From: Plumapathes pennacea
Taxonomy: Eukaryota; Cnidaria; Anthozoa; Antipatharia; Myriopathidae
Length of the DNA: 64,000 bases
Reading direction: 5' to 3'
Assembly: GCA_964036295.1 (NCBI GenBank)
Contig: OZ038466.1
Coordinates: 25,003,997-25,067,996 of the forward strand
Positions within the stretch are counted from its first letter, which is position 1, and the number at the start of each line of letters is the position of its first letter. The notes beneath the pieces were generated by a model. The model had not been told where the DNA came from. It saw only the letters and a program-made list of their open reading frames with translations, and did not search any database. The translations under genes and the position numbers were made by a program. Positions 1 to 64,000 of this stretch are shown in pieces.

Positions 1-4566
<4,566 letters not shown>

Positions 4567-4620
4567 GTAATGATATACAGATAAACCGTAGTAACAGCCG
4601 TATTTGCTTGTGTCCTTCAG

Positions 4621-5022
4621 GCTTTTGGTGGTCTAGTTGTTGCAGCAGTTGTGAAGTACGCAGACAACATCCTGAAGGGGTTTGCCACCTCCGTGTCTAT
4701 AGTCTTGTCATCACTCGTCTCGTTTTATGTTCTACACGACTTTCAACCCACCAGGTAATCAATCCTTCAGTTGTGCATAAGTAAAACGGGGCTTGCGTGT
4801 GATGTGAAACTTTACCTTTAGTGTGTTGATGCAGGTGATGGCGATGAACGCTGACCAACGGAAGTGACGTCAAAGAACGTATTTCCGGCGGCTCACTTTT
4901 CACTCTTTCTTCACAGTATATTCTTCGTTGGTACATGTGCGGTATTATCAGCCACTTATCTGTATGCCATGCCGGATACCAAATCTACCTCGCCATCTGT
5001 TGTGAAGCAAGCAATTGTATGA
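4621..5022 (+). CDS. SLC35A3: Nucleotide-sugar transporter, SLC35A3-like, last two exons (partial)
   Basis: C-terminal part of a Golgi nucleotide-sugar antiporter. Exon 4621-4754 follows a TTCAG acceptor and ends at CCAG/GTAATC. Exon 4917-5022 follows TTCTTCACAG and ends in TGA, and phase 2 is kept across the join. The first exon encodes the family signature [13 protein letters not shown], followed by a hydrophobic helix. The second begins [17 protein letters not shown], the last membrane helix, then a short polar tail ending KQAIV. This helix and the preceding DFQPTS segment resemble SLC35A3 (UDP-GlcNAc transporter) more than SLC35A2 (UDP-galactose), but the choice between them is tentative. 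Upstream exons lie beyond the (ATC)n array, outside the window. Confidence 0.88.
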
Positions 5023-5671
5023 TGCCAGGCAATGCTGACAAACCAGCTCTGACGACTGTGGGATTGGAAACAGCTCCCAGTCTCAAAATGTGTTGGAAGA
5101 ATGTTTGGTAGCAAGAATAGGCGAGATGGGCGTGAATGACTTAGGATTGAATTACCAGGGGGGCTGTAAAATTTCAAAATCCATTAAGTTCTTTTAAATT
5201 TGTTTCTGTTCCGAAAAAGAAAACATTGTCTTCACAGAGTTACAAGTTGCAGGAATAGAAACTGCAGGAGTAGAGTTTCCTTCCTCTGTTGTTTTAACAT
5301 TCAAAGCACTTGTTTCTTCTTGGCAACAAAAAAGCTCGTGCCAGCTAACTCTTTTAACTCTGTTGACTTATTTAACTCTTTCGAGTATGCGGGTGTATTT
5401 AAACATTTGAACGAGGTGTAAATGGCTGAAGTCGTAACATCTGAACTACAGAACCGTTGTGGGAGTACACGCAGCAAAATTTTATTGTGCGGTAATACGG
5501 TGCGTTACTAGAAGGTTCAACGCTCAAAGCGTGAGCGAAATATATTCACGGTGTTCCATTTAACTTTTTAGTGCAAAGAATCGATGTAAGATAAATTATT
5601 AAAAGGACACCGTGTATTAGTTAGAACTGGGTAATTTGTCTTTTCACAACAATGCTATATGAAAGAGCATT

Positions 5672-5677
5672 AATAAA
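5672..5677 (+). terminator. Candidate poly(A) signal of the SLC35A3-like gene
   Basis: AATAAA about 650 nt after the stop codon at 5022. It is the first canonical signal noticed downstream. The cleavage site was not determined. Confidence 0.4.
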
Positions 5678-5911
5678 AGTAACTCATTGAGAATTCCTGG
5701 TCTTTTCGTCTACACCACCTTTATCGAGAGTTTTTCTTAAAACAATAAATAACCAAGGCACCGACCATCTTGTTTACACGCCCAAATCTGGGTCAAAGGC
5801 GCAGGTTTGAATGAGTGATCGTTGAAATTTTTGCTGTTGAATGAGTTGAATAATCATTGCAACGGAATGATTGTTGTTTGCGGAATCATTGCCATTGAAT
5901 TATCGAATTGA

Positions 5912-5986
5912 ATTGCCATTGAATTGCCTTTAAATGACTGATTGCCATTGAATTGCCTTTAAATGACTGATTGCCATTGAATTGCC
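5912..5986. repeat. 29-bp tandem repeat, about 2.6 copies
   Basis: A unit starting ATTGCCATTGAATTGCC and ending AAATGACTG occurs at 5912-5940 and 5941-5969, with a partial third copy to 5986. It lies in the spacer between the SLC35A3-like gene and the small hypothetical gene. Confidence 0.85.
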
Positions 5987-6149
5987 AATGCATTGTCAGA
6001 ATGTCGCTACCAGCAGCTTGTCATATGCAATCGTGATGCTTTCATCTGGTGTCGTTTTCGACTTTCCTAACCTGCATTGCAGGCGTTCCCGTTCGTTTTC
6101 AGGCAAAATTTGTTCGGAATTGGACTGGGGCAAGAAAAACTGCTATGGA

Positions 6150-6240
6150 GGGGGGGGGGGGGGGAGGGGGGGTGGTTTGTTTGCCATTGTTCGTCTGGTT
6201 CCGCTGGGAATTGTTCGTCTGGTTCCGCTGGGAATTGTTC
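6150..6240. repeat. G tract and 24-bp duplication
   Basis: 15 G at 6150-6164, an A, then 7 G at 6166-6172. These are followed by two perfect copies of a 24-bp unit beginning TGTTCGTCTGG at 6188-6211 and 6212-6235, plus 5 bases of a third. The duplication opens several overlapping short frames here, all repeat-derived. Confidence 0.85.
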
Positions 6241-6340
6241 AGGCGTTGATTGGACGAAAGACCCATGGTGCGCACTGCATCCCTGTCTTGTGATTTGAGA
6301 TTTAAAATCTGCGAGCCACAGAACGTCAAGTTTCATAAAA

Positions 6341-7463
6341 ATGGAGAACGAACAATCCAGCGAAAGGACCACGAGAAAAATGAAGGTCAGGACGCTCGCA
6401 AAGTTGAAAGAAAAGAAAAGAAGAAGAGGGAAGATGAGGTGGGAAATAGAGAGAGAAGGTGAGCATACTTTAAATCTGTCTTTACCAAGAAATATGTCTG
6501 AACTGAAGCTGATAAACAGTTCTCTTAGAGAATTTGAAGATGAAGTCGGAGAGTTAATACACGATGACGCGGTATAAAAGGGCAAGCCGCCTCAGAGCAT
6601 GACTTTGTGTACTTTCATATTAAACTGCGCGTACATTCTCATGTAGCGTTCAAAACTTTTCTATTTCGGTGCAAAGTTTCACTCTAGATTTGCGCCCAAA
6701 AGTGTACCTAAAATTCACACTGTAAGGCCTTTGCAGCAATGCTGAGCTCAAAACTTGAATGATGTGCGGTAAACTTTTGATTCAGCCTACTAAATGCACT
6801 TCAAATTTCGCGCGAGTGAAGCGACGCTTGGCTGCTTGCGCGCTACGCATACTTGGTTTTCATTTCTTGCACATAAACAAAAAAAAATGTTTTGCAAAAA
6901 ATGTTTGTTTTGCAAAAAAATCTCTGTTGGACGGATTTATATTTTGTTTATTTTATCATACATGTTATAAAATTTAAATGTGATGGCATCAAAATTGCCT
7001 AATCACTAAATTGTGATACTCTGATACTTTTTTATGCTCTTTGATGTGTTTAAATGGATCCTTTTCCTCAGCTGCAAAAAGGACAGATGTAAGCTTCGTT
7101 AAATATGACATCCACCAAAGCAAAAGTGCAAGTGAGCTTCACTTTCCAAACAAGGTGATTGGATGCGAAGTCGCAGACGGCACAAGCGCAACGAATTTGA
7201 AAGGAATATGTCTCCAAGATTCTTTGAGAACTCAGATAACTACTTGCGCTTATACCAAGACAATCCTCAAGACTCCAACGACCAGATTCCGTGTAAGGAC
7301 AATGTCGAGTAACTTGGAGTTCCTTCCGAAAGTAAAGTTTGCCAGATCACCAAAAGTCTTGTTTATTTCACCAAGGATTCCCCTGAGAAGGAGTGCACGC
7401 TTGCTGGAGCGACAACTAGAAGAAAAGACGGAAAGAAGTTCTTGTATTTGTTATTTGTTATAA
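6341..7463 (+). CDS. Hypothetical small basic protein, two exons (169 aa)
   Basis: Not recognised. ATG at 6341 (AAAAATGG context) opens a very basic stretch containing KLKEKKRRRGK. A strong donor AAG/GTGAGC ends exon 1 at 6458 in phase 1. An acceptor TTTTCCTCAG before 7072 opens exon 2 in the matching phase, which runs to TAA at 7463. The product would have a Lys/Arg-rich N-terminus, a Ser/Thr-rich middle and a C-terminus with LRRSARLLERQLEE. The composition suggests a nuclear or chromatin-associated protein, which is inference only. The exon 1 frame also runs on past the donor to 6577 through an acidic protein-like stretch (ELKLINSSLREFEDEVGELI), so an alternative end is possible, but its phase does not fit exon 2. 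Gene status is uncertain. Confidence 0.35.
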
Positions 7464-9102
7464 TGTAACATTATTTATTTATAAGCGGAACCCCCGTAAA
7501 ATACAGTTTTACAATTTGACGTTTTCGTGTTATTATTGTGGGTTGTCTCCCGAAAATCTTCTCCTCCTCCCCTCCCCTCCCCACTCGGACCATATTTTTG
7601 CACTCCTTTTAAATTTTGCACGATTTTTTCGTATGCTCCAGTGGAAACGCGTGCAACGTAGGCTAACTTTATCTCTGTCTTGAATAGGGTAATTTTTGGT
7701 CCAGTTTTGAACAGGGTCACAAATTAGAGCGCTTAGTCTCAGACCGGGTAGCAAAATTTACATCTTTGTGTCTTGAATAGGGTCCGGAGTATGAGTCAGC
7801 GGAACCTTCCTGTCCAAATTCTCATTGAGTAATCACCCCTAGGAGAGCACAATGTCTGACTCGTTCCCAGTGGGAGAGAGCACTTATACGTGAACGTTGT
7901 AGAAAACGGCTTTAAAACTCAAGATAGCCGTCCTACCTCAAGTAAAAGCGCCGCATGAAGCTACATCGAGGCTGAACACAGTCCGCCGTCAAAGAAAGCT
8001 TGAGTAAGCGCGCAAATGGGCTATTGGATAGTTGTACTTCTGCGCAGCGTTACTGTGACCCTCAGGCACTTTCATCTCCGGGAACCTATATATTTCCGAC
8101 TTTTAAGTCTCGTCGTCTCAGCGCTTGCGGCAGTGCCAGGCTCCTTTGATTTCCTTGTGTTGTGTTGTGTTGTGTTGCTCACAGTCTGTCTGTCTGTCTC
8201 GTTTACGAGCCTTCGTTCAAATAGGGCAGCGGTCATGTATCCCAGGCACCTTAGCGCGATAAAATTTTTGTTATCATCCGTTCTTGTGGGTATAATTCTC
8301 GGAACTTTTTTACCTCATTGCTGGAACCTTATGGGATATTGTACCCAAGGTTGTAAGTATTTCTTAGCATAATATTTGCTAAAATACATTATCCACGTTT
8401 TTTTTAGTTAGTGTCTGCATTTCGTGTGTTGGGCTTTGTTGAGCGATCTTGGAAACCACAGCTTGTCGTTTCTAGGGAAGCTGTAACTAACTGTAGCTCC
8501 CTCTCTCTCTCTCTCTCTCTCTTCGAAAGTTATATGGGCTTATCCCAATCTTGTTCTTTTGTAGTGTTTTATGATTAAAACATGTTCTTCGTTAGCAACA
8601 AAAACATTTTTTATATGTTGCCTCAGCACACTTTATATTTAAAATGATGGACATCTTATGCGACGTACACTATGATTTCTTTTAAGAACTTAAATATTTT
8701 TTGAGTGAAGTGCCTGTGAATCCCAGTTTAAAAAATGCTATAGCAGCCGAGAATATTTTACAGTCACCAAACCTCCTGTATGAACGTGCATCCCCACAAG
8801 TCCATCTCTTTTACCTACCAAACACTCAGAAGATATCCCTCGCATTCTTCTGATAAACCTTTGATGTTGATGTAGAGGGATTTATGTCAACCAATATTCC
8901 ATTCTGTTATTTACCGTTGTCGTCCCCTAACTCCCCCTTCCCCAGGGATCACATTTTGCAAACAGGAGATCAAAAGAATGTCAATCAGTTTCTTTCTCCG
9001 TTTCTGGAGTGTGGGGAATATGTGGACTTGCACTGGGCCACTTTTTTTGGTGGTAGGTAACAGATAAAATGGGTTGTTTATATTCCATGTGTTAACTTGT
9101 AG
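7464..9102. other. Spacer and presumed IFT74 promoter region
   Basis: No gene is supported. The 118-codon open frame at 8016-8372 has no family resemblance and contains GTGTT and GTCT short repeats. A CT run sits near 8505-8521. A 5' untranslated exon or promoter of IFT74 should lie in the last kilobase, because the IFT74 start codon follows TTGTAG directly and may be preceded by a spliced leader exon. No TATA box was identified. Confidence 0.5.
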
Positions 9103-12100
9103 ATGAGTGATCGTCCATCATCAGGCAGAGGGAAGCGGCCTCCATCAGGAGCCATGCGCCTTGGAACAGCAGCTAGAGGCCGAATGCAACCAGGAAGCTG
9201 TATCCTCTTAACAAAGTTATTGGATTATCAAAGTGGGGCAGTTAATTGTATTCATACTTGTACCTATGCTTGACACTTCATGTAAACATTATATTATTGC
9301 AGTTGTTTTGTTTCCTTTACTTGTTGCTTTTGTAAACTGAACAGCCATGGGAAGGCAAGCTGGTAAGTAACCAAGCAATATTTTTAGTGTACCACTAGGG
9401 ATAACACTTACAGGGTGTGATAGACCATCTCCACAAGACAGCATGCCCACGTATCCAAGTTTGATGGGCCAAACAACTTTTGGCTATAACTTTCAGTATT
9501 TTATAAGTTCTATTTCTTTGTATATTATAGCTGTCAGAAATCTGTAAATGCTATTACCCTAATTTGTATTCTCTAACTGACATTAATTTTTCAATCTCTT
9601 TCAGGACTGGTAAGATTAATTCTTTATAGGATGGTAAAGTCCACTTGAGGCCATGCAGAGTACTTCATGTATGGTAGCATATACAGTGCAGTAGCTTACA
9701 AACTGGGCCTTTTTGATTTTGTTCTGAAATATAGTTCAGTTTTCATACCTAGTACACTATGGATTTTTGAGCTATGATTAATTTTTGTGCAGGTCCCAGG
9801 AACTGGCCGGCCAGGCTCCAGAGCTGGTGCAGGACAAGGAGGTGGAGGTATGGGACAGTCTGTCAGGTGTAATCATTCAAAATGTACATATATTTTAAGG
9901 GTGCACAGGCTTGGAGTAATACTGATACTCTATTGGATAACTCCTTAAAAAAACCTTCAGGATAATTGGTTATGTTTTAAAATAGTATTAATACTAGTTC
10001 TTCTCTACCTACAGCTCTTAATTCCATGATAAGAGTTGCTGATAGACCCATGACTCAGCAGGGCCTCACAGGCATGAAGACAGCGGGAAGAGGTGACATG
10101 ACATTATTGTGAAATTCCATTAATTCTTTAAATCCCAGATGTGACCAGTGTACAGTATGTATATTTTCTGCCTTCAAACTTTACCCACAGATAAGACAAT
10201 AGTGTGGAGATTTATGGTTTGACTCTACTTTGTTTTTGTCCAAGCTACAGTGGGTTTTATTGGGGATCACTCAGAGAGGAATAAACTGTGTCTCATATGC
10301 GTGTAAGGTCTGCACATGCTGTAACTGAATGCCAGCCTGCAAATAATACAGAATTATTTTGCTTGCAACAGGTCCTCAGAGACAGGTGCAGGACAGGTCA
10401 TATTACATGGGACAGCTCAGGTGATAACTCACACTGTTTGTTATAATTCCTTTGGATCCTGATTGAGGTTATCATTGTAGTTATAGTGTTTTTGCAAAAC
10501 AATGCCACAAGAATGTATGTAAGTACTCAACAGCAGCTGACACATATTGTGTTTTTGTATTAAGTTGCATACACCAGATCCTAATGAACAACAAACAAAA
10601 GTATTGTTGGCTATTATTAATGTTAACAGACAAATAAAATAAAGCCCTTGCGGGATAAATGAGGACCTTTTTTATATTTTCAGGGCAAAGATCACTGAGA
10701 TAACCATAGAAGTCACCAAATTACAGAAAGAGATTGAACAATACAGTCAGGAAAATACCACTTACCTCACATATGAGAAAAGGTTTGTCTGATCTGTCTC
10801 TGCCAATTTAGCTTTAATTAATGAGGACACTTAAAAAGGAACTCCTGCTGGGCTTCCAAGTTCAAGATGCAGATTCTCTCAGCCTTATAAAAAGAAAATG
10901 TTTGAGTGATGATGTTGTAAAAACTGATAGTTTCATGAGCTATCAAAAGCCGAGTTCTCCTTACTACATATGATATTATGTTTCTGAAGAAATTGAAACT
11001 GAAGTAGAAAATTGCTTACATGTTTATCACTCTTGGGAGTGAAAGGTTTAATTGTATTCAGAAAAATGTCTCCCCTTGTGAAAATTAGCATCTTATGATA
11101 GCCATAGGGATTCGATGTACACAATAATTATCTTTTTTCTTTAGTTTGAGACAGATGTCAAGCTCACACTTGTGTTGTGGTATACATACATGCATTGTCA
11201 TGTTGACTGAAATATCTCTAAAATTCTAACCTCAGTAATTAATGTTATTTTGTGCATAAAATTTCTCTATTTTTTTCTGCAGGGCTGAAAATTTGGCATC
11301 TGAAATCAAGGAGTTGCAAGGCCAGCTGGCAGATTACAACACTGTAAGTACAGAGATTTGCTGTTTCAAAAGTGCTAATCCTTATAACTAACTGGACAAT
11401 CTTCTGATGCTCTACATGCTGTATGTTTTCTTTTTACTCTACAGCTTTTGGATAAGTTAAACACTGACACGGAAATGGATGACATCATCAACGATTTCAA
11501 TGCTGTATGTTTACCGTAACTGGTTTTGTTTGATTCATTGTTTTATTCTACATGTATATGAGTGCAGTCCTGTGGGTATGTGTCTACACTGGTAAATATG
11601 TAATAATGTTGTCAGTTGTTGTGTTCAAAGTACTTACTGTATAATATCATACTAAAAAGTGAAAATAAAAAATAAAAATTAAATCACTTTATTTAAGTCT
11701 CAATGTATTTTGCACTTGCCGTGCTAATTGGGGAGATTTGAAATGCAGAAAAGAAATATCATAAACTGAACGCAAATTCGTTAAGAATCCCAACTGGTCG
11801 GAGGCTAACCAGTTGGGTATTTACATAGTAAAATTTCCACTTTACTGTCAATGAACAAGAAATTGTTGCTAAAATATGACTGTATTAAGGGTATCTACAG
11901 CATAGTTTTAGTTGATTTATCTTTCATTACACCTACATATTGTCTTGTGTCAGTGCACTAAAGTTATTGATCTTCATTTTATTTACAGTTAAAACTGCAG
12001 AATGAGCGTGGACAGAATGCCATTGATGAGATCTTTATGCAAAAACAAAAGTAAGATGCTCGAGTTCCCTGCCAGATATTGTGAAGTATTGACCAGTACC

Positions 12101-12634
12101 ATTTGATTATATATATTTGACAGCTGTGTCTGGAAATTTTACGGACTTCTATTGAAACAAGGTTGATGCACTATTTTGTAAAATGCCTGTGCAAGTGTTG
12201 CTTTGATTGATAGTCTCAGGTTGCAACTATTAAAAGATCTTACATTAAAACGTCTAACTTGCAGTAAAGAACAGCTGATAAAGCAGCTGGAGATCGAGTT
12301 GGATCAGGAGCGACGTATGGCAGAAAGTCTGGTGGAAGACATGGTAAGTGGGTGAATCAACAATGTATTTTTTTAACATCTAGCCTGTACGGATAGCCTC
12401 CGATGGAGCCCCAATGTGAAGTGTTTGTATTCGCAGGCTATTTAAAACATCTCTCCAGTGATACATTTGAGAGGCTTCTCCTCTGCCCCTCCACCATTTT
12501 TCATCCCCTGGTCACAATCTGTCCCTGGGACTCCAAAGATGGCCTGGTTCTGGGCGCTATCGTTTTATGCAACTGAACCGTGGTAATTTACGTTTTACAG
12601 CCCCCTGTACGTTTAGTTGCTCCGCTTTATTTAT

Positions 12635-12683
<49 letters not shown>

Positions 12684-14953
12684 CTTTTCTTTTTCAGCCT
12701 CCAGATCAGAAGGCTAAGTACGCCAAGCTGAAGAATCTCAACAACAGCCTGCAGTCGGTAAGTTAACATCAATCTCTACCGTGTACAGTGCGAAACCTTG
12801 TACTGTACACAACGTTCATACTCACATGCGTACATACATGCATGGTGTACAAATGCTTATGATAAGAACAGCTATGCCTACATCGACACTACCTTTACAC
12901 TTTTACATACATAACTGTTATCAGATTATTTTGTAAGTTTTTTTAAAATGTTTCTCAGCGTGATCACAGCGAAATTACTAATCAGAACAGTATCTTCTTT
13001 ATTAGTAAACCCTGTGATTATGTTTGTTCTATTTACCTATCAGGATCTGGAAAGAAAGCAGCAAGAATCAGATGCCTTGACGACACGGCTTCAGACCCTG
13101 GAGGATGTATGTATATGTTGTGTGTGTAACTACTGTGTGATACATTACTTGTCAGAAGACCACATGGCAATCATGGAAACAGCGACATTCACAGCGCAAC
13201 CTGACGCTACATTTTATTCGGCAGTCAATTGGCGACTATTGGCATGAATCAGCCACGGAACACGGCTGTTCATGGCATGGCATTGACATGGACTTTTTGA
13301 CTCCATCTTTGTGGGGGAGGAGGGGGGGGAGAGAATTTTTTTTTCGGCCGGAACTATTTTGCAAAATTACGCGGCGCTCGGTGTGATCCATACGATAATT
13401 ATTGAAAAATGCAAAATACACTGACCAAGCCCACCTAACATGAAATCAGGAGCACTTGTTATTTAGTTGCGTGGCCACGACTTCCTGTCTTTCCTCTTCT
13501 TGCTCTTCTTGTTTCCCCTCTTTTGTTTGCTCTGTGTTATTTTCTACATCCATTCCCGCTTCTCTTACAGGAAGTATGCAGCTCACCAGTGAAACAAGAA
13601 GCAGGTTAGACATTGATAAAAAGAGGTTATTACACGGGAAGGAGTGCAATACGGCAGAGTATTTTTACGAGTCGGTTTTATTTTTTCGAGCCTGCTTCAG
13701 GCGAGAAAAAATAAAACTGACGAGTAAAAATACAGCCGTATTGCACGACTTTTCGTGTAATAAATTGTTTATTACACGACAAATGAAGCAGGGCAAACGT
13801 TCTCGCCGCGCGCAAAATGGAACAAAAAAATGACGCGTTCGTAAACTTTGCTTGCGAAAATTGATCACGTAAGCTAATAAACCAGTTAATCTGGTTCCTG
13901 ACGAGTGCAATACGCTCCCATATTTGCACTCGTTTTGGCCCGTATTTGCACTCGAAAATGTGAAGTCGTGTAATAATGGAACTTACCGACCACACACCGA
14001 CCAGGACATAACGAGGACATACCGACCACGTACCGACACCTACCGACCTCACACCGACCACGTTACCGACCTCATACCGACAGTTCAACTTCACAATTAC
14101 CGGAGTGGACATTAGCAACCATTAAAAAAAAAGTAAATGAGTACTTTAGTGCAGCTTTCACCCTGCAAGCTATGAAACACTGCAGTATGATACATGTCTG
14201 GTGATAAAAATGACAGAGAAAATTGGAGTTTGTTCATATGTTTACTACATGTTGCTTGTTGTGATACGGTGTTACTTTAATTTTTTTAGTGACTTTATAC
14301 GAGAAAATAAGTGAGTTGGAAGAGAAGAAGCGGAGTCTACTGGACGAAATGGAAAAGGAGAATAAAGGCACACCGGCCGAGGAGAGAGAAAGGCTCCTCA
14401 AACAGGTGACAAGATTTAGAACCTCTGTAAAATGCCAATACGAACACGTCATACTCTCTTGTTTCATTCTGTTTCAGGTTAAAGAGGACAATCAGGAGAT
14501 CGCCAGCATGGAACGCAGGTAACTAGATACGGAGAATAGTTACGCAAATTGTACCTGAAAACGCACTAAACTGCGTATCGAAGATTTTTTCTGGGTAAGT
14601 GCGACCTCTGGAAAGGAAGCCATCCTGGTGTGACGAGTTGTTTTGTGTTTTGTGACTTAGGACTGCAGAGCTGAAGGAAAAGATCGAGTCCGTCAATGGA
14701 GACATACAGCAGCTGGACATGGACCTGGAAGAGCATCAAGGTAGACGACGACAGTACTAAGAGACAAGAACAAACGACAACAGCGACGACAACAACAACA
14801 ACAGCAACAACAACAACAACATCAAGGTAGACGACGACAACAACGACGACAGTAACAAGAGACTAGAACAAAACGACAACAACAACATCAACAACAACAT
14901 CAAGGTAGACGACGACAACAACGGCGACAGTAACAAGAGACTAGAACAAAACG

Positions 14954-14989
<36 letters not shown>

Positions 14990-17900
14990 TCAAGGTAGAC
15001 GACGACAACAACAGCGACAGTAACAAGAGACTAGAACAAAACGACAACAACATCAACAACAACATCAAGGTAGACGACGACAACAACGACGACAGTAACA
15101 AGAGACTAGAACAAAACGACAACAACAACATCAACAACAACATCAAGGTAGACGACGACAACAACGGCGACAGTAACAAGAGACTAGAACAAAACGACAA
15201 CAACAACAACATCAAGGTAGAAGACTGACGACGACGACGACAGTAACAAGATACAACAACAAAACGACAACAGCGACGACAACTGTGACAACAACAAAGG
15301 CGAAGACTGAAGCGAAAGGGCAGCCAAGAGACGAGAACAAAACATTCATGATAGTAGTGACAACTGCAACAGCGACGACAACTGTGACAACAATAACAAC
15401 AACAACAACAAAACCTAGAGCAACAGCGGCTGACAATAGCAACAAAACGAGCAATAGTGACAGACGTAACAACAACAAATACAGTACAACAATAATAAAC
15501 AACAGCTACAGCTGCAGCAACAACTATACCACAACAGTAGCCCCAAGTGGTAAGATTTGAGTCATTAGGGCGCCGAACGTCTTAATCATTACTCGACTTG
15601 CTTCCCACAGGTGAACGGAATATAAAGTACAAGGAGCTAAAGAAACGCGAAGAGTCCATGAATGGTAAGGAACTAACAGTTGAACGTTTTAGTCGTAGAG
15701 CCAGAGAGCTTTTGAGCATTAAGTTGTGCATGTTGTAGGAGGATTGATACTATGATCAGACTGAACCGTATTCATAAACCATTTGTACGTATGAGAGAAG
15801 TGTGACTTATGTGAAGTGTGCCCATAATTTTGCAAAAGCTGCTTCGTAAAGAAACATTTTAACTCCCGTATGAAAATGAAGTGAGGTCTTGGTGACAGCG
15901 AAGTCAAGGGAGCTTGGCAACATTCTATTCGGACGAAAGTTTTGTGAGCACAGTCCCTGGTTTGTGTTTTTACTCTCTCTTTTTTTCACAGAATTTCTGG
16001 AAAGCTTCGAGGAAACAAAGGCATCTGAACTGGCAAGTAGTTTTTCGTACTTTTGTTCTCCATACAACAACGAAAAAGAAAAAGAAAAAGAAAAAGAAAA
16101 AAAGAAATACAATTATTGAGTACCAAAGCGTGGCATAAGCATTCTAAATTTCAGTTTCTGAGAAATGCAGCACCGCCTTGACTGCTTCTTTTTCTTTTAG
16201 GAGAGGAAGCAACAGCTGGAGAGCACTGTGGTTACAATTCTGGAACACATGAGCAGGGTGAGACATGCATTCATCAATTCAGGTGCTCTTTGTAATACAA
16301 GACCCTGGACCCAGTTGTTCGAAGCACGATTAGGCTAATCCTGGGTATAAATTCTGTTTTTGTCATTTTTATACCTGAAAATGAGATTAAGCTTTCGCCC
16401 ACAAAATGACTTCCTCGCTATGTTTTGAGCAAGAAGAAACATTTTAGTTTGTCTTTGATTAGCTTAAGCTTTGAACAACAGCATTTTTGCCGGGGCCGGA
16501 GCGGAATTTGGTTCGCCAAGATATTGGTTAATCCGATTTTTTTGAACAACGATGTGTTCAAAACTGTGTAATAGTTTGGATTTTGTGTCTGCTCTTTGCC
16601 TTTAGTATTTGTCTGAGTAGTCTATAGACTTTAGTTTCTGTTTCGTCACTGTTTCTTCTTTCTCTCCAGGGTATGGTTAGGACCAAGCACCTTCCTACTC
16701 CAGCTGAACTGAGACAGATGCAGGTAATGCACCTTTGTTTCATCCAATGCCTTTGCACTCCTCGTACCGTGTTTACAGACATTTGATGCGGGATTCAAAC
16801 GGAATTTCGTTGTATTCCTCAAATATTTGTTGTAATCCAAAAAAAAGGGGGGGGGGGGGGGGAATTGGCAAAGAAAAGTATCGTCTCTCTTTCGAGTTCT
16901 GCTGACGGCCTCGATCATAGGCGTTTTTATCTTGGTCATCACAAGGCAGTGGGGTCAGAGGTGCCGTGTTTATTGCTCGAAGCTTTTGTTTCTGAGTGAG
17001 TCGTTTTTATAAAGACACACACCTCGGTTGGTTGCGTGATTTTTCAATTCTTTTCTCTCCAGGACGACTTGTCTTTCAAAGAGACTGAGATGCATAAGTC
17101 CCAGTCCACTGCTCAATCGCTCGGCTCAGGTGAGAAATATGGCAAGATACAGGGTTTATAATCATTAGTAGTTGTTAGGTGCTTGTTACAGGTGAGTGCT
17201 CCATATCTTCAGTTTACTGAGTCTCACAGCGGCCCTGGTGAAATTTATGTATACTTCTTGGTGTTAACTGCAGCTCGTATCAACGAAAGATCAATGTGGA
17301 TAGTTCTATGCATGACTCGGAAATGCGCTTTTCGACTGCGCAATCGCTTATTTTCGAGACAGTGCTAGTTCTTACACGAGGCCTTTGTTTTGTTTCTCCG
17401 TGCAGAACACGCACGTCTCAATGCGGACCTGGAGAAAGTAGAGCAGGTCAGTTTGTACATTTTGAACTTTAGAACGATCTGTCAGTATGCAAGACGACGC
17501 ACCATGACTAACAACTATTACTAAATTACCACCGCGATCTTTTCACAGCTCGAGAGCAAAATTTCCTCAGAATTGGTGAGCTTGAAAGAAAAGATCAGTA
17601 CCATGACCCAGGTAGGTTACCGTTCTCTAAACTGTGGACCCGTTCTCGCGAGGGATTGTGTGAAAGGGAAAGGAGAGGAAAAAGCCCCTTCTCTCTTCCC
17701 GTCGTCTCCCGCGCGCCCTCTTTCTTCCTTTTCCACCCTTGCCCCCTCCCCTAGAGGAGAATCTACGGAGGAGAGAGATATACTGTGATGAACTTTTTGA
17801 AACTGGGTTTTTCTTCAGTTTCTATTCAGTTTGGTCAAGATATGATAATTTCCAAATATCTAGGAAACGTTTGTGGAGGTTTTGTAATGCCTTGGCTTTT

Positions 17901-19145
17901 GTCGCTCTTTTAATTGCCAGGAACTCGAGACATACCGTGATCTTGACGCACTTAGAGACAGGTCCGACGACAAGAAAAAGGTGAGAAATCTGCCTCCTTG
18001 ATTAAAATACATCGTTGTAAACATGTGTAGAAGTAGTTTGGGATTGTAACGTTGATGTGGATATGCTGAAAGCCGGAATAAAGAATCTGTTGGCTGACGT
18101 TTAGAGCGTCAGCTTTTCGTCAGAGCAACAACAGCCTGTTTTGTTTCGTTTTTTCGTGAAAAGTCCATAAATGAAATGTCCGTCGATGCCTTTGCTGTTT
18201 TCTAACGAAGTGTTTGTTTCTATTTAAGCGTCTTCACGAAGAGAAGAAAGCTCTGTCCATGAGAAAGGAAACATTCAAGAAACGTAAGTACAGCAGCCAT
18301 CAAACATGATTAAACATGAACCGTATATGAGAGTTTGCTGATGACGCATTTGAACCTTTGCTGTTCTTTATTGTGGCAGATGTGCAGTCTCTGTCATCTC
18401 TGTATGATGCGACCAAGAGCAAGCTCTTAGAAAACGAAACCCACTCACAGGTAAAGTCCTACTGATAGCTTGCTGTGTTTGCTATCTTGTAGCAGTTTTA
18501 AACATTCTACTGTCAGTTCTATTTGTACGCCGTAACATCAAAGGAACGCCAGAATTATGCGATGGGAACTTTTAAAGTAACAATCAATTGGCCATTTCCG
18601 AGAAACCTGTTGCCTCTATTTCAAAACGAGCCCTACTGCGAAACCTTCCTTATGAAGACGAGTTTGATTTGAATTAAAATGATTTGTTTCTGGTAATGAA
18701 GAGCAAAAGTTGGCGTTGCTGTTGTCGTTCATGTACGATGTTGGGGTTCCGTATCGCTAATTGTTCTGCTTTCCTGGCGCCGGTTATGGAGTAAGGAAAC
18801 TGATAGCTCTTTCTCTGTTGTTGTTGTTGTTTATTTTCCTCATTAGTTGGGCAACATGGAACGGAAGTGGCAGCACCACGAACAGAATAACTTTGTCATG
18901 AAAGAGTGTATCCTTTTCTCTTTCTTTCTTCGACATTTTTTCTCGGGCTTTCTTTGCAACTACCCCCTTTATCTGCAAATGTCTTCCCACGGTTCAAGAC
19001 AAAGCCAATGTGTCTATCACTCCTTAATTATTGTAAAGTTATCGCGTCCAAGAGCATGGAGAGTGACTACAGACCCATCAAGCAGGAAGTTGATGTTCAT
19101 CTGGAAGAACTCAACAACATTCTGACCCAGTCTCTCAGCAAGTAG
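9103..19145 (+). CDS. IFT74: IFT74, intraflagellar transport protein 74 (29 coding exons, 595 aa)
   Basis: IFT-B1 coiled-coil subunit; with IFT81 it binds tubulin and drives cilium assembly. Exons: 9103-9199, 9345-9362, 9605-9609, 9793-9847, 10015-10092, 10372-10420, 10684-10782, 11283-11343, 11445-11504, 11989-12050, 12265-12343, 12698-12757, 13044-13106, 13571-13604, 14290-14405, 14478-14518, 14661-14740, 15611-15664, 15992-16032, 16201-16257, 16670-16723, 17063-17129, 17406-17446, 17549-17611, 17921-17980, 18229-18283, 18380-18450, 18847-18907, 19039-19145. The phases close to 1788 nt, against about 600 aa in human. The N-terminus is basic and Gly/Arg-rich (the tubulin-tail region in the family), then [15 protein letters not shown] [13 protein letters not shown], then continuous coiled coil including [41 protein letters not shown] and SDYRPIK, all matching human IFT74. 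All introns are GT-AG except the GC-AG intron after 16032. Confidence 0.97.
9605..9609 (+). other. IFT74: 5-nt microexon of IFT74
   Basis: GACTG lies between CTTTCAG and GTAAGATT. Exon 2 ends in phase 1 and exon 4 begins in phase 0, so skipping these five bases shifts frame and destroys the conserved Gly/Pro/Arg-rich segment. Inclusion gives ...[14 protein letters not shown]..., as expected for the family. Confidence 0.88.
12638..12678. repeat. (CT)n microsatellite serving as polypyrimidine tract
   Basis: About 20 CT units end 19 bases before the IFT74 exon 12 boundary at 12698. The acceptor's pyrimidine tract is therefore made largely of a length-variable microsatellite. Confidence 0.9.
13624..13981. 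mobile_element. Foldback/MITE-like inverted-repeat element in an IFT74 intron
   Basis: The left arm has GTGCAATACGGC, then GTATTTTTACGAGTCGG and TTTTATTTTTTCGAGCC. The right arm mirrors it with GGCGAGAAAAAATAAAAC, GACGAGTAAAAATAC and GCCGTATTGCAC, around a short centre near 13690-13702. TTATTACACG and CGTGTAATAA flank the hairpin, and CGTGTAATAA recurs near 13970, so the element may be about 350 bp. No coding capacity was seen. Confidence 0.7.
13981..14090. repeat. Degenerate ACCGACC short tandem repeat
   Basis: About ten imperfect copies of an ACCGACC(A/T)C-type unit, with TACCGACC and CACCGACC variants. It follows directly after the foldback element in the same IFT74 intron. Confidence 0.7.
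14735..15540. repeat. Minisatellite carrying copies of the IFT74 exon 17 splice donor
   Basis: An approximately 75-90 bp unit, ATCAAGGTAGACGACGAC followed by CAA/GAC triplets, AGTAACAAGAGACTAGAAC and more CAA triplets, is repeated. The first ATCAAG/GTAGAC is the real exon 17 end (14740). Six further copies occur near 14820, 14900, 14990, 15065, 15145 and 15210, then CAA-rich sequence to about 15540. Long Leu/Ser-rich and Val-rich minus-strand frames here are only repeat translation. Confidence 0.9.
16033..16200 (+). other. IFT74: GC-AG intron of IFT74
   Basis: Exon 19 ends GCATCTGAACTG and the intron starts GCAAGTAG. The next exon starts after TTTCTTTTAG at 16201. Reading phase 0 and the match to human EETKNQELKRK require this junction, and no GT donor nearby keeps the frame. 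GCAAGT is the usual form of the minority GC donor. Confidence 0.88.
16847..16862. repeat. G16 homopolymer in an IFT74 intron
   Basis: A run of 16 G follows an A run, in the intron between exons 21 and 22. Its length is likely to be unreliable in the assembly. Confidence 0.85.
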
Positions 19146-19305
19146 CCTCACCTCAGTAACATGCTTGTGTTGAGAAGGAATTATGTTGTTTTATCGCAAA
19201 CAAGAGCAGATAAGTAGTAGTTGCAGGTACCATCGGTATAAATCAACGGTAGTTGAGACTATTAGTTTGGCCGTTCTATACTTATTTATTGCAAAAGTAA
19301 AGAAA

Positions 19306-19311
19306 AATAAA
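19306..19311 (+). terminator. IFT74: Candidate poly(A) signal of IFT74
   Basis: AATAAA 161 nt after the IFT74 stop codon. The nearest minus-strand signal of the convergent phosphatase gene lies only about 130 bp further right. Confidence 0.55.
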
Positions 19312-19437
19312 GAAAAGTTAGCTTAAGTTTTGCTGCTTAAAACATTCCGACTAGTATTAGCACAAAACGGGAGCATTTTTCCTGTGCAAAGCATCAGTCA
19401 ATCTGTCCACCCAAACCAGTCTCGTTACCAAAACATC

Positions 19438-19443
19438 TTTATT
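19438..19443 (-). terminator. Candidate poly(A) signal of the receptor phosphatase gene
   Basis: AATAAA on the minus strand about 980 nt downstream of the stop at 20424. It would give a 3' UTR of about 1 kb lying tail-to-tail with IFT74. Other signals are possible. Confidence 0.35.
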
Positions 19444-20200
19444 ATGTATCGTACCGTCCAACTGTTTTCTTTTGAAGAAAAAATGGTACTTACACACGCA
19501 CTACACAAGATAAAACTAGAAGGCTTAATGCAATATAAAAAATAATAAAAACTACAAGCACGCAATAACATAATGCCTGTTAATTTTAGAATTCACACCA
19601 TCATGGGGTATAAACTCGTAAGATACGTGGGTTCGGTCCGCAGCAGTATGGTTATGCGAGACCTTTCCAACTACAAGATAAAACATGTATGACTTGAAAA
19701 AAAAGCTTTCTTCGGCATTTACACTTTACTATACGTAAATTCTGCACACATTACACAACGTAATGAACTAGTTAAGTTCCATTTTGAATGGCAATTATGA
19801 AAGTAAAAGTTACTTTAAAACTTGGACTGAATTGAAAAATGGCGCTACGAATAAATCAGCTGGCTAGAACAATAAATAAACTACACACTGCTTAAAACAA
19901 CACAACAAAGGAGGCGCCATGTCCCCTTTCATAACCAGTCCACTTGCCAAGTGCGCTGAAAATTATCCTAAATCAGGTCTACAGTTTGCGGTTCAACTCC
20001 TTAAGCTGAGGTTTGACTCAAACAAACTATTTGATACTTATCAACTGAAATGTCGAGCTAGTTCTTAGACTAAATATCGCACTCTATAGACAATAGTTGA
20101 ACCCTTACACTGCCAAAGCCGAATTTGATTTAACCTAGAATTTTTTAACTCTTCAACAGTCTCGCAGTGAAACACCCTAAAGCTTAAAGCCTCACTATCC

Positions 20201-20270
20201 TGAGATCACTTGACGCTTGAGATCACGTGGCGCTTAAGATTACGTGACGCTTGAGATCACTTGACGCTCG
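20201..20270. repeat. 18-bp tandem repeat in the phosphatase 3' UTR
   Basis: Four imperfect copies of GAGATCACTTGACGCTT(G/A), with ACGTGG and ACGTGA variants, lie about 150 nt downstream of the stop codon on the minus strand. Confidence 0.75.
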
Positions 20271-20423
20271 TAAATACGCTACAAGTGTTTTGCTGTATCA
20301 GCTCAGCTTACTCTATCGTCATCACGTGTACCGTAAGGCAAACGTATGTCATTTCGTACTGAATCCAAAGAAAATTTGCTGGCGTACATGCTTCAGCATA
20401 AATGTCGTGCGTGTTTACAAACA

Positions 20424-22735
20424 TCACCGAAAGTTGACGTAGTCGTTGCAGGAGTCCACAAAGAGACGTACCATGTCGTAGCAGAATTGGTACTGTTCCT
20501 GGAAACACAAAAGGACAAACGAACAGTTTTAAAGGTGTAGGAATCAAAAGAGTTAATCATTCGCAGGAGTAAAATGGCTAATGTTTGCCCATTACTTACT
20601 GCAGTCTGGACCATCAGCGGTCTCTGTGTGCGCAGGCGCCGTACGTTCTGGAACATATCGACCGTGCCTTCCAATCGCGCGCGTTCCAAGGCAATGCTGA
20701 TGGCACAGAATGTACCAGTGCGGCCACTTCCATCACTTGTGAATACAAAAAAGAAAGAGTCCAGTTAGACTTGCACTCGACTAGAGGTGAGTGTGTTTGC
20801 TTGAATTCTCGACTGGTGTCAAGATTGCTTATACAGCCTCTATATTGGCGCTAAAACTAGTTTGGCTTCTGATTGATTGAATGTACTTTCTTTCGACCTA
20901 TGTGATTCTCGCCGTTATACTGTTAATCTGACTTTTGGTTGAAATATTTTTATACGGGCTCTGTGATTCGCGATGAAACTCCTACGGCCTCTGGTCGAAA
21001 GTACTTTCTTACAGCTGAAACTACTTTGGTTTGTGATTGGTCAAAAGCTCTTTCTAACGGCCTCTGTGATTGGAGCTGTGATCACGTTGGTTGGAACTGC
21101 TCAGCTCACCTGCAATGCACTGTGGTTGGTCCGTTGCCAGTTTGTTGCTGAGCTCTTGCAATCTGTTTGATCATGTCTATGAGCCCCACTCCATTACGAG
21201 GAATACCCCGCTCAGGCCAGTCCAGAAAATGAAAGTGATGACAGTTACGCACCTCGCCACTCTGTCAAGACAGACAGACAGACACACATGTGTGTCAAAA
21301 ATGTTCGTCGAACAAAACAACGAAAACGCAAAGACATGGATTACATGAAGACTGAGTGAACCTAGCCATCTTCAGAGTCACGTGAACAACATTGAAGAGT
21401 AACGTGTGACTGTGTTTACCAGTCGCAAAACTGAATTACGATTTTTCTCGGCACCTGATTGGTTGAGGCGACAGAGCCTGTGCCCAGATTAGCCACAGTG
21501 TAACGCTGAAGCAAAAAGGGTGATTGGGCCTACCTTGGTGTTCGTAACCTTCAGCAGTCTTCTGCAGTAACCGTTCCTCATCTCCACGGATTCCACCTCC
21601 AACATTAGCAGCCCGTACATCACAAACTCCTCCCTCTGGGGCAAGTACCAAGTACAGAGACCCTAAACGCAGAAAAATGTGATCACTTCAGGCTTTAACC
21701 AACCTGATTACAGACGTAACACAGTAAAACCGAATCTGTATCTTAGTAAGGATCTCTCCCCCTCGAATTTACTCTTTTTGTCATCTTCAAGGTACATTTG
21801 AGCTACATTGACGTTTCTGTCGTAAATAGTCACAGCGAGCCCGTGCTGGATAATCTCCCGAAAAATGGTCCGAAACGACCGAAAACTTTGTCGTCTCCAA
21901 TAGGGCGCGAGAGTAGAGACGAGATAATCGTATCTGATTGAGTTTTAGGCCGTTTTTAGACCATTTTTTCGGGAGATTGTCCAGTGTGGGCTCCAAGCAA
22001 CGTCTAACAACTACTGATCTTCTGACTAAACACTCTGATTTGGAGATAAGTGTCTCTCACCTCTTCATTTTCTTGCGGCGTGGTCAACATGACTATGGTG
22101 TGAGACTCGTACTCCCAGACCGTGCGCAAGAAGTCACCAACCGTACCCCCCAAGGGCGCTTGAGTTGCAATGAATGCTTCGCGTTGTTGATAACTCTGGA
22201 GAATAAAAGTTACAATAAAGCGCTCAAACACGAATGGCGTAATAACAGCACGCTGATCGGCTTCCACTCACAACAAGTTTGAATTGTGAATTTTTGTTCT
22301 CGCGAATCTTTGGCTGAGAGATTATGGCAAAACACATCAGGAATTTGTACTATGTGATCGTATTATTGATTGTAACAGCTTCAGCAACTAACTTACATCG
22401 ACAAAGCTGGCATTTATGTAATCAGAACCAATGATTCCACTGTAAGGCCAGAGTTTCACTCGAGTCCGATCATCTAAATGTAAAGACAAAGTTAGAACCC
22501 AAAATAAGGACAACTTGGCAGACTGGCAAGGCAAGAGACGGTTCCAAACCAAAACCAACGAGGACAACAGCAAAAAGACCGGCACTAAAAGTAAAGACAA
22601 CCTCACTCAACAAAGCAACACACTCATGATCAAGTGAAACCTACATGGCAAAATGGCATATCTGTTCTTCGTCTTGTTCTCTGGCATGGAGGCACTGACA
22701 AAGGTTTCAGCATCACTCTCTCCAAGATCGAGGTT
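20424..22735 (-). other. Membrane-distal phosphatase domain D2
   Basis: Seven exons encode residues about 1343-1606. Visible motifs: [43 protein letters not shown], the loop LDWPERGIP with Glu (about 1503) in place of the general-acid Asp, and the signature [10 protein letters not shown] with Cys about 1536. It ends [13 protein letters not shown]...NFR. WPE in D2 is usual for LAR-type D2 domains, which are weak or regulatory. The Cys and Arg are retained, so residual activity or substrate binding is possible. Confidence 0.9.
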
Positions 22736-25700
22736 CTGTTCAAAGATAACGGCAGCGAAAACATAAGGAATGTGATGACTAAAGAAACATCTATGGCTGA
22801 CTAGCTAACTACACTGTCTGTCTGTTGAAAGTGATTAAGTTGGAAAGAGATACATGAATCTGTCAACGGGGGATCATTTTATCATTTACGGTTTTCGGTT
22901 ATCACTAATCTTGCAACGTTCGCCTGATTGACGCTTCAGCCGCATAACTGATTTTACATACTATACATGAGACACTACGGCAATAAACAACTGTCCAATT
23001 GTGACTGACAAAACGGCAGAGAGACATGGAAGCACGGCCAAACATGTTTCATTTGGGCTTATTTATTAGGACGCATTAGTTTGTGAAAAGGCACGGAAAT
23101 TTCGTTCGAAAGGTAACATGTCCGACACATTCTTAGGCCCGTAGCCTGCACAACAGGTGCTTTTCTCGTACCAGACTTCGAGTCACGCGGACAACAAGCC
23201 GCGCGGACCAATACACGGGCCTGTTGCCCAGGCTATTTGGCCCGCAAACGGGCACAAGGGGTCTCTCTGTTCGGGCGCTGATTGGCTTGGGAAACGTGCG
23301 CCCGAACACCTGACAGTACTTACCATAAATTCTCCCACCATGAGGGACTTGCCACTGTCAGGAACGACAGAGTTCAGCACTCGAAGTCTGTCTGTCAGAT
23401 CCCGAACGCTGAACTCTGTGGTGCCGCAAGTAACCGCTTCTGACAAAGCATCGTGGATAAAAATGTACTGAGCCTTAAAAAGCAAGCAGGAAGACGAGAA
23501 TCAGACTTCAAACGTAATGAAGTGTGAAAATGTAAATCTTCATTGCACCTACTTATGTTAATAGCTTCTTCATCAGTGGTGTAACTTACATCAGTTTGCA
23601 CCATCGTGCTCCTTTGCGCCCGGATATGGCTCACAAAACCACACACGTCCACTACCCCCTCAGCAGCCATTTGGTCCAACATGGCGTCCAAAACAATAAA
23701 GGTGCCCGAACGACCAACACCAGCACTGAATCAGAATTAAATTGATTGTTAGTAAAAGCTTAAAAAAGAGTAGCATGGAACTTGATTTCAAGGATTAAGG
23801 TCACTGCGACTGTAATCTATACTGTTCATAATATCAATAATTTAATCACTAAAAGAAAACTATCATTAACAGCAACTTATAGCTCGTTTCAGGAAAAAAG
23901 TTTCATGTGAAACATCCACAGCAGCACCTGTAGCAAAACTCTCTGGGAAGAACGTTATGTAATGTATTCGCCAGGGACAAAGCTGCATTCTGTACCTGCA
24001 GTGAATGACAATGGGCCCAGCATCCTCTGGCACGGATTTACGGACCTTCCGAAGAAAAGCTAACAAGGAGGTAGCATGAGAAGGCACGCCATGGTCAGGC
24101 CAGGCCGTGAAATGGAACTGAATCACCTCACGGATTGGAAACTCCTCTGTACTTGAGTTCTGCAAATAAAAAGTCAAGTTACCGGTACTGCGACAAGTTA
24201 AGTCTTCATCAACACAATGACATTAGAACCATGATCGTGAAAGAGGGACAGCGACTTTAAAGGTCCCGGTTCCCACCCCCTACATAAGCGACCTTGCCAC
24301 TTTACCGGAAGTAATGACTTTGGCAGAATTTTTTTAAAAGGACATCCCGTATCCCGCCGCTAAGAAATCCCGCTTCCCGCTTCTCTTGTCCCGCCTACCG
24401 TGCCCCCCCCCCCCCCCCCCCACAAGAGCGTGACCGTGACTAAACTCCACAAGTAAACTATCAGCAATTTTGTTTTTAAAACGGTAGCACGTATTGAGCT
24501 GCACTTGACTTTGGCTCTATCGAGTTTCCGATTTTTTATTTTTTATTTTTTATTTCATTTTAGTTCATTTTAATTAATTATTTATTTTTTTACTTCTTTT
24601 TTATTTAGTCCTCTCACCATTTGTATGGTCAGCTTTCGGATGACATAATCTGCTAACTCTTCCTCTTCTCCCGGGCAAACAGTGATGGAACCGTACGTCT
24701 CTGATTCGGTACTCGGCCAGTACTTCACGCATTTTATCTGTGATCCAGTGAAAAAGAAATACAGGAAACAACAATTATAAACTCATGCCCAATTGCAAAC
24801 TTTTTCCCCATTTATTCTTATCCACGTTTCATAAGAATGTCTCCTAACTCATTCCCCCCCCCCCCCCCCCCCCACTGTCAGTCTATTCTAAAACCTTACC
24901 CTTCCTCGCTCCACAACATTTGTCACCATGACAATCACGCATACTCGCTGTTCCCAGACCATACGCCAGAAATCGCTAAAAGTACTTGCCACGGGACCTG
25001 TAGAATGGATGCAGAACATAATAGTAAGATAAAATGTCTGCGAAGGCATGAGTCCGAACGTTTCCCGCTATTTTGGTCACGTGACGTGTGTGGGCTCGAC
25101 TGCAGCGCAGTGCAGCATGATTGTTTGGGTAAGTAGCGGTTATTTTCCCAAATTTAGACGTACTTTAGTAACAGTAAACGTTCTAGACAAACATTTCTAC
25201 CCCCTGTTCGCAGGTTTTATTGTTGCGGGGAAGTTCGTTCAGTTTTCAGGGAAATATTTCGATGAAGACGATTTCTTCAACTTTCTGCCGTGTCATTTCT
25301 TTCCTAGATACAAATGGCGCTTTTTTTCTCCAGTGGCCGTAGCCATCCCCTAATTCAAGCTTTTACATTCTGTTATGGCACTATCGTAGTCATAATGTAT
25401 TTTCTTGCAGTCGACAAATCCATTGTGGAAATACAAAACAGTACTCGGCGAGCAGAACCACGCGGCTCAGCTCGCAGGGTAACAAAACAGAACTTCGAGT
25501 ACTAAATTCGTAAAGATGCTGAACTCTTAGATTCACATATGAGTTGTATTATTCTTACCTTGGGTAGCGATAAATTTGTAGTGATGGTTGTATCCCTGAG
25601 GATTGAATAGAAAATAAAACAAAGGAGTTAAACACATACTCTATTTCTTTTCACTTCCAAGCTCAAATGCAGAATAATCGTTTAAAGGAAATATATTTTC

Positions 25701-28700
25701 TCCGTATTGTTAGGTGAGAAACCAAATTAATGAGAACATTTAATTAAAGTTGATCACTGTTTGGAGTAAAAATTCCATGCCAGGTACAAATTTGCATGGC
25801 ACATTTTTGATGTGTCAACTATTTCTCCCTGTGAACTAATTATATAATTCACACATCTACATCAATTTTTATAAGACTAATGTTTATAGAAAGGGTTTCC
25901 TCCCAAAGCCGCTAGAGATATCTGGCCCAAAGAGCTCTAATAACATTACTACTTACATCGATAAAATTTGCATTGATGTAATCAGATCCGGCAACACCCC
26001 TAACTTCAGAAAGAACCACACGACTGTGATCATCTATGATTAAACAGAACAATCAAAGCTTTGAGTCGAATTCTAAGAGAACTGACTGACTTTGGGCGAT
26101 GCCCCAGGATATATTATTCTATTTCAACCAACCTCAAAGAAGCATCACACACTGTATTTGCTTTACCGATTATATATTGAAAGGAGAAGTTTGTTTATAA
26201 AATTATTCTTGATACTTCAGGTTACATAGAACAAAGACAACAAATAAAAACAACATATTCCTTGTCAAGTCAAAACCGAAACAGTAGCTCAAGGTAGATA
26301 GGTGTACTCTGTTCTATGTATGTCAACTGAGTAAGTTTTCATGCAGATCTACTCACATGGTATGATGTTTGCATATCTGTTCTTGGCTTTGTTTTCTGGT
26401 TTCTGAGCTTGCTCCCAAGTGAAGTTGCCAGGAACTCGAATAGCCTGTGGAAAAATCAATTCAAAACTTGTATCATCTTTTCACTGCTTTACTTACAGAG
26501 CTCATAGACATGACAGGAGTGCTAACTCTGGTAAAAAAGTTAGGAGTTGGCACAACCAGAGTTCTGTTCTTTGTACACATTGTATCTTAATGAGTTTTTT
26601 TGTGTCTTGTTGGGAAATGTAACAAATATTTTAGCATATAAGTTAGGCTTACTGTAATATTATTTATGGTGTAAACTAGATTTGCAGAGGTTTGCACTGT
26701 GCACTAAAAATATTACTGCTACTAACCACAAACTCCTCACGGAATGCCTTATTCCTGTCAGCATGGTTAATCTCACAATATTCTCTCAGCTTATCCACTG
26801 GGATGGGCTTGATTGTTGCAAATCCCCCTGGGCCGATAACATCTGCAAAGGTCAATGAATGTCAAACAAATTACAATCCATCAAGATTCATTTGGTGCAA
26901 CTAATATGGTTTGATCAGACGTCTCAATACCTGACAACATGAAATGTACATGTAGCAGAATGAATCCAAAAGAAAGGTATCCACTTACATACCTACAGTA
27001 TAGTGAAAATTCCTGGGCCTTTAGAGTTTATCAAGACAGTGTGTAGTGATACTGAAGATACATTATTTTATTAGTATTGATGTCATTGTGAGCGAAGCAA
27101 TATTTAAAGATTATAGAACACACCTCCTTTTCCAGTGACCTTTATTGATTATTTTTATGCTTACTGGTATATGCATGAATACTCTTAGATTTGGTCAGCA
27201 TTTTTAGCATACATACCTTTATTGACAATTGCGCCCAAATAATGCTGCATGTTGATTTACACATTATGTAAGGTGATGAAGGATTATTTTAATTATAATT
27301 TAGGAGATATTTTGTTGAAGGTCAGTTATAAAACAGGGCATATGAAAGTAAAACATGGATACATTTTTACACAGCACCACCACCAAAGCTTGTAGACCCC
27401 TTTATACAACAGATTAAAGACCACTCCAGAAAAATTAACACTGACAAAGCTTTTATTACACACTTCATCTAAAAAGGCTCTTGAAGAGCAAGCTTGTCTT
27501 TAAATAAATATAATTTTACAATGTGGTAAATAATATCAATATTTTTTTTTAGTAAAAAGGCCATAATGGTGTCTTTAGACTACACAAAAATCTAAGGAAA
27601 ATGTCTCTTTAGAGAGTTTAGGTGAAGTATTGTGTTACAATGTTTTTGTATACTCATCGTTTTAAAGTTTTATTTGAATAGGCTATTTACAGTTTAAGGT
27701 GAGGGTAAAGAGCTTCAAATTTGTTTTGTGTTTAAATAATTTTGGCTTTTTAGGTTTATGGAGAACTCTCAACATGCACCACAGCCATGCACTTAAATTA
27801 GAAAGTTTTATAAAAACCTGAATACAGGTGTCTGTGAAGAGAATTATATTCCACTCCACTAACCTTGTGCTCATTATTGCTCAATATAACTAACTACATG
27901 CAATGCATGTCTACATGATTATAGTTTATGGTTATGTGGTGAATAGTTACAAGCTGTAGGTACACAGACATTTCTAAGAACAGCTTCTTGGTCATTGCTC
28001 ATACTCTTTTATGAGACAATTCATGGTTTTTTTATGGCTTTATATACAAGATAAGAACTTTATTTTACTGTGGCATTGAAGTCTACAGTTTTTAGCTTAT
28101 TTGTCAACATCTACATGTAGCTGGGTTCAATGCTGATTTATGACATGTCTAACTTCTCAAATTTAAAATAGCTTACATTTTCTTTGTGTAAAAAATAAAC
28201 AGAACATGGAATAACATAAGGGTTTATAGCTTAACCTACAGCTGCAGTCAACAGTCAAAGCCCATCAGCTATTTAAACCCAGGATCTCTATCAGAATAGG
28301 AGAGACCTAATCCTTATATAAATTATGCAGAATTTTTCTCTCTTTTTTTTGTCATTAGGCAAAGAAAATACTATATCTGCACAGCAAACTAGCTTGTCCC
28401 GAGAAAAGTGTCAGAGCTGTCAAACCCCTCTGTCCTTGCAATAAACTTGTCTCAAATCTCATCATGGCATTATCATCTTTCTCAAGAAATTCTACACTCC
28501 TCCAAGCATGAGTTTGTAGCATTAAAGTAAAGTTAGACAATCTAAACCCATGATTCCGAACCTTCAGAGCCTCGTCGATGACCTGTAGCATACTTGATAC
28601 TTGGCATATCCAGTGATTCTTTCTCCCCTAAACCACTGTCATTTGAATTTGCAACAGCACAACGGTTGCCTTTAAGTTCTGTGGAATCTTGTTTCTTTTT

Positions 28701-31700
28701 CTGGTTTCTGTAGGAAAGTAGTCACATTAGCTTTTGGCCAGAGGAATCTAAAGAGGAGTAAACCTAAAGTAATGCTTTCTTGCATGTACGTTTGTTGACT
28801 TGCTTTGTTTTGGCTTCAATCTGCACTTAGGCCTTCTCTTCCCTAAAGCAATGACTGCCATACTACCATAGTTTGGTGCAGCCAGTTTTGAACTGCAGGC
28901 ATTTTATCACATTATCATAATATCAAAAATTTATTTAGAACACAAAGAAAAAATAATTGTCAGATAATGCAACAGGCCAAATAAAATCAAATACATTAAC
29001 CGTAAAAACTACTGGTGCATGTACTACAATGCCTGAACTCCAAGAAAACTCCTGAACTGTCAAATGAATCCTAAAAGTGTGACCTGTATGCAAGTAGTGA
29101 AAAGAATGAACCCTGCAAACCTCCATTCTTACCTCACAAACAGGACTACTATAATAATGGCAAACGCCAGCACTATAATCCCTGCAAACACTCCTCCAAA
29201 CAAGGAACCAGCATCTATTCCTCCTTGTTGTTTATCAACCTTTGGTTCTGAAAGATGAATAGTCAATATGGGACCCATTATTAAGCTAATCCAGGATTAA
29301 GATTAAAAATTTTTAGTGAAAAAATGATTCTAGTTGTGGTTGAAAAAAAAAACACCATACAGCAACTAAAGAACCTGTTGTGGCTCAAAATAAAAAATTA
29401 ACTTCAGTTGAAAGAAACCTGAAAAAAAAAATGAACAAAGAAATAATATAACACAAAAGTAGATGAGGTTGTTATGACTTTCAAGTTACAGAAAACAGTT
29501 TATATGCCAGGTAACAAGTTGTATACCTATCCCTTAACAAATTGCCAATAAACTATTTTTCATCAAAGTTAATATTATCAGTCTCAGGAGTCAAACAGTA
29601 AACAATTCAAATTAATTCAGCTTTATACAGTAATATTACTTTTAACATTTTACTCTAGATTGTAAGACTTTGCATTTTACCTCTGGAATATTACTGCAAA
29701 ACCCTAAAAAAAATTAGGATTAGATTTGTTTGTTTACTGATACGGATCAGGTTAGATAATGCTATACGGTAGCATACCTAAAGCACGAGTTGTAGGATTG
29801 CTGACCACAGCTAGAGGTTAGAGAGAGGACAGGAGAAAAGAATGGTAAAATAGTTAGTAGATCATTTAAATTTGCATCTGTGTGACTCAGTGATATGGAG
29901 AGTTGATGGAATGTAAAAGATCAATCCCAAGGAAGATAAATATAGGAAGGAGAAGTGAGAGTACAGAACATTACAATACCAGTATACACTGCAGGCCAAA
30001 TGCAAGCAGACTTGCAAGAAAAAGTGTGTTTATCTTTTCTGTATTTTAAAACAGTCAATCTAATGAACTTTTATTTATAGGTGTTATTGATTATGTTTTT
30101 ATAGATTTATTATTATTATTTTATAGACTTATAATGTTTGTTTTGTTGGCTATACTATGCAATGAAACCTGTCAGTTTACATTTTGCAGTTTCAGAATGA
30201 ATGCCAGCAATGTAAATTTTTATGGAGAGAACAGAGTATTTAATGAAGCATGATACTTTGATGTCACATAATACTTTGATGACAAAATAGTGCATAAAAT
30301 TACCTAGAGGCCCTGTTTTCATCTTGATGGATTTACTGAACACACCAGACCCTCTGGATGTGAATGCTTGGACCTGCAGGTACAACATTAAAGAGTTGAC
30401 ATTATAGTGAAAATCATATGGACATAAATTTTGGTCAAGCAAGTATTAAATTTCCTTGGGTTAGCTAGGGGTGTGCAGTACTCTCTTTTTGTTGAATACA
30501 CAGTACCAATTACACTGACACAAGATATCAGTACAGGTATAGTAGCAGAAAGAAAGCTTAACGCCCAACACAATCCTGTGTCTAAACTCCACCTACATGC
30601 ACATAATGTGTCAGCAACAGCTCTTCTGGTATAAAAATGTGATAACACTGTACCATACACAACATCAAATTTTGAAAGTCAGTTGGATAGCACACCTAAA
30701 TGTTTTGGGCTTGGCCTTATTGACAGCCTGCTCATAGCAACAACATATTTTGCTATTTTAAACTTTTAGTAAACAATGACTGACCTTGATATTGTAGTTG
30801 GTCTTTTTCTGGAGATCTTTCAACGTATACACTAAAGTTAGATTTTTCAAGTGTTTTACTATCTCCACAACATATTGTTGGCCTGTCGTGTTAGAGTATA
30901 TGATCCTATACTTTGTGATGTTGCCATTGGGGTCTTTTGGTCTGTTCCATCTGATTCTCAAGCTGGTTTCTCCTTTAGTATACACTCGGACATTTCTTGG
31001 CGCACTGGGAGCTGGAAGAATAAACATTATTGAATCAATTCCTTGATAATACCAGCAGAAAAATAGAGACCCATGATGGCAGATCATAGACAAATAGAAG
31101 AGTACAATATTTCAAGTACAAAGATACCTACCTCCTTCAAGGGTCTCTATCTTCTGACTGTTAGAGTATGGTCCCCACAGCACCTTGTTGTTAAATCCTT
31201 TTGTACCTTCAGCTACACGAATGAGAAAAGAAGTGTATGGCTTGAGGTCCTTTATTTCTATCTCCCGGTATGGCCCTATCTTCCAGACAATAAAGCTTGC
31301 AACCTCACGCCGAGCCCTTCGTCTTGAAGTAATGGTCACTTGAGCTGGAATTATAGTTATATTCTCATGGATAATGTTCTGATCTCGCACTCTCCATAAA
31401 CTTTTGATCTTGAACTTAAACACCGGGCCATTTATGTTTGTTGGTTTCCTCCACACAAGATGAGTAGCATGCTCATCAGACAAGTTAGCTACAAACTCCT
31501 CTGGTGCACTTGGGCCTGCAATGTCACATGAATCCAAGTTATTGCTTATGCCAAAGAGGTGTTGGTTTACAGATGTTTTCACACATCTGTATGAGAAGGA
31601 GACTCTTACATGCTTTTTGAATTAGTTTTCCTGAGAAGTTATTCTTATATTTCTTGATTTTGGACATTTGATGTGGAGCAACAATTACTGAATGTTACTA

Positions 31701-34700
31701 TGTAAGAAAAACATGGGGTTTTCTTTTGCAGAACTACCATGCATACTCTTCTGACAGTCTAAATAGATTTATCAGTTGCTATATTGGAGTGTTGCACTTT
31801 GGTCACATGTATATAATTTGAAAACACTCCTATTTGAGGCACTATATTAGGGAGTTACCTGCAGCATCAGTCTTGACCCGTACCAGGCTGCTGTCCTTTT
31901 TGCAACAGCTTGTCTGTATTCTCACTTGCAGGGAGTAATTTGTGAAGGGTTTGAGACCAGTCAGGATTGTTTTGGTGACATTGTGGGGAACAGTGGAAGG
32001 TGTCATAGAAGATAGCCCATACTTTGAACTTTCAACATAATTTACTGTGTAGTACTGCACAACACCATTGGGCCTGACAGGCCTCTTCCACTTTACAGAC
32101 ACTGCAGTGGCATTCAATGCTGTTGCAATAACTCCAATCGGTGGAGAAGGCACTGTTTGTGTCAAAGAATAGATTGGAGTTAGCTGAAAACTGGCTCTGG
32201 TCAGCATTGGGGGCATTTTGTTGAACAAGAAAAGAGTACAACTTGTAATGTACATGAAAAGGGCTGATGATGATGTTGTATGATAAAGTACCTATGGTAC
32301 TGTACATATGGACTGCAGAATATAATAAAAAAAAATGAAAGTGGTCTTTCCAGCTATGAAGGGGCATTTGCAAACTAAGATAGCACAAGAAATATTCTGG
32401 GCTTCAATGACATACCAGTTGCATTTCCAATGCTCTTCACCACTGATATAGATATGAAGCTTATGGGAGTGACTTGCAACAAAAACTTCATCTCCTGCTC
32501 CTAGCAAAGTCACTTGTTTCTCTTTATTTAGACAATTCCATGTGGTTCAGGACTGACGTACTCACCTCCCTCGATGGTGGATACTTTCAGTTCATGGAAA
32601 TCACTCTTGAAATATCTTGTGGTTGCTGTTAAACGAACCTTGTATTCTGTGTAAGGCTGCAAGTTTTCTAAGTCAAATTTTTCTTTAGGAGGAGAAATCT
32701 TTTTTTCATCCCACTCTCTGCCATCATTTGAGGAATATTTCAGCATGAGGAAACGGATGTCATTTCTCCCCTTCAGTACCTTCAACTTGAATGATAGAAC
32801 TGTTGGTTCCCGTCGATCGATTTGAAGTTGTACAACTGGCTTTCCTAAAAAGGAAGCATTTGCAGATTAGTATAATACTTCTATTTTTACTGTATAAAAC
32901 ATTTCAACAAAGCCAAACTTACAAAAAAAGTGGTTTGAAATAATATAAATTTCCAGATAAATTGCAATTTCCTTTTATCTATATCATTATGGAAAATAGG
33001 ATAAGGCAATCTGAAACTGTACAACGATAATATTGCAGAAGAATATTGTATTCCTTATGGATCAGTTACCTTGTTAATATATATAATGTATTGTTAATAA
33101 CTTTACATCACAAATTCTATAACTAATTTTGAGACTGAGCCACATACATTTAATGAGATGAAAAAATCTTACCAACTTTTTCCAGATTTATATAAAGGGA
33201 ATCAGACCCAAGACTATTCTCCACTTTGCAAGTGTATGGACCAAAGCTTCCTGGATAAGGTGTAACCTTAAGAGTTCTCCCTAATTCTTGTGATTCAGAC
33301 TCAAATACCACTCCACTGGAGTTGCTCCATATGTACTTAGGAGGAGGATCACCATCCGCATTACATGTGAGGTTAACTGCATAGCCAGGAAATGCAGGTA
33401 CATTTTGGCTGGATGAGTTCTTGTTAATCTCAGGAGCATCTGTGGATCAAAACCACTCTTATATACTCAGTTCACCCATTACATTAACACTATAAATACA
33501 TATTACTGTAAAATACCAGTTTTAAGCTCTGGGCTTATCTTTGAGTCAAATTCAACTGTGCAATCATGCATACACCAGATATTAGACTATAGTTTCTGTC
33601 CACCATGCTGGGCATTTGAATAGCAACATGAAATGTTTGTCAGCAGTTGCAAAGCTAAAGGATTTTGTTGTAGATTGGACTTGTCTCTCACTTCACACAC
33701 CACCACTCATCCATCACTTACAGTAAACAGTTATAGAGAAGAAAACTCTATGAGCTTGTCCAAAGCCATTGGATGCAGCACATGCATAGGTTCCTGTGTC
33801 TTTCTTCCTGGCAGAATAGATTCTATATGACTCGCCATGTCCAACAATTTTGTTTCCAGTTAGATGGGTCCATGTGATGTTTGGGGGAGGATAACCCTCA
33901 GCTCTGCATTGCAAAGATAGAGGATCTCCTTCTTCCAATCTGTTATTTTTTGTTGGTTCTGTGGTAATTCTTGGAGCATCTACAATAAAAGATACAGAGT
34001 CAAAATCTGTCTGGGGTAGGGACTCCATCCCCATAGCACTATTTTATAATAAGGCCTATAACATTCTGGAGAAGAAAATCAAAAAGAAGTTACGGAGAAG
34101 AAAATCAAAAAGAAGTTACCAAACATACTTTCTTTTCTTAAATTGTTGAAAGAATCTTTATTTTGAGCTTGGGAGTAAAAGAGTCAGGATTAAAGAATAT
34201 CAAAACTCCCACCCACTACATCAGGTGTGAAAGAGACCCTTCCCTGCAGCATGACTCATTAATAGTTTATTTCTCTTTGCATGTACTGTTCCATGATAAA
34301 GCCAAATTCTAGTTGTGAAACTATTATCAATTCCAACAGGAATACAGTACTGTAATTCATGATACTTGTAAGTTACCATACTTACACCGAACATAAACTG
34401 TCACTTCTGCCCTGGGACCATCCCCATAGTCATTATATGGGACACAGGCATAGATTCCTCTTTGCATCTTGTGGAGCACTGTCACTTTAAGTTTGCCTTT
34501 CATCTGAGCTTCTCGGTTGTTTAACTGCACTTCATTATGTCCAGGTGCCTTGCGATAAAAGCGATACTTTGCTGTGGGGTTTGCAGTGGTTGTGCAGGTG
34601 ATGACTATTGTGCTGCCATCATCGATGGTATCTTGTTTGGCATTAGTCTTTATGGTGGTTTCTTTTGGCTTGTCTACCAACAAAAAAAAAAATGATCAAA

Positions 34701-37700
34701 ATATCAAATTTTGACCCTTACTGGCTACCTATCCCCTAGTAGAACCCCACTATCTCAAACTCTCAAGGGAAGCGAGAAATAGGGAGGGTTCAGCCAAGGG
34801 TTCATTTCCAAGTAAAATCGGATTTCGTTGGAGATAACAGGGAGTTGGAGACAACCGACTTTGAGGTGGCAGAGTTCTACTGTACACCCACAAATTTGAT
34901 TTATGCATTGACATACTCACATTGAACAATGAGGTTCACCTTCCTTTCTTCAGTGCCACCTTTGTTAACTGCCAAGCACTCGTAGTTACCTCTGTCTTTA
35001 TAATTCACTGGATCCAAGGTAAGCTCCAACTTGCTTCTACCTTGTTGCACGGTTTTGCCATCTTTTCTCCATATCACCAGAGGTTTTGGTTTTCCATCTG
35101 CTTGACAACTGAGTATGTATTTTTTTCCCTCCTCAATAGTAACTTTCGACTGCCAGGGACTCGTCTTAATCTTAGGAGGAACTGTCAAACAGAACAAACA
35201 GCATGCCAATGCACCCATCAATAACCCAAGGGGACCAGGTAAGAGAAATTTTGAATTTTAGACATTTCCAAAAGTGTTCATTCAAAACACCATATAATAT
35301 GAATTTGAATTAATGGTCTTTTAATTTGTTAAATCCCCTCCTCTTGCCCAAGCCAATTCTTTGTGGTTAAATTGAAAAATATATATATATTCCTCAACTC
35401 AAAATTACCAAAAATTTACCTGTTGCATTTATGTCTTCCAGTACTATTGTAAACTTTACTGCAGCTTGATTATGGTAGTTTTTAGAGTTATATATAATAT
35501 ATTATTGATATTACTGATTATTGATATTGCAGAAATAAATGTTTCACTTGTACTGTGATCCCATGATACTGTGATTAATAAGTGGTAAAGGCCATTCATG
35601 TTTGTTTAAAAATGATTTCTGGTGCAAACACTGTCTTGTTAACAAAGTATAATAAGCAAAATATTACTACAAAAAAAAAATAAGAATCTGACAGAAATTA
35701 GAAACAATAACAAATCTGTGATAGTTTTGCTGTTAGGATGATGTTTTCTCTGCAAAACTAAATGAGGCTACCTAGACAACACTAACCATAAACGACAGTG
35801 TAAGGACACATGCTATAGATACTACTAAAAATAAATAGGTGATTACGAAAAGACCTCATGTGACTTTTTTAGGTCAATTTTTGTTTTTAATTTCTTTTTG
35901 AAAAACCTAGTAGATAAAATGATAAAAATAAGAACAAAAAAATCTCAAAAAGAAAAACACAAATTGACCTTAAAATTGAAAGTCATATAGGGAATTCTTC
36001 AACACACCCATTCCAATAATGGCAAACAACAATATTCAAGATTATCTGAATTTAGCATTCCCAATTTACAGTCATATACTGCCTGTAACATAAATGTTAT
36101 GTTCTATTTTTCTGGTTCTGCTTGATTCTGAGTATAAATGGAACATAATACCACATAATTAACACCCTATGGAAGAGAATATTGTATTCTTGGGTCATGA
36201 TTATGAATGATGTGTCAAATGAGTGTAATTTGAAAGCCAGTGTTACTCCGCAATAATAGCTGGGTAAAAAGAAAAATACACAAAACTGTTTTTACATTAG
36301 GTAGCAGGGTGGTATTTCTAAAATACTAGTATTTCTTTAGTATTTCTTAGTATTTCTTAAGTATTTTTTATAGCTTCTTAACTTGGGCTTAATTTTTAAT
36401 AATTCAGCAAGTCACCTTTCCACAATTTCTCAATTTCCTCACCCCACCCCTGAGACACTTGCACAGCAGCTGCTCTGTCAAAATTAATGCCAGAAAAACT
36501 TTAACTAATTTATGACTGAAATGCAATTTCCGAACAAACGAAAACAAAAGCCGCTTTTTTACAGATTCATGATAGACAAAATTGAACGTTCAAACGTCAT
36601 AATTCTGTGTTAACTTGTCACAAGTAAGATATGCATTTAGGCTTTTGTTCTACACTGAGACAGCGTAATATGAACCTTACAGTGCAGTTTCTTGGTACCG
36701 TTTAGACGATCTGTGAGGTATAAAAAGTCACGTCAGGGTTAGTTTTCCATCAAGACGGAATATCCTGCAGTATTCATTCCTTCTCACTTTGTTTAGACCC
36801 CATGGACACAATGGACGCCTGCAGATTTGCATCCAATATTAAAATGTCGCTTTCTAAGGGTTTAATAATTTTGTCTTGATTAACGAATATTTCTCCCACC
36901 GACGTCCAAAGCCAAAGTGCTAATTTGAAACGCAAATGGCATGCAGACCACGGCAAATTATTTATGGCCGATCTTTTGAATTTTCAAATCCCTTGTGTAC
37001 TAAAATACCCGGTTCTGTGGGCTTTTTCTGTGTAACGTGACGCGAACTTGCACACCTTGCAATTTAAAACTTGTCTTCCACTAAATATAGAAACATAATG
37101 GACGAACTCCGCGGATAGAAAAGTTCAAATTGGTCTCCAGGCCAGTCTTTTCTCCATATACGAGATTGTTTGCACTGAATGCGAGCATACGGGTAAATCT
37201 AAACAATAATTATTTCTATGTAAATAGGTAAGATGAAAAAAGTATGCTTATATGTTGCACCGCCATCAATCTTGCGGTTTTTATGGTCAGTCATAAACCG
37301 AATTTTGCAACACGTCTATTTTGAGTGAAATGTCAAATTTATATTCATTCGCAAAGTGCTGCCATTAACTAACCCTCTGAACAACATAGAGTCGGCAATT
37401 ATTTCAAAATTTAGCGGATGACAAATCGGGAAATGGCACGAAACAACTGTCTTGGCGCACGTGCATATAATTATTATTCAAGATAACAGTGAACGTATTC
37501 TAACTGAGCTAAAGACTCAACAAGACATCAAAGGCTGCAAGAACCTCAGAAAAACGCGTCCTTAAATACGGCCACCCTTTTCCCGAGCATTGTTTGTGCA
37601 TTTGTTTATCTCTTGCAAACAGATATAGGTTCCATGAAGCTGTCACCGAACGCCATTCTGATCATCACGCCACTTATAAAATCTGGCGCTGAGAAATCGC

Positions 37701-38471
37701 ACAGCGTATTGATTTATCTTTTCGTATCTCTCTCTTCAATTCTGCTGTGTGCGTTTTGAACGAGATCATTAACCAAAAGTCCGCAATCAGAACTCCGAAA
37801 GATATAATCAAAAAGCATCTTTTAAACATCACTATTTCACGGTGGGGAGGACTTTGTGATCCCTTCCTACGGATGTGCTCATTACGAGAGACATAAACGA
37901 AACACTCACCTATAACAACGAGCGTAATCTTTTTCTTGACGGTCCTCACTGCTCCCCTGAGCTCGCACATGTAATCTCCCTCGTCGTCCAGCGTCACTGC
38001 AGAAATGTGGAGTGTTGCGATGCCAATCATCTGCACCCTTCCCTTATAACTTTGAGGGATAGAGCTCATCGGTTGTGGCTTCGAATTTTTGTCAGTCTTG
38101 ACGAAGAAGATGGTTTCAATGTGCCATTCTTTTGGGTTTTTCAACCCCCAGAGTAAAACGTAATCCCCACTATCAACGGTGTACCTCCACACCAGTGACG
38201 CATTCTGAGTAATGTTGACATCCACTTGATCATTATCGTTTGTCAGTTGCAAGTCTTGCATGGAACTGCTCACAACACCTGAGGAAAGGAAGATCACTAA
38301 TCAGCACTTGCCAGTCTGCCAAAAAGGAATCTCGGAATCTCTGCCCTCAAGGCAGCGCATCGAGTGTAAAAATGTGTAGCTATACAGTAATCCTAACTTA
38401 CCGAGACACAGAGAAAACCACAAGAATAGTTGAGGCAACATTCCAGGAGCGTTCAACACTTTGCTTTTCAT
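20424..38471 (-). CDS. Receptor-type protein tyrosine phosphatase, 5 Ig + 4 FN3, two PTP domains (30 exons, 1606 aa)
   Basis: Plasma-membrane phosphotyrosine phosphatase with an adhesion-type ectodomain. Exons in transcript order: 38471-38402, 38278-37910, 35181-34921, 34673-34386, 33979-33722, 33439-33173, 32844-32566, 32152-31859, 31515-31132, 31011-30785, 30373-30304, 29810-29778, 29247-29133, 28707-28583, 26842-26727, 26444-26357, 26033-25957, 25595-25559, 24997-24900, 24737-24618, 24159-23996, 23725-23590, 23473-23324, 22735-22645, 22473-22397, 22195-22061, 21662-21534, 21261-21110, 20735-20600, 20498-20424. All phases agree (4821 nt). Each of the first eleven ectodomain exons starts in phase 1, as in modular shuffled genes. 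Ig+FN3 without a MAM domain is the LAR (R2A) layout, while parts of D1 and D2 resemble R2B and PTPRA types, so I leave the orthologue open. A second Met (residue 11) may be the true start. Confidence 0.93.
21837..21993. mobile_element. MITE-like inverted repeat, copy 1
   Basis: 157 bp with terminal inverted repeats. The left end is GAGCCCGTGCTGGATAATCT, then CCCGAAAAATGGTCCGAAA. The right end is the complement, GACCATTTTTTCGGGAGATTGTCC read in two pieces, ending GTGTGGGCTC. It lies in the phosphatase intron between the 22061 and 21662 exon ends. A related copy is at 54640-54768. Confidence 0.8.
24403..24421. repeat. C19 homopolymer in a phosphatase intron
   Basis: 19 consecutive C in the intron between exons 24737-24618 and 24159-23996 (G19 on the transcribed strand). 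Confidence 0.85.
24854..24873. repeat. C20 homopolymer next to a phosphatase splice donor
   Basis: 20 consecutive C, read as G20 in the pre-mRNA, start 27 nt after the donor of the exon ending at 24900. G-runs this close to a donor often act as intronic splicing enhancers or fold into quadruplexes (general knowledge). The effect here is untested. Confidence 0.85.
26843..28582. other. 1.7 kb phosphatase intron
   Basis: The intron between the juxtamembrane exon and the first D1 exon. It is AT-rich with only short open frames and no repeat I recognise. I see nothing else in it. Confidence 0.6.
29133..29247 (-). other. Transmembrane exon of the receptor phosphatase
   Basis: Encodes a polar stalk ([14 protein letters not shown]), then a single hydrophobic helix from about [12 protein letters not shown] through [10 protein letters not shown], ending at Val-Arg as the cytoplasmic stop-transfer. 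The next exon (28707-28583) gives a basic juxtamembrane segment, RNQKKKQD. Confidence 0.9.
29778..29810 (-). other. 33-nt symmetrical cassette exon of the phosphatase stalk
   Basis: An 11-codon exon ([11 protein letters not shown]), phase 1 at both ends, sits between FN3-4 and the transmembrane exon, with AACCTCTAG before it and GTATGCTA after. It can be skipped without a frame change. This makes it a candidate alternative microexon tuning the juxtamembrane stalk (inference). Confidence 0.65.
34068..34119. repeat. 26-bp perfect direct duplication
   Basis: Two identical adjacent copies of a 26-bp unit starting GGAGAAGAAAATC, in the phosphatase intron between the Ig3 and Ig4 exons. Confidence 0.9.
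35182..37909. other. 2.7 kb phosphatase intron after Ig1
   Basis: The largest intron of the gene, separating the V-type Ig1 exon from Ig2. AT-rich, with TA-dinucleotide stretches near 35385 and 35495 and no supported exon. A 60-codon minus-strand frame at 36774-36956 has no family resemblance. Confidence 0.6.
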
Positions 38472-41400
38472 AAGAGAGGCATTACAAAAGGTTCACTGAT
38501 ATGTTACTTCCACAATCACTGTAACGACTAAGTTAACATCGATTTCGCTCACTTCACGTAAAATACACAACTTCCTTCAGTCGGGTAGATTTTGGCCCTC
38601 TTCAAATTACATTCCATAGTTGACAAGTCACGTGTCACAACCTTGTTGCTGCTCCAAAAAGTATGTTGACGCCAATGATTGGACCAGCACAGCTTGATCA
38701 CAAAATTTAACCAATCAGGAATCCTCTTGACAAATTCAGAAACAAACATCGATTGTTGTCAGGAAAGATAGAACGCGTCTATGGATGTTTAGCAACCAAT
38801 TTACATAGTAATGTCCTCATTTGTTTTGCAAATTGGGTCTGCTTTTTCAGCCGAGAGTCGATTTCAGTTGACGTCTATACGGTGCGAAGTGCTCTGTATT
38901 GCAGTGGCCGACAAGTTATGTATTGTGCTGATCCATCCGAAATGTATTCAAAAAGATGCAAAGAATATTGGTTCCAAAGCTAATATTGACATTGATGGGT
39001 GCAGAACAGAACACTTTACGACATAATCGGTGACAGACTCAAAGTTCAATGACTTTCAGGACAGGATAATTTCATGTGTGTCTTCAATTCTTTGAATTCT
39101 TCCCACTCATAATCAGTACTTATGATCTCTGATCTTATCGCGACTCCGGAAAAACGTGGTCAGCTTATAATATCCTGTTTAGCTGATAGTTCTTTGCGAT
39201 CTCCGCGGGTAACCGAAACACGCAACTGTGAATACACCCGCTTTGGTTGCATAATTTCCAAGCCCACCAAACCACAACAGCTGCCTGCCTGCTACAAGTA
39301 TCCATCGTAGCCCTGAAGTGCTACAATGTAGCTTTATCGATACGCCTGCCCCACTAAAATCTGTTCTTATCGGTCCAAGAATCAGCTTCACTTCTCAAAT
39401 ATATTTTCCTCTGTACTTAGCTAATGCGAGCCGCTGAATTAGAGAAGCCAAAAAAAAAAAACTTTAAACACCTGCTTCAACTTCGCGACGCGTAGGAAAT
39501 CGTGTGGATGTGAGCCGAGTTTTTAAGAAGGAATGAGTACCCAATTTGCAAAATTCCATACAGATATTTATAACCTTGCAGCTATTTTAAGAGAACTTGT
39601 CATTTTTGCCTGCTTCGGTGTCACGATTTTAAGATGGCGGACAGTCGCTAAATCTCGATACAACATTATAAATTGTGCCGTTGGGCAACATGGGGCGCAG
39701 ATCCGGTTGCGTGTACAGCAAACTAAATGTTATGAATTGTGTAGAGTGCCATTTCGATAACACATCAAGCGAGAGCCGATTAAAAACAGGATAAAGGATC
39801 CACTACATTAGCCGTACAACCAATGACTTTGAGTCTTCGGCTTCTGCAAGTAGAAGACTCGATACTACTTTTTTTCGCCCAAACCAATGTTTTAAGCATG
39901 TAAGTTCTTGTCAGTTAGCCAAAAATAATAGTTCTGTTAAAAACCGCTGAGTGCTGCTTGAAGAGTATTAACTGCCAAGCCCAAACTAGAGATTCTCCCA
40001 ACCACTCAAAAGAACGTGCATGTTGGCTTGCCTTTCTTTCTCCAAACTATATCAATCAGTACATTGAAAGAGAAATTAAGGTCGATCACCCTGAGAGTGA
40101 ACAAACTTGGAGGCACGAGCCAACAAAAGCACGTCTGCAAAGGTGTTCGCCTGCCAGTGGATTAGACATAAAATTGTTCGAGCCCTTAATCTGATTGCCG
40201 TTAAATGTCGAACTGAACAGAGATTAGGGAGAGGGGGAATGTAGGTCATGTGAACCGGGATGTGGACTCGATAGAGTCGAAACTCACTCAGACCGTCTCA
40301 AGTTCAAGGACAACCAAATTAGTTTAATATTTGATCTATATTTGCACATTACACACTCAAGCCTGGGTCCTTGTCTTATCTTGACTTGGTGCGTATGTAT
40401 GTATTGTGGTCGTCTGCATGTGCTTGATCAAGGGCCGTCCACAACATCTTCCGGGAAAAACCTTACGCACGAGTTCTGAGGCAGTGCCAAGAGTGGTGAC
40501 CTTTCCAGTCCCTTCAGTTTAGTCTCTTTTTCCTGGTCTTCCTTCAAAACTTGAAATTATAGAGAAGAAGAAAAATAAGAGATGAAAAAAATTCGAGTTT
40601 TCCGCATACTGACGCCTGAGCCATTTTGTGCTTGTTTACGGAAATGACCTTTATCGTCATAGTTTGACATTTTATCAATATTATTCGGGAATGAAAAGTC
40701 AATATAGAGAACACGTACATAAGACAGGAAAATATATTGTTTGCTCCAAATTCCACCCACAGGATTCCATTCCTCTAAGAGTGACAATAATGAAGCTCAC
40801 TGAGTTGTTCTACACACGTACTGTATCGTTTTTAAGTTAGTATCGCATGCAGGGCTGACCTTGCACATGTCTTTTTCTTGATGTATTAAAACAATTCTAT
40901 TTTCACAATTACCATCGAAACTCAATTCCGTAGTTCGTTTCCGGGGCGTCAGTGAACACTTTCAGTTCCTGCCGGGCCCTTACTTATTCTTCAAATATAC
41001 TGTTTCAAATCCTATTGTCCATTCTTTAGTACACTGAGATGGTATATGTGATCTCTTAGCTCCACTCTTCACAAATCTGAGAACAAATTCTGAGAAAAAA
41101 TTGAACGCCTCGACTGAAATTATATTTCCGTGACTTTGTCTAAAAAGCACTTCGATTCAATTACCGACGGACGTAACCGATCAACAAAGATTTTAAATAT
41201 TTAAATATCTCAGAGTTTTGGCGACATCTTCAGCTTATATTTTTACTAAACTCACAGAACCCTGGTAATGTTACTATTTTGTCTTTATGTTGGGAGATGA
41301 TATACTGTGTAAATCTATGACTGCGTCCTAAAGCGTTACTAACTATGTATGGATTTCTAGTAGACAAAAACTGAAGAAAGAAACTTTACAGCCAGTGTCG

Positions 41401-41576
41401 CTGAATCTCTTGTCAACGGTACTCATAAATCAGTATACGGAGAAGATGCCGTAAGTTTTCATGTCAGTGATACTGTTTCTATTATACTGAGTTAGGATAA
41501 TTAGCTTTTGCGGGTGAGCTCCCTAAAAGATGGAAAAATCACAGAAATAATAATTGCAACCAGTTATATCTTTATG
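38472..41576. other. Upstream region of the receptor phosphatase
   Basis: 3.1 kb upstream of the phosphatase start codon. It presumably holds its promoter and any 5' untranslated exon, but no TATA box or initiator could be assigned. An AAGATGGCGG motif (YY1-like) occurs at 39631-39640. The short open frames here have no recognisable product. Confidence 0.45.
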
Positions 41577-42055
41577 TTTGAATAACTGCCTCTTGTGATC
41601 TATGAGAAATGACCAAAATTGGTGTTATAAATCACATTTTTATTTTTCATCAAGCTTTTTTGGTTTCTTTAGGGATTTGTAATTATCTTGGGTTTCTGAC
41701 TCATCTACCACCAGAATTTTTTATTTCAACCACACAACCACAGGAATAAGTAGTGAGTGGGATTTTAACCAAGTAGGAAGGGAGTGTCTCGAACAATGCA
41801 ATTCTTAAGTGCTTGATACTGTTTCCGTCTTCATGCACACCAATATCCTCTTATTTTACCGTTTATCGCGTTTTCAACAGCATTTGGATGTTGTTTTTAA
41901 AAGTTGGAAAAACCAAAGAGAAAAGTTAAAAAATTCAGGTAAACAAAGTATGTTCAGTTGTGTCGTGTTTCATTATAGCGTTAGACATTTTGGAGCCAAA
42001 CATTCTTCGTTCGTGGATAGATCGTAAATTGCAAGGATGTTTGTCCAAATAAAGT
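41577..42055. repeat. Diverged 0.5 kb duplication, left copy
   Basis: Same order of short identities as 47630-48120: GACCAAAATTGG, TTTCATCAAGCTTTTT, GGTTTCTTT, TTGTAATTATCTTG, GACTCATCTACCACCAG, ATTGGAGCC-type and GTCCAAAT. Both copies have the same orientation, about 6 kb apart. Confidence 0.6.
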
Positions 42056-42716
42056 GTCGAGAGCCCTCAGGATCAAAAAGATAATCTCCCACTAGTCTGA
42101 TGTACAGTGCCTTTTGAAAACATAAATAAATAAAATGGTTCAGTCACGTTACTTTTGAAGCGAGAAGGACGTTTGACCAAACATCTACAATTTTCCTTTC
42201 CCTAATCTGCACGTCAGACTTAGCTAAAAAAGGGACCTTTTTCATCGCAGGGTATTGGCTCGTTAAGAAAAAAAAAAGAAAAACTACGGATCGTTCATCA
42301 ATAACTAAAAGTCCGATTCTACCGGTGAGAAGATTCCACGAGGCCGAATTACGTGTTCCACTGGAATATTTTTAATTTCCTAGTAAACTGTATAACATGC
42401 AATCGTGCACGAAGTTTGTCTCGCCGGGTCACGAGGTTAATCTCGATCTTCAGGTTTTCCGCATCCGCACTGCCATTCATAACATCCAAGATGGCGGCGC
42501 CCGGGAAATCCAAATGAATTTTTTTTGGCCACTATTGATTGGAACATGTATAACAAATACTATAGGTAACGTGACCCAAGCAACCACGTTAATGAAAGTT
42601 TGTTTTTGAGTACCGTATAAAATGGAAAGAGCTTAAAAAATATCCGCTGTAGATTTGCAAAACAGTCAGTGATAGAACAACGTGATGCAAAAATCAATCA
42701 ATCAATCATAACAACA

Positions 42717-43125
42717 CTAGAAGGGATGCACCAAAATGACCGTTCATTTCTGAATACAGCAAAAAATATGCGCATTCAGTAATGAGATACAAACTTGCTT
42801 AAATTACAAAAACTACAACACCAAGAAGGCTGCGCAGAAGAAACCTAGTTCGTCCAAAGTGCGTATTTGCCGTAAGCGAAGTATCCCCCCTCCCCCCCCC
42901 CCCCCCCCCCCCCAAAAAAAAATAAGGATTATGTGCTGAGCTCAAGACGTGCCAAGCCTGCAGCATCATATTATTCGCACGCATCATCTTAGTATATACG
43001 GGCGGGCTTTTAATTGGGCTACCTCGATTGCTTAGTTCATAATGATCGCAAGATCGTTTTATGTAGCGACTTCCTGCTCGTGTGACCAGCAGAAATGAAC
43101 GGTCGTTTTGGTGCATCCCTTCTAG
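42717..43125. mobile_element. Foldback element with 36-bp TIRs at the head of the tandem array
   Basis: The left end is CTAGAAGGGATGCACCAAAA followed by TGACCGTTCATTTCTG. The right end (43090-43125) is its reverse complement with one mismatch over 36 bases. The interior contains a C22 run (42892-42913) and no coding frame. It is immediately followed by tandem derivatives of the same termini. Confidence 0.85.
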
Positions 43126-45190
43126 TGCATACCACAATCTCTGTAAGTACTAGAAGGGATGCATCAAACTGACCGTCATTTTAGTCAGCCGTAAAGTATA
43201 GCTGGATCACCTCAAAAATTTAAAATTCACTCAGTACTGATCGTGAATTTTGCCTCTCCGTCACTGACATACTGTCTTTACTGATTTTGACTTGCATTCT
43301 AATTCAACTCCCATTATCGTGCAAGTCCTATGAGATAGGGTCGTTTTGGTGCATCCCTTCTAGTGCACACCACGATCCCTGTAAATACTAGAAGAGATGC
43401 ATCAAACTGACCATCATTTTAATTAGATTTGTTTCTCCGTCACTCATACAGTTTCTATTCGTACTGACTTGCATTTTAATTTAACTTCCTCGATCATGTA
43501 AGTCCTATGAGATAGGGTCATTTTGGTGCATCCCTTCTAGTGCATGCCACGATCCCTGTAAGGGATGCATCAAACTGACCGTCATTTCAATCAGGTTTGT
43601 TTCTCCGTCCCTCGTACAATTTTCATTTGTGACTTGCATTTTAATTCAATTCCCTTGGTCGTTTGAGTCCTATGACATAGGGTCATTTTGGTGCATCCCT
43701 TCAAGTGCATACCAAGATCTCTGTAAGTACTAGAAGGGATGCATCAGACTGACCGTCACTTTAATCAGCCGTAAAGTATAACCGGATCACCTCAAAACTT
43801 TGAAAATCACTCAGTACTGATCGTCAATTTTCCTCTCCGTCACTGACATACTGTCTTTACTGTTTTTGACTTACATTCTAATTCAACTCCCATTATCGTA
43901 TGAGTCCCAAGAGATGGGGTCGTTTTGGTGCATCCCTTCCAGTGCATACCACGATCTCTGTAAGTACTAGAAGGGATGCATCAAACTGACCGTCAATTTA
44001 ATCAGCCGTAAACATAGCGAAATCAGCTCAAAAAATTGAAATTCGCTCAGTAATGATCATCAATTTGCTGCTCCGTCAGTCATAGTTTTTACGCTTCTTG
44101 ACTTGCATTTTAATTCACCTCCCTTGATTGTGTAAGTGCTATGAGATAAGTTCTAGTGCATACCACGATCTCTGTAAGTATTAGAAGGGATGCATCAAAC
44201 TGACCGTCCAGTTTTAATCAGCCGTAAAGTATAGCCGGATCACCTCAAAAATTTGAAATTCACTCAGTACTGATCATCAATTTGCTGATCCGTCTCATGG
44301 TTTTTACTCTTCTTGACTTGCATTTTAATTTAACTCCCTTGATCGTGTAAGTGTTATGAGATAGGGTCATTTTGGTGCATCCCTTCTAGTGCATACGACG
44401 ATCTTTATAAATACTAAAAGAGATGCATCAAACTGACCGTCCTTTTAATTAGATTTGTTTTTCCGTCACTCATACAGTTTTTGTTTTTACTGACTTGCAT
44501 TTTAATTCATTTCCCTTGGTCGTGTGAGTCCTATGAGATAGGGTCATTTTGGTGCATCCCTTCTAGTGCGTACCACGATCTCTGTAAGTACTAGAAGGGA
44601 TGCATCAAACCGACCATTTTAATTAGATTTGTTTCTCCGTCACTCGCACCGTTTCTTTCTTATTGACTTGAATTTTAATTCATTTCCCTTGGTCGTGTAA
44701 GTCCTATAAGATAGGATCATTTTGGTGCATCCCTTCTAGTGCATACGACGATCTTTGTAAGTACTAGAAGGGATGCATCAAACTGACCGTTACTTAATCA
44801 GCCGTAAAGTATAGCCGGATCACCTCAAAAATTTGAAATTCACTCATTAATTATTGTTAATTTGCCTCTCCCTCACTGACATACTGTCTTTACTCTTTTT
44901 GACCTGTATTTTAATTCAACTCCCTTGATCGTGTAAGTCCTGAGAGATAGGGTCATTTTGGTGCATCCCTTCAAGTGCATAACACGATCTCTGTAAGTAC
45001 TAGAAGGGATGCATCAGACTGACCGTCACTTTAATCAGCCGTAACTATAACGAAATCACCTCAAAAAATTGAAATTCGATCATTAATTTGCTGCTTTGTC
45101 ACTCATAGGTTTCTTCTTGACTTGCATTGTAATTCAACTTTGATCGTGTAAGTGCTATGAGATAGGGTCATTTTGGTGCATCCCTTCTAG
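42717..45190. repeat. Tandem array of foldback (TIR) units
   Basis: About 11 units in tandem. Each starts (C)TAGAAGGGATGCATCAAAC plus TGACCGTC and ends GGGTCATTTTGGTGCATCCC plus TTCTAG, so each unit is itself an inverted repeat. Units are joined by a linker resembling TGCATACCACGATCTCTGTA. Unit starts lie near 43151, 43390, 43563, 43733, 43971, 44185, 44411, 44593, 44766 and 45001. Two size classes are seen, about 170-180 bp and about 215-240 bp, differing by a segment that begins CAGCCGTAAAGTATAGCCGG. The right terminus near 44155 is truncated. Confidence 0.88.
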
Positions 45191-45631
45191 TGCATGCACT
45201 GGTTGCTGCGAGTTCGCCCCTCTATTTGCACTTAGTCCAATAGAGGACGGTTTCGTAGTCTCCTGGATTGATCAACTGTCACCAAAACTGAGTATCAGAT
45301 TTTGCACTTTTAATGCGTCCTTCGCTATGAACACAATCACTGTCCGAAAGAAGAGGCGTAAATTAGGCCCGCGAAAGAGGTCACTTTAGTATATCCTCTG
45401 ATACGGGCAAGGCCCACAAACTTCGGCTTGACACTTCATACAATAGGGGCTATGCAATTTCTTCAAGTGTTTCTGGATACTAGACTCTTCTTTTTTCTTT
45501 CCTTTTTTGTACGGCCACACCCTGGGACAGAGAAAACAAAAGATAATTCGAGAGTAAAACATGTCAGATTCCTTCCGAGCTAAGAGCTAAGTCCGGGAGT
45601 TAAGTGGACGATAATCTCGTATCTTCAACAG

Positions 45632-45731
45632 GATTTGGAAGAAGAGTCAGCTTATAGTGCAAGGCGGAGGCAGATCAGTATTCCGATGGAGTTTTATTCA
45701 GCTGAGGAGGCCACCCCAAGGTCTAACGAAG
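45632..45731 (+). CDS. Orphan exon-like segment
   Basis: 100 nt between a good acceptor (TATCTTCAACAG) and a possible donor (GAAG/GTTAAG). It is open throughout in phase 0 and encodes DLEEESAYSARRRQISIPME and then FYSAEEATPRSNE. The composition looks coding, but no compatible neighbouring exon was found. It could be an exon of an unrecognised or decayed gene, or chance. Confidence 0.25.
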
Positions 45732-47629
45732 GTTAAGTTCTAAATTAACTAAGTCCTCGTCCTCTCTTGATGAAAGTCCAATGCTCGAAAGGACGGCCAA
45801 TACGCACGCCTTTTAGCTGTTCAGCATATCCACATAATCGAAATAGTTTACGTTCGGTTCGTAATCTCTCTGTGCTTTCAATGCCGACTAGCATTCCATT
45901 CCTTCAGATACCAGAGCTGCTTTAGCACGATAAAGCTATAATCCACCTTTAGAACTTTACCGACTCGGCTCTTGGCCAACTGACAACTACGGTCTTGGTA
46001 TTAAACTAAACTAAAATAACTTGTTTTTATAGCTGCTAAATCATAGCCGAAGCCGGAAGGAATTTTATTAAAAAAACTTTTCTTGAGATCCCAAGAAGAT
46101 AAGCAAAGATTACCTGCTTGAACTGGATCCAGTAGTTCCGTCAGCACTTGAATTCAAGTGAAGGTCAACTTTGCCCTCGTGCCATTGGGGCTGAACTCCA
46201 CCGCTCTGCACTTCAACGCCGTGACACAGCTGCCGCCGTTTAAATGTACTCTTTATATGCAAGTGGTTCTATATACACCAAAAAGTTAAATTTGACAGTG
46301 AGGAGTTTTTTGCCGGATCGAGTTAAAGGATTATAATTACTATTGCTTTACAAATCCTCGTCCCTCGTCTTACAACGCCAGTACAGTTATAATAAAAGCT
46401 CGAATGAAAGCTGGGGCGCTAATTTAACCATTGGCCACCTGTAAATAGCAGCTGGGCAAACGGCGACTCGTATTTATTTGACAGATTTTCAGAAGGGTTT
46501 ACGTTATCGGAATTAGGGTCCTTTTTGTAAGCAAGGACTGGGAAGAAGGAGGGCGGGGGAGTTTATTGGAAATAGAGGCGCTTACATGAAAAACAATGAA
46601 GCTGCTTATTAAATGCTGGGCACTAATTTGAACTGTAACTGATCTCTTGCAAATAGACACAATCATCCGTTTTGTATCTTCGCCATTTGTAGCTCGGGAG
46701 ACGTGCTAAAACAAATTTGGGCGGCTATGTAATAAACCCTGTCACTCGACCGGGTCTGTTCATCATCCATTACACTTTCCGTTTCTATACGTACATCAGT
46801 AAGTTCATGACATCATATCAAGCTTGAGCTCGAAAGCCGGGCTCGAAAGTTACTGGAGAATCATCATCTCAAATGCTAGACAATGCTTCCAGTGGGGTTT
46901 CCATCTCGAAATTAATCTGAAAATTGAAACTAAAAAAAAAAAAAAAAAAAAAAAAAAAAGACGAACTCGCAACAGCAGCAGTATGAAAGTTTATTTGGCT
47001 GTTTAATGTCAGAAAAATTGTCCGGGGGCCGGAAGAATGTTCCTCGTGTATGCACGGGATCAGTATACGGGGCAGGCGAAGGTCAAGTGGATCTGTGTTA
47101 CGTTAAAACTGTTACTCCGATTGTTGACTCACTGCCCACATACCATATCGGAGTGGAAGTCACGAAGTGGGAGCATATTAGCAGGCGTTGGGTGGACCTT
47201 TGAAACTATTGAATATACCAATGTGTAGAATCTGTTATGAAAAATTGCTGAGGAAATCTGACAAGAGAGTGAAGAGTGCAATCATCTGCCGGAATTTGTG
47301 ACGTTTTGCACAGTTTATCTCGATCCTTCTGTTTTTCGTTTTCGATGTGAAAAGTCAAAGAGCACTTTAAAGTGTGTCAACGGAAATCTTCTTAAATAAT
47401 CAAGAAAGATCTCTATAGTTTTCCTGTTTTCGCCCAAAGCCTTGCGAAAGCAGCTGTCCGATCACTCTTTATATAAAGACTGTTAATAAACAAAATGTAG
47501 TATCTACCAGGTTGGCAAAATAAATCTCATGAGCTCACCAGGAGATCCGCATAAGATTAAAGTGGACACTATTTTCATAAATAAAGGGCACACCAGATAA
47601 AATATTGTATCAGTTAAATTCTTAAATTT
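45732..47629. other. Intergenic, no gene seen
   Basis: No supported coding sequence. It contains an A28 run at 46932-46959 preceded by AAATTGAAACT, which could be the tail of a retroposed sequence. No parental gene was recognised upstream of it. Confidence 0.5.
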
Positions 47630-48120
47630 GAATAACTCATTTATTAAAATCTGCGAGGTGAGTTGATTTGACCAAAATTGGCGTCAGAAAGCAAATTTTG
47701 TTATCATTTTTGATCAGGCTTTCTGGTTTCTTTTTAGCTTTTGTAATTACCTTGAGTTTTGACTCGTCCGCCATCAGGATTATTTACTTCGACCACAAAT
47801 CCACAAGAATGTGTAATAAAAAACGACTTAAACTAACTGGAAGACCCCCACTTGGAAAATGCACGTTTCGTTTGTCTGCCCAGATCCAAATTGATGTGGT
47901 CTTTTTCTTTTTTGTTTGCCGATGGAATTTTCAAGATCAAGGTAAAAGTAGCCAAGATTTGTTTCAATTCAGACAAATATATTAAAAGTCATAATTTGTC
48001 TACCTGATTAACGTGTTTATATTAATTTAGTGGCGAAGACATATTGGAGCCGAATTCAGCCATATATACCTCGTGGGGTGATCGTAAACAGCATATTTAA
48101 AAAGCATTCGTCCAAATGAA
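47630..48120. repeat. Diverged 0.5 kb duplication, right copy
   Basis: Partner of 41577-42055. Shared landmarks are GACCAAAATTGG, TTTGATCAGGCTTTCTGGTT, TTTGTAATTACCTTGAG, GACTCGTCCGCCATCAGGAT, ATTGGAGCCGAATTC and CGTCCAAATGAAGTG. The two copies bracket the foldback array and the orphan exon. Confidence 0.6.
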
Positions 48121-49591
48121 GTGAGTACTAAAGAGACGCGAAAACACACACTCGCCGGTTTTTGCGTAGCAAGCTTTTTACGGACACCAGCCAGCAGCAA
48201 TTAACGCCACCGGGTTATAGTTACTCGACTGACTAAAGCTCTTTACATACACACATAAGGATAATCATTGCAGCCGTTTGTTTTGGCCTTGTTATAAGCA
48301 CGTCGGGTTTCCTGTGATACTAAAACTTGCTCTATAAGTACGTTGAACGCGGACCAAGGCTGCATAAATATTTTTCTGTTCAATTAATCTTGATCAGTAA
48401 CGGCTGGGCTGCGTTATCAGAACAAGGACCGCTGGACCCCACCCGCTTCTCAGCATAAAAAGAAAAGGTTTTCCACTTTCGAGAGACATGCAGAAGTCTG
48501 ACTGATGCTACAGAATTAGAGCTCCCCGATCTGCGCACAGAAAAACAAACAAACAACTTTTTAAACGGAAGAAGATATATACTGTGCTATAGTTTCTCTG
48601 TCCGGCTGAAATGTTGATTTGACATGAAAACGGTTATATAACTTTAATAGCAACAAATCACCGGCTGAACATAATCTACAAGCGCACTTGTCCAAAATTG
48701 AGGGCTGCGAATCATCTGACCATAAACTGCCCAAACTGACCATAAGCTAAACATAACTAATCCCTAAAGCCAAATGAAAGCAAATCCTAAGTGACTTTTG
48801 GATTAAACTGCTTGTATTAAACAGATTGTTTTTGACAATCCGGAGTTCAAATGTTCTACACCGGCGGTCTTCGCAAAACTTTTCCTTATGTTTGGTTTGC
48901 GTTGAGAAGGATTGTGTCGAAAACGCCTCGATGTCAGCGGGAGCCGATTTTATCACTCTCACAATCAGTCACTTTTATATTAGGAAAAATGCGAACATAA
49001 TTATGTGACTATTAGTTGCCGAGAGTCGAGGCGTCCAAGTCTGAATTTTAGTGAACCAGCCGACTGGAGGTTGCGGTACAGTGTTCGCTCACTCTTCAGT
49101 ACACCGGACACGGGCATTTTCACACTTTCTATTATACATAAACCTTAAACCCTCATAATGAAGTAGGCTTTGTGAATTATCACGCCGGCTTCCCTGGAGT
49201 AAAATCTTTTTAATAAGCTGACTCGTATTAAACGATTAGCTGGGATTTTATACCTGTAAAACACGCAATATATTAATAAAAGGTTCTTTAATTTTCTGTT
49301 TTTCTTTCGTTACCTTAGTGTATTTTATCTCCCTCTAAACATCTCCGAGTAAACATCTACAAGTCTGACCAACGCCTTTCACGAAGCTTCGATGACGTTA
49401 TGGCTTTTTCGAACGCCATCAACTAATAAATTGCCTTTGTTGTTATCACCAAGCGATGATTTAAATAAGCTCTTCTTCTGCAGTTTTAGTTTTTAATTTG
49501 AGATCCCGATCGGCCAACTAAAGCTCTTAAAATTCACCGATTTTCGGTGTTTGTTTTTGGCGGTAAATAGAAACGCCCGAGATAAAGCAGC
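48121..49591. other. Intergenic upstream of the Ig/FN3 gene
   Basis: No supported gene. Only short frames without family resemblance are present, and the sequence is AT-rich. It presumably includes distal control sequence for the Ig/FN3 gene. Confidence 0.5.
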
Positions 49592-49616
49592 GTCACGTGA
49601 CATCGAAATATAAATA
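49592..49616 (+). promoter_or_regulatory. Candidate TATA promoter with E-box
   Basis: GTCACGTGAC (palindromic CACGTG E-box) at 49592-49601 is followed by TATAAATA at 49609-49616. The TATA lies about 190 bp upstream of the Ig/FN3 start codon at 49802, which leaves room for a transcription start near 49640. Motif match only. Confidence 0.4.
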
Positions 49617-49801
49617 AATCACTCGCGACGCAAACAGAACAGGACAAAAGGTGCGTAGACATGTTCGGGCGAGCATGAAGTTGAGCGCGCTTGCAAAGCG
49701 ACCGTTGAGCTACTGAGCTTTCAAAAGTGAAATATCGAAATCGGTTGCGAGCTTGAGCCGGAGCTTGAGCGACGGTTTTCTCTCAGCTGGACGCTGTCAT
49801 T

Positions 49802-52764
49802 ATGAGACTGTATTTAGTGTTCCTCGTGGGTTATGCTTTGTTTGGTAAGAACTGTGCGCACATTGTTTCCGCTTTTCAGACTTTATCCGTTTGTGAAGTC
49901 GTTTTGTTCTTTTTTCCACTCGATAGAACCCGTTTGGAGCGACCCGGACTTTACGACACAGCCGAAGAGTCGCGAAGTGTTCGTTGGCGATGATGTCCAA
50001 TTTGACTGGGGCTACAAAAATGATGACGACAAAAAAGTCGCCGAGGTATACTTTGGCCAGGTGAATGGAAGCGAAGAAATAACAGTTGTGAGGAAAGTGG
50101 TCTCAACAGACGTTCTCCGTTGGAACAGTGAGGTTTCAATGTCGGTGAGGGACAGGATCAAAGTGCAAGAGAGAGATACCGGTGGCAAGACAAGCATGAA
50201 GATCGAGAGAGTTCAGATGAGTGACAAGGGGATATATTTCTGCAAGCTGTCCTGGGTATCTTGGGGTAAACAACCAACGAGTACTGTGTCTCTGCAAGTT
50301 GTCGGTAAGTGCAGATCTAAACGCAAATGGTATACTGTAAAGTGCTCGAGTTCTTATTATCGGGGAGTTCTCTGAAAAGCGCTTTATAGCATGCTTGACT
50401 GAAGGTGTAAATTATTTTAATCAATAGAAACAACTGTCTGCTTTTGAAGGCTTGGTGGTGAGACCGATAGAGTATTAGATATATTTGTCGGTGATGATCG
50501 AGACGTACATGTACTTCCTGGAGTCGTGAACATGCAAGATCCTGCAGATATTCAATTCTTTGCATTTGATGACTCTTGATCTCAACCCAGCTTGAGTGCA
50601 AAGACTGAAGTTGTGGGTTGTGCACTGACGGAAATGAATGTTGAAATTTTTCATCATTATTATTATTATTTTTTTTTTGCACGATCAAAAATTACGCGAG
50701 GCGTGGGGGTCAGTAAGATTCAAATTTCTGGCTTTTGTTTGCCTTAGTCTATTTGCGTTTATCTCTGTTATATCAGACGTGCGAGGGGGTGCCACGACTT
50801 TTTCAGGATCGATGCTTAGAATAAATAACGCAAGAAATTTTCACCGAAAGTTTTAATATACAGCGGAAATTAATGGCCACTCAGAAATGGCGTTAATTTG
50901 TAATATTATTATCAGCCTGGCCAGCTGAGAAGTAACTTTATCCAATGTTTACGAGCTTGACAGGTTTGCACCCAATTTGTAGCGCTTTAGTTTATTACAT
51001 TCACGTTTGCTTTCTATGCAAACGGAAAGAGCAGCCTTCCATGACTCGGCACTGACACGTACAACTCGGGGAATGCTAATTAAGTCGCGATCTTTTCACA
51101 GCTGATTTCATCTGCCCGATATTAAAAGTCTTTTTTGAAAAAGCAACATCAACAAAATGCATTTACGAAATGTGAGTTCTTCCTGTGTTTCGGCATTACA
51201 CAATGAGAAGTCGAGTCATCGGCTATAAATAAAGGCACTTTGAAGTGATTTGCAATGCAGATTATCCGCTCTAAACATGACTCAGTTATTTTTTTAGGCA
51301 ATAAAATAAGAGGTGAGGTTTTGTAGTGTACCGGTATAGCATTATCAATGGTTTTATATACTTTAATGTTTAAAGCTTATTTTCAGCCAGTTTGCATCCA
51401 GCAGTCAAACCACATCTCTGTTGTCTGGTAACAAAACTTAAATTCTGAGACAGCTAGTGTGTTTTTGTTTGTTTGTTTGTTTTTTGAATGAGTAGCATTT
51501 TGTTGCAGATCTTCTGATCACAGATAGTTCAGATGTTAAAAGAGAGTCATGGGATGGACACCAGATCTTGGTAAATTGTGCAGTGAAGGTTGCTGAGGGA
51601 GTATCAGTTCGATTCACTTGGAAGAGAGAGACAAAAGCTGGAAACATAACCTTAAAAAGACAAACTCATGTTGACACAAAGACACAGAGTGAATTGACCT
51701 TGGATACAAATACGGAGGAAGATTATAATGATCTCCTTTGCATCGCCAACACACCATCAACAGAAAAGGTGCACAGAATCACGATAAAGCAGCTAAGTAA
51801 GTTTGACAAGTTTGTTTTTAGTTTTCGGTGAGCTCCCTCTGAGACAGAAACCCTTACTCACCCGTTTCCCTCCCCTTTCTTACTCATCCTCAGTCTCTCC
51901 TCTGCCAAAACACAAAGTGGTACCCAGGCTACCCACACTACTACCAGATGTAGAGGCTGGCATTTGCCCCCAGTAAACAGAGATCAGTCCTTATTTCCTC
52001 ACCAAGAAGGGAGAAGGGGCACAAAGTTTATTTATGTATTTATTTGGTTACAGAATTGCCAGGTCCACCACAAAACTTGCAAGCAATGAGAGTGTTTGAA
52101 CAGGGTCAGTCTGTCAACCATCTGAAATGGGAGAAACCTCTGAATGATGGCGGTTCACCAATAGACAGATATGTTGTTCAGTACAAACCTAAAGATATTA
52201 CAAATTGGGACCTAGCCAAAGAAGAGGAGACGACAAATCTTGAGTTTAAAGAACTTGAGTTGGGGTATAATATGAAGACATATAATGCGCAAGTACGATC
52301 CATAAATAAAGTGGGTCGTAGCAGACCCTCCAATGTGGTGGAAGTCCAGTTAGGTGAGTGAAAACCAACTCCCAAAAGACTGAGTTTTGTAAAATCCAAA
52401 ATCAATCCATGCAACCATACCTGAAATGAACAAAATAAATACCTCCAAAATATTGAATACTTTCAAGATATTCATTGAAGAGTTATTTCAAAACTTGTGC
52501 TACATCTGATCCTTCCCCTGATAGTGATTGCCATATTGCTTTTGCTATGCTGATCCGTGCCTATGCATGACTGTGCCTCTCTGTTGTTCTGTATCTCTCT
52601 ATATTTATATTTGTTTCCTTTCTCTCTTTTCATTCCCAGATCCAGATGTAATTGGTGAGACACAGTCCCGGGCACTTAGCGTGCGACTTGTCTCGTACAG
52701 TGGAATCACTGTGCTGACATGGTACTTTGTGTATGGCTGCATTATGGAACTATTATTTCCTTGA
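49802..52764 (+). CDS. Short cell-surface protein: V-type Ig, Ig, FN3, hydrophobic tail (5 exons, 377 aa)
   Basis: Exons 49802-49844 (signal peptide MRLYLVFLVGYALFG), 49927-50304, 51509-51796, 52054-52353 and 52640-52764, all joined in phase 1, with the stop TGA at the end. Ig1 (about 15-140) has the F-strand MSDKGIYFCKLSW but Trp (50007-50009) where the B-strand Cys should be. Ig2 (141-236) has ILVNCAVKV, FTWKRE and LLCIANTP. FN3 (237-336) has PGPPQNLQ, HLKWEKPLNDGG, YVVQYKP and SRPSNVVEV. The last exon ends in a hydrophobic stretch GITVLTWYFVYGCIMELLFP, read as a GPI-attachment signal or a terminal membrane anchor. No cytoplasmic domain is present. It is divergent from the receptor phosphatase and shares its Ig1 peculiarity, so it may be a paralogous ectodomain or a partner (inference). 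Confidence 0.8.
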
Positions 52765-54639
52765 GGTGAATAGTATCAACAAGGCTGATGTTCTAGCAGC
52801 AAGTCAGGCATTTCTGAGTTTCCCTTTATGATCTGTTTTAAGATGAGGCCTATACTGCAAAACCTTACATATGAAATGAGTTTTATGTGCATGAAAAGGA
52901 ATATTTTGAGTATGAAAGGCTTTGCTTTAGGTGCACCTCATTTTGAAGGGAAGCAGAAGGCTTTTCATAAATGTAGCATTTGATATATTGGTTAATAGTA
53001 ATATTATTATTTACTTGCATAGCAAATGGTTTGAAAGACTTGCATATAATTATTCTAAATATGCGACAAATAATTGACCTATCAAGCAATCATCCATTAT
53101 TACTGCATAATTGCATACATACAATAGCCTGTATACAGTAAAACTATTATGAGTACTATACCAAAGGATTGTAAAATTCGGTGAAAAGAGATTTATATCC
53201 TACAATGAAATTGCAAACCTAGCCAGTAATGTTCAGTGGTGATAAAAAAAGAAAAGGCTTGTTTTTCTCGTGATTGGGGGAGGTTGTATATCACTCATGC
53301 ATGTGCACAGAGACTTCCAAAACTAAGCTGGCCATATTGAAATTTTCACTTATTTTGCAATGCCATTGTACCGTCAACACACTCCAAGAAGGGAACATGA
53401 ACTGAGGTGGCACATTTTATAACTTTAGTCAAAAAAAAAAAAAAAAAATTCAAATAGCAGTGACTTATGATGGCAATATGATTTTTGTTACAAATTTTGT
53501 ACTATCAAAATTGTGTTGTGACACATTTTACTGGAGCCAGAATAATATTCCATTATAGAACTGGTTTGTGGTTTAGTTATTATGGTGCTTATTGCAACCC
53601 AAGTTCAAATTTATTCCCAGTGAATATTATGACGCATCTTTTACACTTTTTAAGAAAGTTGGAATGTGATTTGCTTTGTTTTGTTGTATAATGTTTGCAA
53701 ACCATGTAATGGTAATACTGCATGCATTGATCATTGCCTGGTTAAGAAAATTAATATAATTTTGTTTTAATGTAGGCATACTGCATATTACAAACTAAGA
53801 TAATAAGTTAACTTGAGTTTAGTGCAATATTAAAGAGTGAATGTAGCTGCACCAACAGTAGAGAGATGACAGGGTTTTGCAAGAGTAAAAATCACTTTAG
53901 TTTGGCAGATGTTTTCTGCAATTTAAGTGATAGATATTTATTTTATAATAATATATTATGCAAAATTTTATTTCTTCAATAATATTGCCCTGAGCATTGA
54001 TTGTTCTTCTTTATCAGTAATGATAATAATAGTATCATTGCTCTTATACCTCAGTGAGAATGTTTCATTGCAATGTATATCACACTTGTTGAACTGTAAT
54101 ACGGATCCACCAGTAGCCTGTGAAAACAGCTGTCTCTCATCAAAATATTATGAGCTGTCACTGACAATCAACACGGTAGGGTATAAAACAGATGAAATAT
54201 CCTCCTGGAAATTGAGATCCAGTCTCCTGTAAAAATATTATTGTGATATCCTCATCAAGCAGGAGTAATATTGAGGGACTATCATTGCATTTGAGTTGGC
54301 TTTGTGTTATGTGTGAATATTGCAAAAAGTTTAACTATATTTATTAAACCAGGAAATGCACAATACTGTAGATAACTTAATAGCTGTAGTAACTAGAGTA
54401 ATATTAATATATCAGTATTAAAGGTCTTTAAAATAACTAAATGCCTCCATTCTTTTGCACACCTACTTGGAATTTTTACAAATCAAAACAAACATAAGTT
54501 CACACTCTTCAGTCCCAGGAGGGGTGTTTGTGTGAACAGCTTTCTGAACCAGGGCATGGCTTTTATGATTTGGCAACCCTGTAATCCATAAGGATCATTC
54601 TGATAGCCCTACTAAAGCAAAGGGTTGCCTGTCATTTTG
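52765..54639. other. Convergent intergenic region and 3' UTRs
   Basis: Lies between the convergent Ig/FN3 gene and TOE1. AT-rich, with an A-run near 53433-53448 and no supported exon. It presumably holds both 3' UTRs. Confidence 0.5.
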
Positions 54640-54768
54640 CTACTAGATAAACTCCCCCTAAAATGGTCCGAAAGGCCAAAAACTAGATCTGATGCGATTG
54701 TCATGTCTCCAGTCTCTCCTGATCAAGTTTTTGGCCATTTTTTTGGGAGATTATCCAGCGTAGGCTCT
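54640..54768. mobile_element. MITE-like inverted repeat, copy 2
   Basis: A shorter relative of 21837-21993: left CTAGATAAACTCCCCCTAAA then ATGGTCCGAAAGGCC, right GGCCATTTTTTTGGGAGATT then ATCCAGCGTAGGCTC. The ends are inverted repeats and match copy 1 over about 35 bp. It lies about 130 bp beyond the TOE1 stop codon. Confidence 0.78.
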
Positions 54769-54898
54769 GTGTGTACTGAACTGCATACAGTACAAGCTCA
54801 CTACATCACACATTGAAAGGATATACTTTGAGGCTTAAAGAGTTAACTTATTGGCCTTGTACAACCCATACAACACAAGTACCTGAAGTAATAAGACA

Positions 54899-57433
54899 TC
54901 AGTCATGTAACATTTCCTTTGCTTGGTGAAGCTTGTTTGAATGTGCTGCTGATGGTCGAACAAAGTGACTACAAGTGACTTGTAGGGGCACATCTTTACC
55001 ACTCAAGCTTACTCTGTTTACAAACTCTGTCATGTTTTGTCTCATTGCCTCAGCATCACCGTCTGGAGATTCTCCACGCTGTACCAGGTATGTTGCTAGA
55101 CAGTAGCCAGTCATGAAAGCATCAAAGCCTGCTCGATGGCCACAGTTGCGAGTCTTGACCTGAGTCTGATTTAATGTCGGGGAAGAAATTTTCAGCTCTT
55201 CCAAGCGAGATGTTTCTTCATTGGAGGGCATTCCTTGGGAGGCATGTTCACTAGTGTCGTGATCTGTGGTCAAAGTCAAAATTTCTACTTCTATTCACAC
55301 CAGATAAAACCGAAAAGCAGGCAATAGAAAATATGACAAATACCCTCAAAATGAAATTATTGAAAAATCTCCACATGCCACATAAATCAGGCTGTAACAG
55401 CATACAAAAATGCACATGCAGCTGAGATCTCAGAAATTTTGGATCTGAATTTCTTCATGATGCTAACTTTCTGATTTTTGTGCTAGTTCCTGTAGCTTGG
55501 ACACAACCAACCTGCTTTGGAGTGTTTTCTCCGTTTGCGCTTCTTGCGCTTGGTTTGTAACAGTAAGTCTTCATGATCCAGAATAACGTCAAGGTCATGC
55601 GAGAGGGGACACTCCTTTCCTTGCAGGCAGAATCCATGTGCCTGGAAAAGATGGAAATATTGAATACATTATCAACACTGTGTACTCTGACTGGGCAGGA
55701 GTTAACCCCTTTACTTTGTTTCAAATGCCCTACATAAGTGATAGGTTTGCTTTATGCTTTTAACGTCCCATCCCCCACCCCTCTTCTTTATCACTCAAAA
55801 GAAGAAGGCATCATTGAGCTTACCATGTATTTTGGGCACGGAGCTTTACTTCCATCGGTGGGGTTGACTTGGTTAGGTTGGGTGGAACAGCTAAGTTCTT
55901 CTGTCCATGCCAATAATGATTCAACATTTGACATACTGACAGCCACGTGGATCTGCCCACTAGAACAGCGAGATGCATTGCCCCTTTGACTAAAAACATA
56001 ATTTGATTTTAGTTAGAATGCATACACGTATCTGGGGGATATATGGATATACTGAACAGCAATAATGCTTGAAATGTAATCATATTATATTTTCACTTTG
56101 AATTTGTGCCAAAAAAGGACCTGGACATTTTGCCTTTCTTCATACCTTTTTAATAACAATAGCGCTTTCAATTTCTGGCACTCAAAGAAAAAAAGCCTGG
56201 GTGATAGATTTTGATCATGTGACCGCCTTAGCCGAGGGTATTTATCCTGTGTTGTTATCATGGACACAAAAAGAGAATAGCACTTATATAGTTTAAATGG
56301 TTGCACTTCCTCAAGAAAGTCAATGATGTACCTCTTTTTGAAAATGTAACCTAAATATGATGCCGGCTCCCTCACATGGAACTCTGCAATGTACTTTGTA
56401 TCCAGTATTCCACCAGGAAACATTTCTGCTAAATCAGCTGTAAACACCTGGAGCTTTCCTGGCAATTCTGCATAGAAGTTCTGATACAGAAATACCAGGT
56501 CCAGCAGGCCATTGTGCACTACAACTGGTTTGTTAGATAAAACCAGTCGAAGGAAGAGATTCCTCAAAGAACATTCCTTGTAGTTGTGGGAATCCTGAAC
56601 AGATTGGTAAAAAGAAAGAAAAAAGAAAATGATCATTATCATGTGAATTGAAATATTCAACGTCATAATTTGAATGCCCGATGTTTGTTTTTGGTTACTG
56701 CAATCATCTAATCTCCAAAATGAACATGTCAAAGCGTCCATTGATACTTTTGAGGCATAGAGAAGGTATACCTTTTCCAGCCCTCTTGTAAATGGAATTC
56801 CTTGGGAATACTGTTTGTTGAAATCAAAACCATGGCCCACAAGGAACTTCAAAGAAGCAGGCTCCACCACAAAGTTATCCATGCACAGCACCCAAACATT
56901 GAACGTCTGAACTTCAAAGTGAATCTGTGTTGATTCATGCCGCTCTTCTGGTTTAGTATCTGACTGAGATTCAGGTTGTACTTGTTTTTTCTTCTTGAAG
57001 AGAGAAAGACCCAAAGAGAGTATTGATCTTGTCTTTGCAACATCGCAGATGTACTTGTAACGATCCTCCACTGACCTGGAAAGAGATAACAAATTAAAAT
57101 AGTTATTTTGTGTGCTGATAAGAAATATATATATATATTTATATTGTGGTTACATGACGTAACTTACTGAGACATAAGTTTCTTCCTTTCGCCAATACCA
57201 CTGAGCTCCTGCAAAACAAGAGAATTTTATGCGTGTATTTTATTTAATACTATACTCTGTCTACAAAGTACCACAGAATAAGGAGTCCAGAAGCATCATC
57301 CAAGCTCACAGCTAACCGTATCGACTGCAATAAAGGAAGATTCCTTGACCCAATCCAACAGCAAGGGCCATACTTGGTCCAGATTTTCTGCACTCACATC
57401 TATAACAGGAACGCTGTGGAACTTTGCGCTCAT
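54899..57433 (-). CDS. TOE1: TOE1, target of EGR1 protein 1, DEDD 3'-exonuclease (7 exons, 461 aa)
   Basis: Nuclear (Cajal body) CAF1/PARN-family 3' exonuclease that trims tails of snRNA precursors. Exons in transcript order: 57433-57317, 57208-57168, 57075-56772, 56594-56332, 55989-55824, 55641-55512, 55263-54899, with consistent phases. Catalytic DTELSG lies at residues 38-43, formed across intron 1. Other family matches: RTRSILSLG-like KTRSILSLG, GHGFDFNKQYSQGIP, VVHNGLLDLVFLYQNFYAEL, FTADLAEMFPGGILDTKYIA. A CCCH zinc finger C293-x8-C302-x5-C308-x3-H312 is followed by KRKKRRK (nuclear localisation). The C-terminal block has HRAGFDAFMTGYCLA and VSLSGKDVPL, as in human TOE1 (510 aa). Head-to-head with SNRPA1. 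Confidence 0.96.
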
Positions 57434-57704
57434 TTTGCACAGAACTCACAAACTCCGCCAGGCGTTCCTCACAACCTAGAGCCAGCTCTCTGCAAACCGA
57501 TTCTGACCGTGAAGGCCTGGGCTCACTCAGCACATGTGAAACAAAATGGCCGGTTAGAAGTTTGCAGCAAAAACGTTCCAATCGCAAATTGTACGCTTTG
57601 TGTTGTTTACTAGCTTTCTTGTCGATTGTGATAAGGCTGCTGTATCGTGAAGGTTCAACTTGACGTTTACTCTTCAAGCTTGGAGTGTATTTAGACGTCT
57701 AAAC
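57434..57704. promoter_or_regulatory. Bidirectional promoter of TOE1 and SNRPA1
   Basis: Only 271 bp separate the divergent start codons at 57433 (-) and 57705 (+), so both 5' UTRs and core promoters must fit here. No TATA box was noticed, as is usual for housekeeping bidirectional promoters. Confidence 0.75.
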
Positions 57705-60546
57705 ATGAAGTTGACAGCTGACCTAATTTTACAAACCGCTCAGTATACAAACGCGCTTCGGGACCGCGAACTTGACTTGAGAGGTACGTAAAGGTCGTTT
57801 TACTTGATAAAACATTGATAAGAAGGTTTTCGTTCGTCTTCTGTTGGAAAATGCTTGAAAGTTTGTACGTAGATCTTTCCTTCCTTGCATGCTAAAATTC
57901 GGCATTGTTTTGCCAACTTTTGTATCACAGGTTACAAAATTCCTGTGCTGGAGAATCTAGGAGCCACATTGGTAAGTATGGTTTGTACGGTTTGGTCCTT
58001 GTTTGTTTGTCCAAGCTGCATAAAGTCATGTCAGTGCATAAAGTGGTACAAGTGCATGTTGTAAACATTTTCATCTCTGCTAACTGTCATTGAACAATGT
58101 TGAGGTTTTGTCTGCTGTTGAAAACAGAACCCAACATTTTATGATTATGATTCATTCGTGTTCTGTTTCTCTTACTCTTTTACTAATGATTTTTGCAAAT
58201 GATTTTTCACAGGATCAGTTTGATGTTCTTGATTTATCTGACAATGACATCCGCAAGTTGGAAGGTTTCCCCTTACTAAGGAGACTCAAGACCATCTTGC
58301 TAAATAACAACAGAGTCTGGTAGGTCAATATTCAGTTTTACTGTCTTGTTGATCATGTGATCTCCTTTTGTATGGTTCACTTCTGGTTTCCAGACAACGG
58401 GCAAAATAAACTACTGTATTTCTTTTCGTATTCTAAATATATTTAATTGCTTTGAACTGACAGAGAAAGTGTATGCAGGGTACTGTGCTTGTGTTTTGTG
58501 TGTTTGAGATGTGTGTAGTTTGTAGATACTCCCAAAGTCTAACATGTCTCAATATATTTGTCACTGGTAAGTGCTCAGGACTTCGGCAATGGAACAGGTA
58601 AAGTGAACAGGCATGTTTTCTGTGTTACTGGCGTCACCCAGAATAACACTATATACAGAGTCAGCTCATCAAGGAAGATGTTCTGACATTTTAGTGTTTA
58701 AATATTTCAATCTGAATTGTTTCATGATAAACTTTGATTCTCTAATCAGTCAGTCAACAGAGATACTTCTCCATACTGTACACAATACCTTGTATCTCGT
58801 ACATTGTGGAGAAAAATAATTTAATATTGTTTGTTCTGAAGTAAAAGGTAAAGTGTTAAACTGTAATCAGTGCAAGGGCTAAATATATAGATTTTAGTTT
58901 TCCAGTGTTTGTAACCTTCTTCTTGTCAAGTGACATTCTTCTAATCTGCACATCTTTCTTTTGTATCTCTGAATAAAAGTCGGATCGCTGAAGATCTGGA
59001 GAAAAGTTTGCCAAATTTAGAGACCCTTGTGTTGACCAGTAATAACATGCAGGAGCTGGTAAGTAACTTTAGACTGTGTTGCTGTTTGTGCCTGTGATGT
59101 TCATTCTAACTCTGCTTGACCTGAAAGTATAACAACATTGCATGTCATGTGGAAATTACCATAGTTCACATTTCTGATTGTTCTTATTTCATATTTGTCT
59201 TTGTAGAAAGAGCTAGACCCCCTCCACTCAGTCAAGATGCTGAAGTATCTGAGGTAAGGAAATGCACTGAAAATCGTGCTGATAAAACTAGAGTCAAGTC
59301 ACATATATAAATTTCTTTAATCTGTTTATTAGAGTATGTTTTATCTGTTTGTTAGAGTATCTTTTATCTGTTTGTTAAAGTATGTACAGTATTTTTTTGA
59401 TTTGGTACTGTATATGGAATAGAGTACATAAATCTTCTGCTAAAAGTAACATTGGTTTTGCTCAGTGAAATAATGAGCCACTAAACTGTGTTTTGCTCTT
59501 AACAGTCTGCTTCGAAATCCAGTAACAAACAAACCTCACTATCGACTCTACGTCATTCACAAACTGCCACAACTTAGGGTGTTGGACTTTCAGAGAATCA
59601 AGCAGAGGGTGAGTATTTAAGTCAGTAAAACTTTAGCTACATTACACAGTAAATTGCCATTGCTGTCGGAGCTTGCACATAGTGTTTTAGCTTTGTGAGA
59701 TTCAATCTACACAAAAATGTTTGATTTTAGGAGCTCTTGCACAGTATACATGTATGTACATATCAGTCACTGGTGATCAAAAGGTGAAAGTTTGATCTGT
59801 ACACTTTAAAGATTAAGCATTATACTTTATATGTATACTGTTGCTCTGAAGGAACGAGAAGCAGCCAAGCGAATGTTTAGTGGCAAAAGAGGTGATGGCA
59901 CAGCAAAGGAAAAGAAAAGACCAAAGACGTAAGTACAAATTTAGTAGATTTTGTCTCGGTTGCTTTATTATATATGAATCTCTGGTTTGTCTTTATACAG
60001 CCTTCTAATAGCATTAATTTGTGGGTGAAGCAAGGTGTCTTTGGACAGATTTTATAAGGCTTACTCTTTGCCTGTCCCTCCCAAGAGCTCCGAACAAACT
60101 ACAAAAGAACTTTCAATAACTCTTTCCAACTATTTTAGTGTGTGCAGTACTTCCTATTGAGTTGTCTCCTATTGAGTGGGCTCCATTTGAAACCCCCATT
60201 TTAAAATCACAATATTTACAGTGTGTTAATTTTACTAATCTTTCTCTGTTATTCTTAGCATCTAGACCTTTCCCTCTTTTTGTTTTGACAGATTTGTACC
60301 TGGCGAGCCTGCAGCTGAAGCACCCAAGACACCTGTTGCACCAACAAGGAGTCCAGCTGGACCTGATGTAACTGCTATTAAGGTGAGCAATGCCCATTCC
60401 AGTCCCAGTGGAAAAATATCAGTGAAAACCTACATACAAGGAACGTTTTGTGGGAAATCTTTTGAAGTCACTTTGAGATAAAATATGCCATCTTTATCAT
60501 TTCTAATATTCTTTCAGTTGGACTATTTTTTGAGTGCGATTTTTCT

Positions 60547-60583
<37 letters not shown>

Positions 60584-60807
60584 AGCTACAGGTATGAGTT
60601 CTTTGTTTCCTGGGGAAAGCTTTCATTTATATAATCCATTCAAATACTGTTTTTGGTTCACAGGCTGCAATTGCCAATGCCAAGTCACTGGATGAAGTGC
60701 AAAGACTTGAGATGATGTTAAAGACTGGTCATGTACCAGGAGCACAAGGACCACAAAACGACAACAATGAGGAGGAGGAGATGGAAGTGCAGTCTAACGG
60801 CAGATGA
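57705..60807 (+). CDS. SNRPA1: SNRPA1, U2 snRNP protein A' (9 exons, 255 aa)
   Basis: Leucine-rich-repeat protein that pairs with U2B'' on stem-loop IV of U2 snRNA in the spliceosome. Exons 57705-57783, 57931-57971, 58213-58319, 58980-59058, 59207-59253, 59506-59608, 59852-59928, 60292-60382 and 60664-60807, with all phases consistent. The protein starts MKLTADLILQ and ELDLRGYKIPVLENLGATL. The LRR core reads FDVLDLSDNDIRKLEGFP, LKTILLNNNRVCRI and LETLVLTSNNMQEL, with cap LRNPVTNKPHYRLYVIHKLP and VLDFQRIKQ. The acidic C-terminus ends NNEEEEMEVQSNGR. The length equals human SNRPA1 (255 aa). Confidence 0.97.
59321..59387. repeat. 23-bp tandem repeat, three copies
   Basis: Three near-identical copies of a unit starting TCTGTTTGTTAGAGTAT, at 59321-59343, 59344-59366 and 59367-59387, in the SNRPA1 intron before exon 6. 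Confidence 0.85.
60552..60579. repeat. T28 homopolymer in the last SNRPA1 intron
   Basis: 28 consecutive T about 85 nt before the acceptor of the last SNRPA1 exon. Confidence 0.85.
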
Positions 60808-61932
60808 GCTTCACACACAAACAGCACAAGACCATTTATTCCAACTTTGGTTATGGGTGTTGATGTTACACTTGATTGTCCCTTCTTGTATTTTAGGATA
60901 ACCATTTCTCTGCCTTGTTTATCTGTCCAACTTATACTTTATAAGTTCAAGAAACTATAACTCCATTCAGCAACAACATGAACTGTACTCACTGAGAACA
61001 GCTTTCAATCAAGTGGTCACACCAAGGGCTCAGGAATGTGATGATTCTGCAATGTAGGTTGAGACGATTGCCTTATGGCCAAGGTCTAACACTTTTGTAT
61101 ACAGTTTTATGTAAAGTTCTTATTTTATATCTGTCATTTTTTCTTACTGAACTACATGCAGCTCTGTATTGAAAGGAGTTATCTTGGGGCTCGAAGAGAA
61201 AATAATGTCAGTCTTGGCACATTCTTTCGTGATGTATACGGATGTACATGGCCAGCCAATGCTATTTTCTGTGGACTCTTACAGGAATTTGTAAAATAAT
61301 GGCTGTAAAGTCCTAACTGACTCCTGCTAATAAAGCAACCAAAAATAATATTGTGTTGTCCAAGTTTTTTCTGCAAGCGATTGACCCTCATTTTCTACTG
61401 ATCTACTAATATTAACTGTTTTAGTAAATGTCACTACATCAGTCATGCAAAAGCTGTAAAACAGCACAAGTTTTATTCTTATTGGTTAATTAGTAGCATT
61501 TTTTCTCTGTGGTCATAGTACATTCTGCAGTATACTGATTGCATTACATGTAATACAATAACACAACATTATTTGACATCATTCTTTCAAAATATGTAAC
61601 AACCTAGACTGCTTTGAAAGCCTGGTAAAAAAAAAGGCCCTTCCTTTTAACCTCTTAGAGTTGAGCCTTTTTTGGAGAAATCGATATTTCGTATCAGAAA
61701 CTGTGAAAAGTCGTGTTTGTTTCCCTGAAATAACTCGTCTCCAGACTCCCGACTGAATCGACTAGTTCTCACCCTCTCTCGGTCATGACACTCGTGGCGT
61801 GTGATTGGTTGTTGAACGAGAATGTTCCAAATTTAAAATTAAAAGGGCCAACAGAAAACGTTCGGTTTTCATGCACGCGACTCGTGAACTGCAGAGAAAC
61901 CTTTCCGTTCTTCGGGTTATTTCTACAGAGCC
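60808..61932. other. SNRPA1 3' UTR and PIF1 upstream region
   Basis: No additional gene was seen. The SNRPA1 3' UTR probably ends after AATAAA at 61329-61334. The PIF1 promoter should lie in about 61640-61932, where ATTGG at 61804-61808 (an inverted CCAAT box) is the only motif noted. It is TATA-less as far as can be seen. Confidence 0.5.
61329..61334 (+). terminator. SNRPA1: Candidate poly(A) signal of SNRPA1
   Basis: AATAAA about 520 nt after the SNRPA1 stop codon, followed by TTGTGTTGTCCAAGTTTTTT, a GT/T-rich downstream element. Confidence 0.55.
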
Positions 61933-63954
61933 ATGGAGGCTGGAGAGGTTTCCTGTTGTGTTTCGGTCGAAGCCTTAGATTCAAACGGCGTTGTGTCCAG
62001 GAGGAAGACTTACAAAAGCGTCAGATTGCTACTCGGTCGGGACGAGTTTCAAGATATTATTCTCAAGATCGAAAGTCAACGATCTCCACTTGGTAAGAAC
62101 TATCGTCTGAGAGATATTACCATCCACAAACGCTTCTTAAAAGATGGCAAGGCCACCATAAAACTCGTAACTCAGAAAATGCAACTGCTGCTGTCGAACT
62201 GCCCACCGAGTCAGCTTGCGGCGTTTCTGAAATGCATTTCTTTGAAACTTGCGAAACAAAAGACAGGTGGTTTCACCTCGGAGAGGAGGCGGCTTTTAAG
62301 CGAAAAACCTCGTTCGTTTGAATACATAAGTCCATTGACGCACAAGGATCTTCCTGAGGGTCAGGATCAATCCTGCAGAAAGCGACAACGAGACGATGCA
62401 GGCCACCAAACCTCGACGACACCAAAACGAATCAAAACCACCAACAATAACCTCGAGAGTGGACCACTTCGAAAGCGTCTAAACGGCCTAGGAAGTTTTC
62501 AGGTTGAGCTGACAAAAGAACAGCTCGCAGTTGTGAAAGCCGTCCGAGCAAAAAGGAACGTTTTCTTTACGGGCAGTGCTGGTACGGGCAAGTCCCATCT
62601 CCTGAAATCTCTCATCGGCATTTTACCGCCCCAGAGCACGTTTGTGACCGCCAGCACTGGAGTAGCCGCGTCACATATCTGTGGGACAACGTTGCACGCA
62701 TTTGCTGGTGAGTGTATACGCCGGTACCTGGCAGTTGGATAAATTATATGCCAGACCACCAATTTGTACAGTGTACACACGTACTATTTATATAATTATA
62801 TTATATTATTGAGGTATTTATATTATTGAGGTATCGATGGGCATAAATATATCAATAAGTTACAATTAATCGTTATAATTATCAGTGTTATTTCCTGCAC
62901 AATAAAACTTCATTTTAACATACTTTTTTTAGACACTCTGGGCTTCACTTTTCATATTCTTCAACTAGGTATATATTATTCACAAATTCAGGCTAATAGT
63001 ATTGCATGGATTGTCCATCTGTTCAGGGATAGGGACCGGAAGTGCCCCTTTGGTACAATGCGTGGAGTTGGCTTCTCGACCTGGTATTATGCAGAAATGG
63101 AAAAGATGTCAACATCTCATCATTGATGAGATTTCGATGGTTGATGGTGATTTTTTTGACAAACTGGAGGCTGTTGCACGGAGCATCAAAAAGAATGACA
63201 GACCATTTGGGGGCATCCATCTTATTCTGTCAGGAGATTTCCTTCAACTCCCACCAGTTGCAAAGTACACAGAGAAAAAGAAGTTTGCTTTTCAGGTAAT
63301 TAGACAAACTGTCACATGTACAACACTGCACACCAAGCCCACCCTTGGGACATTTCTGCATGGCTAAGAATTCCCCACCTCTGGGGTAGGAAAGGCTGGA
63401 ATTTCACCCCTTTGCTCCCACTCAGTTCCTATTATTTTTTATGTTTCCTGAATAAGCCTTCTCTTTATTCAGGCTGCTAGTTGGAGAGACTGCATTTCAA
63501 ACACAACTGAACTGGTGCAAGTTCACAGACAGAAGGATCCTGTGTTCATCTCTATTTTACAAAATATCCGAGTTGGAAGGTAACTATTACTGTATATGAC
63601 ATTTCTACCATGCAAGACTTTGATTGGAATCAGCATACAATAATGTATGATGCAATCCTTCACACTGGTTTGCCCTAATTTATTTATATTAACTTCATTG
63701 CCTGCAGCTGTCCTACAAAGCTTGTAGACCGCCTCATGGCAACGAAGAACCAGCAAATTGAGAAAGATGGCATCCAGGCCACCAAACTCTGCACACACAA
63801 AGAAAATGTAAACCAGATCAACATCATGCACCTGGAGCAACTACCTGGCAAAGTGCGAACGTTTAATGCCTGTGATAGTGACTCTTCACTCAGTCCAACA
63901 TTGGACAAACAACTGCCAGTTGAGGAAAAGCTTGATTTGAAAGTTGGTGCTCAG
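61933..63954 (+). CDS. PIF1: PIF1 5'-3' DNA helicase, first four exons (partial at the right edge)
   Basis: Superfamily 1B helicase acting in telomere, mitochondrial and G-quadruplex DNA maintenance. Exons 61933-62707, 63027-63295, 63473-63579 and 63708-63954, with phases 1, 0, 2 and 0 at their ends; further exons lie outside the window. The first about 190 residues form the family's N-terminal domain (RKTYKSVRLLLGRDEFQDII) followed by a basic linker with KRQRDD and TPKRIK. QVELTKEQLAVVKAV is the Q-motif region. Walker A GSAGTGKS is at residues 214-221. Motif Ia is TASTGVAASHICGTTLHAFAG, split by intron 1. Motif II is LIIDEISMVDGDFFDKLE, and motif III is LSGDFLQLPPV. The large single first exon is typical of the gene. 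Confidence 0.95.
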
Positions 63955-64000
63955 GTGGGCAAGTTGTGTTAATGTAATCAAGGTGCATGATTTTTACAGT

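Follow-up and report, generated by a model that had tools for sequence, protein, structure and literature searches.

Two divergent genes with Trp-for-Cys Ig domains

The window, a stretch of 64,000 nucleotides from contig C5 of the antipatharian Plumapathes pennacea, contains two genes arranged head to head, with 11.3 kb between their start codons. The minus-strand gene encodes a predicted receptor phosphatase. Its signal-peptide exon (38402..38471; ATG at 38471, donor GTAAGT, phase 1 out) is followed by the V-like domain Ig1 (37910..38278, phase 1-1) and by four Ig domains in which canonical cysteines were recognized by eye: Ig2 (34921..35181), Ig3 (34386..34673, with the donor at 34386 or 34377), Ig4 (33722..33979), and Ig5 (33173..33439). 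The extracellular part continues with an FN3-like exon 1 (32566..32844, assigned by eye), an FN3 exon 2 (31859..32152, weak acceptor score), an FN3-like exon 3 (31132..31515, assigned by eye, alternative acceptor 31586), and an FN3 exon 4 (30785..31011, 3' end uncertain). A transmembrane exon (29133..29247) leads to the tandem phosphatase domains D1 (23324..26842, seven exons found), which has the catalytic motif, and D2 (20600..22473, four exons found); the models of both domains are perhaps incomplete. CX5R motifs are present in both, and the pieces of D1 and D2 match Pfam Y_phosphatase at 1e-41 and 2.1e-41, respectively. The nearest PDB matches of D1 are PTPRS, PTPRA, and LAR.

The plus-strand gene has an open reading of 376 aa with a predicted Ig-Ig-FN3 layout and only phase 1 introns. 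It consists of a signal-peptide exon (49802..49844, phase 1 out), the V-like Ig1 (49927..50304), Ig2 (51509..51796), and FN3 (52054..52353), all three of the latter in phase 1-1, and a terminal exon (52640..52764) that encodes a hydrophobic C-terminus without a cytoplasmic tail and ends in the stop codon TGA. The protein ends in SYSGITVLTWYFVYGCIMELLFP, where the best 19-residue hydropathy, 1.56, is weak for a membrane span; the C-terminus may be GPI-signal-like or tail-anchored.

In both genes, Ig1 is a single exon that begins and ends in phase 1 and is placed after the signal-peptide exon. Direct reading locates a Trp codon (TGG) at 38189-38187 on the minus strand, within SLVWRYTV of the phosphatase Ig1, and at 50007-50009, within QFDWGYKN of the plus-strand Ig1. 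Trp-x-Tyr occupies the position of the B-strand Cys in both domains, and alignment of the plus-strand Ig1 with a solved JAML Ig domain puts its Trp opposite the B-strand Cys of that structure. The F-strand Cys is kept (DYMC in the phosphatase, IYFC in the plus-strand gene) and is the sole Cys of each cropped domain. With Trp at B and Cys at F, the canonical Cys pair of the Ig V-set is absent, and therefore the usual B-F disulfide cannot form. The anatomy reported in the initial annotation, namely Trp for Cys in both Ig1 domains, a single-exon phase 1-1 Ig1 directly after the signal exon, genes pointing apart across 11 kb, and a phosphatase tail on one product with no cytoplasmic tail on the other, is borne out by the codons and the predicted exon models.

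The plus-strand Ig1 matches Pfam V-set at 35.8 bits, above the cut-off of 26. The phosphatase Ig1 scores 22.6 bits, under the same cut-off, and passes Pfam ig (26.5 vs 21.8) and I-set (25.1 vs 23.7). Single-sequence structure prediction of the two domains yielded unusable models (pLDDT 46.0 and 45.7).

A large W-x-[Y/F] family clustered on the same contig

V-like Ig domains of a family marked by W-x-[Y/F] were found at 76 places in the genome (E<=0.01, seven seeds pooled). As many as 71 of these places are on C5, and 68 fall into two dense arrays of this contig, at 0.65-1.76 and 9.84-10.43 Mb. Thus, a W-x-Y family, which had been suggested as a search target together with further clustered copies outside the window, does exist in the same genome, and the clustering is strong and on the same contig. 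The window is separated from both arrays by 14.6 Mb or more, and the nearest further family member detected on C5 lies 11.6 Mb from the window pair. Matches at E>0.01 are partly false: C2:13826119 and C3:26929135 turned out on reading to be canonical-Cys domains. One further genome search covered 150 of 368 candidates by scoring. A full-text literature search, judged on titles and the beginnings of abstracts, returned no description of a W-x-Y Ig family.

The 52 family domains that were read had been retrieved through similarity to WxY seeds and therefore are not an unbiased sample; in this set, the B-strand Cys column contains Trp in 51 domains and Phe in one, Trp-x-[Tyr/Phe] occurs in 50, and the F-strand Cys in 51. 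The same column of the family alignment is occupied by Cys in all eight hand-picked canonical domains of this genome. The W-x-Y domains and these eight are split in the tree with support of 97/90, and the split persists (95/85) after removal of the W and Y columns. Each of the nine seed members has a V-set match (E<=0.01), and the family profile matches CEACAM1, JAML, pIgR, and PD-L1 chains. Both window Ig1 domains carry the family marks: Trp in the B column, the F-strand Cys, and a phase 1-1 exon preceded by a signal exon.

Relationship between the two window genes

Compared directly, the two window Ig1 domains are 22% identical over 88 aa by BLASTP and 25% identical by MAFFT. The register leaves the two Trp residues unaligned in the former and misaligned again in the latter, and because of this, pairwise alignment was abandoned in favor of the family alignment. 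In genome searches with each domain as a query, the two do not retrieve each other at E<=1. Such low identity and the unaligned Trp residues are what one would expect if Trp had been gained independently in each domain and the W-x-Y likeness were due to chance. We consider such convergence highly improbable, given that Trp is common to nearly all similar domains read and that the family separates from canonical domains even when the W and Y columns are excluded. Slightly less improbable, but still very doubtful, is the reading of the window as a paired activating/decoy or allorecognition locus that arose by duplication of one recognition domain. It is consistent with the presence of the domain in both genes, with their head-to-head arrangement, and with the tree tests: the AU test does not reject a clade of the window pair (p 0.075 with 60 rows and 0.332 with 52 rows), although the best tree lacks it, and the fit of a clade of the pair plus a copy on contig C12 equals that of the unconstrained tree (p 0.529). 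Beyond the shared domain and this layout, we found no positive evidence for such a locus in the window. Moreover, for each of its three domains, the plus-strand gene has its nearest relative on C12 and not next door (32-33% identity in Ig1, 37% in Ig2, 43% in FN3), and in the tree its Ig1 falls together with that of the C12 gene with support of 99/82. The identity between the window ectodomains in Ig1, 22-25%, is far from the near-identity of recent paired receptors, no more copies were found near the window, and a query made of the plus-strand Ig2 and FN3 matches none of the phosphatase exons at E<=0.01. A recent local duplication of the pair was rejected because of the C12 paralogue. The proposal of a duplicated recognition module thus holds with respect to the shared W-x-Y family and the contrasting phosphatase and tail-less ends; it is not supported with respect to the two genes being a duplicated pair of their own.

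The phosphatase Ig1 forms a long, unplaced branch of the tree (2.36), and its best match in the arrays is weak (E 1.3e-3). A genome search with the phosphatase Ig2-Ig4 gives 43 non-self matches at E<1e-7, of which 32 lie on C5, every one of them within the two array regions; the best two, among the 144 of 1083 candidates scored, are on C9 and C11. By sequence, Ig2-Ig4 may resemble array domains, but this likeness is suggestive only, because matches to I-set are unspecific and C5 carries many Ig domains anyway (34 of the 94 V-set matches listed, with 150 of 659 candidates scored). The phosphatase query matches further C5 exons at 17.97-19.55, 23.97, and 25.96 Mb and a few on other contigs. Five V-set-type domains read in these C5 regions (at 17.60, 17.84, 17.99, 18.61, and 25.99 Mb), separated by 14 to 377 kb from the closest phosphatase exon, have the canonical Cys. 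The window gene is the sole receptor phosphatase seen with a W-x-Y Ig domain, in a comparison that covered these five domains for the other phosphatase regions of C5.

Kinases and other outputs in the arrays

Exons of receptor tyrosine kinases are interspersed among the C5 arrays. One gene, L086, was read through and encodes a W-x-Y Ig domain, a transmembrane segment, and a kinase on one strand within about 5 kb; its joined kinase exons match Pfam PK_Tyr_Ser-Thr at 1.8e-37. The remaining kinases are tied to W-x-Y exons by position. In 15 of the 29 kinase groups on C5, a same-strand W-x-Y exon (E<=1) lies no more than 25 kb upstream, whereas 2000 circular shifts give 0.58 such groups on average (p 0.0005); the count is 14 of 29 for exons at E<=0.01. 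No W-x-Y exon was found within 25 kb upstream of the other 14 C5 groups, or of 61 of 77 groups overall. Two array genes, C5:10099566 and 10138860, have an apparent W-x-Y, Ig, Ig, transmembrane, short-tail layout as judged by pattern and by eye.

For six groups of recent array Ig1 copies, pooled pN/pS is 0.52, 0.49, 0.57, 4.60 (one pair), 0.44, and 1.03; the value for Ig2 of the first group is 0.94. Diversifying selection as a general trend among these copies finds no support in the values, with four of the six groups at 0.44-0.57. One pair of array copies differs by 16 nonsynonymous and 1 synonymous changes.

Functional interpretation

Because their Ig1 domains belong to a large clustered family, the window genes look like outlying family members rather than a self-contained recognition locus. 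In the interpretation that we regard as probable, both belong to a genome-wide family of W-x-[Y/F] V-like Ig receptors whose W-x-Y module is attached to kinase, phosphatase, and tail-less outputs. The domain itself is apparently an ancient and scattered module for recognition, carried by kinase, phosphatase, and anchor-only proteins. What the DNA shows is the predicted exon anatomy, membership of both genes in the family, its clustering, a single kinase output read through, and the phosphatase and tail-less outputs; an immune or self-recognition role of the family would be a further step.

The module would be an N-terminal, single-exon, phase 1-1 V-like domain with Trp for the B-strand Cys, and its phase-symmetrical exons may have allowed shuffling into proteins that differ in output, namely tyrosine kinases, membrane stubs bearing Ig-Ig ectodomains, proteins with EGF-like domains, a single receptor phosphatase, and the tail-less Ig-Ig-FN3 protein. 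The W-x-Y domain would bind a surface partner on an adjacent cell, possibly another W-x-Y domain. The phosphatase could strip phosphate from signals of the same class as those added by the W-x-Y kinases and thereby set their threshold, and the tail-less plus-strand protein might act as an adhesive partner, co-receptor, or decoy.

A serious, though less probable, alternative is ordinary developmental adhesion, with the minus-strand gene as a LAR-like neuronal or epithelial phosphatase, the plus-strand gene as a contactin-like protein, W-x-Y as an old structural variant free of immune or self-recognition meaning, and the arrays as expanded growth-factor-type receptors. It agrees with the D1 matches to PTPRS, PTPRA, and LAR, the combination of Ig, FN3, and tandem phosphatase domains, the isolation of the window pair from the arrays, and the lack of general diversifying selection in the arrays, where four of six groups have a pooled pN/pS of 0.44-0.57. 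However, it is rather recognition families that typically form dense tandem arrays containing recent copies and more than one type of output, and one small array group (pooled pN/pS 1.03) and the pair with the 16:1 ratio depart from the general pattern.

If the recognition-module interpretation holds, W-x-Y on kinase, phosphatase, and tail-less outputs would exemplify one recognition module wired to opposite signals. As allorecognition candidates, the two C5 arrays are better than the window, and they provide a concrete, testable candidate region in an anthozoan; in the part of PMC7563517 consulted, allorecognition loci are named for Hydractinia, and none was met for anthozoans. It is a rather unlikely extension that the arrays form the animal's recognition complex, possibly for self/non-self, in which one Trp-for-Cys V-like domain is borne by tens of receptors, many tyrosine kinases and at least one receptor tyrosine phosphatase among them, and contact is sensed at the level of enzymes, through the balance between the two kinds of receptor, with tail-less versions as partners or decoys.

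Comparison with known systems

Similarly to the type IIa receptor phosphatases (LAR/PTPRS/PTPRD), the minus-strand gene combines N-terminal Ig domains, FN3 repeats, one transmembrane segment, and tandem phosphatase domains with the catalytic motif in D1. LAR usually has three N-terminal canonical Ig domains, whereas the window gene has five, the first of them W-x-Y without the B-strand Cys; it further differs from type IIa in the CX5R motif of D2 and the four FN3-like exons found.

Hydractinia Alr1 and Alr2 are described, in the parts of PMC11067881 and PMC11999971 consulted, as a clustered family of single-pass Ig proteins whose V-set and I-set domains are unusual. Compared by description, C5:10099566 and 10138860 are similar to them in layout. 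Kinase and phosphatase outputs, present here, are unmentioned for Alr in those parts of the two papers (PMC11067881, PMC11999971). Unlike the clustered Alr genes, the window pair lies outside any array, far from the next W-x-Y domain on C5.

Vertebrate paired immune receptors have a common recognition domain on outputs of opposite sign. Together with Ig-type receptor tyrosine kinases, they may offer a functional parallel; in the coral, the opposite signs would be enzymes, a kinase and a phosphatase, and the ectodomains are far from identical.

The family also raises a question of protein folding, namely what keeps the fold together when the F-strand Cys stands alone. The CEACAM1 N-domain is a V-set Ig domain without the canonical B-F disulfide, and the W-x-Y domains share this property. 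Unlike CEACAM1, they have a near-fixed Trp-x-[Tyr/Phe] in place of Cys, keep the F-strand Cys, and occur in tens of paralogues.

The W-x-Y domain family on contig C5

A larger and more interesting Ig family than the two window genes is located elsewhere on their contig, C5. The initial annotation described these divergent genes as sharing a first Ig domain (Ig1) with Trp in place of the B-strand Cys; the Trp codons are indeed found at 38187-38189 and 50007-50009, the F-strand Cys is retained in both domains, and a family of such V-like domains (W-x-Y domains) is clustered outside the window. Using seven W-x-Y domains as seeds, we searched the genome to which the window belongs (24 contigs totalling 290 Mb; window at C5:25003997-25067996). 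Seeds counted, 86 places reach E<=1, of which 76 also reach E<=0.01. The latter are distributed among C5 (71), C1 (3), C2 (1), and C12 (1); C5 makes up 9% of the assembly. On this contig, two dense arrays (C5:650000-1760000 and C5:9840000-10435000), with interspersed receptor tyrosine kinase exons, hold 34 places each; a further place is at 13.45 Mb, and the window genes provide the other two.

The signature was counted in the DNA of 52 family places, leaving out 10 further loci with canonical or generic Ig domains. The B-strand Cys column is occupied by Trp in 51 of the 52 domains (Phe in C5:10238484), and Trp-x-[Tyr/Phe] is present in 50, the other exception being Trp-x-Ser in C5:10307279. 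The F-strand Cys is kept in 51 domains (Ile in C1:38366536), and 33 of the 52 cropped domains contain one Cys only. The presence of YCC at the F strand and a later Cys in 10 of 13 domains read from the second array (C5:10099566-10402543) suggests an alternative disulfide there. The signature is nowhere described in titles and abstract openings of the searched literature, a weak negative given its incomplete coverage.

Among recent copies in the arrays, pooled pN/pS of Ig1 is 0.44-0.57 in four groups, 1.03 in one, and 4.60 in a single pair, C5:10355547 and C5:10389482, with 16 nonsynonymous versus 1 synonymous change; for Ig2, the value in one group is 0.94. Selection on the arrays is relaxed or mixed, and general diversifying selection is not indicated.

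Outputs of the family

One kinase gene was read through: that at C5:1379651 encodes a W-x-Y Ig domain followed by transmembrane and tyrosine kinase exons. With its kinase part as a query and 150 of 368 candidates scored, we found at least 112 exon matches at E<=1e-8 (at least 54 on C5), merging into at least 77 groups (at least 29 on C5). Within the same scored candidates, 15 of the 29 C5 groups and 16 of the 77 overall have, on their own strand, a W-x-Y exon (E<=1) no more than 25 kb upstream; the C5 count was matched in 0.05% of 2000 circular position shifts. At E<=0.01, an upstream W-x-Y place accompanies 14 of the 29 C5 groups, and 14 C5 groups have no such exon within 25 kb even at E<=1. 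By pattern and eye, C5:10099566 and C5:10138860 look like W-x-Y, Ig, Ig, transmembrane segment, and short tail, and C5:696231 like W-x-Y followed by EGF-like repeats. Receptor phosphatase exons are concentrated at C5:17970000-19560000, 23970000, and 25964000-25967500; all five V-set-type domains read from these regions have the canonical Cys, and thus the window gene is the sole W-x-Y phosphatase seen among the domains read.

The two window genes and their relationship

The minus-strand phosphatase gene is predicted to start at 38471 with a signal-peptide exon (38471-38402), directly followed by Ig1 (38278-37910), four more Ig exons, four or more FN3-like exons (both of the two scanned match Pfam fn3), a transmembrane exon (29247-29133), and two phosphatase domains, the last ending near 20.6 kb. 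In the joined exons, the first domain reads [10 protein letters not shown] and the second [10 protein letters not shown]; the closest PDB entries to the first are PTPRS, PTPRA, and LAR. The best genomic match of Ig1 is the domain of the C5:1379651 kinase gene (E 1.3e-3). For Ig2-Ig4, the top two non-self matches are multi-Ig places on C9 and C11, with array domains matching well next; among the 144 candidates scored out of 1083, 32 of 43 non-self matches at E<1e-7 fall on C5, all inside the two array regions. This likeness is only suggestive, because matches to I-set are generic and C5 is also rich in V-set matches (34 of 94 listed).

For the plus-strand gene, five exons are predicted (49802-49844, 49927-50304, 51509-51796, 52054-52353, and 52640-52764), all introns being in phase 1. 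Joined, they give a single open reading of 376 residues, with a signal peptide followed by Ig1, Ig2, and FN3 and a tail-less, hydrophobic C-terminus. Its best non-self match, a gene at C12:12.63 Mb (Ig1 32-33%, Ig2 37%, FN3 43%), has the same domain order and one extra FN3-like exon. Further along the window are genes that we take, by eye from translation, to encode a TOE1-like nuclease (54899-57149, minus strand), a U2A'-like LRR protein (58213-59608, plus strand), and a PIF1-like helicase (61888-63972, plus strand). A low-complexity repeat at 14761-15228 reads in a plus-strand frame as [15 protein letters not shown] units.

The window genes had been proposed to share a duplicated recognition module, a pairing that the analysis does not support. 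In a tree of the 52 family domains and eight hand-picked canonical-Cys domains, W-x-Y and canonical domains are split at 97/90, and at 95/85 once the columns of Trp and Tyr are excluded. The C12 Ig1 and the plus-strand Ig1 form a group (99/82), and the phosphatase Ig1 forms a long branch. A tree constrained to unite the window pair is not rejected by the AU test (p 0.075 with 60 rows, p 0.332 with 52), and one uniting the pair with the C12 copy fits just as well as an unconstrained tree (p 0.529). The plus-strand gene being closest to the C12 gene in Ig1, Ig2, and FN3, a recent local duplication is ruled out; both Ig1 domains may have an old common origin within the W-x-Y family.

Proposed mechanism and comparison with known systems

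What the DNA itself documents is the predicted exon anatomy, the shared signature, the clustering, and three kinds of output: kinase (in the one gene read through), phosphatase, and tail-less. The absent B-strand Cys precludes a standard disulfide, which makes packing of the Trp against the remaining Cys of the F strand probable. Phase-symmetrical exons would allow domain transfer between genes, and the W-x-Y domain could bind a partner on a surface. The window phosphatase might counteract kinases bearing the same domain, and the tail-less plus-strand protein might act as a partner, co-receptor, or decoy. Such a kinase family is unmentioned in the available parts of PMC8662651 and PMC10236652.

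The window phosphatase is predicted to work like a type IIa receptor phosphatase, with the same catalytic layout; however, its ectodomain departs from that type. Hydractinia Alr, as portrayed in the accessible portions of PMC11067881 and PMC11999971, is a family of Ig genes, with domains of the V-set and I-set types, clustered in one complex. The window pair lies outside the arrays and lacks this clustering, and the allorecognition role first suggested for it is not supported. The C5 arrays, likened by description alone, resemble the Alr family in layout and are the better candidate for a recognition complex.
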